The translations under genes and the position numbers were made by a program. This document shows positions 1-45,146 of a stretch of 45,146 bases of DNA, in pieces. The stretch lies in contig JAIEOP010000070.1 in NCBI GenBank assembly GCA_019750465.1, positions 1 to 45,146 on the forward strand, given 5' to 3'. The notes beneath the pieces were generated by a model that saw nothing but the letters and a program-made list of their open reading frames with translations, searched no databases and was not told where the DNA came from. How positions within the stretch are numbered: the first letter of the stretch is position 1; the number at the start of each line of letters is the position of its first letter. The stretch comes from Acetobacteraceae bacterium (GTDB taxonomy: Bacteria; Pseudomonadota; Alphaproteobacteria; Acetobacterales; Acetobacteraceae).

Positions 1-339
1 ACCGACCTCTCCTTCGTCGAGACGCATGACTGCTTCACCATCGCCGAGCTGCTGGAATACGAGGCGATGGGGCTGGCGCCGGAAGGGCAGGGCGCGCGCG
101 CCGTGCTCGAGGGCTGGACGGCGAAGGACGGCAGGCTGCCGGTGAACCGCTCCGGCGGGCTGAAGGCGAAGGGCCACCCGATCGGCGCGACGGGCGTCTC
201 CATGCACGTGCTGGCGGCGATGCAGCTGACCGGCACGGCCGGCGCGATGCAGCTGCCGGACGCGCAGCTCGGGGGCGTGTTCAACATGGGTGGCGCGGCG
301 GTGGCCAACTACGTCTCGATCCTGGAGCGGGTGGGGTAG
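1..339 (+). CDS. thiolase / acetyl-CoA acetyltransferase, C-terminal part (5' end outside window)
   Basis: The reading frame is open from base 1, so only the last 112 residues are visible. It begins around the conserved SFVETHDCFT segment and carries the typical C-terminal thiolase block (NRSGGLKAKGHPIGATG, residues about 49-65 of the visible part), which contains the GHPIGATG loop with the active-site His. The NMGGAAVANY ending resembles SCP-x/thiolase-like proteins more than classic biosynthetic thiolases, because a further C-terminal catalytic Cys (CxG) is replaced by NMGG. Such enzymes act on acyl-CoA in the cytoplasm in fatty-acid or side-chain degradation. The exact substrate cannot be told from this fragment. 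The next gene starts about 100 bases downstream on the same strand. Confidence 0.85.
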   Translation, partial: TDLSFVETHDCFTIAELLEYEAMGLAPEGQGARAVLEGWTAKDGRLPVNRSGGLKAKGHPIGATGVSMHVLAAMQLTGTAGAMQLPDAQLGGVFNMGGAAVANYVSILERVG

Positions 340-445
340 CGGCGACCGCACGGCGAGGGACGATTTTGGATGCGGAGCGGGCTCGCCTGACGGCATGATC
401 CCCCCGAACCGGCCGGAAGAGCACCGGCCGGGCAGGGAGGTGTGC

Positions 446-1456
446 ATGCATCAGGCCACAGGGACGCCGCGGCGGGTGCCGCGGCGCGCGGTGATCCAGG
501 CCGGCATCGGGGCGACGCTCGCCGCGGGCGGGCTGCCGGGCGCGGCGCGGGGCGACACGGACTGGCCCAACCAGCCCGTGCGCTACATCAACCTCTTTCC
601 CGCCGGTGGCGCGACCGACGTGATGTCGCGCCTGTTCTGCCAGAAGATGGGCGCGCTCACCGGCCAGCAATGGGTGGTGGAGAACCGCTCCGGCGCGGCC
701 GGCAATGTCGGCCAGGCGGCGATCGCGCAGGCGCGGCCGGATGGCTACACGCTCGGCCTCGGCAGCGTCGCCACCCTGGCGGTCGGTCCCTCCATCTACG
801 CCAACCTGCCGTTCAACCCCGTGCGCGACTTCACCTACGTCTCCGGCATCTGGCAGGTGCCGAACGTGCTGTTCCTGAACCTGGATTTCCCGGCGCGCAC
901 CCTGGCCGAGGTGATCGCCCATGTGCGCGCGAACCCTGGGAAGTTCCAGTTCGGCTCCGGCGGCGCCGGCACCACGCCGCACCTGACGATGGAGCTGCTG
1001 AAGCAGCGCGCCGGCATGGACATCGTGCACGTGCCCTATCGCGGCGGCGCGCCGGCGCTGATCGACCTGCTCGGCGGCCGCATCCAGATGGCCTTCGACA
1101 ACATCCCGACCGTGATCGGCACCATCCGCGAGGGACGGGTGCGCGCCGTCGCGGTCACCTCGCTGCAGCGCAATTCGGCGTTGCCCGACGTTCCGACGGT
1201 CGCCGAGATGTTCCCGGGCTTCGAGATCACCTCCTGGGGCAGCCTGGTCGGGCCGGCCGGCATCCCGGCGCCGATCGTCGCGCGGGCCAATGCGGTGACG
1301 CGCCAGGCGCTGGAAAGCCCCGACCTGATCCGCAGCTTCGCCGACAATGGCGGCACGCCCTGGTACACCACGCCCGAGGGGCTGGTCGCCTTCCGTGCCG
1401 AGCAGGAACGCATGTTCGCGGAGCTGGTGCGGATCTCGGGGGCTCGCGTGGAATAG
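446..1456 (+). CDS. Bug/TctC-family tripartite tricarboxylate transporter substrate-binding protein
   Basis: 336 residues, typical of the Bug family of periplasmic receptors for carboxylates and similar small organic acids. The N-terminus has an RR pair at residues 13-14 followed by a hydrophobic Ala/Gly-rich stretch, which suggests a Tat or Sec signal peptide and periplasmic location. Family hallmarks follow: WPNQPVRYI after the signal, FPAGGATDVMSR, VENRSGAAGNVG, and YRGGAPALIDLLGG. The ATG at 446 was chosen over longer in-frame starts because AGGGAGG sits 5 bases upstream and the signal peptide begins there. No TctA/TctB membrane subunits are adjacent, as is common for orphan Bug proteins in Betaproteobacteria and Acetobacteraceae. 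The ligand cannot be inferred. Confidence 0.92.
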   Translation: MHQATGTPRRVPRRAVIQAGIGATLAAGGLPGAARGDTDWPNQPVRYINLFPAGGATDVMSRLFCQKMGALTGQQWVVENRSGAAGNVGQAAIAQARPDGYTLGLGSVATLAVGPSIYANLPFNPVRDFTYVSGIWQVPNVLFLNLDFPARTLAEVIAHVRANPGKFQFGSGGAGTTPHLTMELLKQRAGMDIVHVPYRGGAPALIDLLGGRIQMAFDNIPTVIGTIREGRVRAVAVTSLQRNSALPDVPTVAEMFPGFEITSWGSLVGPAGIPAPIVARANAVTRQALESPDLIRSFADNGGTPWYTTPEGLVAFRAEQERMFAELVRISGARVE

Positions 1457-1489
1457 CGCCGGCCCCGAGGGCTCGTGATCCCGCGCGGC

Positions 1490-1518
1490 TTGGGCGGCGC
1501 GCCGCGATGGGCTAGCAT
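1490..1518 (+). promoter_or_regulatory. candidate sigma70-type promoter for dnaJ-cbpM
   Basis: TTGGGC at 1490-1495 and TAGCAT at 1513-1518 are separated by exactly 17 bases. This would start transcription near 1525, about 30 bases before the GTG start of the J-domain gene. It is a pattern match only. Confidence 0.4.
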
Positions 1519-1557
1519 CCCTGCCGGCTTTGGCGGCGCGGAGGGGCCTCGGCGGAG

Positions 1558-2487
1558 GTGGACGATCCCTACAAGGTCCTCGGAGTCGCGCGCGACGCCG
1601 CGGCCGAGGATATCCGCAAGGCGTATCGGCGCCTGGCCAAGCAGTGGCATCCGGACACCAACCCGGACAAGCCCGGCGCCGAGGCGCGGTTCAAGGCGAT
1701 CAGTGCCGCCTACGCCCTGCTCTCCGACCCCGAGCTGCGTGCCCGGTTCGACCGTGGCGAGATCGACGCCGCCGGCGCCGAGCGCGCACCGGCCGGCGGG
1801 GGGTGGCGGGACTGGGCGGAGACCGGGCGCGGCGCGCGCTACCGCTCGCAGCCCGGCGGCTTCGAGGACCCCGGCGGCGGCTTCGACGAGGCGGACCTCG
1901 AGGAATTCCTGGCCCGCGCCTTCGGCACCCGGACCGGCGCCGGCGCGCGGCCGCGCGGCCCGATGCGGGGCGCCGACATCCGCGCCACGCTGCGCCTGCC
2001 CTTCCTCGACGCCGCGCGCGGCGCGGTGCGGACCGTGACGCTGCCGGATGGGCGGACGGTGCAGCTCACCATCCCCGCCGGCACCGAGGACGGCACCGTG
2101 CTGCGCCTGGCCGGGCAGGGCATGCCGGGCGAGCCCGGCGCCCCCGCCGGCGACCTCCTCGCTGCCGTCGAGGTCGAGCCGCATCGCTTCTTCCGGCGTG
2201 AGGGCAGGGACATCCTGCTGGAGCTGCCGGTGACCCTGAAGGAAGCCGTGCTCGGCGCGAGGATCGAGGTGCCGACCATCGCCGGACCGGTCACCTTGAC
2301 CATCCCGCCGCGCTCGGCCGACGGGTCGCGCCTGCGGCTGCGCGGCCGCGGGGTGCAGGGCGGCCATCAGGTGGTGGTGCTGAAGGTGCTGGTGCCGACC
2401 GGCGTGGAACCCGAGCTGGAGGCCTTCCTCAAGACCTGGACGCCGCGCGACAGGACCAATCCGCGGGCGGGGATGCTCGACCTATGA
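1558..2487 (+). CDS. cbpA: DnaJ-class co-chaperone, CbpA type
   Basis: 309 residues. The J domain spans residues 1-65 with the HPD motif at 31-33, which stimulates the ATPase of DnaK. A Gly-rich linker follows, then the two C-terminal beta domains for client binding (about 135-300, with LPDGRTVQLTIPAGTEDGTVLRLAGQG and a second copy near the end). There is no Cys-rich zinc-finger region, so it is a CbpA-like rather than canonical DnaJ protein. The start is GTG at 1558, placing the family's DPYKVLGV block at the N-terminus. The following gene encodes a CbpM-like modulator and overlaps by 4 bases, which strongly supports a CbpA/CbpM pair. The proteins should act in the cytoplasm. Confidence 0.93.
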   Translation: MDDPYKVLGVARDAAAEDIRKAYRRLAKQWHPDTNPDKPGAEARFKAISAAYALLSDPELRARFDRGEIDAAGAERAPAGGGWRDWAETGRGARYRSQPGGFEDPGGGFDEADLEEFLARAFGTRTGAGARPRGPMRGADIRATLRLPFLDAARGAVRTVTLPDGRTVQLTIPAGTEDGTVLRLAGQGMPGEPGAPAGDLLAAVEVEPHRFFRREGRDILLELPVTLKEAVLGARIEVPTIAGPVTLTIPPRSADGSRLRLRGRGVQGGHQVVVLKVLVPTGVEPELEAFLKTWTPRDRTNPRAGMLDL

Positions 2488-2819
2488 TCACGCTCGAGGA
2501 GGTCGCCGGGCGCTTCCCCGGCCTTGCGCCGCAGGAGGTGGTGCTCTGGATCGAACGCCGCTGGCTGCGCGCCGAGCGGGCTGCCGATGGCGGCACCTGG
2601 CTGCTGACCGAGGTGGACGTCGCGCGGCTCTCCCTGCTGGTGGAGCTGCGCGTCACGCTGGACCTGGACGAGGAGGCGATGCCGGTCGTGCTCTCGCTGC
2701 TCGACCAGCTCTACGACGCACGCCGCGCGCTGCGCTGCCTGCTGGCGGCGCTGGAGGATCAGCCGGAGGCGCTGCGCCGTGCCGTGCTGGACGCGGCGGC
2801 GTGGCAGGCGCGGGACTGA
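2484..2819 (+). CDS. cbpM: chaperone modulator CbpM
   Basis: 111 residues, small and mostly helical, with a MerR-like N-terminus (ITLEEVAGRFPGLAPQEVVLWIERRWLRAE) and a Leu-rich C-terminal helix pair. In E. coli CbpM binds the J domain of CbpA and blocks its activity. Here the ATG overlaps the upstream TGA (ATGA at 2484-2487), so translation is probably coupled and the stoichiometry fixed. The assignment rests on size, sequence character and position behind cbpA. The opposing ispDF gene ends 13 bases downstream, so the two transcripts converge. Confidence 0.85.
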   Translation: MITLEEVAGRFPGLAPQEVVLWIERRWLRAERAADGGTWLLTEVDVARLSLLVELRVTLDLDEEAMPVVLSLLDQLYDARRALRCLLAALEDQPEALRRAVLDAAAWQARD

Positions 2820-2832
2820 CCGGGCCTGGCGG

Positions 2833-4008
2833 TCAGCCCGGCAGCAGCAGCATCGCCGCCGCCTGCGCCGCGATGCCCTCGCCGCGGCCGGTGAAGCCGA
2901 GGCGCTCGGTCGTGGTGGCCTTCACGCCGATGCGGCCGGGTTCGACACCCAGGAGGTCCGCCAGCCTTGCCACCATCGCGTCCCGGTGCGGCCCGATGCG
3001 CGGCCGCTCGCACAGCAGCGTAACGTCGGCATTGGCCAGCACGCCGCCGCGCGCAGCGATGCGCCCCGCGGCATGCCGCAGGAAGACCGCGCTGTCGGCG
3101 CCCTTCCAGCGCGCCTCGGAAGGCGGGAACCAGCGGCCGATGTCGCCCTCGGCCAGCGCGCCGTAGATGGCGTCGCAGAGCGCATGGATGCCGACATCCG
3201 CGTCGGAATGCCCCTCCAGCCCGAATTCGCAGGGGATGGTCACGCCGCACAGCACCATGGGCCGCCCGGCCTCGATTCGGTGCACGTCGAAGCCGGTGCC
3301 GACCCGGGGGATCAAGGTTGGGATCAAGCGGGCCCTGAGCGATGCCTCCACCCGGGCCAGGTCCTCCGGGACGGTGATCTTCACATTGGTCTCGGCACCC
3401 TCGACCAGGGCCACCGCGGCGCCGGCGAGTTCCAGCAGCTGCGCGTCATCCGTCGCCTCCACCCCGGGCGGCGCGGCGCGATGGGCGGCCAGCAGCGTGG
3501 CGAAGCGGAAGGCCTGCGGTGTCTGGGCGCGATGCAGGCCGGCGCGCGGCACGGTCTCGGCCACCAGGCCGGCGGGGCCGGCGCGCTTCAGGGTATCCGC
3601 CACGGGCTGGCCGGGGATGGCGCCGGGTGCCTCCGCCAGCGCCGCCAGCAGCCGGGCGACGGTCCCGGGCGGTACCACGGGGCGCGCCGCATCGTGCACC
3701 AGGACGATCGCGGGGGCGGGGTCGCGTGCCGCCAGTGCCTCCAGCCCGGCATGCACGCTGGCCTGGCGGGTGGCACCGCCCGGCACCGGGGGCAGGGCAG
3801 GCAGGCCGGCGAGCAGGGCCGCCACGCGCGCCTCCTCTCCGGCCGCGACCACGGGCAGGATCTCGGCGACCAGCCCCTCCGCCAGCAGCGCCTCGGCGGC
3901 ATGGCGGATCACCGGGCGGCCGAGCAGCGGCAGGTATTGCTTCGGGGTGGCCGCGCCGAAACGGGCGCCATGGCCGGCAGCGGTCAGCAGGGCGGTGACG
4001 CGGGTCAT
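2833..4008 (-). CDS. ispDF: bifunctional 2-C-methyl-D-erythritol 4-phosphate cytidylyltransferase / MECDP synthase IspDF
   Basis: 391 residues, a fusion of two MEP-pathway enzymes typical of Alphaproteobacteria. The N-terminal IspD domain (about 1-228) starts with LLTAAGHGARFGAATPKQYLPL, the nucleotide-binding loop of CTP transferases, and has VLVHDAARP near residue 100. The C-terminal IspF domain (about 233-390) has GTGFDVHRIEAGRPMVLCGV, GHSDADVGIHALCDA (metal-binding Asp/His) and GVKATTTERLGFTGRGEG. It makes CDP-ME and then the cyclic diphosphate used for isoprenoid synthesis in the cytoplasm. IspE, which acts between these steps, is not in the window. The gene is divergent from dusB, sharing about 160 bases of upstream sequence. 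Dxr, an earlier step of the pathway, is at 42289-43497. Confidence 0.97.
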   Translation of the reverse strand: MTRVTALLTAAGHGARFGAATPKQYLPLLGRPVIRHAAEALLAEGLVAEILPVVAAGEEARVAALLAGLPALPPVPGGATRQASVHAGLEALAARDPAPAIVLVHDAARPVVPPGTVARLLAALAEAPGAIPGQPVADTLKRAGPAGLVAETVPRAGLHRAQTPQAFRFATLLAAHRAAPPGVEATDDAQLLELAGAAVALVEGAETNVKITVPEDLARVEASLRARLIPTLIPRVGTGFDVHRIEAGRPMVLCGVTIPCEFGLEGHSDADVGIHALCDAIYGALAEGDIGRWFPPSEARWKGADSAVFLRHAAGRIAARGGVLANADVTLLCERPRIGPHRDAMVARLADLLGVEPGRIGVKATTTERLGFTGRGEGIAAQAAAMLLLPG

Positions 4009-4133
4009 CGCGGAGCATTACCCTGCCGCAGCCGGGGCGTGAATTCACCGGTCCGGCGCCAAGCGGCCGACCCCGTGCGGGACAAGCGCCGCGCCGTCTG
4101 CCGCTGCGTGCGGCACAGATGTGCGATGCTGCG

Positions 4134-4162
4134 TTGCGATGCTGGCGCCGATCGCCTAGTTT
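4134..4162 (+). promoter_or_regulatory. candidate promoter of the dusB-ntr operon, apparently leaderless
   Basis: TTGCGA at 4134-4139 and TAGTTT at 4157-4162 are 17 bases apart. The dusB ATG begins at 4172, so transcription would start at or just before the start codon. No Shine-Dalgarno sequence is visible before this ATG, which agrees with a leaderless message. Pattern match only. Confidence 0.35.
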
Positions 4163-4171
4163 GCCCAAATC

Positions 4172-5302
4172 ATGAGCAACAACCAGACCCCCTGCCAGGA
4201 CCGCGTGCCCGGCCTGCGCCCCATCCAGCTCGATGCGGTGCGCATCGCGGTGCCGGTCTACGTGGCGCCGATGTCGGGGGTCAGCGACCTGCCGTTCCGC
4301 CGCCTCGCCCGCCGGCTCGGGGCGGGCATGGTGGTCAGCGAGATGATCGCCTCCCAGGCCATGGTGCGGGAGAACCGGCAGACCCTGAAGATGGCCGAGG
4401 TCGATGGCTTCGGCGCACCCTCGGCGGTGCAGCTCGCCGGTTGCGACCCGGCGGTGATGGCAGAGGCGGCACGGCTGGCGGTGGATCGTGGCGCCGCCGT
4501 CGTGGACATCAATTTCGGCTGCCCGGTGAAGAAGGTGGCGCTGGGCCAGCAGGCCGGCAGCGCCCTGATGCGCGACGAGGTCGCGGCCGCCCGCATCCTG
4601 GAGGCCACGGCGCGCGCAGTCCCGGTGCCGGTGACCCTGAAGATGCGCATGGGCTGGGACCACCAATCTCTGAACGCGCCGCGCCTGGCCCGCATCGCCG
4701 AGGCGGCCGGCATCCGCCTGGTCACCGTTCATGGCCGGACCCGTCAGCAATTCTATACCGGCACCGCCGACTGGGCCTTCGTGCGAAGGGTGAAGGAGGC
4801 GGTGGCCATCCCGGTGCTGGTCAACGGCGACATCCTGACGGTGCGCCACGCCGCCGAGGCGCTGGCGGCCTCCGGCGCGGATGGCGTCATGATCGGGCGC
4901 GGCTGCTATGGAAGACCTTGGTTTCCCAGCCAAGTAGCGGCATTTCTTCAGACTGGACAGGAGCCCCCTGAGCCGGCGCTCGCGACGCAATTGGACGTGC
5001 TTCTCGAGCATTACCGAGACATGCTCCACCACCATGGCACCAACACGGGCGTGCGCCTCGCTCGGAAGCATATCGCGTGGTATTCCAAGGGTTTGCCGGG
5101 ATCGGCCGAGTTCAGATCTCAAATCAACCAGCGCGACACGCCAGAGGGGGTGGAGGCGCTGATCCACGCCTTCTACCAGCCCCTGCTGGATCTCGGGCTG
5201 GAGGCGGCACGCGCTGCCTTCCACGCCCGCGGCATTGCCCGTGGAGGCGAGGCCGAGGACGCCGACTCGCCCGCACCCGCACCAAGGCGGCTCGCGGCAT
5301 GA
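4172..5302 (+). CDS. dusB: tRNA-dihydrouridine synthase DusB (NifR3-like)
   Basis: 376 residues. An FMN-dependent TIM barrel that reduces uridines in tRNA D-loops, with [22 protein letters not shown] at the N-terminus, NFGCPVKKV (catalytic Cys near residue 115), [25 protein letters not shown] and [16 protein letters not shown]. Its place before ntrB-ntrC is the classic alphaproteobacterial nifR3-ntrBC order. The stop codon overlaps the ntrB start (ATGA, 5299-5302). An oddity is that from about 4910 to 5140 codon usage shifts: TTT, CTT, ACT, GGA, CCT, TTG, CGA, AGA and TCT appear in a stretch, while the rest of the gene uses almost only G/C-ending codons. The protein stays intact and family-like through this part ([19 protein letters not shown]). 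Confidence 0.96.
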
Positions 5303-6476
5303 GCGGCCTGCTCACGCCGCCCCGTCCCCGCGGCCGCCCGGCTGCCGCGCCTCCTACCGAAGCGCCGGCCGGGTTGCTGCCGCCCGACACCGCCGCGATC
5401 CTCTCCGCCCTGCCGCTGCCGGCGATGGTGCTGGATGAGGAGGACCGGTTCCGCTACGCCAACAATGCCGCCGAGCTGTTCTTCCAGATCTCCTTCGCGT
5501 CGCTCACGGCGCTCCGCCTCGGCGACCTGCTGCCGCGGGATTCCCGGCTGTTCGGCCTGCTTGCGCAGGTGCGGGCGCAGGGCGGCCAGGTGGCGGACCA
5601 CGACCTCACCCTGGAAAGCCCGCGCCTGCACCGCCGCGGCGTCACCGCCCATGGCGCGCCGCTGCCCGAGCTGCCGGGCGCGGTGGTGCTGACCCTGCAG
5701 GACGGGTCGAAGGCGCAGATGCTGGACCGCCAGCTCAATTCGCAGGGCGCGGCGCGCGGTGCCTCCGCCATGGCGGCGATGCTCGCCCATGAGGTCAAGA
5801 ATCCGCTCTCCGGCATCCGCGGCGCGGCGCAGCTGCTGGAGGCCGGCGTTTCCGAATCCGACCGCGAGCTCTGCCTGCTGATCCAGGACGAGGCGGACCG
5901 TATCCGCGGCCTGGTGGACCGGATGGACATGTTCTCCGACCGCCCGGTGGAACTCGCTCCGGTGAATGTCCACCAGGCGCTCGATCACGTCCGGCGGGTG
6001 GCGCTGAGCGGCTTCGCCGCGCATCTGCACATCATCGAGGACTACGATCCCTCGCTGCCGCCGGTCTGGGGCAACCGCGACATCCTGGTCCAGATCTTGC
6101 TCAACCTGGTGAAGAACGCGGCCGAGGCCGTTGATCCAGCCGGGGGAGAGATCGTCCTGACCACCGCCTTCCATCACGGCGTCCGCATCGCCGTCCCCGG
6201 CTCGCGCGAGCGCGTGCACCTGCCCCTGCAGGTGATGGTGCGCGACAACGGCCCCGGCATCGCCGAAGCGGTGCAGGAGACGCTGTTCGAGCCCTTCGTC
6301 ACCACCAAGCGCGGCGGGCAGGGGCTCGGCCTGGCGCTCGTCGCCAAGCTGGTCGCCGATATCGGTGGGCTGATCGAGTGCGACAGCCGCCCGGGCCGTA
6401 CCGTCTTCCGCATTTCGCTGGCGATGCCGGCACCCGGCGCGGCCGGCGAAGCCGCCGCGCCGCTCGGGGGCGCACC

Positions 6477-6480
<4 letters not shown>
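5299..6480 (+). CDS. ntrB: nitrogen regulation sensor histidine kinase NtrB (GlnL)
   Basis: 393 residues, soluble. A PAS domain (about 35-140; [22 protein letters not shown]), the dimerisation/phosphoacceptor helix with [19 protein letters not shown] (His164), and a HATPase domain with [19 protein letters not shown] and [14 protein letters not shown] follow in the order of NtrB. It phosphorylates NtrC when nitrogen is scarce and is normally controlled by PII proteins. The start at 5299 was chosen because it overlaps the dusB stop (ATGA) and begins just before the PAS domain; the longer frame upstream lies inside dusB. The C-terminus is slightly extended by an Ala/Pro-rich tail. Confidence 0.96.
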
Positions 6481-7934
<1,454 letters not shown>

Positions 7935-7966
7935 GATGCGCGCTCCGGCATCCGGGCGGGACTGAG

Positions 7967-10507
7967 ATGCAGCCCGGCCGCCCGCCGGAGCCTCGCCCGC
8001 CGGAACCTGGCCCGCCGGAACCCGGCCCGCCGGAACCCGGCCCGCCGCCGGCCGGCCCGCCGGATGCGGCGAAGCGCGGCTGGCCAGGCTCGATCGGCAC
8101 CGGCAACGCCCGGCAGGCCGGCGCGGAAGCCGGATCGGAACGCCGCGGGCGGACACGCCGCATCGCCGACCTCCTGCTTGGCCGCGGCATGACGCTGGGG
8201 CTGGCGGTCGGCGCGCTGCTGCTCGGCATCGCCACCTTCATCGCGCTGTCGGGCGGCAGCCCCTTCGGCCCCACGAAGCCGGGCGTCGAGCTCGGCCTGA
8301 TGCTGGTCAGCCTGCTGGTGATCATGGTGCTCGGCGCGTCGCTGGCCGGGCGGCTGGTCCGGGTCTGGGCGGAGCGGCGGCGCGGCTCGGCCGGCTCGCG
8401 GCTGCATGTGCGCCTGGTGCTGCTGTTCGGCGTGGTGGCCGTGGTGCCGGCGATCCTCGTCGCCGCCTTCGCCGCGGCCTTCTTCAACCTCGGCATCCAG
8501 GCCTGGTTCGGCGACCGCGTGCGCACCGCGCTGGAGGCCAGCCGCCAGGTTGCCCACGCCTATCTGGAGGAGCACCGCAACAACATCCGCGGCGACGCGC
8601 TGGCCATGGCCAACGACCTCAACCGCGCCGGCGCCCAGCTGCTGGCCGACCAGGGCCGCAGCTTCGCCCAGGTGCTGGCGACCCACACCCTGCTGCGCGG
8701 CCTGACGGAATCGGTGGTCTTCGACCCGACGCTGCGCAGCGTGATGGCGCAGTTCGGCTCCACCTCCTCCTTCGAGCTGGGCCCGCCCCCCGAATGGGCC
8801 CTCGACATCGCCCGCCAGGGCGAGGTCGCGGTGCTGCCCGATGAGCAGGAGGGCCGCGTGCGCGCGGTGGTGGCGCTGGACAGCCAGCCCCTGCTGATGC
8901 TGCTGATCGGCCGCCCCGTCGATCCGGAGGTGGTGAACAACCAGCAGCGCGCCGAGCGCGAGGTGGCGCAGTACGAGCAGCTCGATCGCAACCGCTACGG
9001 CCTGCAGATCACCTTCATCATGATCTTCGCGGTCGCCGCGCTGCTGGTGCTGCTGGCGGCGGTGCTGATCGGCCTGGTCATCGCCAACCAGCTCGCGCGC
9101 CCGATCGGGCGGCTGATCGTCGCCGCCGAGCGGGTGCGGGGCGGCGACCTGGCGACGCGGGTGGAGGAGGGGGCGGCGGATGAGGAACTCTCCTCGCTCG
9201 CCCGCGCCTTCAACCGCATGACCAACCAGCTTGCCGCGCAACGATCCGAATTGATGCAGGCCTATGGCCAGATCGACGAGCGGCGGCGCTTCACCGAGAT
9301 CGTGCTGGCCGGCGTCTCCGCCGGCGTGATCGGCCTGGAGGCGGACGGCCGCATCAACCTGCCGAACCGGCGCGCGAGCGAGCTGGCGGGCATCGACCTC
9401 GATGCCGCGGTGGGCCTGCCCCTGGCCGAGGTGCTGCCGGAATTCGCACCGCTGCTCGCCGCCGTGCAGCAGGGCGGCGCCGCCACGCCGGAGCGCGACC
9501 GGTCCGCCGAGATCCGCATCGGCCCCGCCTCCAATCGCCGCACCCTGCTGGCGCGCATCGGCGTGGAGCAGCAGGGCGGCGAGGTCACCGGCTTCGTGCT
9601 GACCTTCGATGACATCACGGAGCTTCTCTCGGCGCAGCGCAAGGCGGCCTGGGCGGACGTGGCGCGCCGCATCGCGCACGAGATCAAGAACCCGCTGACC
9701 CCCATCCAGCTCTCGGCGGAGCGGCTGAAGCGGCGCTACCTGAAGGAGATCCAGTCGGACCCGGACACCTTCCGCGCCTGCACCGACACCATCGTGCGCC
9801 AGGTCGGCGACATCGGCCGCATGGTCGACGAGTTCTCCGCCTTCGCCCGCATGCCGCAGCCGGTGATCAAGCCCGAGGATCTGGCGCAGGCGGTGCGCGA
9901 GGCCCTGGTGCTGCAGCGCGACGCGCACCCCGAGATCGCCTACACCGTCGATCTGCCGGACGCGGCGCCGGTGGTGCCCTGCGACCGCCGGCTGATCGGC
10001 CAGGCGCTGACCAACCTCCTGCAGAACGCCGCCGACGCCATCGCCGCGCGGGCGCAGGCCACGGCGCCGCAACCCGCCGAGGCGCCGGACGCGGCAACTG
10101 CGCCGGCCGCCATCATCGGCCACATCACCGTGCGATTGGAACCGGCGGAGGATCATGTGGCGATCGCCGTCGAGGATGACGGCGCCGGCCTGCCCGGCGG
10201 CGACGAGCGTGAGCGGCTGACCGAGCCCTATGTCACCCACAAGCAGAAGGGCACGGGCCTTGGCCTCGCGATCGTGAAGAAGATCATGGAGGATCATGGC
10301 GGCCGCCTGGTGCTCGAGGATCGCCCCCTCGGCGCCGGAGATCCCGCGGCGCCGGCGTCGCCCGACTCGGCGGGTGCGGCTATGCCTGGGGCTGGCGCCG
10401 GCGCCCGCGCCGTGCTGATCCTGCCATGGCGCCAGGCGGCACTCGGGCAGGGACTGGACGCGAAGGGCGGCCTGGACATGGGATTGAGACGTGCGCAGGC
10501 TACGTGA
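7967..10507 (+). CDS. ntrY: nitrogen regulation sensor histidine kinase NtrY
   Basis: 846 residues, longer than the usual 730-770 because of a Pro-rich N-terminal tail. Membrane segments lie near MTLGLAVGALLLGIATF, LGLMLVSLLVIMVLG, LVLLFGVVAVVPAILV and, after a periplasmic loop, FIMIFAVAALLVLLAAVLIG. HAMP, PAS, the phosphoacceptor helix (AHEIKNPLTPIQLSAERLK, His571) and HATPase (NLLQNAADAI, EDDGAGLP, GTGLGLAIVKKI) follow. NtrY works with NtrX in nitrogen and redox/oxygen responses. The ATG at 7967 is 32 bases after ntrC. The first 40 residues hold PPEPG repeats that may be recent or untranslated, and an internal start just before the first membrane segment cannot be excluded. Confidence 0.93.
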   Translation: MQPGRPPEPRPPEPGPPEPGPPEPGPPPAGPPDAAKRGWPGSIGTGNARQAGAEAGSERRGRTRRIADLLLGRGMTLGLAVGALLLGIATFIALSGGSPFGPTKPGVELGLMLVSLLVIMVLGASLAGRLVRVWAERRRGSAGSRLHVRLVLLFGVVAVVPAILVAAFAAAFFNLGIQAWFGDRVRTALEASRQVAHAYLEEHRNNIRGDALAMANDLNRAGAQLLADQGRSFAQVLATHTLLRGLTESVVFDPTLRSVMAQFGSTSSFELGPPPEWALDIARQGEVAVLPDEQEGRVRAVVALDSQPLLMLLIGRPVDPEVVNNQQRAEREVAQYEQLDRNRYGLQITFIMIFAVAALLVLLAAVLIGLVIANQLARPIGRLIVAAERVRGGDLATRVEEGAADEELSSLARAFNRMTNQLAAQRSELMQAYGQIDERRRFTEIVLAGVSAGVIGLEADGRINLPNRRASELAGIDLDAAVGLPLAEVLPEFAPLLAAVQQGGAATPERDRSAEIRIGPASNRRTLLARIGVEQQGGEVTGFVLTFDDITELLSAQRKAAWADVARRIAHEIKNPLTPIQLSAERLKRRYLKEIQSDPDTFRACTDTIVRQVGDIGRMVDEFSAFARMPQPVIKPEDLAQAVREALVLQRDAHPEIAYTVDLPDAAPVVPCDRRLIGQALTNLLQNAADAIAARAQATAPQPAEAPDAATAPAAIIGHITVRLEPAEDHVAIAVEDDGAGLPGGDERERLTEPYVTHKQKGTGLGLAIVKKIMEDHGGRLVLEDRPLGAGDPAAPASPDSAGAAMPGAGAGARAVLILPWRQAALGQGLDAKGGLDMGLRRAQAT
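7982..8067 (+). repeat. 15-bp tandem repeat coding PPEPG units in ntrY
   Basis: Five 15-base units starting CCGCCGG or CCGCCGC run from 7982 to 8056, with a partial sixth to 8067. They encode PPEPR, PPEPG three times, PPPAG and PPDA. Two units (8012-8041) are identical, which points to recent expansion by slippage. Confidence 0.9.
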
Positions 10508-10516
10508 GAAGAGCGC

Positions 10517-10531
10517 TGGAGTTGGGATTGC
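10517..10531 (+). promoter_or_regulatory. sigma54-like -24/-12 element before ntrX
   Basis: TGG at 10517-10519 and TTGC at 10528-10531 have the exact spacing of the RpoN consensus (GG and GC 10 bases apart), but the CAC following the first GG is AGT here. It sits in the 126-base gap between ntrY and ntrX. It could give ntrX its own nitrogen-responsive transcript. Partial consensus match only. Confidence 0.3.
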
Positions 10532-10569
10532 GTTTGGCTTGTAAGATCAATCGCCGGGGAGGGGTGAAC

Positions 10570-10644
10570 GTGTGCAGCAACCTCAGCGTGCGCCGGGCCT
10601 TGATCCTTGTCGTGTTCCGGGCGAGGCATCCGCATGGCGCATGA
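10570..10644 (+). CDS. possible 24-residue upstream ORF overlapping the ntrX start
   Basis: A GTG-initiated frame encoding 24 residues, beginning CSNLSVRRALILVVF after the initiator. A GGGGAGGGG block ends 6 bases before the GTG at 10570. The TGA at 10642-10644 lies just inside ntrX, whose ATG is at 10634, so reading the small frame could couple translation to ntrX. There is no homology to lean on. It may be chance, since GTG frames are frequent in this base composition. Confidence 0.25.
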   Translation: MCSNLSVRRALILVVFRARHPHGA

Positions 10645-12052
10645 GATCCTCATCGTCGATGACGAGCCCGACATCCGCGCGCTCATCGACGGCATCCTGA
10701 CCGACGAGGGCTACGAGACCCGGCAGGCGCACAACAGCGATGCGGCGCTGGTCGCGTTCCGCCAGCGCAAGCCCGCGCTCTGCGTGCTCGACATCTGGCT
10801 GCAGAATTCGAGGCTCGACGGCCTCGGCATCCTGGAGGCGATGCAGCGCGAGGAGCCGGCGGTGCCCTGCGTGATGATCTCCGGCCACGGCACCATCGAG
10901 ACCGCGGTGCGCGCCATCCAGCACGGCGCCTACGACTTCATCGAGAAGCCGTTCAACTCGGACCGGCTGCTGCTGGTGGTCAGCCGCGCGCTGGAAGCCT
11001 CGCGGCTGCGGCGCGAGAACAGCGAGCTGCGCCTGCGCGCCGGACCGGAGACCGAGCTGGTCGGCGCCTCCACCGCCATGAACCAGCTGCGCGCCGCCAT
11101 CGAGAAGGTGGCGCCCACCGGCTCGCGGGTGCTGATCACCGGCCCCGCGGGCTCGGGCAAGGAGGTGGCGGCGCGCATGATCCACGCCCGCTCGCGCCGC
11201 GCCGATGGCCCCTTCGTCGCGCTGAACTGCGCCACCATGGCCCCGGCCCGCTTCGAGGAGGAGCTGTTCGGCGTGGAGCCCGGCACCGACCCGGCCGCCC
11301 AGCCGCGCCGCGCCGGCATGCTGGAGCGCGCGCATGGCGGCACGCTGCTGCTCGACGAGGTCGCCGACATGCCGCTGGAGACCCAGGGCAAGATCGTGCG
11401 CGCGCTGCAGGAGCAGGGGTTCGAGCGGCTTGGCGGGGGGACGCGGGTGAAGGTCGATGTGCGCGTCATCGCCACCACCAACCGCGACCTGCAGGCGGAG
11501 ATCGCGGCGGGGCGGTTCCGCGAGGATCTCTACTATCGCCTCGCCGTGGTGCCGCTGAAGATCCCGGCGTTGCGCGAGCGGCGCGACGACGTGCCGGGGC
11601 TGGCGCGGCACTTCATGGCGCGCTCCGGCGAGACCTCCGGCATGCCGTCGCGCGAGATCGCCGAGGACGCGCTGGCGGCGCTGCAGACCTATGACTGGCC
11701 CGGCAATGTGCGGCAGCTGCGCAACCTGGTGGACTGGCTGCTGATCATGGCGCCGGGCGAGGCGCGCGACCCGATCCGCGCCGACATGCTGCCGCCCGAG
11801 GTGGGCGCGGCGGCGCCGGCCATGCTGAAGCTCGATCGCAGCAGCGAGATCATGACCCTGCCGCTGCGCGAGGCGCGTGAGCTGTTCGAGAAGCAGTACC
11901 TGGAGGCGCAGCTGCTGCGCTTCGGCGGCAACATCAGCCGCACCGCGAACTTCGTCGGCATGGAGCGCAGCGCGCTGCACCGGAAGTTGAAATTCCTCGG
12001 CGTCCATGCCGATGACCGGCAGCCGAGCCCGGGGGCCGCGGCGGGGCTGTAG
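10634..12052 (+). CDS. ntrX: nitrogen regulation response regulator NtrX
   Basis: 472 residues. Receiver domain with phosphoacceptor Asp53 (CVLDIWLQNSRLDG), AAA+ domain with Walker A GPAGSGKE (170-177) and Walker B GTLLLDEVADMP, and a C-terminal helix-turn-helix (GGNISRTANFVGMERSALHRKLK). The sigma54-binding GAFTGA loop is absent: after ELFG the chain runs GVEPGTDPAAQPRRAGML (213-230). Alphaproteobacterial NtrX proteins are known for this loss and probably regulate sigma70 promoters. The ATG at 10634 puts the conserved HEILIVDDEPDIR at the N-terminus. It is the partner of NtrY and lies 126 bases after it, the only sizeable gap in the ntr cluster. Confidence 0.95.
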   Translation: MAHEILIVDDEPDIRALIDGILTDEGYETRQAHNSDAALVAFRQRKPALCVLDIWLQNSRLDGLGILEAMQREEPAVPCVMISGHGTIETAVRAIQHGAYDFIEKPFNSDRLLLVVSRALEASRLRRENSELRLRAGPETELVGASTAMNQLRAAIEKVAPTGSRVLITGPAGSGKEVAARMIHARSRRADGPFVALNCATMAPARFEEELFGVEPGTDPAAQPRRAGMLERAHGGTLLLDEVADMPLETQGKIVRALQEQGFERLGGGTRVKVDVRVIATTNRDLQAEIAAGRFREDLYYRLAVVPLKIPALRERRDDVPGLARHFMARSGETSGMPSREIAEDALAALQTYDWPGNVRQLRNLVDWLLIMAPGEARDPIRADMLPPEVGAAAPAMLKLDRSSEIMTLPLREARELFEKQYLEAQLLRFGGNISRTANFVGMERSALHRKLKFLGVHADDRQPSPGAAAGL

Positions 12053-12098
12053 GGCAGGGGGCGCGGTCTCGGCCACGGCCGCCGCGAATGGGGAAACC

Positions 12099-12971
12099 AT
12101 GTCGAGAATTGCCTATGTCAACGGCCGCTACCTCGATCAGCGGCTGGCCGAGGTGAACATCGAGGACCGCGGCTACCAGTTCGGCGACGGCATCTACGAG
12201 GTCGTGCACCTGCACGCCGGCCGCTTCATCGACGAGGATCGGCATCTCGACCGGCTGGAACGCTCCCTGCGGGAGATCGCGTTGCCGATGCCGCTCGCGC
12301 GCGCCGCGCTGCGCCACGTGCTGGCGGAAGTCGCGCGTCGCAACCGCGTGACCGAGGGCCTGCTCTACATGCAGGTGACGCGCGGCGTCGCCCGGCGCGA
12401 CCATGCCTTTCCGGCGAAGCCGGTGCCGCCGGCGCTGGTGGTGACCGTCAAGCGCATCCCGCCCTACCCGACCGATGCGGAAAGCTGGGCCGGCGCCTGC
12501 ATCACCCACCCCGACCTGCGCTGGGCGCGGCGCGACATCAAGAGCGTGAACCTCCTGCCCAACTGCCTTGCCCGCCAGGCGGCGCGCGAGCAGGGGGCGA
12601 TGGAGGCCATCCTCTACGACGAGGCCACCGGCATGGTCACCGAGGGCGCTGCCACCACCTTCTGGATCGTCGACGAGCGGGGCGTCATCCGCACCCGCCA
12701 CCTGGACCACGTGATCCTCCCGGGCTGCACCCGCGGCGCGCTGCTGGCGGAGCTGCAGGCGGCCGGGATCGCCTTCGAGGAACGGGATTTCTCGCTGGAC
12801 GAGATGCGCCGGGCGCGCGAGGCCTTCATCACCTCCGCGACCTCCTTCGTGAAGCCGATCACCCGCATCGACGGCCAGCCGGTCGGCGACGGCAGGGTCG
12901 GCCCCGTGACGCGGCGGCTGTTCGACCTGTTCGCCCGCCACGTGAAGGGCGATCGCAGGAACGCTGCGTGA
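12099..12971 (+). CDS. dat: D-amino-acid aminotransferase (class IV PLP enzyme)
   Basis: 290 residues, fold-type IV aminotransferase. EDRGYQFGDGIYEVV at the N-terminus and RRDIKSVNLLPN with the PLP lysine (Lys148) are characteristic of D-alanine transaminases (the family pattern is DIKSLNLL). GAATTFWIVD and ITSATSFVKPIT near the C-terminus complete the family signature. It would interconvert D-alanine and D-glutamate via 2-oxo acids, feeding peptidoglycan synthesis or D-amino-acid use. The ATG at 12099 lies after a GGGGAAACC segment and about 47 bases after ntrX. The next gene starts inside its stop (GTGA). A dat gene between ntrX and hfq is a known alphaproteobacterial arrangement. Branched-chain aminotransferase activity is a less likely alternative. 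Confidence 0.9.
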   Translation: MSRIAYVNGRYLDQRLAEVNIEDRGYQFGDGIYEVVHLHAGRFIDEDRHLDRLERSLREIALPMPLARAALRHVLAEVARRNRVTEGLLYMQVTRGVARRDHAFPAKPVPPALVVTVKRIPPYPTDAESWAGACITHPDLRWARRDIKSVNLLPNCLARQAAREQGAMEAILYDEATGMVTEGAATTFWIVDERGVIRTRHLDHVILPGCTRGALLAELQAAGIAFEERDFSLDEMRRAREAFITSATSFVKPITRIDGQPVGDGRVGPVTRRLFDLFARHVKGDRRNAA

Positions 12972-13648
12972 GCCCGATCGGGGCGCCCAGCGCCATCCTC
13001 TGGGACTGGGACAACACGCTGGTCGATGGCTGGGCCGCCATCCAGGCCGGGCTGAACGCCGCGTTCCGCGCCCACGGCCTGCCCGAATGGGACCGCGCGA
13101 CGGTGCTGCGCAACGTCCGGCGCGCGCTGCGCGAGAGCTTCCCGGAGCTGTTCGGCGCGACGCATTGGGAGGCCGCGCGGGACATCTTCTATGCCGAGGT
13201 GCGTGGCTGTCACCTCGACGTTCTGAGGCCCTTGGCAGGCTCGGCGGAGGCCATCGATGCCGCCGCGGCGCTGGCGCCACAGGCGGTGGTCAGCAACAAG
13301 CAGGGTCCGCTGCTGCGGGCCGAGGCGGCGCATCTCGGCTGGGACCGGCACTTCGCCGCGCTGGTCGGCGCGGGCGACGCCCGCCGCGACAAGCCCGATA
13401 CGGCGCCGCTGCTGCTCGCCCTCGACGCGTGCGGCGTCGCCGCGGGGCCGTCGGTGTGGTATGTGGGTGACACCGCGCTCGACATGCAGGCCGCCCGTGC
13501 CGCGGGTTGCACGGCGGTGCTGCTCGGCGATGCGCATCATGACGGCGGGCTGGGCAATGCGGCGCCCGATCACGCATTTGCGGGCGGTCATGCGCTGGCC
13601 GCGCATCTGCGATCCCTTGCCAAGCGCCATCGCACGGTCAATCTCTGA
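12968..13648 (+). CDS. HAD-family hydrolase (phosphoglycolate phosphatase-like)
   Basis: 226 residues. HAD motif I is [12 protein letters not shown] (nucleophile Asp14, second Asp16), motif II is AVVSNKQG, motif III contains the Lys of [11 protein letters not shown], and motif IV is [17 protein letters not shown]. The small helical cap between motifs I and II fits the Gph/phosphatase subfamily. The start is GTG overlapping the dat stop (GTGA at 12968-12971), so it is co-translated with the aminotransferase. Its substrate is unknown; phosphoglycolate or another small phosphate ester is possible. A gap of 185 bases before hfq follows, in which I saw GC-rich sequence but no clear signal. Confidence 0.88.
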
Positions 13649-13833
13649 CCTGTCGGTGGGCAAGGCCCGCCGGCCGGGGACGGTCGCCGCTGCGGGCGTG
13701 GCCGGTCGCGGGGGCAGGGGATGCCGCCGCGCCGGACCTGCCCGCGAGCGTCCGGGGCAGGGGTGGCGTGTGGCCATCACCCTGTCACGGCGTTGGCCGC
13801 CACTCCCGCCACCAACAAGAAGGACGACCCGCC

Positions 13834-14172
13834 GTGGCCGCCGAGAAGTCCCAGAACGTGCAGGACGTTTTCCTGAACCACGTTCGCAAGAGCAAGACCC
13901 CCGTGACGATCTTCCTCGTCAATGGCGTGAAGCTGCAGGGGATCATCACCTGGTTCGACAATTTCTCCGTCCTGCTGCGCCGGGACGGACATACCCAGCT
14001 CGTCTACAAGCACGCGATCAGCACGGTGATGCCGGGCGCGCCGATCCAGCTCTTCGACGCCACCGCGGCGGCCCAGGGCGTGGCGGCGCAAGGTGCGACG
14101 GTGCAGCGCGAGGGCACGACCCTGACAATGGCCCCGCGTGAGCGCGAGACGAGTCCCGCCGGCGGGAATTAG
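13834..14172 (+). CDS. hfq: RNA chaperone Hfq
   Basis: 112 residues. The Sm1 motif ([21 protein letters not shown]) and Sm2 motif ([17 protein letters not shown], with the diagnostic YKHA) are intact; Hfq forms a hexamer that pairs small RNAs with messages. An unstructured C-terminal tail of about 35 residues rich in Ala, Gln and Thr is longer than in most Alphaproteobacteria. The GTG start at 13834 is preferred because AAGAAGGA ends 9 bases upstream and the family's AEKSQNVQD follows directly; the frame further upstream lacks family character. hflX begins inside or just after this gene, the usual hfq-hflX pairing. Confidence 0.96.
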
Positions 14173-15622
14173 GGCCATTTCGCGCCCCGGACACGAAAGG
14201 CCCGACACGCGCCCCCCGCACGGGCTCGGCGGGCCGCAGCCGGAAGCGGCAAACGACCGCGGCGCCGGCGATATCGCGGTGCCGACGCGTGCCGCGGTGA
14301 TCCTGCCGCATGAGCGTTCGCCACGCGGCCCCGCCGCGCGCGCCGAGGGCGCCTCCGCCGCGCGTGCGGCCGAGGCGCGGCTGGCCGAAGCAGTGGGCCT
14401 GGCCACCAGCATCGGCGTCACCATCCTCCACACCGCGATCTTCCCGCTGCGCGACCGCCGGCCCAGCACCCTGCTCGGCGTGGGCCAGGTCGAGGCGGCG
14501 AAGCAGGCCATCGAACAGCACGGCGTCACCGTCACCGTCGTCGATGCCGCGCTGTCGCCGGTGCAGCAGCGCAACCTTGAGCGCGCCTGGGGCTGCAAGG
14601 TCATCGACCGCACCGGGCTGATCCTGGAGATCTTCGGCGAGCGCGCCCGTACCCGCGAAGGCGCGCTCCAGGTCGAGCTCGCCCACCTGGAATACCAGCG
14701 CACCCGCCTGGTGCGGTCCTGGACCCATCTGGAGCGCCAGCGTGGCGGCTTCGGCTTCCTCGGCGGCCCCGGCGAATCGCAGATCGAGATCGACCGCCGC
14801 CTGATCGGCGAGCGCATCGTCAGGCTGAAGAAGGAGCTGGAGCAGGTGCGCCGCACCCGCGGCCTGCACCGGCGTGCCCGCGAGCGGGTGCCCTACCCGG
14901 TGATCGCCCTCGTGGGCTACACCAATGCCGGCAAGTCCACCCTGTTCAACGCGCTGACCGGCGCCGGTGTCCATGCGCAGGACCAGCTCTTCGCCACGCT
15001 GGACCCGACCATGCGGGCCATCCGACTGCCCTCCGGCCGCAACGCCATCCTGTCGGACACCGTGGGCTTCATCTCCGAGCTGCCGACGCAGCTCGTCGAG
15101 GCGTTCCGTGCCACGCTGGAGGAGGTGGCCGCCGCCGACATCATCCTGCACGTGCGCGACATCGCCCATCCCGATACGGCGGCGCAGCGGGCCGACGTGC
15201 TCGGCGTGCTGCACGACATGGCCGCGGGGACCGACGCGGCGCTGGACGAGGGCTGGGAACGCCGCGTCGTCGAGGTGCTGAACAAGGCCGACCTGCTGGG
15301 CGGCATCGCCGGCGTGCCCGGGCAGGCGGATGGCGGGGCCGCAGGCGAGGCCGCGGCCGAGGGGGCGCCCATCGCCGTCTCGGCACTGACCGGCGAGGGG
15401 CTCGACGCGCTGCGGGCGCGGCTCGATGCGCTGCTCGCCGCCGGGCTGGAGACGGTCGACTACGCCATTCCCGCCGACGACGGCGCGCGCCTTGCCTGGC
15501 TCTACCGGCATGGCGAGGTCATCGCGCGGCAGGACGCCGACGACGCCTCCGGCGCCGTGCATGTCACGGTGCGGCTCTCGCCCGCTGATCGCGCGCGCTT
15601 CGAAGGCACGCCGCTGGCGTGA
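14138..15622 (+). CDS. hflX: GTPase HflX
   Basis: Up to 494 residues. The N-terminal HflX domain ([10 protein letters not shown], then [15 protein letters not shown]), the coiled Gly-rich linker ([19 protein letters not shown]) and the G domain (G1 [13 protein letters not shown]3 DTVGFI, G4 NKAD) are all present. HflX splits stalled ribosomes under stress. The start is uncertain. GTG at 14138 overlaps hfq by 35 bases. GTG at 14279, just before PTRAAVIL, would give about 447 residues, close to the usual size, and no clear Shine-Dalgarno supports either. The stop overlaps the next gene (GTGA at 15619-15622). Confidence 0.92.
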
Positions 15623-16497
15623 GCCACGGCATCGACGCGCGGCGCGCCGCCGACATCGCCGCGCTGCTGCGCCAGGCCGCCCGCGCCGAGGTCCTGCCGC
15701 GGTTCCGCCGGCTGGCCGACGGCGCGGTGCGCGCCAAGTCCGGGCCGCTGGATCTGGTCACCGATGCGGACGAGGCGGCGGAGCGGCTGATCGCCGATGG
15801 CCTGCGTGCGCTCCTTCCCGGCTGCCTCGTCGTCGGGGAGGAAGCCGCGGCGGGCGATCCTGCGCTGCTGGACGGGCTCGGCGACGCCGATCTCGCCTTC
15901 GTCGTCGATCCGGTGGATGGCACCGCGAATTTCGTCGCCGGCGTGCCGGTCTTCGGCAGCATGGCCGCGGCGATCCGGCGCGGCGAGGTGGTCGCCGCCT
16001 GGATCCACGATCCTGTCGGCGATGACACCGCCATGGCGCTGCGCGGGGAGGGGGCCTGGGTCGAGGACACGGCCGGGCGCCGCCAGGCGCTGCGCGCGGC
16101 GGCCCCGGTCCCGGTGGAGCGCATGATCGGCGCCATCTCCTGGGGCTTCATGGCCGAGCCGCTGCGGAGCCGGGTCGCAGCGCGGCTGCCGCGCCTCGCG
16201 GCCGCGGTGGGATATCGCTGCGCCGCGCAGGAGTACCGGCTCGCGGCCGCCGGGCACGTGCACCTGCTGGTCTACAACCGGCTGCTGCCCTGGGACCACG
16301 CGCCGGGCTGGCTGCTGCACCGGGAGGCGGGTGGCCACGCGGCGCAGTTCGATGGCTGCCCGTATTCCCCGCTGGTGCGGACCGGCGGGCTCATCTGCGC
16401 GCCCGACCGGGCCAGTTGGCAGGCAGCCAGGGACGCGCTCGGCATCGGCCGGAACGACGGCGGTTTGCGTCCGGCCCCGGACGCTTCACCGCTGTAG
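15619..16497 (+). CDS. inositol monophosphatase family protein
   Basis: 292 residues. Metal-binding motifs of the IMPase/CysQ/FBPase superfamily are visible: VGEEAA (Glu of motif A), FVVDPVDGTANFVAGVPVFG (motif B, DPxDGT), and a C-terminal LLPWDHAPGWLLHREAGG (WDxAPG). It should dephosphorylate a small sugar or nucleotide phosphate in a Mg-dependent reaction; inositol-1-phosphate, histidinol phosphate and 3'-phosphoadenosine nucleotides are all possible substrates. GTG at 15619 overlaps the hflX stop, so it ends the hfq-hflX operon. The 501 bases that follow contain no gene. Confidence 0.9.
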   Translation: MSHGIDARRAADIAALLRQAARAEVLPRFRRLADGAVRAKSGPLDLVTDADEAAERLIADGLRALLPGCLVVGEEAAAGDPALLDGLGDADLAFVVDPVDGTANFVAGVPVFGSMAAAIRRGEVVAAWIHDPVGDDTAMALRGEGAWVEDTAGRRQALRAAAPVPVERMIGAISWGFMAEPLRSRVAARLPRLAAAVGYRCAAQEYRLAAAGHVHLLVYNRLLPWDHAPGWLLHREAGGHAAQFDGCPYSPLVRTGGLICAPDRASWQAARDALGIGRNDGGLRPAPDASPL

Positions 16498-16542
16498 GCC
16501 CCTCTCTGATTGCACAGCGGAGTCGCTGCTTCGGGCGACGTT

Positions 16543-16597
16543 GCCGCCCGGTCGCCGCCCGGTCGCCGGCAGGGCGCCGGCAGGGCGCCGGCAGGTG
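16543..16597. repeat. five 11-bp tandem repeats of two kinds
   Basis: Two copies of GCCGCCCGGTC (16543-16553, 16554-16564) are followed by GCCGGCAGGGC (16565-16575, 16576-16586) and GCCGGCAGGTG (16587-16597). The two unit types match at 8 of 11 positions. The array lies just after the IMPase-family stop codon and does not encode a protein. Confidence 0.9.
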
Positions 16598-16677
16598 GCA
16601 AAAAATTCACGCTCTCAGGCATGTTATTTTTTCCCGTTTCGTTCGTGGCCTGTGCTGGATCGCCTACCGATACCGAG

Positions 16678-16717
16678 CGGAAACGTTCTCCGGCATGTGA
16701 TTTCTGAACGATTTCCG
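16678..16717. other. imperfect inverted repeat, possible RNA hairpin
   Basis: CGGAAACGTT (16678-16687) faces AACGATTTCCG (16707-16717), complementary except for one extra A, with a 19-base loop. It lies in the AT-richer part of the gap. It could be part of a small RNA or a transcription end; no T-run follows. Confidence 0.3.
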
Positions 16718-16793
16718 GGTCGATCGCGTCAGCCCAATATGGTGCAGATTCGATATGAGCGCGTTCGCAGATGTTCCAGCATCGTGAACGGGA

Positions 16794-16808
16794 GTCCGAA
16801 ATTCGGAC
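16794..16808. promoter_or_regulatory. 15-base perfect palindrome, operator-like
   Basis: GTCCGAA (16794-16800), a central A, then TTCGGAC (16802-16808). The size and symmetry fit a dimeric repressor site or a short hairpin. No start codon of a recognised gene lies downstream on either strand within 150 bases, so a role as operator is unclear. Confidence 0.3.
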
Positions 16809-16998
16809 CATGCAAACTGGCCCGGCAGGCCGGGCACCCGGCGTGGCGAGTCGCAGCACGAGGAGAGGGTCGTCCTGGCCAGGCCGGCAGCCTTACGTCG
16901 TGGCGGGCGACCCATGCCTCACCGGGAGACTCGCCCGGCACTGGCTGCACCGCGACCTAGCCAGGCGATCCGGCCTGGTCGGATCCGGCTCCGGCGCC

Positions 16999-17811
16999 TC
17001 AGGCGCCCGGCTCCGCCGCCTTCACCGCCTGCCACTCCGCCTCCATGGCGTCGAGCGGAACATCCGCCGGCGCCAGGCCGCGGGCCGCAAGGCGCGCCTC
17101 CACGGCGTCGAACCGGCGGGCGAACTTGCGATTGGCTGCGTCCAGGCAGGCTTCCGGGTCGATGTCCAGCTTGCGGGCAAGGTTGGCCAGCACGAACAGC
17201 AGGTCGCCGACCTCGTCGGCCAGCCGCGTGCGGTCCGCGCCAGGCAGTTCCGCGCGCAGCTCCGCGGCTTCCTCCTCCAGCTTGTCCAGCACGGCCGCGG
17301 CGTCGGGCCAGTCGAAGCCCACCCGGGCGGCGCGCCGGGTCAGCTTGGCGGCGCGGGTGAGGGCGGGGAGGCCTGCAGGCACGCCAGCCAGCGTGCCGGT
17401 CTCGGCCCGGGCAGCGCGCTCGGCGGCCTTGCCGGCCTCCCAGGCGGCGGTCTGGGCCGCGGCGTCGCGGGCGGCGTCGGCGCCGAAGACATGCGGGTGC
17501 CGGCGGATCATCTTCTCCGCAATGATCCGGGCGACGGCGGCGAAGTCGAACCAGCCGCGCTCCTCCGCCATGCGGGCGTGATAGACGACCTGGAACAGCA
17601 GGTCGCCCAATTCATCCAGCAGCGGACCGGGAGTTGGGCCGCGGCGGATGGCGTCTGCGACCTCGTAGGCCTCCTCGATGGTGTAGGGGGCGATGGAGGC
17701 GAAGTCCTGCGCCCGGTCCCAGGGGCAGCCGCCATCCGGATCACGCAGCCTGGCCATGACCGCGAGGAGTTCGGTGAGCGCCGTTGCGGCGGCGTCGGGG
17801 TCGGGCTGCAC
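16999..17811 (-). CDS. mazG: nucleoside triphosphate pyrophosphohydrolase MazG
   Basis: About 270 residues, like E. coli MazG (263). Two tandem MazG domains are visible, each with the EExxE...D metal-binding helices: LRDPDGGCPWDRAQDF with TIEEAYEVADAI and LLDELGDLLFQVVYHARM in the first, and LEEEAAELRAEL with RLADEVGDLLFVLANLAR in the second. It hydrolyses NTPs and dNTPs to monophosphates and pyrophosphate, cleaning the pool and affecting ppGpp responses. The frame runs open to 17934, but the GTG at 17811 is preferred because AGGA lies 11 bases before it and the conserved part starts soon after; GTG at 17847 is another option. hflX-mazG proximity is common in Alphaproteobacteria. Confidence 0.93.
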   Translation of the reverse strand: MQPDPDAAATALTELLAVMARLRDPDGGCPWDRAQDFASIAPYTIEEAYEVADAIRRGPTPGPLLDELGDLLFQVVYHARMAEERGWFDFAAVARIIAEKMIRRHPHVFGADAARDAAAQTAAWEAGKAAERAARAETGTLAGVPAGLPALTRAAKLTRRAARVGFDWPDAAAVLDKLEEEAAELRAELPGADRTRLADEVGDLLFVLANLARKLDIDPEACLDAANRKFARRFDAVEARLAARGLAPADVPLDAMEAEWQAVKAAEPGA

Positions 17812-17924
17812 GGCGGCGGAATTCCTGATCCGGGTGCGGCCTCTCACCGCAAGGCGGCGCTGCGTGCAAGGGGCAGGCGCGCGCGGCAGGGCGCGGCGGA
17901 CGCGGGGCCATGATCCGGCGCGGC

Positions 17925-17933
17925 TTATCCCCA
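17925..17933 (+). other. DnaA-box-like 9-mer
   Basis: TTATCCCCA differs from the DnaA box TTATCCACA at one position. It is 7 bases left of the dif-like site. A related 9-mer (TGTGGACAA, one mismatch on the other strand) lies at 17977-17985. Two single-mismatch boxes are too few to call an origin. Confidence 0.25.
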
Positions 17934-17940
17934 CGCCGAA

Positions 17941-17968
17941 TTACCGCATAAGATACATTATGGAAAAT
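17941..17968. other. dif-like XerC/XerD recombination site
   Basis: The 28 bases have dif architecture: an 11-base arm TTACCGCATAA (17941-17951), a 6-base core GATACA (17952-17957) and an 11-base arm TTATGGAAAAT (17958-17968). The inner CATAA and TTATG are inverted repeats around the core. Against E. coli dif (arms GGTGCGCATAA and TTATGTTAAAT) I count 19 of 28 identical positions, including CGCATAA in the left arm and 9 of 11 in the right. The site is in an AT-rich patch in the gap between divergent mazG and the cyclase gene, in otherwise GC-rich DNA. It would serve chromosome dimer resolution near the terminus, where XerC and XerD recombine and FtsK acts. Confidence 0.6.
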
Positions 17969-18116
17969 GATTGGGTTGTGGACAAGCTGGGGAAAACCCG
18001 CCCCGGTGGCGATCCGGACGCGCGCCGGACGCGCGACGGATCGCGGCGGCGTGTGCCGCGGCTACAGTGGCGCGACGCGTCGGCCCCGCGCCGCGCGGCC
18101 CGGAATGGAACGGCCC

Positions 18117-19808
18117 ATGACCCGCAAGCTGCACCTGGCCTCCGGTCTCGTCCTGTTCGCCTACCTCCTTGTGCATTTCGCCAACCACGCGCTGCTGGTC
18201 GTCTCGATCGGCGCGGCCGATGCCACCCTTGCGGCCATCCACCCATGGCTGGTCTGGGCGCCGGTGACCGGCGTGCTGCTTGCCGCGCTGGGCACCCACG
18301 TGACGCTTGCGCTCGTCGCGCTGTGGCGCCGCCGGACCCTGCGCTTCACGGCCTATGAGGCGCTGCAGTACGTGCTGGGCTTCGCCATGCCGCTCGCCCT
18401 GGTGCCGCACATCGCGCACACCCGCATCGCGGACAGCCTCTACGGCCAGAACTGGGGCTATTACCGGAACATGCTCTCGGTCTACTGGGAGCTCGATCCG
18501 GTGCAGGCGCTCAGCCAGGGCGCGCTGCTGCTGGCGGCCTGGACGCACGCCATGCTGGGGCTGAATGCATGGCTGCGGCTGAAGCCCTGGTTCCCGGCCG
18601 CCCGCCGTGCGCTCGGCGTCGCGGCGCTGCTGCTGCCGACCCTGGCCTTCGCCGGCTTCGTCGCCGGCGGCAACGAGGCGCGGCTGCGCCTGGCGACCGA
18701 CCCCGCCTTCCGCGCCCGCCTCATGGCCGACCTGCCGCCGCCGGAGATCCGTGCGGCGCTCGGCCGGAATGCCGACATGATCCGCTTCGCGCTGCTGGCG
18801 GCCCTGGCCGGGGTGCTGGGCGCGCGGCTCGTGCGCGACGCGCTGCGCCGCCGCGAGAGCCGGGTGCGCATCAGCTATCCCGATGGCCGCGGCATCGCGG
18901 TGCCGCGCGGCTTTTCCGTGCTGGAGGCGAGCTGGCTGCTGGGCGTTCCGCATGCCTCGGTCTGCGGCGGCCGCGGCCGGTGCTCCACCTGCCGGATCCG
19001 GGTTGCGGCCGCCGACCCCGCCGCGCTGCCGCCGCCCGATGCCGAGGAGGCGCGCGTGCTGGCCCGGATCAAGGCCACCCCCGACATGCGCCTGGCCTGC
19101 CAGCTCCGCCCGCGTGGGCCCGTGCGCGTGGTCCCCCTGCTCGATGCGGCGCAGCCGCCGCATGGCCTGCTGCGCTTCCGCGAACCGCTGCTGCTCGGCG
19201 AGGAGCGGGTGGTTGCCATCCTGTTCGCCGATATCCGCGGCTTCACCCGCATCGCCGAGCACCGCCTGCCCTTCGACGTGGTGCACCTGCTGAACCGCTA
19301 TTTCCGCGCCATGGGCGAGGCGGTGGAATCCGCCGGCGGCCGCGTGGACAAGTTCCTCGGCGACGGGGTGATGGCGCTGTTCGGCGCCGAGGAGGGGCGT
19401 GAGGAGGCGGCGGACCCGGCAGCGGCCTGCCGCGCCGGGCTCGAGGGCGCGCGCCGCATGTCGCTGGCCCTGGCGACGCTGAACCGCAGCGTCGGCCCGG
19501 AGATTGGCGAGCCGCTGCGGATCGGCATCGGCCTGCATGTCGGGCCGGTGATCCTGGGCGCCATGGGGCATGGCCGCACGGTCGGGCTGACCGCGATCGG
19601 CGACGCGGTGAACACGGCGAGCCGGCTGGAAGCGGCGACGAAGGCGCTGGGCTGCGAGCTGGTGGTGTCGCAGGCGGTGCTGGACGCGGCCGGGGTTGCC
19701 CTGCCCGATGCATCGGCGGCCCCGCACGAGGTGCAGGTGCGGGGCCGGCACGACCCGCTGAAGGTGCGGGCCGTGCCGCGCGCGGACGCCCTGCCCGCGC
19801 GCGGCTGA
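18117..19808 (+). CDS. adenylate/guanylate cyclase with cytochrome-like membrane domain and 2Fe-2S domain
   Basis: 563 residues. The N-terminal part (1-250) has several membrane helices and begins KLHLASGLVLFAYLLVHFANHALL (residues 4-27; His20 and His24), which resembles the cytochrome b subunit of succinate dehydrogenase or fumarate reductase. A ferredoxin-like domain follows with Cys283, Cys289, Cys292 and Cys328 (CGGRGRCSTC, then LACQL). The class III cyclase domain spans about 360-545, with metal Asp372 (FADIRGFT) and Asp416 (FLGDGVMALFG), and IGDAVNTASRLE. The protein probably senses a redox or respiratory signal at the inner membrane and makes cAMP or cGMP. ATG at 18117 follows GGAACGGCCC; ATG at 18105 is also possible. 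Similar three-part cyclases are known in Alphaproteobacteria. Confidence 0.9.
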   Translation: MTRKLHLASGLVLFAYLLVHFANHALLVVSIGAADATLAAIHPWLVWAPVTGVLLAALGTHVTLALVALWRRRTLRFTAYEALQYVLGFAMPLALVPHIAHTRIADSLYGQNWGYYRNMLSVYWELDPVQALSQGALLLAAWTHAMLGLNAWLRLKPWFPAARRALGVAALLLPTLAFAGFVAGGNEARLRLATDPAFRARLMADLPPPEIRAALGRNADMIRFALLAALAGVLGARLVRDALRRRESRVRISYPDGRGIAVPRGFSVLEASWLLGVPHASVCGGRGRCSTCRIRVAAADPAALPPPDAEEARVLARIKATPDMRLACQLRPRGPVRVVPLLDAAQPPHGLLRFREPLLLGEERVVAILFADIRGFTRIAEHRLPFDVVHLLNRYFRAMGEAVESAGGRVDKFLGDGVMALFGAEEGREEAADPAAACRAGLEGARRMSLALATLNRSVGPEIGEPLRIGIGLHVGPVILGAMGHGRTVGLTAIGDAVNTASRLEAATKALGCELVVSQAVLDAAGVALPDASAAPHEVQVRGRHDPLKVRAVPRADALPARG

Positions 19809-19821
19809 GTGCTGCCCTGCC

Positions 19822-19977
19822 CTACAGCACGTCGATGTCGGTGCCGGTGAGCTGGGCCGGCAGGGGGTCCTCGAAGAGGATCACCGTGGTCCCGCAACCC
19901 GGATTGGCCAGGCTGATCGCCATGTCCGCCCCGGCCTGGGACGATACTCGCGATATCGTGTTTTCCCGCGTGGGGAG
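19822..19977 (-). pseudogene. fragment resembling the C-terminus of an RTX/type I-secreted protein
   Basis: About 51 codons read leftward from just after the metallo-hydrolase stop to a TAG at 19822-19824. The translation includes SSQAGADMAISLANPG, then TTVILFEDPLPAQLTGTDIDVL before the stop. Secreted Ca-binding (hemolysin-type) proteins often end in just this way, with a GAD...ISL...L..V....LTA.DF-like run. No upstream RTX repeats or start codon of a full gene are present; the frame before it is the metallo-hydrolase gene. The simplest reading is a remnant left after deletion. An ATG at 19923 would give a 33-residue peptide if it is translated at all. Confidence 0.4.
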
Positions 19978-19978
19978 G

Positions 19979-20776
19979 TCAGCCGACCGGCACCTCCAGC
20001 ACCATCCCGTCGTAGCCGGGCTCGATGCCTGGCGGCAGCTCGCGCCGCAGCGCGCCGTAGTCCATCTCGATGCTCATATGCGTCAGCACGGTGCGCCGCG
20101 GCCGCAGCAGCGCCACCCATTCCAGCACCTGGTCGAGGTTGGCGTGGACCTTGTGCGCGCCCTTCTGGAAGCAGCCCACCACCCAGGTATCCAGCCCCTG
20201 CAGGTGCGGCAGGCTTTCCTCCGGCAGCAGCACCACGTCGGTCGAATAGGCGAAGCCGCCGACGCGGAAGCCGAGGGTGTCCATGACCCCGTGGTCCTGG
20301 CGGAACAGCGTGAGGCGCATGCCCGCGGCCTCCAGCACCTGGCCGTACTCCACCCGCACGGCGCTCAGCGCGGGCCGGTAGAAGAAGGGCGGCGTCGCGC
20401 CGATGAAGGCGTAGTCGAAGCGGTCATCGAGGCGGCTCAGCGTGGCGCGCGTGCCGTAGGCCGGCAGCTCCTTGCCGGTGAAGCGGTTCACCGCGCGCAG
20501 GTCGTCGATGCCGAGGATGTGGTCGGCATGCGCATGGGTGAACAGGATCGCATCCAGCCGCGCCTTCCCCGCCGCCAGCAATTGCTGGCGCAGGTCGGGG
20601 CCGGCATCGATCAGCAGCCGCCCGCCATCCGGTCCCTCCAGCAGGGCGGAGGTGCGGGTGCGGCGGTTGCGCGGCTCGGCCGGGTCGCATTCGCCCCAAT
20701 TGCCGCCCTCCCCCACGCCACCGATCAGCGGCACGCCGGCGGAGCCGCCGGTGCCGAGCAGCGTGACCCTCAGCAT
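19979..20776 (-). CDS. MBL-fold metallo-hydrolase (PhnP-like)
   Basis: 265 residues. A metallo-beta-lactamase fold with LLGTGGSAGVP at the N-terminus, HAHADH (His81, His83, Asp85, His86) as the zinc motif, RQDHGVMDTLGFRV and a late VLTHMSIEMDY. This subgroup, close to PhnP phosphodiesterases, is usually found directly after tatD in the tmk-holB-metG-tatD set of Alphaproteobacteria. Here a DUF805 gene on the other strand lies between the two. It probably hydrolyses a cyclic or linear phosphodiester; the real substrate is unknown. The ATG at 20776 was chosen because LRVTLLGTGG follows directly. Confidence 0.9.
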   Translation of the reverse strand: MLRVTLLGTGGSAGVPLIGGVGEGGNWGECDPAEPRNRRTRTSALLEGPDGGRLLIDAGPDLRQQLLAAGKARLDAILFTHAHADHILGIDDLRAVNRFTGKELPAYGTRATLSRLDDRFDYAFIGATPPFFYRPALSAVRVEYGQVLEAAGMRLTLFRQDHGVMDTLGFRVGGFAYSTDVVLLPEESLPHLQGLDTWVVGCFQKGAHKVHANLDQVLEWVALLRPRRTVLTHMSIEMDYGALRRELPPGIEPGYDGMVLEVPVG

Positions 20777-20833
20777 GGGTGGGCGCGGGCGGGCGATGCT
20801 AGGCTGGCCGGAAGGCGCAAGGAGGGTCGCGGC

Positions 20834-21298
20834 ATGGATTTCCCGACGGCGGTGAGAACCTGCCTGCAGAAATACGTGACCTTCGAGGGTCGGGCCACCC
20901 GCACCGAATACTGGTGGTTCGTGCTGTTCAGCGTTGGCGTGGTGCTGGTCCTCGGCATCCTGGGCGGCCTGTTCGGCGCGGTGCTGCTGATGGTCCTGGG
21001 CCTGGCGCTGCTGCCGCCGGGTGTCGCCGCCGCGGCGCGCCGCCTGCACGACACCGGCCGCAGCGGCTGGTGGCAGCTTGGCCCGGCGGTGCCGAACCTC
21101 CTCGGCGAGCTGGTCGGTTCGGACAGCCTGTTCGGCATCCTGCTCGGGATCGTGGGATTGGGGTTCAGCCTGGTGCTGATCTGGTGGCTGGCCAGCCCCG
21201 GCGACCCGGCGGCCAATGCCTATGGCCCGCCGCCCGGGACCCGGACCTCGGTCACGCCGCCGCCGCCCGCCGGAACAGGCGATGGAAATTGGCGGTAG
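20834..21298 (+). CDS. DUF805 inner-membrane protein
   Basis: 154 residues. Starts DFPTAVRTCLQKYVTFEGRATRTEYWWFVLF, the DUF805 signature, followed by membrane helices (GVVLVLGILGGLFGAVLLMVLGLALLP; ILLGIVGLGFSLVLIWWL) and RRLHDTGRSGWW. The function of the family is unknown; relatives include E. coli YhaH and YhaI. ATG at 20834 has AAGGAGG 8 bases upstream, the best Shine-Dalgarno in this region. Its last 47 bases overlap the end of tatD on the other strand. The gene breaks up a set that is normally contiguous, so it is likely an insertion. Confidence 0.92.
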   Translation: MDFPTAVRTCLQKYVTFEGRATRTEYWWFVLFSVGVVLVLGILGGLFGAVLLMVLGLALLPPGVAAAARRLHDTGRSGWWQLGPAVPNLLGELVGSDSLFGILLGIVGLGFSLVLIWWLASPGDPAANAYGPPPGTRTSVTPPPPAGTGDGNWR

Positions 21299-22034
21299 TC
21301 ACCGCGGCGAGCCGCGCCGGGTCGAGGCCCCGGACCTCTGCCAGCACCCGCGCGGTGTGCGCGACATGCGCCGGTTCGCAACGCTTGCCGCGCAGCGGGA
21401 CGGGGGCGAGGTAGGGCGCGTCGGTCTCCACCAGGATCCGGTCCTCCGGCAGGTCGCGGGCGATCTCGCGGATCTCCGGCGACCTGGGGAAGGTGAGGAT
21501 GCCGGAGAAGGAGACATAGCCGCCGATCTCCACCGCCTTTTCAGCGAGGTCGCGGCCGGAGCTGAAGCAGTGCAGGAGGAAGTCGAAATCCCCGCCCCGC
21601 GTGCGTTCGTCGCGCAGGATGGCCAGGATGTCGTCATCGGCCTGGCGGGCATGGATGACGATCGGCAGGCCGGCGATCCGCGCCGCCCGGATGTGCCGCC
21701 GGAACCCCTCGGCCTGCACGTCGCGTGGCGATGTGTCGTAGTGGTAGTCCAGGCCGCTCTCGCCGATGCCGATGATGCGCGGGTGATCGGCCAGGGCGGC
21801 CAGTTCCTCGACACTTGGCAGCGGAAGCTCACCGGCATTGTGAGGATGGATGCCGACCGTCCCCCAGACCGTGTCGGGGAAACGGTCGCACAGCGCCTTC
21901 ACCGCCGCGGCCTGGGCAAGGCGGGTGCCGATGGTGACCATGCGCGCCACGCCGGCGTCGCGGGCGCGGGTGACGACTTCATCGATCTCGGCCTCGGCGA
22001 AGTAGTCGAGGTGGCAGTGGGAATCGATCAGCAT
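21252..22034 (-). CDS. tatD: TatD-family metal-dependent hydrolase / DNase
   Basis: 260 residues. A TIM-barrel amidohydrolase with LIDSHCHLDYF (metal His6 and His8), GTVGIHPHNAGE, GIGESGLDYHYDTS, IVIHARQADDD, LHCFSSG, and LVETDAPYLAPVPLRGKRCEPAHV. It likely has 3'-5' exonuclease activity on DNA or RNA, as TatD proteins do. ATG at 22034 was chosen because the family's first strand begins there; the frame upstream runs into a REP-like repeat that translates as AGLGPAI and AKPGHDE. It follows metG in the same direction across a 102-base gap with that repeat. Confidence 0.95.
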   Translation of the reverse strand: MLIDSHCHLDYFAEAEIDEVVTRARDAGVARMVTIGTRLAQAAAVKALCDRFPDTVWGTVGIHPHNAGELPLPSVEELAALADHPRIIGIGESGLDYHYDTSPRDVQAEGFRRHIRAARIAGLPIVIHARQADDDILAILRDERTRGGDFDFLLHCFSSGRDLAEKAVEIGGYVSFSGILTFPRSPEIREIARDLPEDRILVETDAPYLAPVPLRGKRCEPAHVAHTARVLAEVRGLDPARLAAVTTANFHRLFRRAAAA

Positions 22035-22040
22035 GGCCTC

Positions 22041-22112
22041 GTCATGACCGGGCTTGGCCCGGCCATCCTGGTAGCAGGGGGGGGATATGGCCGGGCCAAG
22101 CCCGGCCATGAC
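22041..22112. repeat. REP-like palindromic inverted repeat pair
   Basis: The left arm at 22041-22065 (GTCATGACC, then GGGCTTGGCCCGGCCAT) is matched by its reverse complement at 22088-22112 with one mismatch in 25 bases. Each arm is itself palindromic (CCGGGC and GCCCGG around TTG). A run of 8 Gs lies between the arms. Repeats of this kind, reading as GRAKPGHD in translation, are widespread between genes in Alphaproteobacteria. It would form a large stem-loop in the metG-tatD message and may end transcription or protect RNA. Confidence 0.8.
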
Positions 22113-22136
22113 GGGAAAAAGCGCAGCGTCAGGTGC

Positions 22137-23684
22137 CTATACGGCGATCTCGATCTTGCGGAACAGCGGTGCCGGCGGCGGCAGGGCAATGCCCTCCGGC
22201 AGCGGCACCGCCAGGTTGGCCAGTCCCTGCTCCCCCGCCGGCACGCCAAGCTGGTCCAGCAGCGCCGCCATGCTGCCCGGCATGAAGGGGATCAACACCG
22301 TGGCGAAGCCGCGCAGCGCGGTGTGCAGGTGGCGCAGCACCACCAGCATGCGGGCCGGGTCGGTCTTCCGCAGTGCCCAGGGCGCCTGCTGGGTAATGTA
22401 GCCATTGGCCTCGCGCACGGCATGGAACACCGCTTCCAGCGCCAGGTGGAAATGCTGCTCGTCCAGCAGCCGGCCGACCGTCCCGGGCAGAGCAGCCACC
22501 TCGGCCAGCAAGGCTCGGTCCGCCTCCGCCGCCGCCGCCGGCGCCGGCAGCCGCCCCTCGCAGTTGCGCTGGATAAGGCTCAGGGTCCGCTGCGCCAGGT
22601 TGCCCAGACCGTCCGCCAACTCCCCGTTCAGTCGCCCGACCAGGGCCTTGCGGGCGAAGTCGCCGTCATTGCCGAAAGGGACCTCGCGCAGCAGGAAATA
22701 CCGCAGCGCGTCCAGGCCGAATTCCTCGATCAGCGCCAGCGGGTCGATGGCGTTGCCGAGGGATTTCGACATCTTCTGCCCCTCGATGGTCCACCAGCCA
22801 TGGGCGAAGACCCGCTTCGCAGGCGGCAGACCCGCGGCCATCAGGAAGGCCGGCCAGTAGACCGCATGGAAGCGCAGGATGTCCTTGCCGACGAAGTGCA
22901 CATCCGCCGGCCAGAACCGCCAACGCTCAGCGTTTTCATCGGGATAGCCGGCAGCGGTGAGGTAGTTCGTGAGCGCGTCCAGCCAGACATACATCACATG
23001 CGCCGGGTCGCCCGGCACCGGCACGCCCCAGGTGAAGGAGGTTCGGCTGATCGACAGATCCTGCAGCCCCGCCTTCACGAAGGCCCGCACCTCGTTGCGC
23101 CGGCTCTCGGGCAGGATCCCGATGGAATCGGGGTGGCCGGCGGGCAGGTCGTAGCGGCGCAGCAGTTCATCCGCCCACTTCGACAGGCGGAAGAAGTAGC
23201 TCGGCTCCCTCACCCATTCCACCGGGGCGCCGCTGGGGGCGTAGCGCACCCCGTCGCGCTCGGTCAGCTCGTCCGGGCCGTAGAAGGCCTCGTCGCGCAC
23301 CGCGTACCAGCCCTCGTAGTGGCCGAGATGGATCTCGCCGCGCGCCGCCAGCGCCTGCCACAGCGCCTGGCAGGCGCGGTGGTGGCGCGGCTCGGTGGTG
23401 CGGATGAAGTCGTCGTGGGAGAAATTCATCCGCTCCGCCAGCAGCCGGAAGGACTGGCTCACCCCGTCGGTGAAGGCCTGCGGCTCCATCCCGGCGTCGC
23501 GGGCCGCCTTCTCCACCTTCTGGCCGTGCTCGTCGGTGCCGGTGAGGAAGAACACCTCCTCGCCGGCGAGCCGCTTCCACCGCGCGAGAACATCGGTCGC
23601 CAGGGACGTGTAGGCATGGCCGATATGCGGCTTGTCGTTCACGTAGTAGATCGGCGTGGTGAGGTAGACCGGCTTGCGCGACAT
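22137..23684 (-). CDS. metG: methionyl-tRNA synthetase
   Basis: 515 residues, class I synthetase. HIGH motif (KPHIGHAYTSLATDV, near residues 19-33), GTDEHGQKVEKAA, and KMSKSLGNAIDP for ATP binding are present. No CxxC zinc-knuckle cysteines are visible in the connective domain, and there is no C-terminal dimerisation domain, so this is the short alphaproteobacterial type. It charges tRNA-Met for both initiation and elongation. Upstream, TTGGGG (23713-23718, minus strand) and TAAGCC (23691-23696) are 16 bases apart and could be a weak promoter. It lies 74 bases after holB. Confidence 0.97.
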   Translation of the reverse strand: MSRKPVYLTTPIYYVNDKPHIGHAYTSLATDVLARWKRLAGEEVFFLTGTDEHGQKVEKAARDAGMEPQAFTDGVSQSFRLLAERMNFSHDDFIRTTEPRHHRACQALWQALAARGEIHLGHYEGWYAVRDEAFYGPDELTERDGVRYAPSGAPVEWVREPSYFFRLSKWADELLRRYDLPAGHPDSIGILPESRRNEVRAFVKAGLQDLSISRTSFTWGVPVPGDPAHVMYVWLDALTNYLTAAGYPDENAERWRFWPADVHFVGKDILRFHAVYWPAFLMAAGLPPAKRVFAHGWWTIEGQKMSKSLGNAIDPLALIEEFGLDALRYFLLREVPFGNDGDFARKALVGRLNGELADGLGNLAQRTLSLIQRNCEGRLPAPAAAAEADRALLAEVAALPGTVGRLLDEQHFHLALEAVFHAVREANGYITQQAPWALRKTDPARMLVVLRHLHTALRGFATVLIPFMPGSMAALLDQLGVPAGEQGLANLAVPLPEGIALPPPAPLFRKIEIAV

Positions 23685-23758
23685 GGCGATGGCTTAGCAC
23701 GCGTGCGGCAGGCCCCAAAGCAGGTGGCTCCGAAGCAGGCGCTCCCTGGGTCGGCGGA

Positions 23759-24796
23759 TCAGGCGGCGCGCAGCCAGGCCAGCCCGGTCAGCACCGCCTG
23801 CCGCCGGTCGAGGTTCAGCCGCTCCGTCTCCTCGGCCAGCCGGCCGAGCCGGTCCCAGATCGCCGCCCAGTCCGCCAGCGGGCGCGCCGCAACCCACCCC
23901 GGCACATCGCCAGCGCCGCGCGCGGCGCTGCGCACCGCGCCCGTCAGCGCCCGCCGCAGCAGCGCCATGAAGGTGACGAAGGCGTCCAACTCACGCCCCC
24001 GCCCCGCGACCGCCTCGGCGATCGCATGCAGCACGCGCCCATCCATTGCCGGCAGGACGGCGAGCGCGCGATCCACCTCGGCCTGCATGGCCAGCCCCTC
24101 GCCCTCGGCCAGCGCCAGGGCCTGGCCGGGCGAGCCCTCCGCGATGCCGGCCAGGGCGGCACGCTCGGCCGCCGGCATGTCCGGCAGGGCCCCTGCCAGC
24201 AGCGCCTGCATGCCGGCCGCATCCAGGGGAAACAGATCGAGCCGCCGGCACCGGCTGCGGATGGTCGGCAGCAGCCGGTCGGGCTGGGCGGTGACCAGCA
24301 GCAGCACCGTGCGCGGCGGCGGCTCCTCCAGCGTCTTCAGCAGGATGTTCTGGAAGGCGGCGCTGTCGGCCCGATCGGCCTCATCGATGAGCACGACGCG
24401 CCAGCCGCCCTCGGCGGCGGTATGGGCAAGGAAGCGGTTGGCCTCGCGGGCGTCCTCCACCCGCAGCAGCTCCTTCCTGCCCCGGTCGCCGCGATTCGGC
24501 TCGAGCGTGATCATGTCGGCATGGGCGCCGGCCGCAACGCGCCGGAAGGCCGGATGCCCGGGCGGGACGTGCAGCGGCGGCTGGCCCGGCGCAGGGGGCG
24601 GCAGGCCGGCGAGCAGCCAGCGCGCGAAGCGATAGGCCAGCGTCGCCTTGCCGATGCCGGGCGGGCCGGCGAGCAGCCAGGCATGATGCAGGCGGCCGGC
24701 GCGCGCCGCCGCCTCCAGCGCCGCCGCCGCCGTGTCGTGGCCAACCAGCCCGGGATTCGCCCGCGGCTCCGGCAGGCTCACCGGACCCTCGCCCAT
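23759..24796 (-). CDS. holB: DNA polymerase III subunit delta'
   Basis: About 345 residues. A clamp-loader AAA+ protein with NPGLVGHDTAAAALEAA, Walker A-like GPPGIGKATLAYRFARW, VLIDEADRADSAAFQNILLKTLEEPP and the SRC-like box TIRSRCRRLDL. Delta' is the rigid stator of the clamp loader that loads the beta clamp at primer-template junctions. ATG at 24796 was chosen; a GTG at 24823 with GGAG 8 bases before it would add 9 residues and is also plausible. It starts about 40 bases after the tmk stop, and tmk-holB coupling is typical of Alphaproteobacteria. Confidence 0.94.
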   Translation of the reverse strand: MGEGPVSLPEPRANPGLVGHDTAAAALEAAARAGRLHHAWLLAGPPGIGKATLAYRFARWLLAGLPPPAPGQPPLHVPPGHPAFRRVAAGAHADMITLEPNRGDRGRKELLRVEDAREANRFLAHTAAEGGWRVVLIDEADRADSAAFQNILLKTLEEPPPRTVLLLVTAQPDRLLPTIRSRCRRLDLFPLDAAGMQALLAGALPDMPAAERAALAGIAEGSPGQALALAEGEGLAMQAEVDRALAVLPAMDGRVLHAIAEAVAGRGRELDAFVTFMALLRRALTGAVRSAARGAGDVPGWVAARPLADWAAIWDRLGRLAEETERLNLDRRQAVLTGLAWLRAA

Positions 24797-24839
24797 CGCC
24801 CGATTGCGCCCCGCCCGAGGCACTGCCCACGCTCCGCCC

Positions 24840-25466
24840 TCACCCCACCCCCAGCCTTTCCCGGATCGCGGCCATGATCGCCCCGGTCACCGCATCCGCC
24901 TCGGCCACCGCATCCACCACCACGCAACGCCCCGGCTCCGCGGCCGCGATGTCCAGGAACGCCGCCCGGATCCGCTCATGCACATCGACCCCGAGCGCCT
25001 CGTACCGGTTGGTCCCGCCCCGCGCCGCCGCCCGCGCCAGCCCTGTGGCCGGGGCGATGTCCAGCACCAGCGTCAGGTCCGGCCCGACCCCCTCCAGCGC
25101 GATCGCGGCCAGCCCGTCCCAGACCGCGCGCGGCGTGCCCTGCCCGGCCACCTGATAGGCGAGCGTCGAATCGGCAAAGCGGTCGCACACCACCCAGAGG
25201 CCGGCCGCCAGCGCCGGGCGGATGGTCCGCGCCAGGTGCTCCCGCCGCGCCGCGAAGTGCAGCATCGTCTCCGCCACCGGGTCCCAGGGTCCCGCCCCGA
25301 GCAGCACGGCGCGGATCGCCTCGGCACCGGGGGCGCCGCCGGGCTCGCGGGTGCGCAGCACGGGCAGGCCGGCGGCGGCCAGCGCGGCGGCAAGGCGGCG
25401 GGCCTGCGTGGATTTCCCCGCGCCCTCCCCGCCTTCCAGGGTGATGAAGCGGCCGGCCTGGCTCAT
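24840..25466 (-). CDS. tmk: thymidylate kinase
   Basis: 208 residues, the normal size. P-loop FITLEGGEGAGKSTQARRLA near the N-terminus, LRTREPGGAPGAEAIR (the dTMP-binding loop), VVCDRFADSTLAYQ and the lid region (RAAARGGTNRYE). It phosphorylates dTMP to dTDP. ATG at 25466 was chosen because the P-loop strand begins eight residues later; the frame upstream is open to 25898 but has no family character. It is the first gene of the tmk-holB-metG-tatD set and likely has its own promoter in the AT-rich stretch about 90-120 bases upstream. Confidence 0.96.
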   Translation of the reverse strand: MSQAGRFITLEGGEGAGKSTQARRLAAALAAAGLPVLRTREPGGAPGAEAIRAVLLGAGPWDPVAETMLHFAARREHLARTIRPALAAGLWVVCDRFADSTLAYQVAGQGTPRAVWDGLAAIALEGVGPDLTLVLDIAPATGLARAAARGGTNRYEALGVDVHERIRAAFLDIAAAEPGRCVVVDAVAEADAVTGAIMAAIRERLGVG

Positions 25467-25925
25467 GCGGGCATCTGGCCGCGGGAGGCGGCGGCGGTCA
25501 ACGGTGTCGGAATCGGTACGATGCAGTCTCGGAAAAGATTGATCTAGGAAAATTTTCTGATATCTTGTAGCATCATTGGCGGAAGGCAAGGTCCAGGCAT
25601 GACTATCCTCTCCCCTGCCCTCTTTGCCGCGAGCGTCCCACCCCCTGGTGCCTGCCCGGGCCGATGCGTGGCCCTTGGATGCCTGGCCCCTGGCAGATCC
25701 GTCCCGATCCCGGGCGTGATGCGTTGCAGCGCCGGGTCCCCCCTCAGGGCCGTGGGTCAGGACCTGTTCCGCCCCCAGCGGCGCCCCGCGGCCACCCCCG
25801 GCAGGGCTGCCACGGTGCAGCCGGCAAGGCGGGAATTGCGGGGCTTCCCGGCGCGGCGCCGGCCGGGCCGGGATTTGTCCGAACCGCGCAGGATGCACGA
25901 TTGCGGCAATATCGCGAGTCGGCCG
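25467..25925. other. 459-base gene-free gap between ycjF and tmk
   Basis: No frame with protein character was found. It contains an AT-rich island (about 25525-25580) in GC-rich surroundings, the likely tmk promoter region, and GC-rich inverted repeats such as GCGCGGCGCC near 25850-25865. A near-direct repeat starting GATGC and continuing with TGGCCC occurs around 25665-25695. No insertion sequence ends or attachment sites were recognised. Confidence 0.6.
25561..25589 (-). promoter_or_regulatory. weak promoter candidate for tmk
   Basis: On the minus strand TTGCCT (25584-25589) is followed after 17 bases by AAGATA (25561-25566), an imperfect -10 box. The position, about 95 bases before the tmk ATG inside an AT-rich island, is suitable. 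Pattern match only. Confidence 0.25.
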
Positions 25926-26828
25926 CTATCCCGGCGGCACCACCCGGCACGCCTCCGCCGCCACGCGCGCCAGCCGCAGCATCCGCCGCGCCGCCACCGC
26001 CCCCGCCGCGGTCTCGCCCGCCACGTGCTGCAGCAGCGGGTTGCTGAGCACCGCGCGCGCCGCGGTGTCCACGGCGATATCCGTCGCCGCCACCGTCGCC
26101 GCATCGAACAGCGTCCGCCGCAGCAGCGCGAGCGTCGCCGCGGCGCCAGGCCGGATGCCGTGCAGCGCCGCCACCTGCCGCACCAGCCGCACCCCGCGCC
26201 AGGCGAAGACCAGCGCATCCAGCCCCGGCGAGGGGCTGATCGCCGTCACCGCGAAGGCCTGCAGCGCGGCCGAGCGCCCCAGCGCCCCGGCCTGCGCCTC
26301 CAGCGTGCGCAGCGGCCCGGCGCGCAGCAGCGCAGCCAGTTCCTCGACGCTGCGGGCATCGCGGATGGCGGGCTGCAGCGGTGCCGCTTCCGCGACGCCG
26401 GCCGCCCAACGCAGCGCCTCCGCCCGCGCCGCGTCCAGGTCGCCGCGGGCGAAGGCGGCGCGGGCGCGATCGACGCTGCGCAGCGCGGCGAGGCCGCGGA
26501 ACTCCGCCCAGCCGGCCGAGGCGATCAGCCCGAAGCCGGCCGCCACCACAACCAGCGTCGCCCAGCCGAGGCCGGCGCCGCGCTCGAACTGGGCGGCGAC
26601 GAAATTCACCGCATCCAGCGCCGCCAGCCCGAGCCCCAGCACCGCCGCGCCCGCCGCCAGCCGGCCGAAGCCGGACCAGCCGCGCGGCTTCGGCGCCGGG
26701 CTGGCGACCGGCACCACCGCCTGCTCCCAGCCGAAGTCCAGCCGCGGCGCCGGGCGATCCGAGCCGGGTTTCGGGGCGTCCTCTTCCTCCAGGATCACCC
26801 GCGGGCCGCGCGGCGGCGTGTCACTCAC
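25926..26828 (-). CDS. ycjF: YcjF/TIGR01620-like inner-membrane protein (DUF697)
   Basis: 300 residues. Two membrane segments near residues 60-115 (GRLAAGAAVLGLGLAALDAV; LGWATLVVVAAGFGLIASAG) and a helical C-terminal DUF697 domain with GLDALVFAWRGVRLVRQVAALHGIRP and ATDIAVDTA. The E. coli homologue ycjF sits behind ycjX in a stress-induced operon; its function is not known. GTG at 26828 overlaps the ycjX stop (GTGA), which decides the start. The N-terminal 50 residues are Pro/Glu-rich and probably cytosolic. Confidence 0.88.
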   Translation of the reverse strand: MSDTPPRGPRVILEEEDAPKPGSDRPAPRLDFGWEQAVVPVASPAPKPRGWSGFGRLAAGAAVLGLGLAALDAVNFVAAQFERGAGLGWATLVVVAAGFGLIASAGWAEFRGLAALRSVDRARAAFARGDLDAARAEALRWAAGVAEAAPLQPAIRDARSVEELAALLRAGPLRTLEAQAGALGRSAALQAFAVTAISPSPGLDALVFAWRGVRLVRQVAALHGIRPGAAATLALLRRTLFDAATVAATDIAVDTAARAVLSNPLLQHVAGETAAGAVAARRMLRLARVAAEACRVVPPG

Positions 26829-28210
26829 AGCAGGTCTCCGATCAGCCATGCAAGCATCGTGTCCAGCCCGAGATGCGGCACCCCGACCCGCCCCGCCGGA
26901 TCCAGCCGCGGCGGCTGGAAGGCCGGCATCTCGAAATAGGCATGCTCCCAGAACCCCGCATCGGGCGGGCGCAGCGGCACCTCGCCGGGGAATACCTTCG
27001 CGACCCGGCCACCCTCCAGCAGCACCCCGCGCACCGCGCCGACCGGGCGGCCCTCCAGCGTCGTCATCGCATCCTCGGTGCAGCGGATGGCGGCGATGGC
27101 GTGCACGCCGGTGGCCGCATCCGAAGCCTGCGCATCCACCAGGTGACCAAGCAGGGCGACCAGCGCCTCGCGCTGGCGCGTCGGCACGTGGTCGGCCTTG
27201 GTGGCGACGAAGGCGATGCGCGCCGCCCCCAGTCCCAGCAGCCGGGAGAGGAAGCCTTCCTGGCCGCGCAGCGCCGCGGCGATGGCGGCCAGCGCCTCCC
27301 GCGTGTCAGCGAAGGCGGCCGGACCGGCATGCAGCGCGCCCAGCACGTCCACCAGCACGGCCTGCCGCTGGAAGCGGCGGAAGAAGGGGTCGAAGAAGCG
27401 CTCGCGCTGCTCCTCGACATAGGCGCCGTGGCGGCGGCGCAGCAGCGTGGCAAGACCCCCGCGAAACCCATCCGGCAGCGGGAAGAACCACAGGATCGGC
27501 GCCTCCCCGCGCGGTCCCGGGTTCAGCACCCGGCCGGGCTGGAGGAAGCGGAAGCCGAGCCGATCCCGGCAGGCACGCAGCGCGTCGCGGTAGAGGCCGT
27601 AGCCGCGCCGGGCCAGCGCCTCCTCCCCGGGCGCATCGGGTGGCAGGGCGTCGAGGAAGCCGAGGAACTCTCCCGTGGCCGCCAGGCGTTCCGGCGTGCG
27701 CAGCCGCGCCAGGGTCGCCGCCGACCAGGCCTCGAACCCCTGGTCCAGCATCGGCAGGTCGAGCAGCCACTCGCCCGGGTAGTCCAGCAGCTCCAGCGTC
27801 ACGCTGCGCGGCCCGAGCAGCCCGCCGAGCATCGATGCCCGCTCGATGCGCAGCGTGAGCTCGAGCGTGGAGAGATCCTCGGTCCGGCCCGGCCAGGCCG
27901 GCGGATCCTGCGCCAGCGCCGCCAGATGGCCATGCACGTCGAAGCGCGGCATCGCCTCGGTGCCGGCCGGCACCAGGTGCACGGCGGAAAGCCGCCCGCC
28001 GGCCGCCTCCTGCAAGGCCGGCAGGGTACGCTGGCCGCGCCCCGCCGCCAGCAGGTTCGCCACCAGCGAGGTGATGAACACCGTCTTGCCCGCGCGCGTC
28101 AGCCCGGTGACGGCGAGGCGGATGCGCTCCTGCCCGATGGCGGCGCGGCCGAGCTGCTCGGCGCCCGACAGGACGTCGCGGACAAGGCCTGTGATCGGGT
28201 CAGCCGGCAT
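26825..28210 (-). CDS. ycjX: YcjX-like P-loop protein (DUF463)
   Basis: 461 residues, the usual length. Walker A-type RLAVTGLTRAGKTVFITSL lies near residue 31-50, VTLELLDYPGEWLLDL near 140-155 is the Walker B-type motif, and FVATKADHVP near 340 is a GTPase-like NKxD equivalent (TKAD). Bacterial YcjX proteins are GTPases of unclear role linked to envelope and phage-shock stress. It is followed directly by ycjF in translational overlap. Upstream is a 375-base gap shared with the divergent four-gene operon. Confidence 0.93.
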   Translation of the reverse strand: MPADPITGLVRDVLSGAEQLGRAAIGQERIRLAVTGLTRAGKTVFITSLVANLLAAGRGQRTLPALQEAAGGRLSAVHLVPAGTEAMPRFDVHGHLAALAQDPPAWPGRTEDLSTLELTLRIERASMLGGLLGPRSVTLELLDYPGEWLLDLPMLDQGFEAWSAATLARLRTPERLAATGEFLGFLDALPPDAPGEEALARRGYGLYRDALRACRDRLGFRFLQPGRVLNPGPRGEAPILWFFPLPDGFRGGLATLLRRRHGAYVEEQRERFFDPFFRRFQRQAVLVDVLGALHAGPAAFADTREALAAIAAALRGQEGFLSRLLGLGAARIAFVATKADHVPTRQREALVALLGHLVDAQASDAATGVHAIAAIRCTEDAMTTLEGRPVGAVRGVLLEGGRVAKVFPGEVPLRPPDAGFWEHAYFEMPAFQPPRLDPAGRVGVPHLGLDTMLAWLIGDLL

Positions 28211-28585
28211 GGCCGGCGCGCCTTTGGCGGATCATGGGCGAGGCCGGGCATCCCTGCGAGCGAGCCCCGTCGAATGCCGCCCGGGCGCCGCGCCGGCAAG
28301 GGCGTCGGCCACGCCGCACCGTGCCGGTTGCGCGATGCCGCCGGCCGCGCACGAGCCCGCGCCATGGCGCGTCGCACCGGGAGATGCCGCGACGCCGCAT
28401 GGGCCGCCACGCGGCGTGCGCCAGCGGCATCGCCTTGCCGCATGGGGTTGCCGCGTCGCCGCGCCGGGGACTACGCTTCGCATCGGCACCCTTGGTGTCG
28501 CCGCCACGCGGACCTTGCGCCCGATGCGGCGGCGCAAAGGCGCAGCCCCGCACGCACGGGGCCGCCCGCGAGGAAAGGCGTCCCG
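28211..28585. other. 375-base divergent intergenic region
   Basis: It lies between ycjX (minus) and the four-gene plus-strand operon, so it should contain promoters for both. The sequence is very GC-rich and I found no convincing -35/-10 pair, operator palindrome or coding frame. A purine-rich Shine-Dalgarno (AGGAAAGG, 28571-28578) precedes the ATG at 28586. Confidence 0.6.
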
Positions 28586-30178
28586 ATGTCAGCATCCATA
28601 GCCCGCAGCAATGAAGCCGCCCGGCTCTACGGCGCGCTGGAGGAGCGCATCCTGGCGCGCGACCAGGTCGGCGCCAGCCGGGCCTACTACGAGATCGTGA
28701 AGGCCGGCCGGCCACAGGCCGAGATCATCGCCGAGGCCACGCGCATCCATGCGCCCTACACGCATGTGCCCTATCACGAGCGCATCGACGACGGCTACGT
28801 GAACTTCGTCAACAACGACCACTGCCTGCTCAGTGCGCGCGCCGCGATCAACCTGACGAAGCTGGTGCCCGACAGCCTGTCGATGCTGCCGCTGGCGCAG
28901 ACCATCTGGTACATCCCCACCGGACTCGATGTCTGGAACCAGAAGCTGAACAAGGCGCCGGGCCACTACACGCGCGGCTGGTCCGGCAAGATCGAGAACC
29001 CGCCGCCGCCCGCCGTCTATTGGCCGGACAGCGAGCCGATGCGCATGGGCGGGCCGCTGCAGGACCGCCTCTCGGCCTGGCTGACGCATGTGCACCGCGG
29101 CAACGTCATGGACGCCTACCGCACCTTCCTCGGCCTGACGGAGGACCGCGACAACCTGCGCGCGGTGCTGGCGGAGCTGGTCTTCGCCGGGTTGATCGAC
29201 GTGCAGGACCGGATCTTCCTCAACCGCTCCTACACGACAGGCCACAAGGGTTACCGCGCCCGCGCCACGGTGGAGCTCGGCGATGCGCTGGGCTGGGACA
29301 ACGCGCATGACGTGATCTATGCCGGCGCGCTCGACATCGCGGTCGGGCCGCGCTGGTACTCGGTCTACGAGATGGCCTGCAACACCGTGAAGCAGGACAT
29401 CGAGGGCGAGACGCTGCGCGCCATCCCCTATGGCGGCGTGTCCGAGGCCGAGGCGGCGATGCTGCGCAACACGGCGCCGCTCACGCCGGCCGAGGAGCAG
29501 GCCTTCATCGCGACCGTCCTGCGCGGCGCCGAGCCCGAGAACACCGCCGCCGTCACCGCGCTGCTGAAGGCCGGCAAGGATCCGCGCCGGATCATCGACG
29601 CGCTGCAGGTGGCCGCCGCCGAGCTGACCATCCAGACGCACGATCCGAACAACTTCTCCATGCCGATGCACTGCTACGAGTACTGCAACGCGCTCGGCTG
29701 GTTCTACGACAGTTTCGAGCATCCGCGGCGCCTGCGCCTGCTCTACGTGGCGGCGATGTTCGTCACCATGACCTGCCACCACCAGGTGCACACCGGCGAG
29801 ATGGTCGAGCGCCCGGTCGCGGCGCCGGCCGGCGCGGCGCGGCTCTCGGGGCGCGAGATCCTGACGCGGCTCGACGCGGCGATGCTGCTGCAGCAGGCGG
29901 ATGAGGCGCAGGGCTGGTTGCGCGCCTATCTTGAGGGTCAGTCCGATCGCGCCGGGCTGGTCCGCGCCCTGGCGCTCGGTGCCAGCAAGATCGGCAACGA
30001 CCCGCACAACCAGGAAATCCCTCAGAACATGCTGGAGGATTTCGCCAAGACCCGCAGCCCTTCCCGCGACCGACTGCTGATGGCCTGCGTGCAGCACTGC
30101 GCAGGGCACCGCAAGTACGGCGACATCGGAGAGGCGGCGCGGCGTTTCAGCGAGGGTGTCGGCGTCCCTCTGCAATGA
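28586..30178 (+). CDS. unrecognised His-rich helical protein, first gene of a four-gene operon
   Basis: 530 residues, not recognised with confidence. There is no signal peptide or membrane segment, so it is probably cytoplasmic. It appears mostly helical. Many His residues lie in conserved-looking settings: His55, His60, His64 (APYTHVPYHER), His79 (NNDHC), His220 (TGHKGYRARAT), His241 (AHDVIYAG), His352 (QTHDPNNF), His362 (MHCYEYC), and 398-402 (CHHQVH). Such spacing could build a metal site, and the pattern recalls helical oxidase-like proteins of the questin-oxidase kind, but that is a guess. The ATG follows AGGAAAGG. The downstream genes begin 28, 20 and 17 bases after each stop and encode a lyase, a lactonase and a phosphodiesterase, so a catabolic role is likely. 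Confidence 0.85.
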   Translation: MSASIARSNEAARLYGALEERILARDQVGASRAYYEIVKAGRPQAEIIAEATRIHAPYTHVPYHERIDDGYVNFVNNDHCLLSARAAINLTKLVPDSLSMLPLAQTIWYIPTGLDVWNQKLNKAPGHYTRGWSGKIENPPPPAVYWPDSEPMRMGGPLQDRLSAWLTHVHRGNVMDAYRTFLGLTEDRDNLRAVLAELVFAGLIDVQDRIFLNRSYTTGHKGYRARATVELGDALGWDNAHDVIYAGALDIAVGPRWYSVYEMACNTVKQDIEGETLRAIPYGGVSEAEAAMLRNTAPLTPAEEQAFIATVLRGAEPENTAAVTALLKAGKDPRRIIDALQVAAAELTIQTHDPNNFSMPMHCYEYCNALGWFYDSFEHPRRLRLLYVAAMFVTMTCHHQVHTGEMVERPVAAPAGAARLSGREILTRLDAAMLLQQADEAQGWLRAYLEGQSDRAGLVRALALGASKIGNDPHNQEIPQNMLEDFAKTRSPSRDRLLMACVQHCAGHRKYGDIGEAARRFSEGVGVPLQ

Positions 30179-30206
30179 GCAGCGCGCAGGTCGGGCAGGT
30201 GCTGCA

Positions 30207-31124
30207 ATGAGCGACCTGCCGGTCGGGCTGCGCCTCACGACCGGGCGCAGCCGGCGGCTGCGGGACCTGCTCGCAGGCCCGGATTTCCTGCAGGTGCCGG
30301 GCGCCTTCGACTGCATCTCGGCGCGGCTGGTGGATACCGGCGGCTTCCCGGCCCTCTACGTCACCGGCTCCGGCGTCTCGATGAGCGCGCTCGGCGCGCC
30401 GGATGTCGGCATGCTGTCCTTCGCCGAGATCCTCGATCGGGTGAAGCGCATCGCCGATTGCGTCGGCATCCCCGTCATCGCCGATGCCGACACCGGCTAT
30501 GGCGGACCGCTCAACGTGATGCGTACGGTGCGCGAAATGGAGCGCGCCGGCGTCTCCGGCATCCAGATCGAGGACCAGGCCTGGCCGAAGAAGTGCGGGC
30601 ACGAGCCGGGCCGGCGCCTGGTCTCCACCGCCGAGATGGTGGGGCGGATCCGCGCCGCGGTGGATGCCCGGCTCGACCCCGACACCGTCATCATCGCGCG
30701 GACCGATGCGCGGGCCTCGGAGGGGCTGGCGGCGGCGATCGACCGCGCGGCGGCCTATGCCGGGGCCGGGGCGGAGGTGCTGTTCCTCGAATCCCCGCAC
30801 TCGGCCGAGGAGATGCGCCGCGCCTGTGCCGCGCTCTCCGGCACCGCGCCGATGCTGGCGAACATGGTGGAAGGCGGGCGCACGCCGCTGCTGCCGGCCG
30901 CGGAGCTCGCCGCGCTGGGCTACCGGCTGGCGATCTGGCCGAATGCGCTCACCCGCATCATGGCGCGCATGGGCGGGGTGCTACTGGAGCGGCTGAAGAC
31001 CGACGGCACCACGGCGGGCATGGCGGGCAGCATGCTCGACCATGGCGGCCTCTGGGCGCTGTTCGAGCATGAGCGCTGGTACGCCGTGGAGGCACGCTAC
31101 GGCGGTCCGCTGCCGAACTCCTGA
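30207..31124 (+). CDS. isocitrate lyase / PEP mutase family protein (2-methylisocitrate lyase-like)
   Basis: 305 residues. A TIM-barrel enzyme with VPGAFDCISARL, IADADTGYGG (metal Asp93 and Asp95), IQIEDQAWPKKCGHEPG (catalytic Cys130 in KKCGH) and RTDAR. The Cys-containing loop indicates a C-C lyase rather than a PEP mutase, whose loop differs. Likely chemistry is cleavage of a 2-hydroxy or substituted malate-type acid to pyruvate, glyoxylate or succinate; oxaloacetate decarboxylase-like members also exist. ATG at 30207, 28 bases after the previous stop, starts shortly before the conserved part. Confidence 0.88.
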   Translation: MSDLPVGLRLTTGRSRRLRDLLAGPDFLQVPGAFDCISARLVDTGGFPALYVTGSGVSMSALGAPDVGMLSFAEILDRVKRIADCVGIPVIADADTGYGGPLNVMRTVREMERAGVSGIQIEDQAWPKKCGHEPGRRLVSTAEMVGRIRAAVDARLDPDTVIIARTDARASEGLAAAIDRAAAYAGAGAEVLFLESPHSAEEMRRACAALSGTAPMLANMVEGGRTPLLPAAELAALGYRLAIWPNALTRIMARMGGVLLERLKTDGTTAGMAGSMLDHGGLWALFEHERWYAVEARYGGPLPNS

Positions 31125-31144
31125 GCGAGAGGAAAACGACCGGC

Positions 31145-32119
31145 ATGCGTGACCCCACCCCGGCCGATGCCGGCCGCTGGCTGCCCGGCGCGCCACCCGT
31201 GCGCTACCCCGACCCCGCGATCCGCGTGCTCGATCCGCGATTCGAGCGCATGGTGCTGCAGATGGCGACGGTGGAGCGCATCGCAGGCGGCTGCCGCTTC
31301 ACCGAGGGGCCGGTCTGGTTCGGTGCGCTGCGCCAGCTCGTCTTCAGCGACATCCCCAACGATCGGCTGATGCGCTGGGACGAGGAGACGGGAGTGGCGG
31401 CGGTGCTGCGCCGGCCCTGCGGCCATACGGACGGCACCACCCTGGACCGCCAGGGCCGGCTGATCTGCGCCAATCTCGGCAGCCGCGACGTGACGCGCAC
31501 GGAGCATGACGGGCGCATCACCGTGCTGGCCGACAATTGGCAGGGCACGCGGCTGACCGGCGGCAACGACGTGATCGCGAAGTCCGACGGCTCCATCTGG
31601 TTCAGCGACAACGGCGCCGGCATCCGTGGCCACTACCTGGGCGACAAGGCGCCGCAGGAGCTGCCCTTCCGGGTCTACCGCATCGATGGCGCGACCGGCG
31701 CGATGACCATCGCCGTCGACGACATGGAGCGGCCCAACGGCCTCTGCTTCTCCCCGGACGAGAGGCTGTTGTATGTGGTGGACACGCCGGGCGGGCGCCG
31801 CACCACGCGGGTCTACGACGTGGCCGAGGATGGCCGGACCCTGCGCAACGGCCGGCTCTTCTTCGACGCCACGCCGGGCTACGCCGACGGCATCCGCTGC
31901 GACACGGAGGGCAATGTCTGGGCCGCCTTCTCCGGCGGCGAGGGCCAGGATGGCGTCGCCGTCTTCGCGCCCGACGGCACGCTGATCGGCCGCATCCTTC
32001 TACCGGAGCGTTGCGCCAACCTCTGCTTCGGCGGCGCCAAGCGCAACCGCCTGTTCATGACCGCGAGCCAGTCCGTCTATGCTCTCTACGTCGAGGCGCA
32101 GGGCGCGCCCGGGGGCTGA
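31145..32119 (+). CDS. SMP-30/gluconolactonase/LRE family protein
   Basis: 324 residues. A six-bladed beta-propeller with FTEGPVWF (metal Glu54), GHTDGTTLDRQGRLICANL, GGNDVIAKSDGSIWFSDN, MERPNGLCFSPDERLLYVVDT and GYADGIRCDTEGNVWAA, the standard metal-site pattern of lactonases. It opens sugar or other lactones, usually in a step that yields an acid. No signal peptide is visible. ATG at 31145 has GAGAGGAAAA upstream. Its place after a lyase suggests the two act in one pathway. Confidence 0.93.
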   Translation: MRDPTPADAGRWLPGAPPVRYPDPAIRVLDPRFERMVLQMATVERIAGGCRFTEGPVWFGALRQLVFSDIPNDRLMRWDEETGVAAVLRRPCGHTDGTTLDRQGRLICANLGSRDVTRTEHDGRITVLADNWQGTRLTGGNDVIAKSDGSIWFSDNGAGIRGHYLGDKAPQELPFRVYRIDGATGAMTIAVDDMERPNGLCFSPDERLLYVVDTPGGRRTTRVYDVAEDGRTLRNGRLFFDATPGYADGIRCDTEGNVWAAFSGGEGQDGVAVFAPDGTLIGRILLPERCANLCFGGAKRNRLFMTASQSVYALYVEAQGAPGG

Positions 32120-32136
32120 GGGCGGGGGACCGAGCG

Positions 32137-33564
32137 ATGCCGCGTTTCGTCATGGTGGCGATGGACGGGTTGCGGCCGGACATGGTCTCGCCTGCCGCCA
32201 CGCCGCACCTGGCCGCACTGGCGGCGCGGGGCACGCGCTTCGCCAATGCGCGCAGCGTTTTTCCTTCGGAGACGCGCGTCGCCACGCCGTCCGTGGTCAC
32301 CGGCTGCCGGCCCGGCGGGCACGGCATGGTGGCGAACACGCTGTTCGATGCCGCCGTCGCGCCGGACCGCCTGCTGCGGACCAAGCTGCTCGCCGACGTG
32401 CTGGCGATGGCGCGCGGCGGCGAGAGCCCGCTGGAACGGCCGACCCTGGCGGAGCGCCTGGCCGCCGGCGGCCGCAGCTTTGCGCTGGTCAGCGCCGGGA
32501 CCCAGGGCGCGGCGCGGCTGCTGCACCCGGCGGCCGAGCGGCTCGGCATGTTCCGCTGGAACGTCGAGGATGCGGAGGGCGACACGGCGGCGCGGATGGT
32601 CGCGCGCTTCGGCCCGACGCCGCCGCACGCCGTGCCGAACATCGCGCGCAACGACCATGCCGCGCGCATCCTGCTCGAGCATGTGCTGTCCGACCTGCGG
32701 CCGGACGTGGCACTGCTCTGGCTGTCGGAGCCGGACGTGTCCTTCCACTGGGGCGGGCTGCGCGCCGCGCATGCGCAGGATGCGCTGCGCGCGGCCGATG
32801 CCGCGCTCGGCCGCATCCTGGCCTGGCGCGAGGCGCAGCCGGATGCGGCGGAGATCATGGTGATGGTGCTGTCCGACCATGGCCATGTCACCGGCCGCGG
32901 CAAGCGTTCGCTGGAGGCGGATCTGCGGCGCGCCGGCTTCCGCGCCGGCACGGGGCTGTCCTCCGAGGTGGATGTGGTGGTCGCCCCGGCGGCGGCGCCC
33001 GGCCTGTGGTTCCGCGACCCGGCGCTGGCGCCGCAGGTGGCGGAATGGCTGGCCGCGCAGCCCTGGGTCGCGGCGCTGCTGGCGCGCGACCCGGCCATGC
33101 TGCCCGACGGCATGGTGCTGCCGCTTGCCGTGCTCGGAAGCGGCCACCGGCGCAGCGCGGACCTGGTCGTCACCTTCGCCGGCAGCGAGGCGGCGGACGA
33201 ATGGGGCCTGCCCGGCTTCGCGCCCTTCGATGCGCCGGACGTGCCGGAGGGTGGCGGCATGCATGGCGGGCTGCACCGCGCGGAACTCGCCACGGTGCTT
33301 GTCGCGGAGGGCGGGCCGTTCCGCCGCGCCGCGGTGGTGCAGGCACCTTGCGACCTGACAGACATCGCGCCGACCCTGTTGCACCTGCTCGGCCTCGACC
33401 ATGAGGGCTGCGAGGGCCGGCCGCTGCGCGAGGCGCTGGAGGAGGGCGCGGACGCACCGCCGGCGCCGGAGCGGCTCACCCTGCCGCGCGGCTTCGCGCT
33501 GGAAGCGATGCGTCGCGCCGACGGCGGGCGGCTCTACCCCACCGCCCTGCTGCGCGGCGCGTAG
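32137..33564 (+). CDS. alkaline phosphatase superfamily phosphodiesterase (NPP type)
   Basis: 475 residues. All metal and nucleophile motifs of nucleotide pyrophosphatase/phosphodiesterases are present: VAMDGLRPDM (Asp10), VFPSETRVATPSVVTG (Thr46 nucleophile), GGHGMVANTLFD (His62, Asn67), WLSEPDVSFHWGG, VLSDHGHV and GGMHGGLH. No signal peptide is visible, unusual for NPPs, so it may act in the cytoplasm. Phosphonoacetate hydrolase (PhnA) belongs to the same superfamily, so a phosphonate or phosphate ester is conceivable, but no residue decides it. It ends 3 bases before the end of gloA on the other strand. Confidence 0.92.
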   Translation: MPRFVMVAMDGLRPDMVSPAATPHLAALAARGTRFANARSVFPSETRVATPSVVTGCRPGGHGMVANTLFDAAVAPDRLLRTKLLADVLAMARGGESPLERPTLAERLAAGGRSFALVSAGTQGAARLLHPAAERLGMFRWNVEDAEGDTAARMVARFGPTPPHAVPNIARNDHAARILLEHVLSDLRPDVALLWLSEPDVSFHWGGLRAAHAQDALRAADAALGRILAWREAQPDAAEIMVMVLSDHGHVTGRGKRSLEADLRRAGFRAGTGLSSEVDVVVAPAAAPGLWFRDPALAPQVAEWLAAQPWVAALLARDPAMLPDGMVLPLAVLGSGHRRSADLVVTFAGSEAADEWGLPGFAPFDAPDVPEGGGMHGGLHRAELATVLVAEGGPFRRAAVVQAPCDLTDIAPTLLHLLGLDHEGCEGRPLREALEEGADAPPAPERLTLPRGFALEAMRRADGGRLYPTALLRGA

Positions 33565-33567
33565 CCG

Positions 33568-33966
33568 CTACGCCCGCTCGATCAGCTCGATCTTGTAGCC
33601 GTCCGGATCCTCGACGAAGGCGATGACCGTGGTGCCGAACTTCACCGGCCCTGCCTCGCGCGTCACCTTGCCGCCGCCGTTGCGCACCCGCTCGCAGGCC
33701 GCCGCGACGTCCGGCACCGCGACGGCGAGATGGCCGAAGGCGGTGCCCTGCTCGTATTTCTCGACTCCGTAATTGTAGGTCAGCTCGATCTCGCCCCCGC
33801 CTTCGGCGTTGCCGGTGCCGTAGCCGAGGAAGGCCAGGGTGTACTTGCCATCCGGCACGTCGCGCCGGCGCAGCTCCGTCATCCCGAGCAGCTCGGTGTA
33901 GAACTTCGCGCTGCGGTCGAGGTTGCCGACGCGGATCATGGTGTGCAGGAAGCGGCCCGTGCTCAT
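33568..33966 (-). CDS. gloA: lactoylglutathione lyase (glyoxalase I)
   Basis: 132 residues, typical of bacterial GloA. The metal ligands fall where expected from E. coli GloA: His8 (LHTMIRV), Glu61 (EIELTYN), His79 (GHLAVAV) and Glu127 (GYKIELIE). It converts the hemithioacetal of methylglyoxal and glutathione to lactoylglutathione. ATG overlaps the lpxI stop (ATGA, 33963-33966), with AGGAG 9 bases upstream, so it is translated with the lipid A gene before it. In many Alphaproteobacteria lpxB occupies this place; here lpxB is not seen in the window. Confidence 0.95.
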
Positions 33967-34847
33967 GGCGATATCTCCTCGTCCGGATTGAACGCGTCGG
34001 GGCGGATGGCCAGCAGGAAGATGCCGGCTGCGGCGGCGGATGCAAGGGTTGCCGGCCGATCCAGCAGGAGGGCGCCGCCGGCCTCGATGACGATGCCGCG
34101 CAGCCCGGCCGCCGCGGCGCCGGCAGCGGTGGCGGGGCCGATGCCCGGCAGGTCGAGGCGGCGATCCTGGCCCGGCTTGGCGAGCTTGACCAGCACGCCG
34201 CCCGGCCCTTCGCGGCGCAGCGCGCCGCAACGGGCAAGCAGCGCATCCGTGCCTTCGATGGCCTCGACACCCAGGACCAGCCCCTGCTGCACCACCACCG
34301 CCTGGCCGACATCGACGCCGCCCAATGCACGGCAGACCGCGATCCCGCGCGCGATGTCGACGCGCGCCGCGGCGTCCGGCCCGGGCACGCCCTCGGTCAG
34401 CAGGCCGGCGGGCGGCAGCAGCTCGGCGAGGACCGCCTGGGGGGCGACCACCTCGAACCCCTCCTCGGCCAGCACGCGCGCGACGCCGCGCAGGAACCCG
34501 TCATCGCCGAGGAACATGGCGCGGCCGAGCTTGGCCAGCAGCCGCAGCCCGGCGGCATCGACGCCCTGCGCCATGTGCATCAGCGAGGGCCGCTTCGCCG
34601 CGCCGGCGAGCACGAGTTGCCGCACGTCCCGTTCATGGAAGGCGGCGAGGATGCGCCCGGTGGCACCGATACGGATGTGGACATGCGGCAGGTCGCGCCA
34701 GGGCGCAGGATCGGCCCAGCCCTCGATGACGGCGGCAAAGACGGGCCGGCCGGCGGCGATGGCGGCGCGGGCGACGCGCAGCGGCAGCTCGCCGCCGCCG
34801 GCGACGATGCCGAGCGTGCCGGGGGGATGCGCCGCGGCCGGCGTCAC
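33963..34847 (-). CDS. lpxI: UDP-2,3-diacylglucosamine pyrophosphatase LpxI
   Basis: 294 residues. The LpxI (formerly DUF1009) pattern is clear: [18 protein letters not shown] at the N-terminus, [23 protein letters not shown] in the middle, and [25 protein letters not shown] near the C-terminus. It hydrolyses UDP-2,3-diacylglucosamine to lipid X in the cytoplasm and replaces LpxH in Alphaproteobacteria. The start is GTG at 34847 overlapping the lpxA stop (GTGA). Confidence 0.95.
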
Positions 34848-35719
34848 GCTCCCTCCCCGTTCTCCTCGTCGACGCCGCCGAGTTCCGGGGCGGCCATGCG
34901 GCCGGGGCGGACGAGCTGGCGGCGGCGCGCCGGGTCGCGCACGAAGGCGATCAGCTCCTCGACCAGCGCCTCGCCGGCGAAGCGGTCCGCGGCGCTCTCG
35001 AGCTTCGCCGCGAATTCGCCGGGTTCCTTGAACAGCAGGTTGTGCGCGGTGCGCAGCGTGCGGATCTGCTCCCGCGTCGCGCCGCGGCGCAGCAGGCCGA
35101 TGCGGTTGAAGCCGACGAGGCGCGCCGGCAGGCCGAAGACATAGCCGAAGGGCGGGATGTCGTTGGTGACGCCGGCGAGGCCCGAGACCATCGCCAGCCG
35201 CCCGATGCGCACGGTCTGGTGCACCGCCGCCCCGCCGCCGACGAAGGCGCCGGCGCCGACATGCACATGGCCGCCGAGCATGACGTTGTTCGCCAGGATC
35301 ACGCCGTCGCCGACCTGGCAGTCATGCGCGACATGGGCCATGGCCATGATCATGCAGCCGGTGCCCACGACCGTGACGCCGCCGCCGCCGACGCTGGCGC
35401 GGTGGATGGTGGCGCCCTCGCGCACCAGCGTCCCGCGCCCGACCTCGCAGCGCGTGGGCTCGCCCCGGTACTTCACGTCCTGCGGCGGCGTGCCGATGGC
35501 GGCGAAGGGCAGCACGCGCACGCCCGCGCCGAGCCGCGTCGCGCCGTCGACGACGACATGCGAGACCAGCTCGACGCCCTGCTCCAGCACGGCGTCGGGG
35601 CCGATGCTGCAGAAGGGTCCGATGCGGCAGCCCGGGCCGATGGCGGCGCCTGGCGCCACCACGGCGCTGGGATGGATGACGGGTGCCTGGGTGGCGGCCG
35701 TGATGGGTGTTGCGTCCAA
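34844..35719 (-). CDS. lpxA: UDP-N-acetylglucosamine acyltransferase LpxA
   Basis: 291 residues. A left-handed parallel beta-helix of hexapeptide repeats begins with VIHPSAVVAPGAAIGPGCRIGPF, and MAHVAHDCQVGDGVILANNV contains the catalytic-type His. The C-terminal helical part has FNRIGLLRRG. It carries out the first step of lipid A synthesis, acylating UDP-GlcNAc. The start is TTG at 35719, 43 bases after fabZ; no ATG or GTG precedes the first hexad in frame. The order lpxD-fabZ-lpxA-lpxI is standard for Alphaproteobacteria. The acidic C-terminal tail (DEENGEGA) is a small extension. Confidence 0.95.
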   Translation of the reverse strand: MDATPITAATQAPVIHPSAVVAPGAAIGPGCRIGPFCSIGPDAVLEQGVELVSHVVVDGATRLGAGVRVLPFAAIGTPPQDVKYRGEPTRCEVGRGTLVREGATIHRASVGGGGVTVVGTGCMIMAMAHVAHDCQVGDGVILANNVMLGGHVHVGAGAFVGGGAAVHQTVRIGRLAMVSGLAGVTNDIPPFGYVFGLPARLVGFNRIGLLRRGATREQIRTLRTAHNLLFKEPGEFAAKLESAADRFAGEALVEELIAFVRDPARRRQLVRPGRMAAPELGGVDEENGEGA

Positions 35720-35762
35720 GGGTCTCAGCGTTCGTGGTGCGGGGTGGAACCGGGCGGAGCGA

Positions 35763-36254
35763 TCAGCGCTCGTCGAGGATCATGGCGGCGTAGGTGGCTT
35801 CCGCGACGACCTTGCCGTCGACCTTGGCCTCGGCGGCGAACTTCCAGATGTTGCCGCGCTGGCGCTCCTTGGTGACGTGGATGCGCATCTGGTCGCCGGG
35901 CACCACGGGCTTGCGGAACTTGGCGCCCTCGATGCTCATGAAATAGACCAGCTTGCCGGCCGCGCCCGGCCCCAGCGTCTCGACCACCAGCACCGCCGCG
36001 GTCTGCGCCATGCTCTCGATGATCAGCACGCCGGGCATCACCGGATGCTGCGGGAAATGGCCCTGGAAGAAATTCTCGTTGATGGTGACGTTCTTGATCC
36101 CGATCGCCGACTGGTTGCGCAGCAGGTCCACGACCCGGTCAACGAGCAGGAACGGGTAGCGGTGCGGGATCGCATGCATGATGCGCGCGATGTCGAGGGT
36201 CTCCAGCGTGGAGCCCGCCGCGTCCGCGGCCTTGCTGTCATCGGTCGCATCCAT
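35763..36254 (-). CDS. fabZ: 3-hydroxyacyl-ACP dehydratase FabZ
   Basis: 163 residues. Hot-dog fold with PHRYPFLLVDRV and GHFPQHPVMPGVLIIESMAQTAAV, which contain the catalytic His and Glu of FabZ. It dehydrates 3-hydroxyacyl-ACP in fatty acid elongation and competes with LpxA and LpxD for 3-hydroxyacyl-ACP, hence its place between their genes. ATG at 36254 was chosen; an in-frame extension upstream has no family features. There are 26 bases between lpxD stop and this start. Confidence 0.96.
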   Translation of the reverse strand: MDATDDSKAADAAGSTLETLDIARIMHAIPHRYPFLLVDRVVDLLRNQSAIGIKNVTINENFFQGHFPQHPVMPGVLIIESMAQTAAVLVVETLGPGAAGKLVYFMSIEGAKFRKPVVPGDQMRIHVTKERQRGNIWKFAAEAKVDGKVVAEATYAAMILDER

Positions 36255-36280
36255 GGCCGGCCCGCCCTTTACAGGGTTCC

Positions 36281-37348
36281 TCACTCCGTCTTCGCCGCTC
36301 CGGCGCGCCCCGCGGTACCATCGGCGTCCTTGCCGGCGGCAAGCCGCTTCAGCGCCGCGATGGCGCGCCAGGTTTCGCGTATCGGCCAGGCCGGGCTGCC
36401 GAGCACATCGGCCCCTGGCGGAACGTCGTTGATGACGCCGGCCTGGGCACCGATGCGTGCCTTCGAGCCGATGTCGAGATGTCCGGTCAGCCCCGCCTGC
36501 GCCGCCACGGCCACGTAGTCGCCCAGCACCGTGGAGCCGGAAATCCCGGACTGCGCCACCAGGATGCAACCGCGGCCGGTGCGCACGTTGTGCCCGACCT
36601 GGACCAGGTTGTCGAGGCGCGTGCCGGGCCCGATCACCGTGTCCTCCTGCCCGCCACGATCGATGCAGGAGTTGGCGCCGACCTCCACCGCCTCGCCGAG
36701 GATGACGCGGCCGAGCTGCGGCGCGGTCTCGAAGCGGCCCTCGGGCGTGGGCACGAAGCCGAATCCCTCCTGGCCGATGCGCGCGCCGGGATGCAGCACC
36801 ACGCCCCGGCCGAGGACGGCGTGGCTGACCGAACAGTGCGGGTGCAGCCGGCAGTCGTCGCCGATCTCGACGCCAGGGCCGATGACCACATGCGGGCCGA
36901 TGATGCAGCGCGCCCCGATGCGGGCGGCGGCACCGATGACGGCGCAGGGGCCGATCTCCGTGCCCTCGCCCACCACGGCATCCGGCGCGACGACCGCGCT
37001 CGGGTGGATGCCGGGCTGCGGTGCCGGTTCGGGGTGGAACAGCCGCGCGATGCGGATGAAGCCGAGATAGGCCTGCGGTGCGACCAGGCCGAGGCTGCCC
37101 GCCGGAACGTCCGATGCGAAGGCCGGCGGCACCAGCACGAGCCCGGCCCGGGTCGCCCGCAGCGCATCGCGGTAGCGCCGGTTGTCGAGGAAGCTCACCT
37201 CCGTCGGCGCCGCCCCGGCGAGCGAGCCGACGCCGGTGAACTGCGCGCCCGCGTCGGCCCCCGGCGGCAGGGCAAGGCCGGCCGCCGCCGCGATGGACGC
37301 GAGATCCTGCGGCTCCGCAGTGGTGAAGAAGCGAGGATCGGTGGCCAT
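36281..37348 (-). CDS. lpxD: UDP-3-O-acylglucosamine N-acyltransferase LpxD
   Basis: 355 residues. The N-terminal uridine-binding domain (about 1-105, with VSFLDNRRYRDALRATRAGLVLV) is followed by a left-handed beta-helix of hexapeptide repeats (HPSAVVAPDAVVGEGTEIGP onward) and GQEGFGFVP. GHNVRTGRGCILVAQSGISGST contains the expected catalytic His. It adds the N-linked acyl chain in lipid A synthesis. ATG at 37348. A 210-base gap before it (37349-37558) separates it from ompH; I saw there a short GCACCC/GGGTGC hairpin (37485-37503) but no T-run. Confidence 0.96.
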   Translation of the reverse strand: MATDPRFFTTAEPQDLASIAAAAGLALPPGADAGAQFTGVGSLAGAAPTEVSFLDNRRYRDALRATRAGLVLVPPAFASDVPAGSLGLVAPQAYLGFIRIARLFHPEPAPQPGIHPSAVVAPDAVVGEGTEIGPCAVIGAAARIGARCIIGPHVVIGPGVEIGDDCRLHPHCSVSHAVLGRGVVLHPGARIGQEGFGFVPTPEGRFETAPQLGRVILGEAVEVGANSCIDRGGQEDTVIGPGTRLDNLVQVGHNVRTGRGCILVAQSGISGSTVLGDYVAVAAQAGLTGHLDIGSKARIGAQAGVINDVPPGADVLGSPAWPIRETWRAIAALKRLAAGKDADGTAGRAGAAKTE

Positions 37349-37558
37349 GCGGCGCGTCCGCTCAGAGCCGTCGAGGCGATTGAAGCCGCGACGGAATGCC
37401 CCCAGGGATCACCGAGCGTCGCACGGCACTGTCCGGGGCAACGGGGGTTCCTCCACAAGGCTTCAGGCGTCGTATCGCAGCCGCGCACCCGGTGCCTGGG
37501 TGCCGGCGGGGCGCGAACGGGACGCGGCCGCGGTTCACCATGACGGACGATGTCCGCG

Positions 37559-38401
37559 TCAGCGGCGTTGCGCCGGCTGGGCCTGTGCCGGACGCTGCGG
37601 CGCGGGCTGGGCGGCGGGCTGGGCAGCCGGGGCATCGGCGCCGACGGCGGCCGTCTCGGGGGGGATGGTCACGCTGCGCAGCTGGCGGTTGAACTGCTGC
37701 GCCACCTCCGTCGTCAGGTCGAAGCCCGGGTCGCTCAGGATCACGAGCGGCCGCGGCACGACGAGGTTGACGCTGCGGCTTGCCGCGACCTGGCGGATCA
37801 CCTGGCCCAGCGCCTGCTCGATCTCGATCAGCGCCTGCTGGGCGACCTGCTCGATGCCGCGGGACCGTTCGCGGAAGATGCGCTGGCTCTCGGTGATGCG
37901 ATCCTGCAGGTCGCGCTCGCGCTGGCGCAGCTGCTCGGGCGGCAGGGTCGCGCGCAGGTTGGCGAGCTGCTGCTGGGCGTCGCGCCAGCCGGTCTGCTCG
38001 CGCTGGAGATCGTCGTTCAGCTTCTGCCGCCGACGCTCGATCTCCTCGCGCACCTGGTTGAAGGCGGTGGACTCGCGCTGGATCTCGGGCACGTCGACGA
38101 TGCCGATCACCGCCGCCGGCGGCGGCTGGCCGGCCGGCAGCGGGCCCGCGGGGCGCTGCGCCGGGCGCTGCCCCTGCTGCTGCGCCTGGGGAGGCCGCTG
38201 CTGGACTTGTGCCGGGCGCTGGCTGCCGTCCTGGCCGGGCGGGACGAACCATTGCTGCTGGTTCTGCTGGGCCATGGCCGGCGTGACGCCGAGCGCCGCC
38301 ACGCCGAGGCCGAGCGCCAACGCCAGGCACGGCATGCGCCGATGCGTAAAGCCAGGTGTGACCGCCGGCGGAACGCGGGCGGAACGTCGGGCAAGTGCCA
38401 T
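37559..38401 (-). CDS. ompH: OmpH/Skp-family periplasmic chaperone
   Basis: 280 residues, longer than usual Skp proteins (160-200). A signal peptide ends at VTPAMA (about residue 44; an inner ATG at 38335 would shorten the N-terminus). It is followed by a Gln/Pro-rich spacer (QQNQQQWFVPPGQ, QAQQQGQRPAQRP) before the OmpH domain with GIVDVPEIQRESTAFNQVREE, a long coiled coil and VNLVVPRPLVILSDPGFDLT. A Gln/Ala/Pro tail closes it. Skp escorts unfolded outer-membrane proteins to BamA, whose gene is just upstream (18 bases). Confidence 0.9.
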   Translation of the reverse strand: MALARRSARVPPAVTPGFTHRRMPCLALALGLGVAALGVTPAMAQQNQQQWFVPPGQDGSQRPAQVQQRPPQAQQQGQRPAQRPAGPLPAGQPPPAAVIGIVDVPEIQRESTAFNQVREEIERRRQKLNDDLQREQTGWRDAQQQLANLRATLPPEQLRQRERDLQDRITESQRIFRERSRGIEQVAQQALIEIEQALGQVIRQVAASRSVNLVVPRPLVILSDPGFDLTTEVAQQFNRQLRSVTIPPETAAVGADAPAAQPAAQPAPQRPAQAQPAQRR

Positions 38402-38419
38402 GATCGCGAAATCCGTGGT

Positions 38420-40804
38420 TCAGAACCGGGTGCCGAAGCCAAAGCGGAAAACCTGCGTCTCGTCGAAGGATTCCTTCACGACGGCCTTGGCTACATCGAG
38501 GTTGATCAGTCCGAAGGGGCTGCGCCAGGAGACGCCGACGCCGGCGCCGACCCGCGCCGTCGCGGTATCGGCCACCGTCGCCCCGGAGGAGGATTGCGAC
38601 AAGGCTCCGACATCGACGAAGGCGCGGCCGATCAGGCCGAGCTCCGCCGGCAGCGGCAGCGGGTAGCGCAACTCGGTGCTCTGCGTCCAGATGAAGCGGC
38701 CGCCGAGGGCGTCGCCGGTCGCGACGTCGCGCGGCCCGGCGCCGGCGATGCGGAAGCCTCGCAGGTTCTCGCCGCCGAGGAAGAAGCGGTCGACGATGCG
38801 GTCCTGCTTGCCGAAGATCTCCTGCAGGTAGCCGACGCTGGCCGAGAGCGAGAGCACCCAGTCGGGGTCGTCGAACACCGACTCCAGCGGAATGAAGTAG
38901 CTGCCGTCCAGGCGCCCGCGCAGGTAGGCGACGTCGCCGCCGAGGCCGGCGAAGTCGGTGCCGAGGCGCACCACGAAGCCGCGGCGCGGATCCAGCGCGC
39001 TGTCGCGCACGTCGTAGGTCAGCGTCTGCGACACCTGCGACAGCAGGGTCGAGCCGGCCTGTTCCCGGATGAAGCGCGACGCCGTGGAGGCGATGTCGAA
39101 CACGTTGCGGTCCACCAGCGTATAGGACCAGGACTGCCGCACCCGCTCGTTGAAGGCATAGCCGATGCGCACCGCGAAGCCGGCCCGCCGCTCGCTGTAC
39201 TGCGCGATCCGCTGCAGGTTGCGCTGGACATAGAAGACGTCGGCGCCGGCGGCGAGGTTTCGGTCGAGGAAGTAGGGGTCGGTCACCGAGAGGTCGAGCT
39301 GGCTGCGCCGCTGCGCCAGCGTGCCGTTGATGCGGGCATCGATGCCGGTGCCGAGGATGTTGCGCTCCCGCAGGCCGACATCCGCCAGGAATCCGGCATC
39401 CGTCGAAAAGCCGCCACCGATGGTAACCTCGCCGGTAGCGCGCTCGACCACCCGGGTGTTGATCACCGCGCGGTCCGGCGCCGAGCCCGGCGAGGACGCC
39501 ACCTGCACGTCCGAGAAGAAGCCGATGCTGCGCAGCCGGTCGCGCGAGCGCCGGAGCGCGGCGGCATTGAAGGCGTCGCCCTCGGCCAGGCGGAACTCGC
39601 GACGGATCACGCGGTCCTGGGTGCGGGTGTTGCCGGTGATCTCTATGCGCTCGACGAAGACGCGCGGCGCCTCGTTGATCTCGAAGGTCAGGTTGACGAC
39701 GCGCGCCTCGCGGTCACGCTGGACGCGCGGCTGGACGTCGACGAAGGGGAAGCCGCGCAGGTTCGCCTCATCCTGCAGCCGCTGCGCCGTGCGCTCCACC
39801 AGGTCGCCATCGTACCAGTCGCCGGGCGCCAGCTCCAGGTAGCGACGCATCGGTGCAGCATCGAAACCGCGGAGATTCGAGACCAGCTCGATCTCCCCGA
39901 CCCTGTAGCGCACGCCCTCGTCGATGACGTAGGTCAGGAAGAAGCCGCTGCGGTCGGCGGCGAGCTCGGCGGTGGCGCCGGTGACCTGCGCATCCGCGTA
40001 GCCCTGGCGCAGGTAGAAGCGGCGCAGCAGCTCGCGGTCGAAGGCCAGCCGTTCCGGGTCGAACTGGTCGGAGGAGGAGAAGATCCTGTACCAGGCCTGC
40101 TCCTTGGTTGCGATCACCTCGCGCAGCCGGCTGTCGCTGTAGGACTGGTTGCCGACGAAGTTGATGCGGGCGACCAGTGCCGATTCGCCCTCCTGGATCT
40201 CGAAGACGACATCGACCCGGTTCTGCTCCCGTTCGATGATCTTCGGCTCCACCACCGCGGCGAAGCGCCCGCGCCGGGCATAGATCTCGAGGATGCGCTG
40301 CCGGTCGGCCTGCGCCGCCTGCGGCGTGAACACCGATCGCGCCCGCAGCTGCACCTCGCGCGACAGCACGTCGTCGGAGATCTTGCGGTTGCCCTCGAAG
40401 GCGACGCGGTTGACGATCGGATTCTCGGCCACCGTCACGATGATGCGCCGCCCGTCGCGGCGGATGTCGATGTCGCGGAAAAGTCCAGTGGCGAACAAGG
40501 TCTTCAGGCTGCGGTCCAGGCGCTCGGCGTCATAGGAGTCACCGGGCAGCAGCAGCATGTAGGAGCGCACCGTATCCGCCTCGATGCGCTGGTTCCCGCG
40601 GACCTCGATGGCCTGGATGGTGTTCTCGCCGCCGGCGTTGCGCACCGGTGCGGCGCGGGCACCTGCCGGAGCCCCTGCTGCGGTGGGCTGAGCGCGGGTG
40701 CCGGCCCGAGTCGTGGTCTGCGCGTCGGCCGCAGGCGAAGTGGCCAGCGCTGCGGCCAGGCCGACGGCGGCGAACAGGAGCGCGAGGCGATGACGAAGGG
40801 ACAA
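38420..40804 (-). CDS. bamA: outer-membrane protein assembly factor BamA
   Basis: 794 residues. A signal peptide (SLRHRLALLFAAVGLAAALA, ending near AADA) is followed by five POTRA domains (about 50-440; for example IQAIEVRGNQRIEADTVRSYM and ERIEITGNTRTQDRVIRREF) and a 16-stranded barrel with RFFLGGENLRGFRIAGAGPRD and a C-terminal GFGTRF. It ends in Phe, as outer-membrane barrels do. The start is TTG at 40804 with AAGG 7 bases before it; the frame is open upstream to 41032 but reads as low-complexity Arg/Gly sequence. The 249 bases before it (40805-41053) hold no gene. Confidence 0.95.
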   Translation of the reverse strand: MSLRHRLALLFAAVGLAAALATSPAADAQTTTRAGTRAQPTAAGAPAGARAAPVRNAGGENTIQAIEVRGNQRIEADTVRSYMLLLPGDSYDAERLDRSLKTLFATGLFRDIDIRRDGRRIIVTVAENPIVNRVAFEGNRKISDDVLSREVQLRARSVFTPQAAQADRQRILEIYARRGRFAAVVEPKIIEREQNRVDVVFEIQEGESALVARINFVGNQSYSDSRLREVIATKEQAWYRIFSSSDQFDPERLAFDRELLRRFYLRQGYADAQVTGATAELAADRSGFFLTYVIDEGVRYRVGEIELVSNLRGFDAAPMRRYLELAPGDWYDGDLVERTAQRLQDEANLRGFPFVDVQPRVQRDREARVVNLTFEINEAPRVFVERIEITGNTRTQDRVIRREFRLAEGDAFNAAALRRSRDRLRSIGFFSDVQVASSPGSAPDRAVINTRVVERATGEVTIGGGFSTDAGFLADVGLRERNILGTGIDARINGTLAQRRSQLDLSVTDPYFLDRNLAAGADVFYVQRNLQRIAQYSERRAGFAVRIGYAFNERVRQSWSYTLVDRNVFDIASTASRFIREQAGSTLLSQVSQTLTYDVRDSALDPRRGFVVRLGTDFAGLGGDVAYLRGRLDGSYFIPLESVFDDPDWVLSLSASVGYLQEIFGKQDRIVDRFFLGGENLRGFRIAGAGPRDVATGDALGGRFIWTQSTELRYPLPLPAELGLIGRAFVDVGALSQSSSGATVADTATARVGAGVGVSWRSPFGLINLDVAKAVVKESFDETQVFRFGFGTRF

Positions 40805-41053
40805 GGGCCGGCCTTGAGAATGTGTTCTGGGCGCCGGGGACAATAGCGGCCCCCCCTGGCGCCCGCCACCCCGGCACCCGAGTCCGCCCCGCAGGCGGCG
40901 GATCGCGCGGCTTCCCCGTGCGGATCGAGGCGCGGCAGCGCGGCGCGCGGCGCACGTGCCGCGGCGCAATCGCCCTTCCGGAGGAAGGCCCGTCGGCCCT
41001 CGTCGGGGCTTCCGCGACGCTGGCCGAGGCAACGGGAACTGCGGTACAGGCTT

Positions 41054-42193
41054 TCAGCCGAACAGCCCCGCCACCCAACGGCCGATGCCGCCATGCGCGA
41101 CGTCGTTCCACGATGCGAACAGGAACAGCGTGATCAGCAGCGCGAATCCGCCGCGGAAGGCATATTCCTGCGCGCGCGGCGGCAGCGGCCGGCCGCGCAC
41201 CGCCTCGGCCGCATAGAACAGCAGGTGCCCGCCATCGAGCAGCGGCACCGGGAACAGGTTCAGCAGGCCAAGGCTGATCGACAGCAGCGCCATCAGGTTG
41301 ATCAGCGGATAGATGCCGAGGTCGGCCGCCTGGCCGCTGATCTCGGCGATCCTGATCGGGCCGCCGAGTTCGGTTGCGCTGCGGCTGCCGGCGATCATCT
41401 CGCCGATGCCGGCCAGCGTCTGCCAGGTCATGTCGCCCGTCGTCACGGCGCCGGCCCAGAGCGCCGAGACGGGATCCATCCGTTCGAACCGCGCCGCACC
41501 GCTCTGCACGCCGAGCACGCCGACGCGCCTGCCCTCCTCCGCGGCCGGATCGCGGGTGTCGGGCGTGGCGACGCGCAGGATCTCCGCGTTGTCGCGCAGC
41601 AGCCGGAGCTCGATGGGCTGGCCGGGGCGGGCCTGCACGTAGCGCTGCACCTGATCGAAGCGGGAGACCGGCTGGCCGTCCAGCGCCAGGATCTCGTCGC
41701 CCGGCATCAGGCCGGCACGCGACGCGGCCGACCCTTCGACCACGGCGGCGATGCTGGCCGTGCCGACCGGCTTGCCGATGGTGGCAAACAGCGCCCCGAA
41801 GAGCAGGATGGCAAGGAGGAAATTGGCCACCGGGCCCGCCGCGACGACGATGGCGCGGCTGCCCACGCTCTTCTCGTGGAAGGTCTCTCCGGGCCGCCAG
41901 GCGGCACGTACCTCCGGCGGGACGTCGGCGGGCTGCTCCTGCCCGTGCAGCTTCACGTAGCCGCCGAGCGGAATCCAGCCCAGCCGCCACTCCGTGCCAT
42001 GCCGGTCGGTCCAACGCAGCACCGGCTTGCCGAAGCCGATGGCGAAGGCATCGACGTGCACGCCGCGCCAGCGTGCGGCCAGGTAGTGCCCCATCTCGTG
42101 CACGAAGACGAGCACGCCGATCACCACGGCGAAGGCGATCAGCATGCGCGGCAGGCTCGGCAGGCTGGTCCAGAGGCCGGAAAGCAGGTCCAA
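41054..42193 (-). CDS. rseP: RIP metalloprotease RseP
   Basis: 379 residues. A site-2 protease with HEMGH zinc motif (His32, Glu33, His36; LVFVHEMGHYLAARW), one PDZ domain (about 130-210; ASRAGLMPGDEILALDGQPV) and the second catalytic motif LFPVPLLDGGHLLFYAAEA near residue 320. It cleaves membrane-embedded anti-sigma factors after envelope stress. The start is TTG at 42193 with GAGGAG 8 bases upstream. Only one PDZ domain is obvious, where E. coli has two. Confidence 0.94.
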   Translation of the reverse strand: MDLLSGLWTSLPSLPRMLIAFAVVIGVLVFVHEMGHYLAARWRGVHVDAFAIGFGKPVLRWTDRHGTEWRLGWIPLGGYVKLHGQEQPADVPPEVRAAWRPGETFHEKSVGSRAIVVAAGPVANFLLAILLFGALFATIGKPVGTASIAAVVEGSAASRAGLMPGDEILALDGQPVSRFDQVQRYVQARPGQPIELRLLRDNAEILRVATPDTRDPAAEEGRRVGVLGVQSGAARFERMDPVSALWAGAVTTGDMTWQTLAGIGEMIAGSRSATELGGPIRIAEISGQAADLGIYPLINLMALLSISLGLLNLFPVPLLDGGHLLFYAAEAVRGRPLPPRAQEYAFRGGFALLITLFLFASWNDVAHGGIGRWVAGLFG

Positions 42194-42288
42194 GGCACAC
42201 TCCTCAGGATCGGCGCGCCGGCTGTCGCGGCGACCGCGCCGGGTGCTATCAAGGGGCGCCCGCGACGCCCGGGGTTTTCCGCGCCCGC

Positions 42289-43497
42289 CTAGGCGGCGGA
42301 GCGCCGCGCGGCATGCCGCGCCGCCATCTGCCGCGCTTCGGCGTCCAGCGCCAGCACGGCATCCAGCGCCGCACCCGCGGTTCCGTTCAGCGCCGTGCCG
42401 CCGCCGAGGGCGGCCAGGGTATCCTCGACCACCGCGGCGATGTCGAGAAAGCCGAGCCTGCGATCCAGGAACAGCGCGACCGCCGCCTCGTTGGCGGCAT
42501 TGAGAATGGTGGTGGCGCCGGTGCCCGCGCGCAATGCCTCGCGCGCCAGGCGCAGCGCCGGGAACCGCTCCGGGTCCGGGGCGAAGAACTCCAGCCGGCC
42601 GAGCGCGCCGAGATCCAGCCGCGGCAGAGCGACGCGCATGCGCTGCGGCCAGGCCAGGGTATGGGCGATCGGGGTGCGCATGTCAGGGGTGCCGAGCTGC
42701 GCCAGGATCGAGCCGTCGGCGTACTGCACGAGGCCATGGACCGCCGACTGCGGGTGCACCAGCACCTCGATGCGCGCCTCGGGCACGGGAAACAGCCGCG
42801 CCGCCTCGATCAGCTCCAGCCCCTTGTTCATCATGGTGGCGCTGTCCACCGAGATCTTCGCGCCCATCTTCCAGATCGGGTGTCGAACCGCGATCTCGGG
42901 CGTGGCCGCGCGCATGGTGGCGAGGTCCGCGGTGCGGAAGGGCCCGCCCGAAGCGGTCAGCACGATCTTCTCGACCATCGCCGGGTCGCGGGCGTCGAGC
43001 GCCTGGAAGATGGCATTATGTTCCGAATCGACGGGCAGCAGCGTTGCGCCGGAGCGGCGGGCGGCGGCCAGCACGATGTCGCCGCCGCAGACCAGGCTTT
43101 CCTTGTTGGCGATGGCAACGGTGCCGCCATGGGCCACGGCGGCCAGTGTGGCGCGCAGCCCGACCGAGCCGACGATCGCCGCCATCGTCCAGTCGGTGGG
43201 CCGTGCCGCGGCCTCGATCACCGCCTCCGGGCCGGCCGCGGCCTCGATGCCGCTGCCGGACAGGGCGTCGCGCAGCGCGCCGTAGCAGGCGGGATCGGCC
43301 ACCACGGCAAGCCGCGCCTCCAGCCGGCGTGCCTGGGCGGCGAGGCCGCCGACGTCGCGGCCGCAGACCAGTGCCTCTACGGCGAAGGTCCCCGGCGGCG
43401 CGGCATCGAGCAGCGCCAGCGTGCTGGTGCCGACCGAGCCGGTGCAGCCGAGGATGGTCAGGCGGCGCGGCGCCGCGGTGCGGCCCGCTATCGCCAC
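42289..43497 (-). CDS. dxr: 1-deoxy-D-xylulose 5-phosphate reductoisomerase
   Basis: 402 residues. NADPH-binding LTILGCTGSVGTSTL, NKESLVCGG, PVDSEHNAIFQAL, LTASGGPFR, HPIWKMGAKISVDSATMMNKGLE and VLVHPQSAVHGLVQYADGS cover all DXR signature blocks. It is the second step of the MEP pathway and the target of fosmidomycin-type inhibitors. The start is GTG at 43497, overlapping the cdsA 3' end by 10 bases. Together with ispDF at 2833-4008, three MEP steps are encoded in this window. Confidence 0.96.
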   Translation of the reverse strand: MAIAGRTAAPRRLTILGCTGSVGTSTLALLDAAPPGTFAVEALVCGRDVGGLAAQARRLEARLAVVADPACYGALRDALSGSGIEAAAGPEAVIEAAARPTDWTMAAIVGSVGLRATLAAVAHGGTVAIANKESLVCGGDIVLAAARRSGATLLPVDSEHNAIFQALDARDPAMVEKIVLTASGGPFRTADLATMRAATPEIAVRHPIWKMGAKISVDSATMMNKGLELIEAARLFPVPEARIEVLVHPQSAVHGLVQYADGSILAQLGTPDMRTPIAHTLAWPQRMRVALPRLDLGALGRLEFFAPDPERFPALRLAREALRAGTGATTILNAANEAAVALFLDRRLGFLDIAAVVEDTLAALGGGTALNGTAGAALDAVLALDAEARQMAARHAARRSAA

Positions 43498-44393
43498 AGC
43501 AGCGCCCCCCCGCCCAGCATGGCGCCGAGCACCGCCGCCGCCGGCGCCGCCGCCAGCACGCCGTCCAGCCGGTCGAGCAGGCCACCATGGCCGGGGATCA
43601 GGGAGGATGTGTCCTTCACGTGGAAGCGCCGCTTTATCCAGCTTTCGAACAGGTCCCCGGCCTGGGTGAGCAGGCCGAGCAGGGCTGCCACCAGCGCCAC
43701 CCGCACGCCCGGGGCCGTCCCTGCCATGACATACGCCGCGACCAGCCCCGCCGTCACGGACGAAAGCAACCCCCCGGCGGCGCCGGACCAGGTCTTGCTC
43801 GGCGACACCGCCGGCGCGAGCTTCGGTCCGCCGATCGCACGGCCGGCAAGGTAGGCACCGATGTCGCTGGCCCAGACCACCGCGAACAGGAAGATCACGT
43901 TGGCGCGTCCGGCGCCGAAATCGCCACGCAGATGGATCAGCGCCACGCCGGCGAGGCCGATATAGACCACGCCGAAGGCAAGCCAGGCCGCCGGGGCGGT
44001 GCGGCGCCCCGATGCCGGCCGCTCGGCCAGCAGCCAAGTGGCCAGGGCCCCGGCGGCAAGCAGGGCCAGCGCCAGAAGGTAGCGGTCGCCAACCGCGAGC
44101 GTGCCGGCGCCGAGCACGCAGACCGGCACCGCGAAGCCGGGCAAGCGCCGGGTCGAGAAGCCGCAGAGCCTTACCCATTCCCAGGCCAGGACCGCCACCG
44201 CCGCCGCGACAAGCGCCGTCCATGCCTCGGCGCCGAGCCAGATGCAGAGCAGCGCGGCAGGCAACAGCAGGGCGGCGGAGGCGGCTCGCTTGCGCAGGTC
44301 GCGCCAATTGCGGCCTGCCATCGCCGGCCCGGTGGCGGCCGGCGGCGCCGACGCGCCTCCCCCGGCGCCGAGTTCGGGGCGCGCCGCGCTCAA
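43488..44393 (-). CDS. cdsA: phosphatidate cytidylyltransferase CdsA
   Basis: 301 residues. A polytopic membrane protein with about eight hydrophobic helices and the CDP-alcohol signature VSPSKTWSGAAGGLLSS, preceded by ASDIGAYLAGRAIGGPK. It makes CDP-diacylglycerol for phospholipid synthesis. The start is TTG at 44393 overlapping the uppS stop (TTGA). ATG at 44321 would remove 24 residues of an Ala/Gly-rich leader and is possible. Confidence 0.93.
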   Translation of the reverse strand: MSAARPELGAGGGASAPPAATGPAMAGRNWRDLRKRAASAALLLPAALLCIWLGAEAWTALVAAAVAVLAWEWVRLCGFSTRRLPGFAVPVCVLGAGTLAVGDRYLLALALLAAGALATWLLAERPASGRRTAPAAWLAFGVVYIGLAGVALIHLRGDFGAGRANVIFLFAVVWASDIGAYLAGRAIGGPKLAPAVSPSKTWSGAAGGLLSSVTAGLVAAYVMAGTAPGVRVALVAALLGLLTQAGDLFESWIKRRFHVKDTSSLIPGHGGLLDRLDGVLAAAPAAAVLGAMLGGGALLWR

Positions 44394-45146
44394 TCGCCCG
44401 CGCCGGTCATGGCGCGAGCGCCGTAGCGCCGCTCGCGCCGGGCGTATTCGGCCAGCGCCCGGTTCATCTCCGCGGCCCCGAAATCCGGCCAGAGCACGTC
44501 GAGGAAGACGAATTCCGCGTAGGCCGACTGCCAGAGCAGGAAGTTCGACAGGCGCTGCTCGCCGGAGGTGCGGATGATCAGGTCCGGGTCGGGCATGTCG
44601 CCGGTGAAGAGCCGGGTCGCAAAGCCCTCCTCGTCGATCATCGCGGGGTCGAGGGTGCCGGCGCGCGCGGCCTCGGCGATGGCGCGGGCGGCGGCCACAA
44701 TCTCGGCCCGCCCGCCATAGGACAACGCGATGGTCAGGTTGAGCCGCGTACCGGTGACGGTCGTCGCCTCCGCCCGCGCGATCTCACGGGCGACGTCGGC
44801 GCCGAAGCGCGCGCGGTCGCCGATCACGCGCAGGCGCACGCCCTCCCGCGCCAGGCTGCCGACCTCGGAGCGCAGGTAGTGCCGCAGCAGGCCGGTCAGC
44901 GCCGTCACCTCCTCGGCCGGGCGCGTCCAGTTCTCCGAGGAGAAGGCGAACAGGGTAAGCCAGCGCACGCCCGCCTCCCCGGCTGCCTCGATGGCGCGGC
45001 GGGCGGCGTCGGACCCCGCCTTGTGGCCGAGCGCCACCGGAAGGCCGCGCGCCTCGGCCCAGCGGCGGTTGCCGTCCATGATGATGGCGACGTGGCGCAG
45101 GCCCGAGCCGCTGCCGGCCGGCGCCGGCAGCGGGCGCAGCGGCTCC
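44390..45146 (-). CDS. uppS: undecaprenyl diphosphate synthase UppS, 5' end outside window
   Basis: At least 251 residues are visible. RHVAIIMDGNRRWAEARGLP is the N-terminal signature, with the catalytic Asp of MDGN; FAFSSENWTRP, LNLTIALSYGGRAEI and DLIIRTSGEQRLSNFLLWQ follow. The conserved segment starts before the ATG at 45079 (RHVAII lies upstream of it) and the frame stays open to the edge at 45146, so that ATG is not the start. UppS builds the lipid carrier for cell-wall and LPS synthesis. It is the first visible gene of the uppS-cdsA-dxr-rseP-bamA operon. Confidence 0.95.
   Translation of the reverse strand, partial: EPLRPLPAPAGSGSGLRHVAIIMDGNRRWAEARGLPVALGHKAGSDAARRAIEAAGEAGVRWLTLFAFSSENWTRPAEEVTALTGLLRHYLRSEVGSLAREGVRLRVIGDRARFGADVAREIARAEATTVTGTRLNLTIALSYGGRAEIVAAARAIAEAARAGTLDPAMIDEEGFATRLFTGDMPDPDLIIRTSGEQRLSNFLLWQSAYAEFVFLDVLWPDFGAAEMNRALAEYARRERRYGARAMTGAGD

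What the first reader, a model, noticed from the sequence alone, without database searches (positions are those of the whole stretch)
17941..17968. dif-like XerC/XerD site in an AT-rich patch between mazG and a cyclase gene
The site has two 11-base arms (TTACCGCATAA and TTATGGAAAAT) around a 6-base core (GATACA), with inner CATAA/TTATG symmetry and 19 of 28 matches to E. coli dif. It is intergenic and stands out from GC-rich surroundings. Neighbouring long operons run mostly toward it from both sides (ntr/hfq rightward, lpx/bam leftward), as expected near the terminus. If true, the window spans the replication terminus, and such sites are also used by Xer-dependent phages and plasmids. The gene-direction evidence is weak because the set is small.
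Basis: partly seen in the sequence, partly recalled or inferred. Interest (0 to 1): 0.72.

Follow-up and report, generated by a model that had tools for sequence, protein, structure and literature searches.

The report
dif site framed by DnaA-like boxes
The sequence is the single chromosome-dimer resolution site (dif) of a Roseomonas-type bacterium, lying at its replication terminus; the unexpected part is that in this bacterial family the site is framed, at fixed distances, by short boxes that look like those bound by the replication-start protein DnaA.

Summary
The 28-mer at 17941-17968 is real, exact and single-copy in the 6.04 Mb draft genome. It is dif. (1) Orthologous sites occur once per genome across the family. 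In two relatives with chromosome-scale contigs the site lies 49% of the circle from hemE, the usual alphaproteobacterial oriC landmark. (2) In relative G223 GC skew flips sign around the site. In G112 the best switch point of FtsK-orienting KOPS motifs over 320 kb is a 2-kb interval that contains it, and GGGCAGGG is the most polarised of 8,811 8-mers. (3) Inside the window itself KOPS run 13:2 before the site and 0:9 after it. (4) Neighbouring genes (hflX | MBL hydrolase, tatD, metG, holB, tmk) converge on dif, and mazG sits beside dif in several orders of the class. The same boxes are about 25-fold enriched upstream of hemE in these genomes, so they are probably DnaA boxes. Their role is unknown; I favour a DnaA complex at dif. 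Binding is inferred, not shown.

The parts
17941..17968 (+). dif, 28 bp: XerC-side arm 17941-17951 TTACCGCATAA, core 17952-17957 GATACA, XerD-side arm 17958-17968 TTATGGAAAAT
   Evidence: Exact sequence; single copy in the genome; orthologues one per matching genome; orthologue at the KOPS/skew switch in G112 and G223
17925..17933 (+). left DnaA-like box TTATCCCCA, 7 bp from dif
   Evidence: Conserved at 7-9 bp from dif in the box-bearing loci and at no other left offset in that orientation within 150 bp
17977..17985 (-). right DnaA-like box 1, TTGTCCACA on the minus strand, 8 bp from dif
   Evidence: Conserved at 7-9 bp from dif
17988..17996 (-). right DnaA-like box 2, TTTTCCCCA on the minus strand, 19 bp from dif and 11 bp on from box 1
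   Evidence: Conserved at 18-20 bp from dif
85..16052 (+). replichore arm left of dif: 13 GGGNAGGG KOPS-type motifs on + against 2 on - (GGGCAGGG 10:0)
   Evidence: best switch point 16045-19699 (tied with 13755-14891)
19699..34858 (-). replichore arm right of dif: 0 GGGNAGGG on + against 9 on -
16999..17934 (-). mazG (nucleoside triphosphate pyrophosphohydrolase); true start probably near 17790
   Evidence: PRK09562 E=1e-95, matching residues 53-306; next to dif in most family loci
18117..19808 (+). class III adenylate/guanylate cyclase with ferredoxin-like region, present between dif and the MBL gene only in close relatives
   Evidence: PF00211 E=1e-18, weak nqrF-type match; distribution
14138..15622 (+). 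hflX, part of the ntrY-ntrX-dat-hflX genes running toward dif
   Evidence: TIGR03156 E=4e-126
19979..25898 (-). MBL-fold hydrolase, tatD-type nuclease, metG, holB, tmk cluster running toward dif
   Evidence: same order next to dif in relatives

Best explanation
This is the chromosomal dif site at the replication terminus. FtsK is steered by converging KOPS motifs to this point and activates XerC/XerD, which recombine two dif copies and so turn a dimeric chromosome into two monomers. In the Roseomonas-type lineage dif sits inside a composite element: box - 7-9 bp - dif - 7-9 bp - box - about 2 bp - box. The boxes are most likely DnaA-binding sites, so I infer a small DnaA complex straddling dif. 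It could time or insulate Xer recombination, or act as a late-replicating DnaA sink. Shown here: site, copy number, terminus position, KOPS and skew switch, conservation and spacing of the boxes, and enrichment of the same boxes at the putative oriC. Inferred: Xer recombination at the site, DnaA binding, and any effect of that binding.
For: dif: exact 28-mer, single copy, one copy per matching genome. G223: skew + to - and KOPS 35:5 against 10:34, Fisher p=1.4e-9. G112: best KOPS switch 3,255,959-3,257,928 contains the site at 3,256,491, and GGGCAGGG is first of 8,811 8-mers for polarity. Window KOPS 13:2 against 0:9, Fisher p=4e-5. hemE-to-site distance 49.1% (G112) and 49.2% (G223) of the circle. 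FtsK gamma domain and Xer-type recombinases are encoded. Published A. tumefaciens dif TAATCGCATAAGATATATTATGGAACTT is close (PMC2731167). Boxes: 34 of 65 loci score at least 22/27, the other 31 at most 14/27, with no intermediates. Box background is 0.13 per kb, about 2e-4 chance of a box at each fixed spot. Spacers between boxes and dif are nearly all different (33 and 30 kinds in 33 loci) while boxes are kept. Boxes are at 5.3 per kb upstream of hemE against 0.22 per kb in the rest of the same loci.
Against: No experiment. The own genome is a draft, so terminus position is by orthology plus KOPS inside the window. GC skew in the window alone is uninformative. KOPS polarity inside the window is partly confounded with gene direction. 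The boxes deviate from strict TTATCCACA, and other proteins could read them. Some family members lack them, so they are not essential for dif function.
Confidence: 0.93

Rival explanations
1. dif, with flanking boxes bound by a protein other than DnaA, such as a lineage-specific Xer accessory or terminus-organising factor.
For: Fixed spacing to dif on both sides and confinement to one lineage suit a dedicated dif partner. Exact TTWTCCMCA is not over-represented genome-wide (18 against 19 for the reversed control in the own genome).
Against: The same boxes are concentrated upstream of hemE, where oriC is expected, and they match the classical DnaA box.
Confidence: 0.3
2. The boxes are degenerate extra Xer-binding arms: NTGKGGAWAA resembles the XerD arm TTATGGAAAAT, so more Xer subunits could load beside dif.
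For: Box and XerD arm share about 7 of 10 positions, and the arm itself scores 8/9 as a box (TTTTCCATA at 17959).
Against: The boxes stand as direct repeats of the arm rather than inverted across a 6-bp core, so they do not form a second dif. Loci with the same XerD arm lack boxes. The oriC enrichment is unexplained.
Confidence: 0.08
3. The AT-rich patch with DnaA-like boxes is the replication origin, and the dif resemblance is accidental.
For: DnaA-like boxes around an AT-rich patch.
Against: Skew and KOPS converge here, as at a terminus; hemE and a box cluster lie on the far side of the chromosome; the 28-mer is dif in genomes without boxes.
Confidence: 0.01
4. An attachment-site remnant of a Xer-using mobile element rather than the chromosomal dif.
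For: One phage contig carries the same 24-mer core directly after its terminase small-subunit gene.
Against: No second dif-like copy in the window or genome, no phage gene among the neighbours examined, and ancestral gene order on both sides.
Confidence: 0.01

Closest known systems
Classical XerC/XerD dif of Proteobacteria (Carnoy and Roten 2009, PMC2731167; Kono et al. 2011, PMC3025954)
   Same: 11-6-11 layout, CATAA/TTATG inner palindrome, conserved XerD arm, low GC, intergenic, single copy, at the terminus. The A. tumefaciens dif in PMC2731167 shares CGCATAAGATAYATTATGGAA.
   Different: Flanked at fixed distances by three DnaA-like boxes. That paper reports no apparent specific genetic environment for dif, whereas here mazG and often the MBL-tatD-metG-holB-tmk genes sit next to it in several alphaproteobacterial orders.
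cer/psi plasmid Xer sites with accessory proteins (ArgR, PepA, ArcA; reviewed in PMC5357621)
   Same: A Xer core with binding sites for another DNA-binding protein beside it.
   Different: cer carries about 180 bp of accessory sequence and is not chromosomal or FtsK-directed; here three 9-bp boxes lie within 20 bp of a chromosomal dif on both sides.
DnaA-box regulatory loci datA, DARS1, DARS2 of E. coli (PMC4585315)
   Same: Small intergenic clusters of DnaA boxes away from oriC that tune DnaA.
   Different: None is built around dif; no IHF or Fis context was examined here.

Membership tests
chromosomal dif (XerC/XerD) | 28 bp, 11-6-11, inner palindrome, conserved XerD arm | tested here: met
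chromosomal dif (XerC/XerD) | one copy per chromosome | tested here: met
chromosomal dif (XerC/XerD) | intergenic and AT-rich compared with the genome | tested here: met
   29% GC against 73%; intergenic by homology-based gene starts
chromosomal dif (XerC/XerD) | at the GC-skew extremum, opposite oriC | tested here: met
   In relatives G223 and G112; not testable directly in the draft own genome
chromosomal dif (XerC/XerD) | KOPS converge on the site | tested here: met
chromosomal dif (XerC/XerD) | genome encodes XerC, XerD and FtsK with gamma domain | tested here: met
   FtsK gamma over cut-off in all three genomes. Two full-length Xer homologues in G112 and G223, below the strict XerD equivalog cut-off, and only fragmentary in the draft own genome
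chromosomal dif (XerC/XerD) | XerCD recombination at the site | not testable with these tools
   needs an assay
DnaA boxes | 9-mer close to TTATCCACA | tested here: met
   At most 1 mismatch to TTWTCCMCA for all three boxes in the window
DnaA boxes | same boxes clustered at oriC of the same organisms | tested here: met
   hemE-upstream 5.3 per kb against 0.22 per kb; oriC itself is assigned by position and gene context
DnaA boxes | bound by DnaA | not testable with these tools
   needs footprinting or ChIP-seq
Xer-integrated mobile element (IMEX) junction | two dif-like copies flanking foreign genes | tested here: not met
   single copy, ordinary conserved neighbours

The most novel reading that the evidence does not exclude
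DnaA, the initiator of replication, binds in phase on both sides of dif in Roseomonas-type bacteria and directly gates Xer recombination or terminus replication. That would physically couple the protein that starts a replication round to the site where the round is resolved.
Probability: 0.25. Interest if true: 0.75.

Novelty: new variant of a known kind. Interest (0 to 1): 0.42.

Why it matters
A dif site as such is ordinary and expected in every bacterium of this kind. The fixed frame of DnaA-like boxes around dif, conserved in dozens of species while the spacer letters change freely, was not found in the papers searched. If DnaA binds there, the start and the end of the replication cycle share a factor at dif itself, and that is directly testable with two strains and one ChIP experiment. 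The window also gives a clean KOPS polarity switch in a 73% GC genome, and a gene neighbourhood (mazG) that marks dif in several alphaproteobacterial orders.

Tried and rejected
Origin of replication: suggested by the DnaA-like boxes, rejected by skew, KOPS and hemE position. RNA or cruciform stem between left and right boxes: the variable seventh letter agrees in 20 of 33 loci, close to the 17 expected from its frequencies, so no covariation. Boxes as promoter elements of mazG: mazG lies 6 to 946 bp from dif while the boxes stay at 7-9 bp, and loci with the same two neighbours but no boxes exist. Mobile-element junction: no second copy. GC skew inside the window shows no clear switch. One sampled stretch of G223 (1.225 Mb) is withheld and read as N. 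In one family-wide pattern search only 30 of 200 genomes matched, because the pattern was close to this lineage's own arm letters; absence there is not absence of dif.

Full report
Observation. The 28-mer TTACCGCATAA-GATACA-TTATGGAAAAT is at 17941-17968 exactly as described. It matches E. coli dif at 19 of 28 positions and is 29% GC in a 73% GC window. A dif-type pattern finds it alone in the window, with no chance match in 100 shuffles even at three mismatches, and the 28-mer occurs once in the 6.04 Mb draft genome at up to three mismatches.

Is it dif? The own genome is in 522 contigs, so the chromosome-scale tests were made on relatives. Pattern searches found one copy in each genome that matched. 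Two relatives have a chromosome-scale contig. In G223 (2.69 Mb, site at 1.327 Mb) sampled GC skew is positive in every readable stretch before the site and negative in every stretch after it, and GGGNAGGG motifs are 35:5 before and 10:34 after. In G112 (5.48 Mb contig, site at 3.256 Mb), whose gene order around the site (ntrX, dat, hflX, mazG, site, MBL, tatD) is that of the window, 320 kb around the site gave a best GGGNAGGG switch point of 3,255,959-3,257,928. The site is at 3,256,491. Of 8,811 8-mers with enough counts, GGGCAGGG was the most strongly polarised towards the site. hemE, the common neighbour of oriC in Alphaproteobacteria (own knowledge), lies 49.1% (G112) and 49.2% (G223) of the circle away, computed. 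Inside the window itself the motifs run 13:2 left of the site and 0:9 right of it, and one of two equally good switch intervals, 16045-19699, contains the site; gene direction may contribute to this local bias. FtsK gamma domains are present in all three genomes, and two Xer-type recombinases in both relatives. The published A. tumefaciens dif, TAATCGCATAAGATATATTATGGAACTT (PMC2731167), is close to the family's sites. I conclude that this is dif at about 97% confidence.

Neighbourhood. dif lies between mazG and a cyclase gene. In relatives without the cyclase, dif lies directly between mazG and an MBL-fold hydrolase followed by tatD, metG, holB and tmk, all reading towards dif. mazG next to dif is found also in Azospirillum, Hyphomicrobiales and other Alphaproteobacteria. 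PMC2731167 reports no specific gene environment for dif; in this class there seems to be one.

The boxes. Aligning 65 dif loci showed a feature outside the reported coordinates. In 34 loci dif is flanked by TTWTCCMCA boxes: one ending 7-9 bp before dif, one reversed 7-9 bp after it, and a second reversed one at 18-20 bp. The scores are bimodal: 34 loci have at least 22 of 27 matching letters, and the other 31 at most 14. Within 150 bp no left box in that orientation occurs at any other distance. The background rate in G112 is 0.13 boxes per kb, giving about 2e-4 per fixed position set. Spacers between boxes and dif are nearly all different, so the boxes are kept by selection rather than by recent ancestry. 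In a MazG tree the boxes are confined to the Acetobacteraceae/Roseomonadaceae group and need two changes, for example one gain and one loss in a subclade; the backbone is poorly resolved. In the window they are 17925-17933, 17977-17985 and 17988-17996.

What the boxes are. In 21 box-lineage genomes (including a few without boxes at dif) the region upstream of hemE carries the same boxes at 5.3 per kb against 0.22 per kb in the rest of the same loci. This, and the match to the classical box TTATCCACA, makes DnaA the likeliest binder. I give DnaA about 0.6, another protein about 0.3, and extra Xer arms about 0.08. These concern the boxes only; the 0.93 given for the best explanation is for dif at the terminus with a conserved box frame. 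What DnaA would do there (gate Xer recombination, insulate dif, or act as a sink for DnaA) cannot be decided from sequence.

Known or new. The site is a member of a known kind. Searches of the paper library found no report of DnaA boxes built around dif; the library lacks most subscription journals, so this is not proof of novelty. I file the whole as a new variant of a known kind.

Noticed in passing
L205 (IMGVR_UViG_3300006919_000731) 9493-9516, minus strand: A phage contig with portal and large terminase genes carries CGCATAAGATATATTATGGAAAAT directly after its terminase small-subunit gene, without flanking boxes: a candidate Xer-dependent attachment site matching alphaproteobacterial dif.
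   Followed up: partly
G000:C137 (L183) 2446-2466: The own genome has an inverted pair of perfect TTATCCACA boxes 3 bp apart upstream of genes that look like mraZ and rsmH (division cluster), perhaps DnaA control of that cluster.
   Followed up: no
window 18117-19808: A class III cyclase gene sits between dif and the MBL gene only in the closest relatives, so it was inserted beside dif in this sublineage.
   Followed up: partly
dif loci L121, L126, L131, L137, L144, L158: mazG, and in some the MBL-tatD-metG-holB-tmk genes, lie near dif in several alphaproteobacterial orders: a conserved dif neighbourhood that could help to find dif in drafts.
   Followed up: partly
G112:C3: Box and recombinase hits repeat at an offset of about 82.7 kb within C3, as if the contig were two copies of one replicon.
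   Followed up: no
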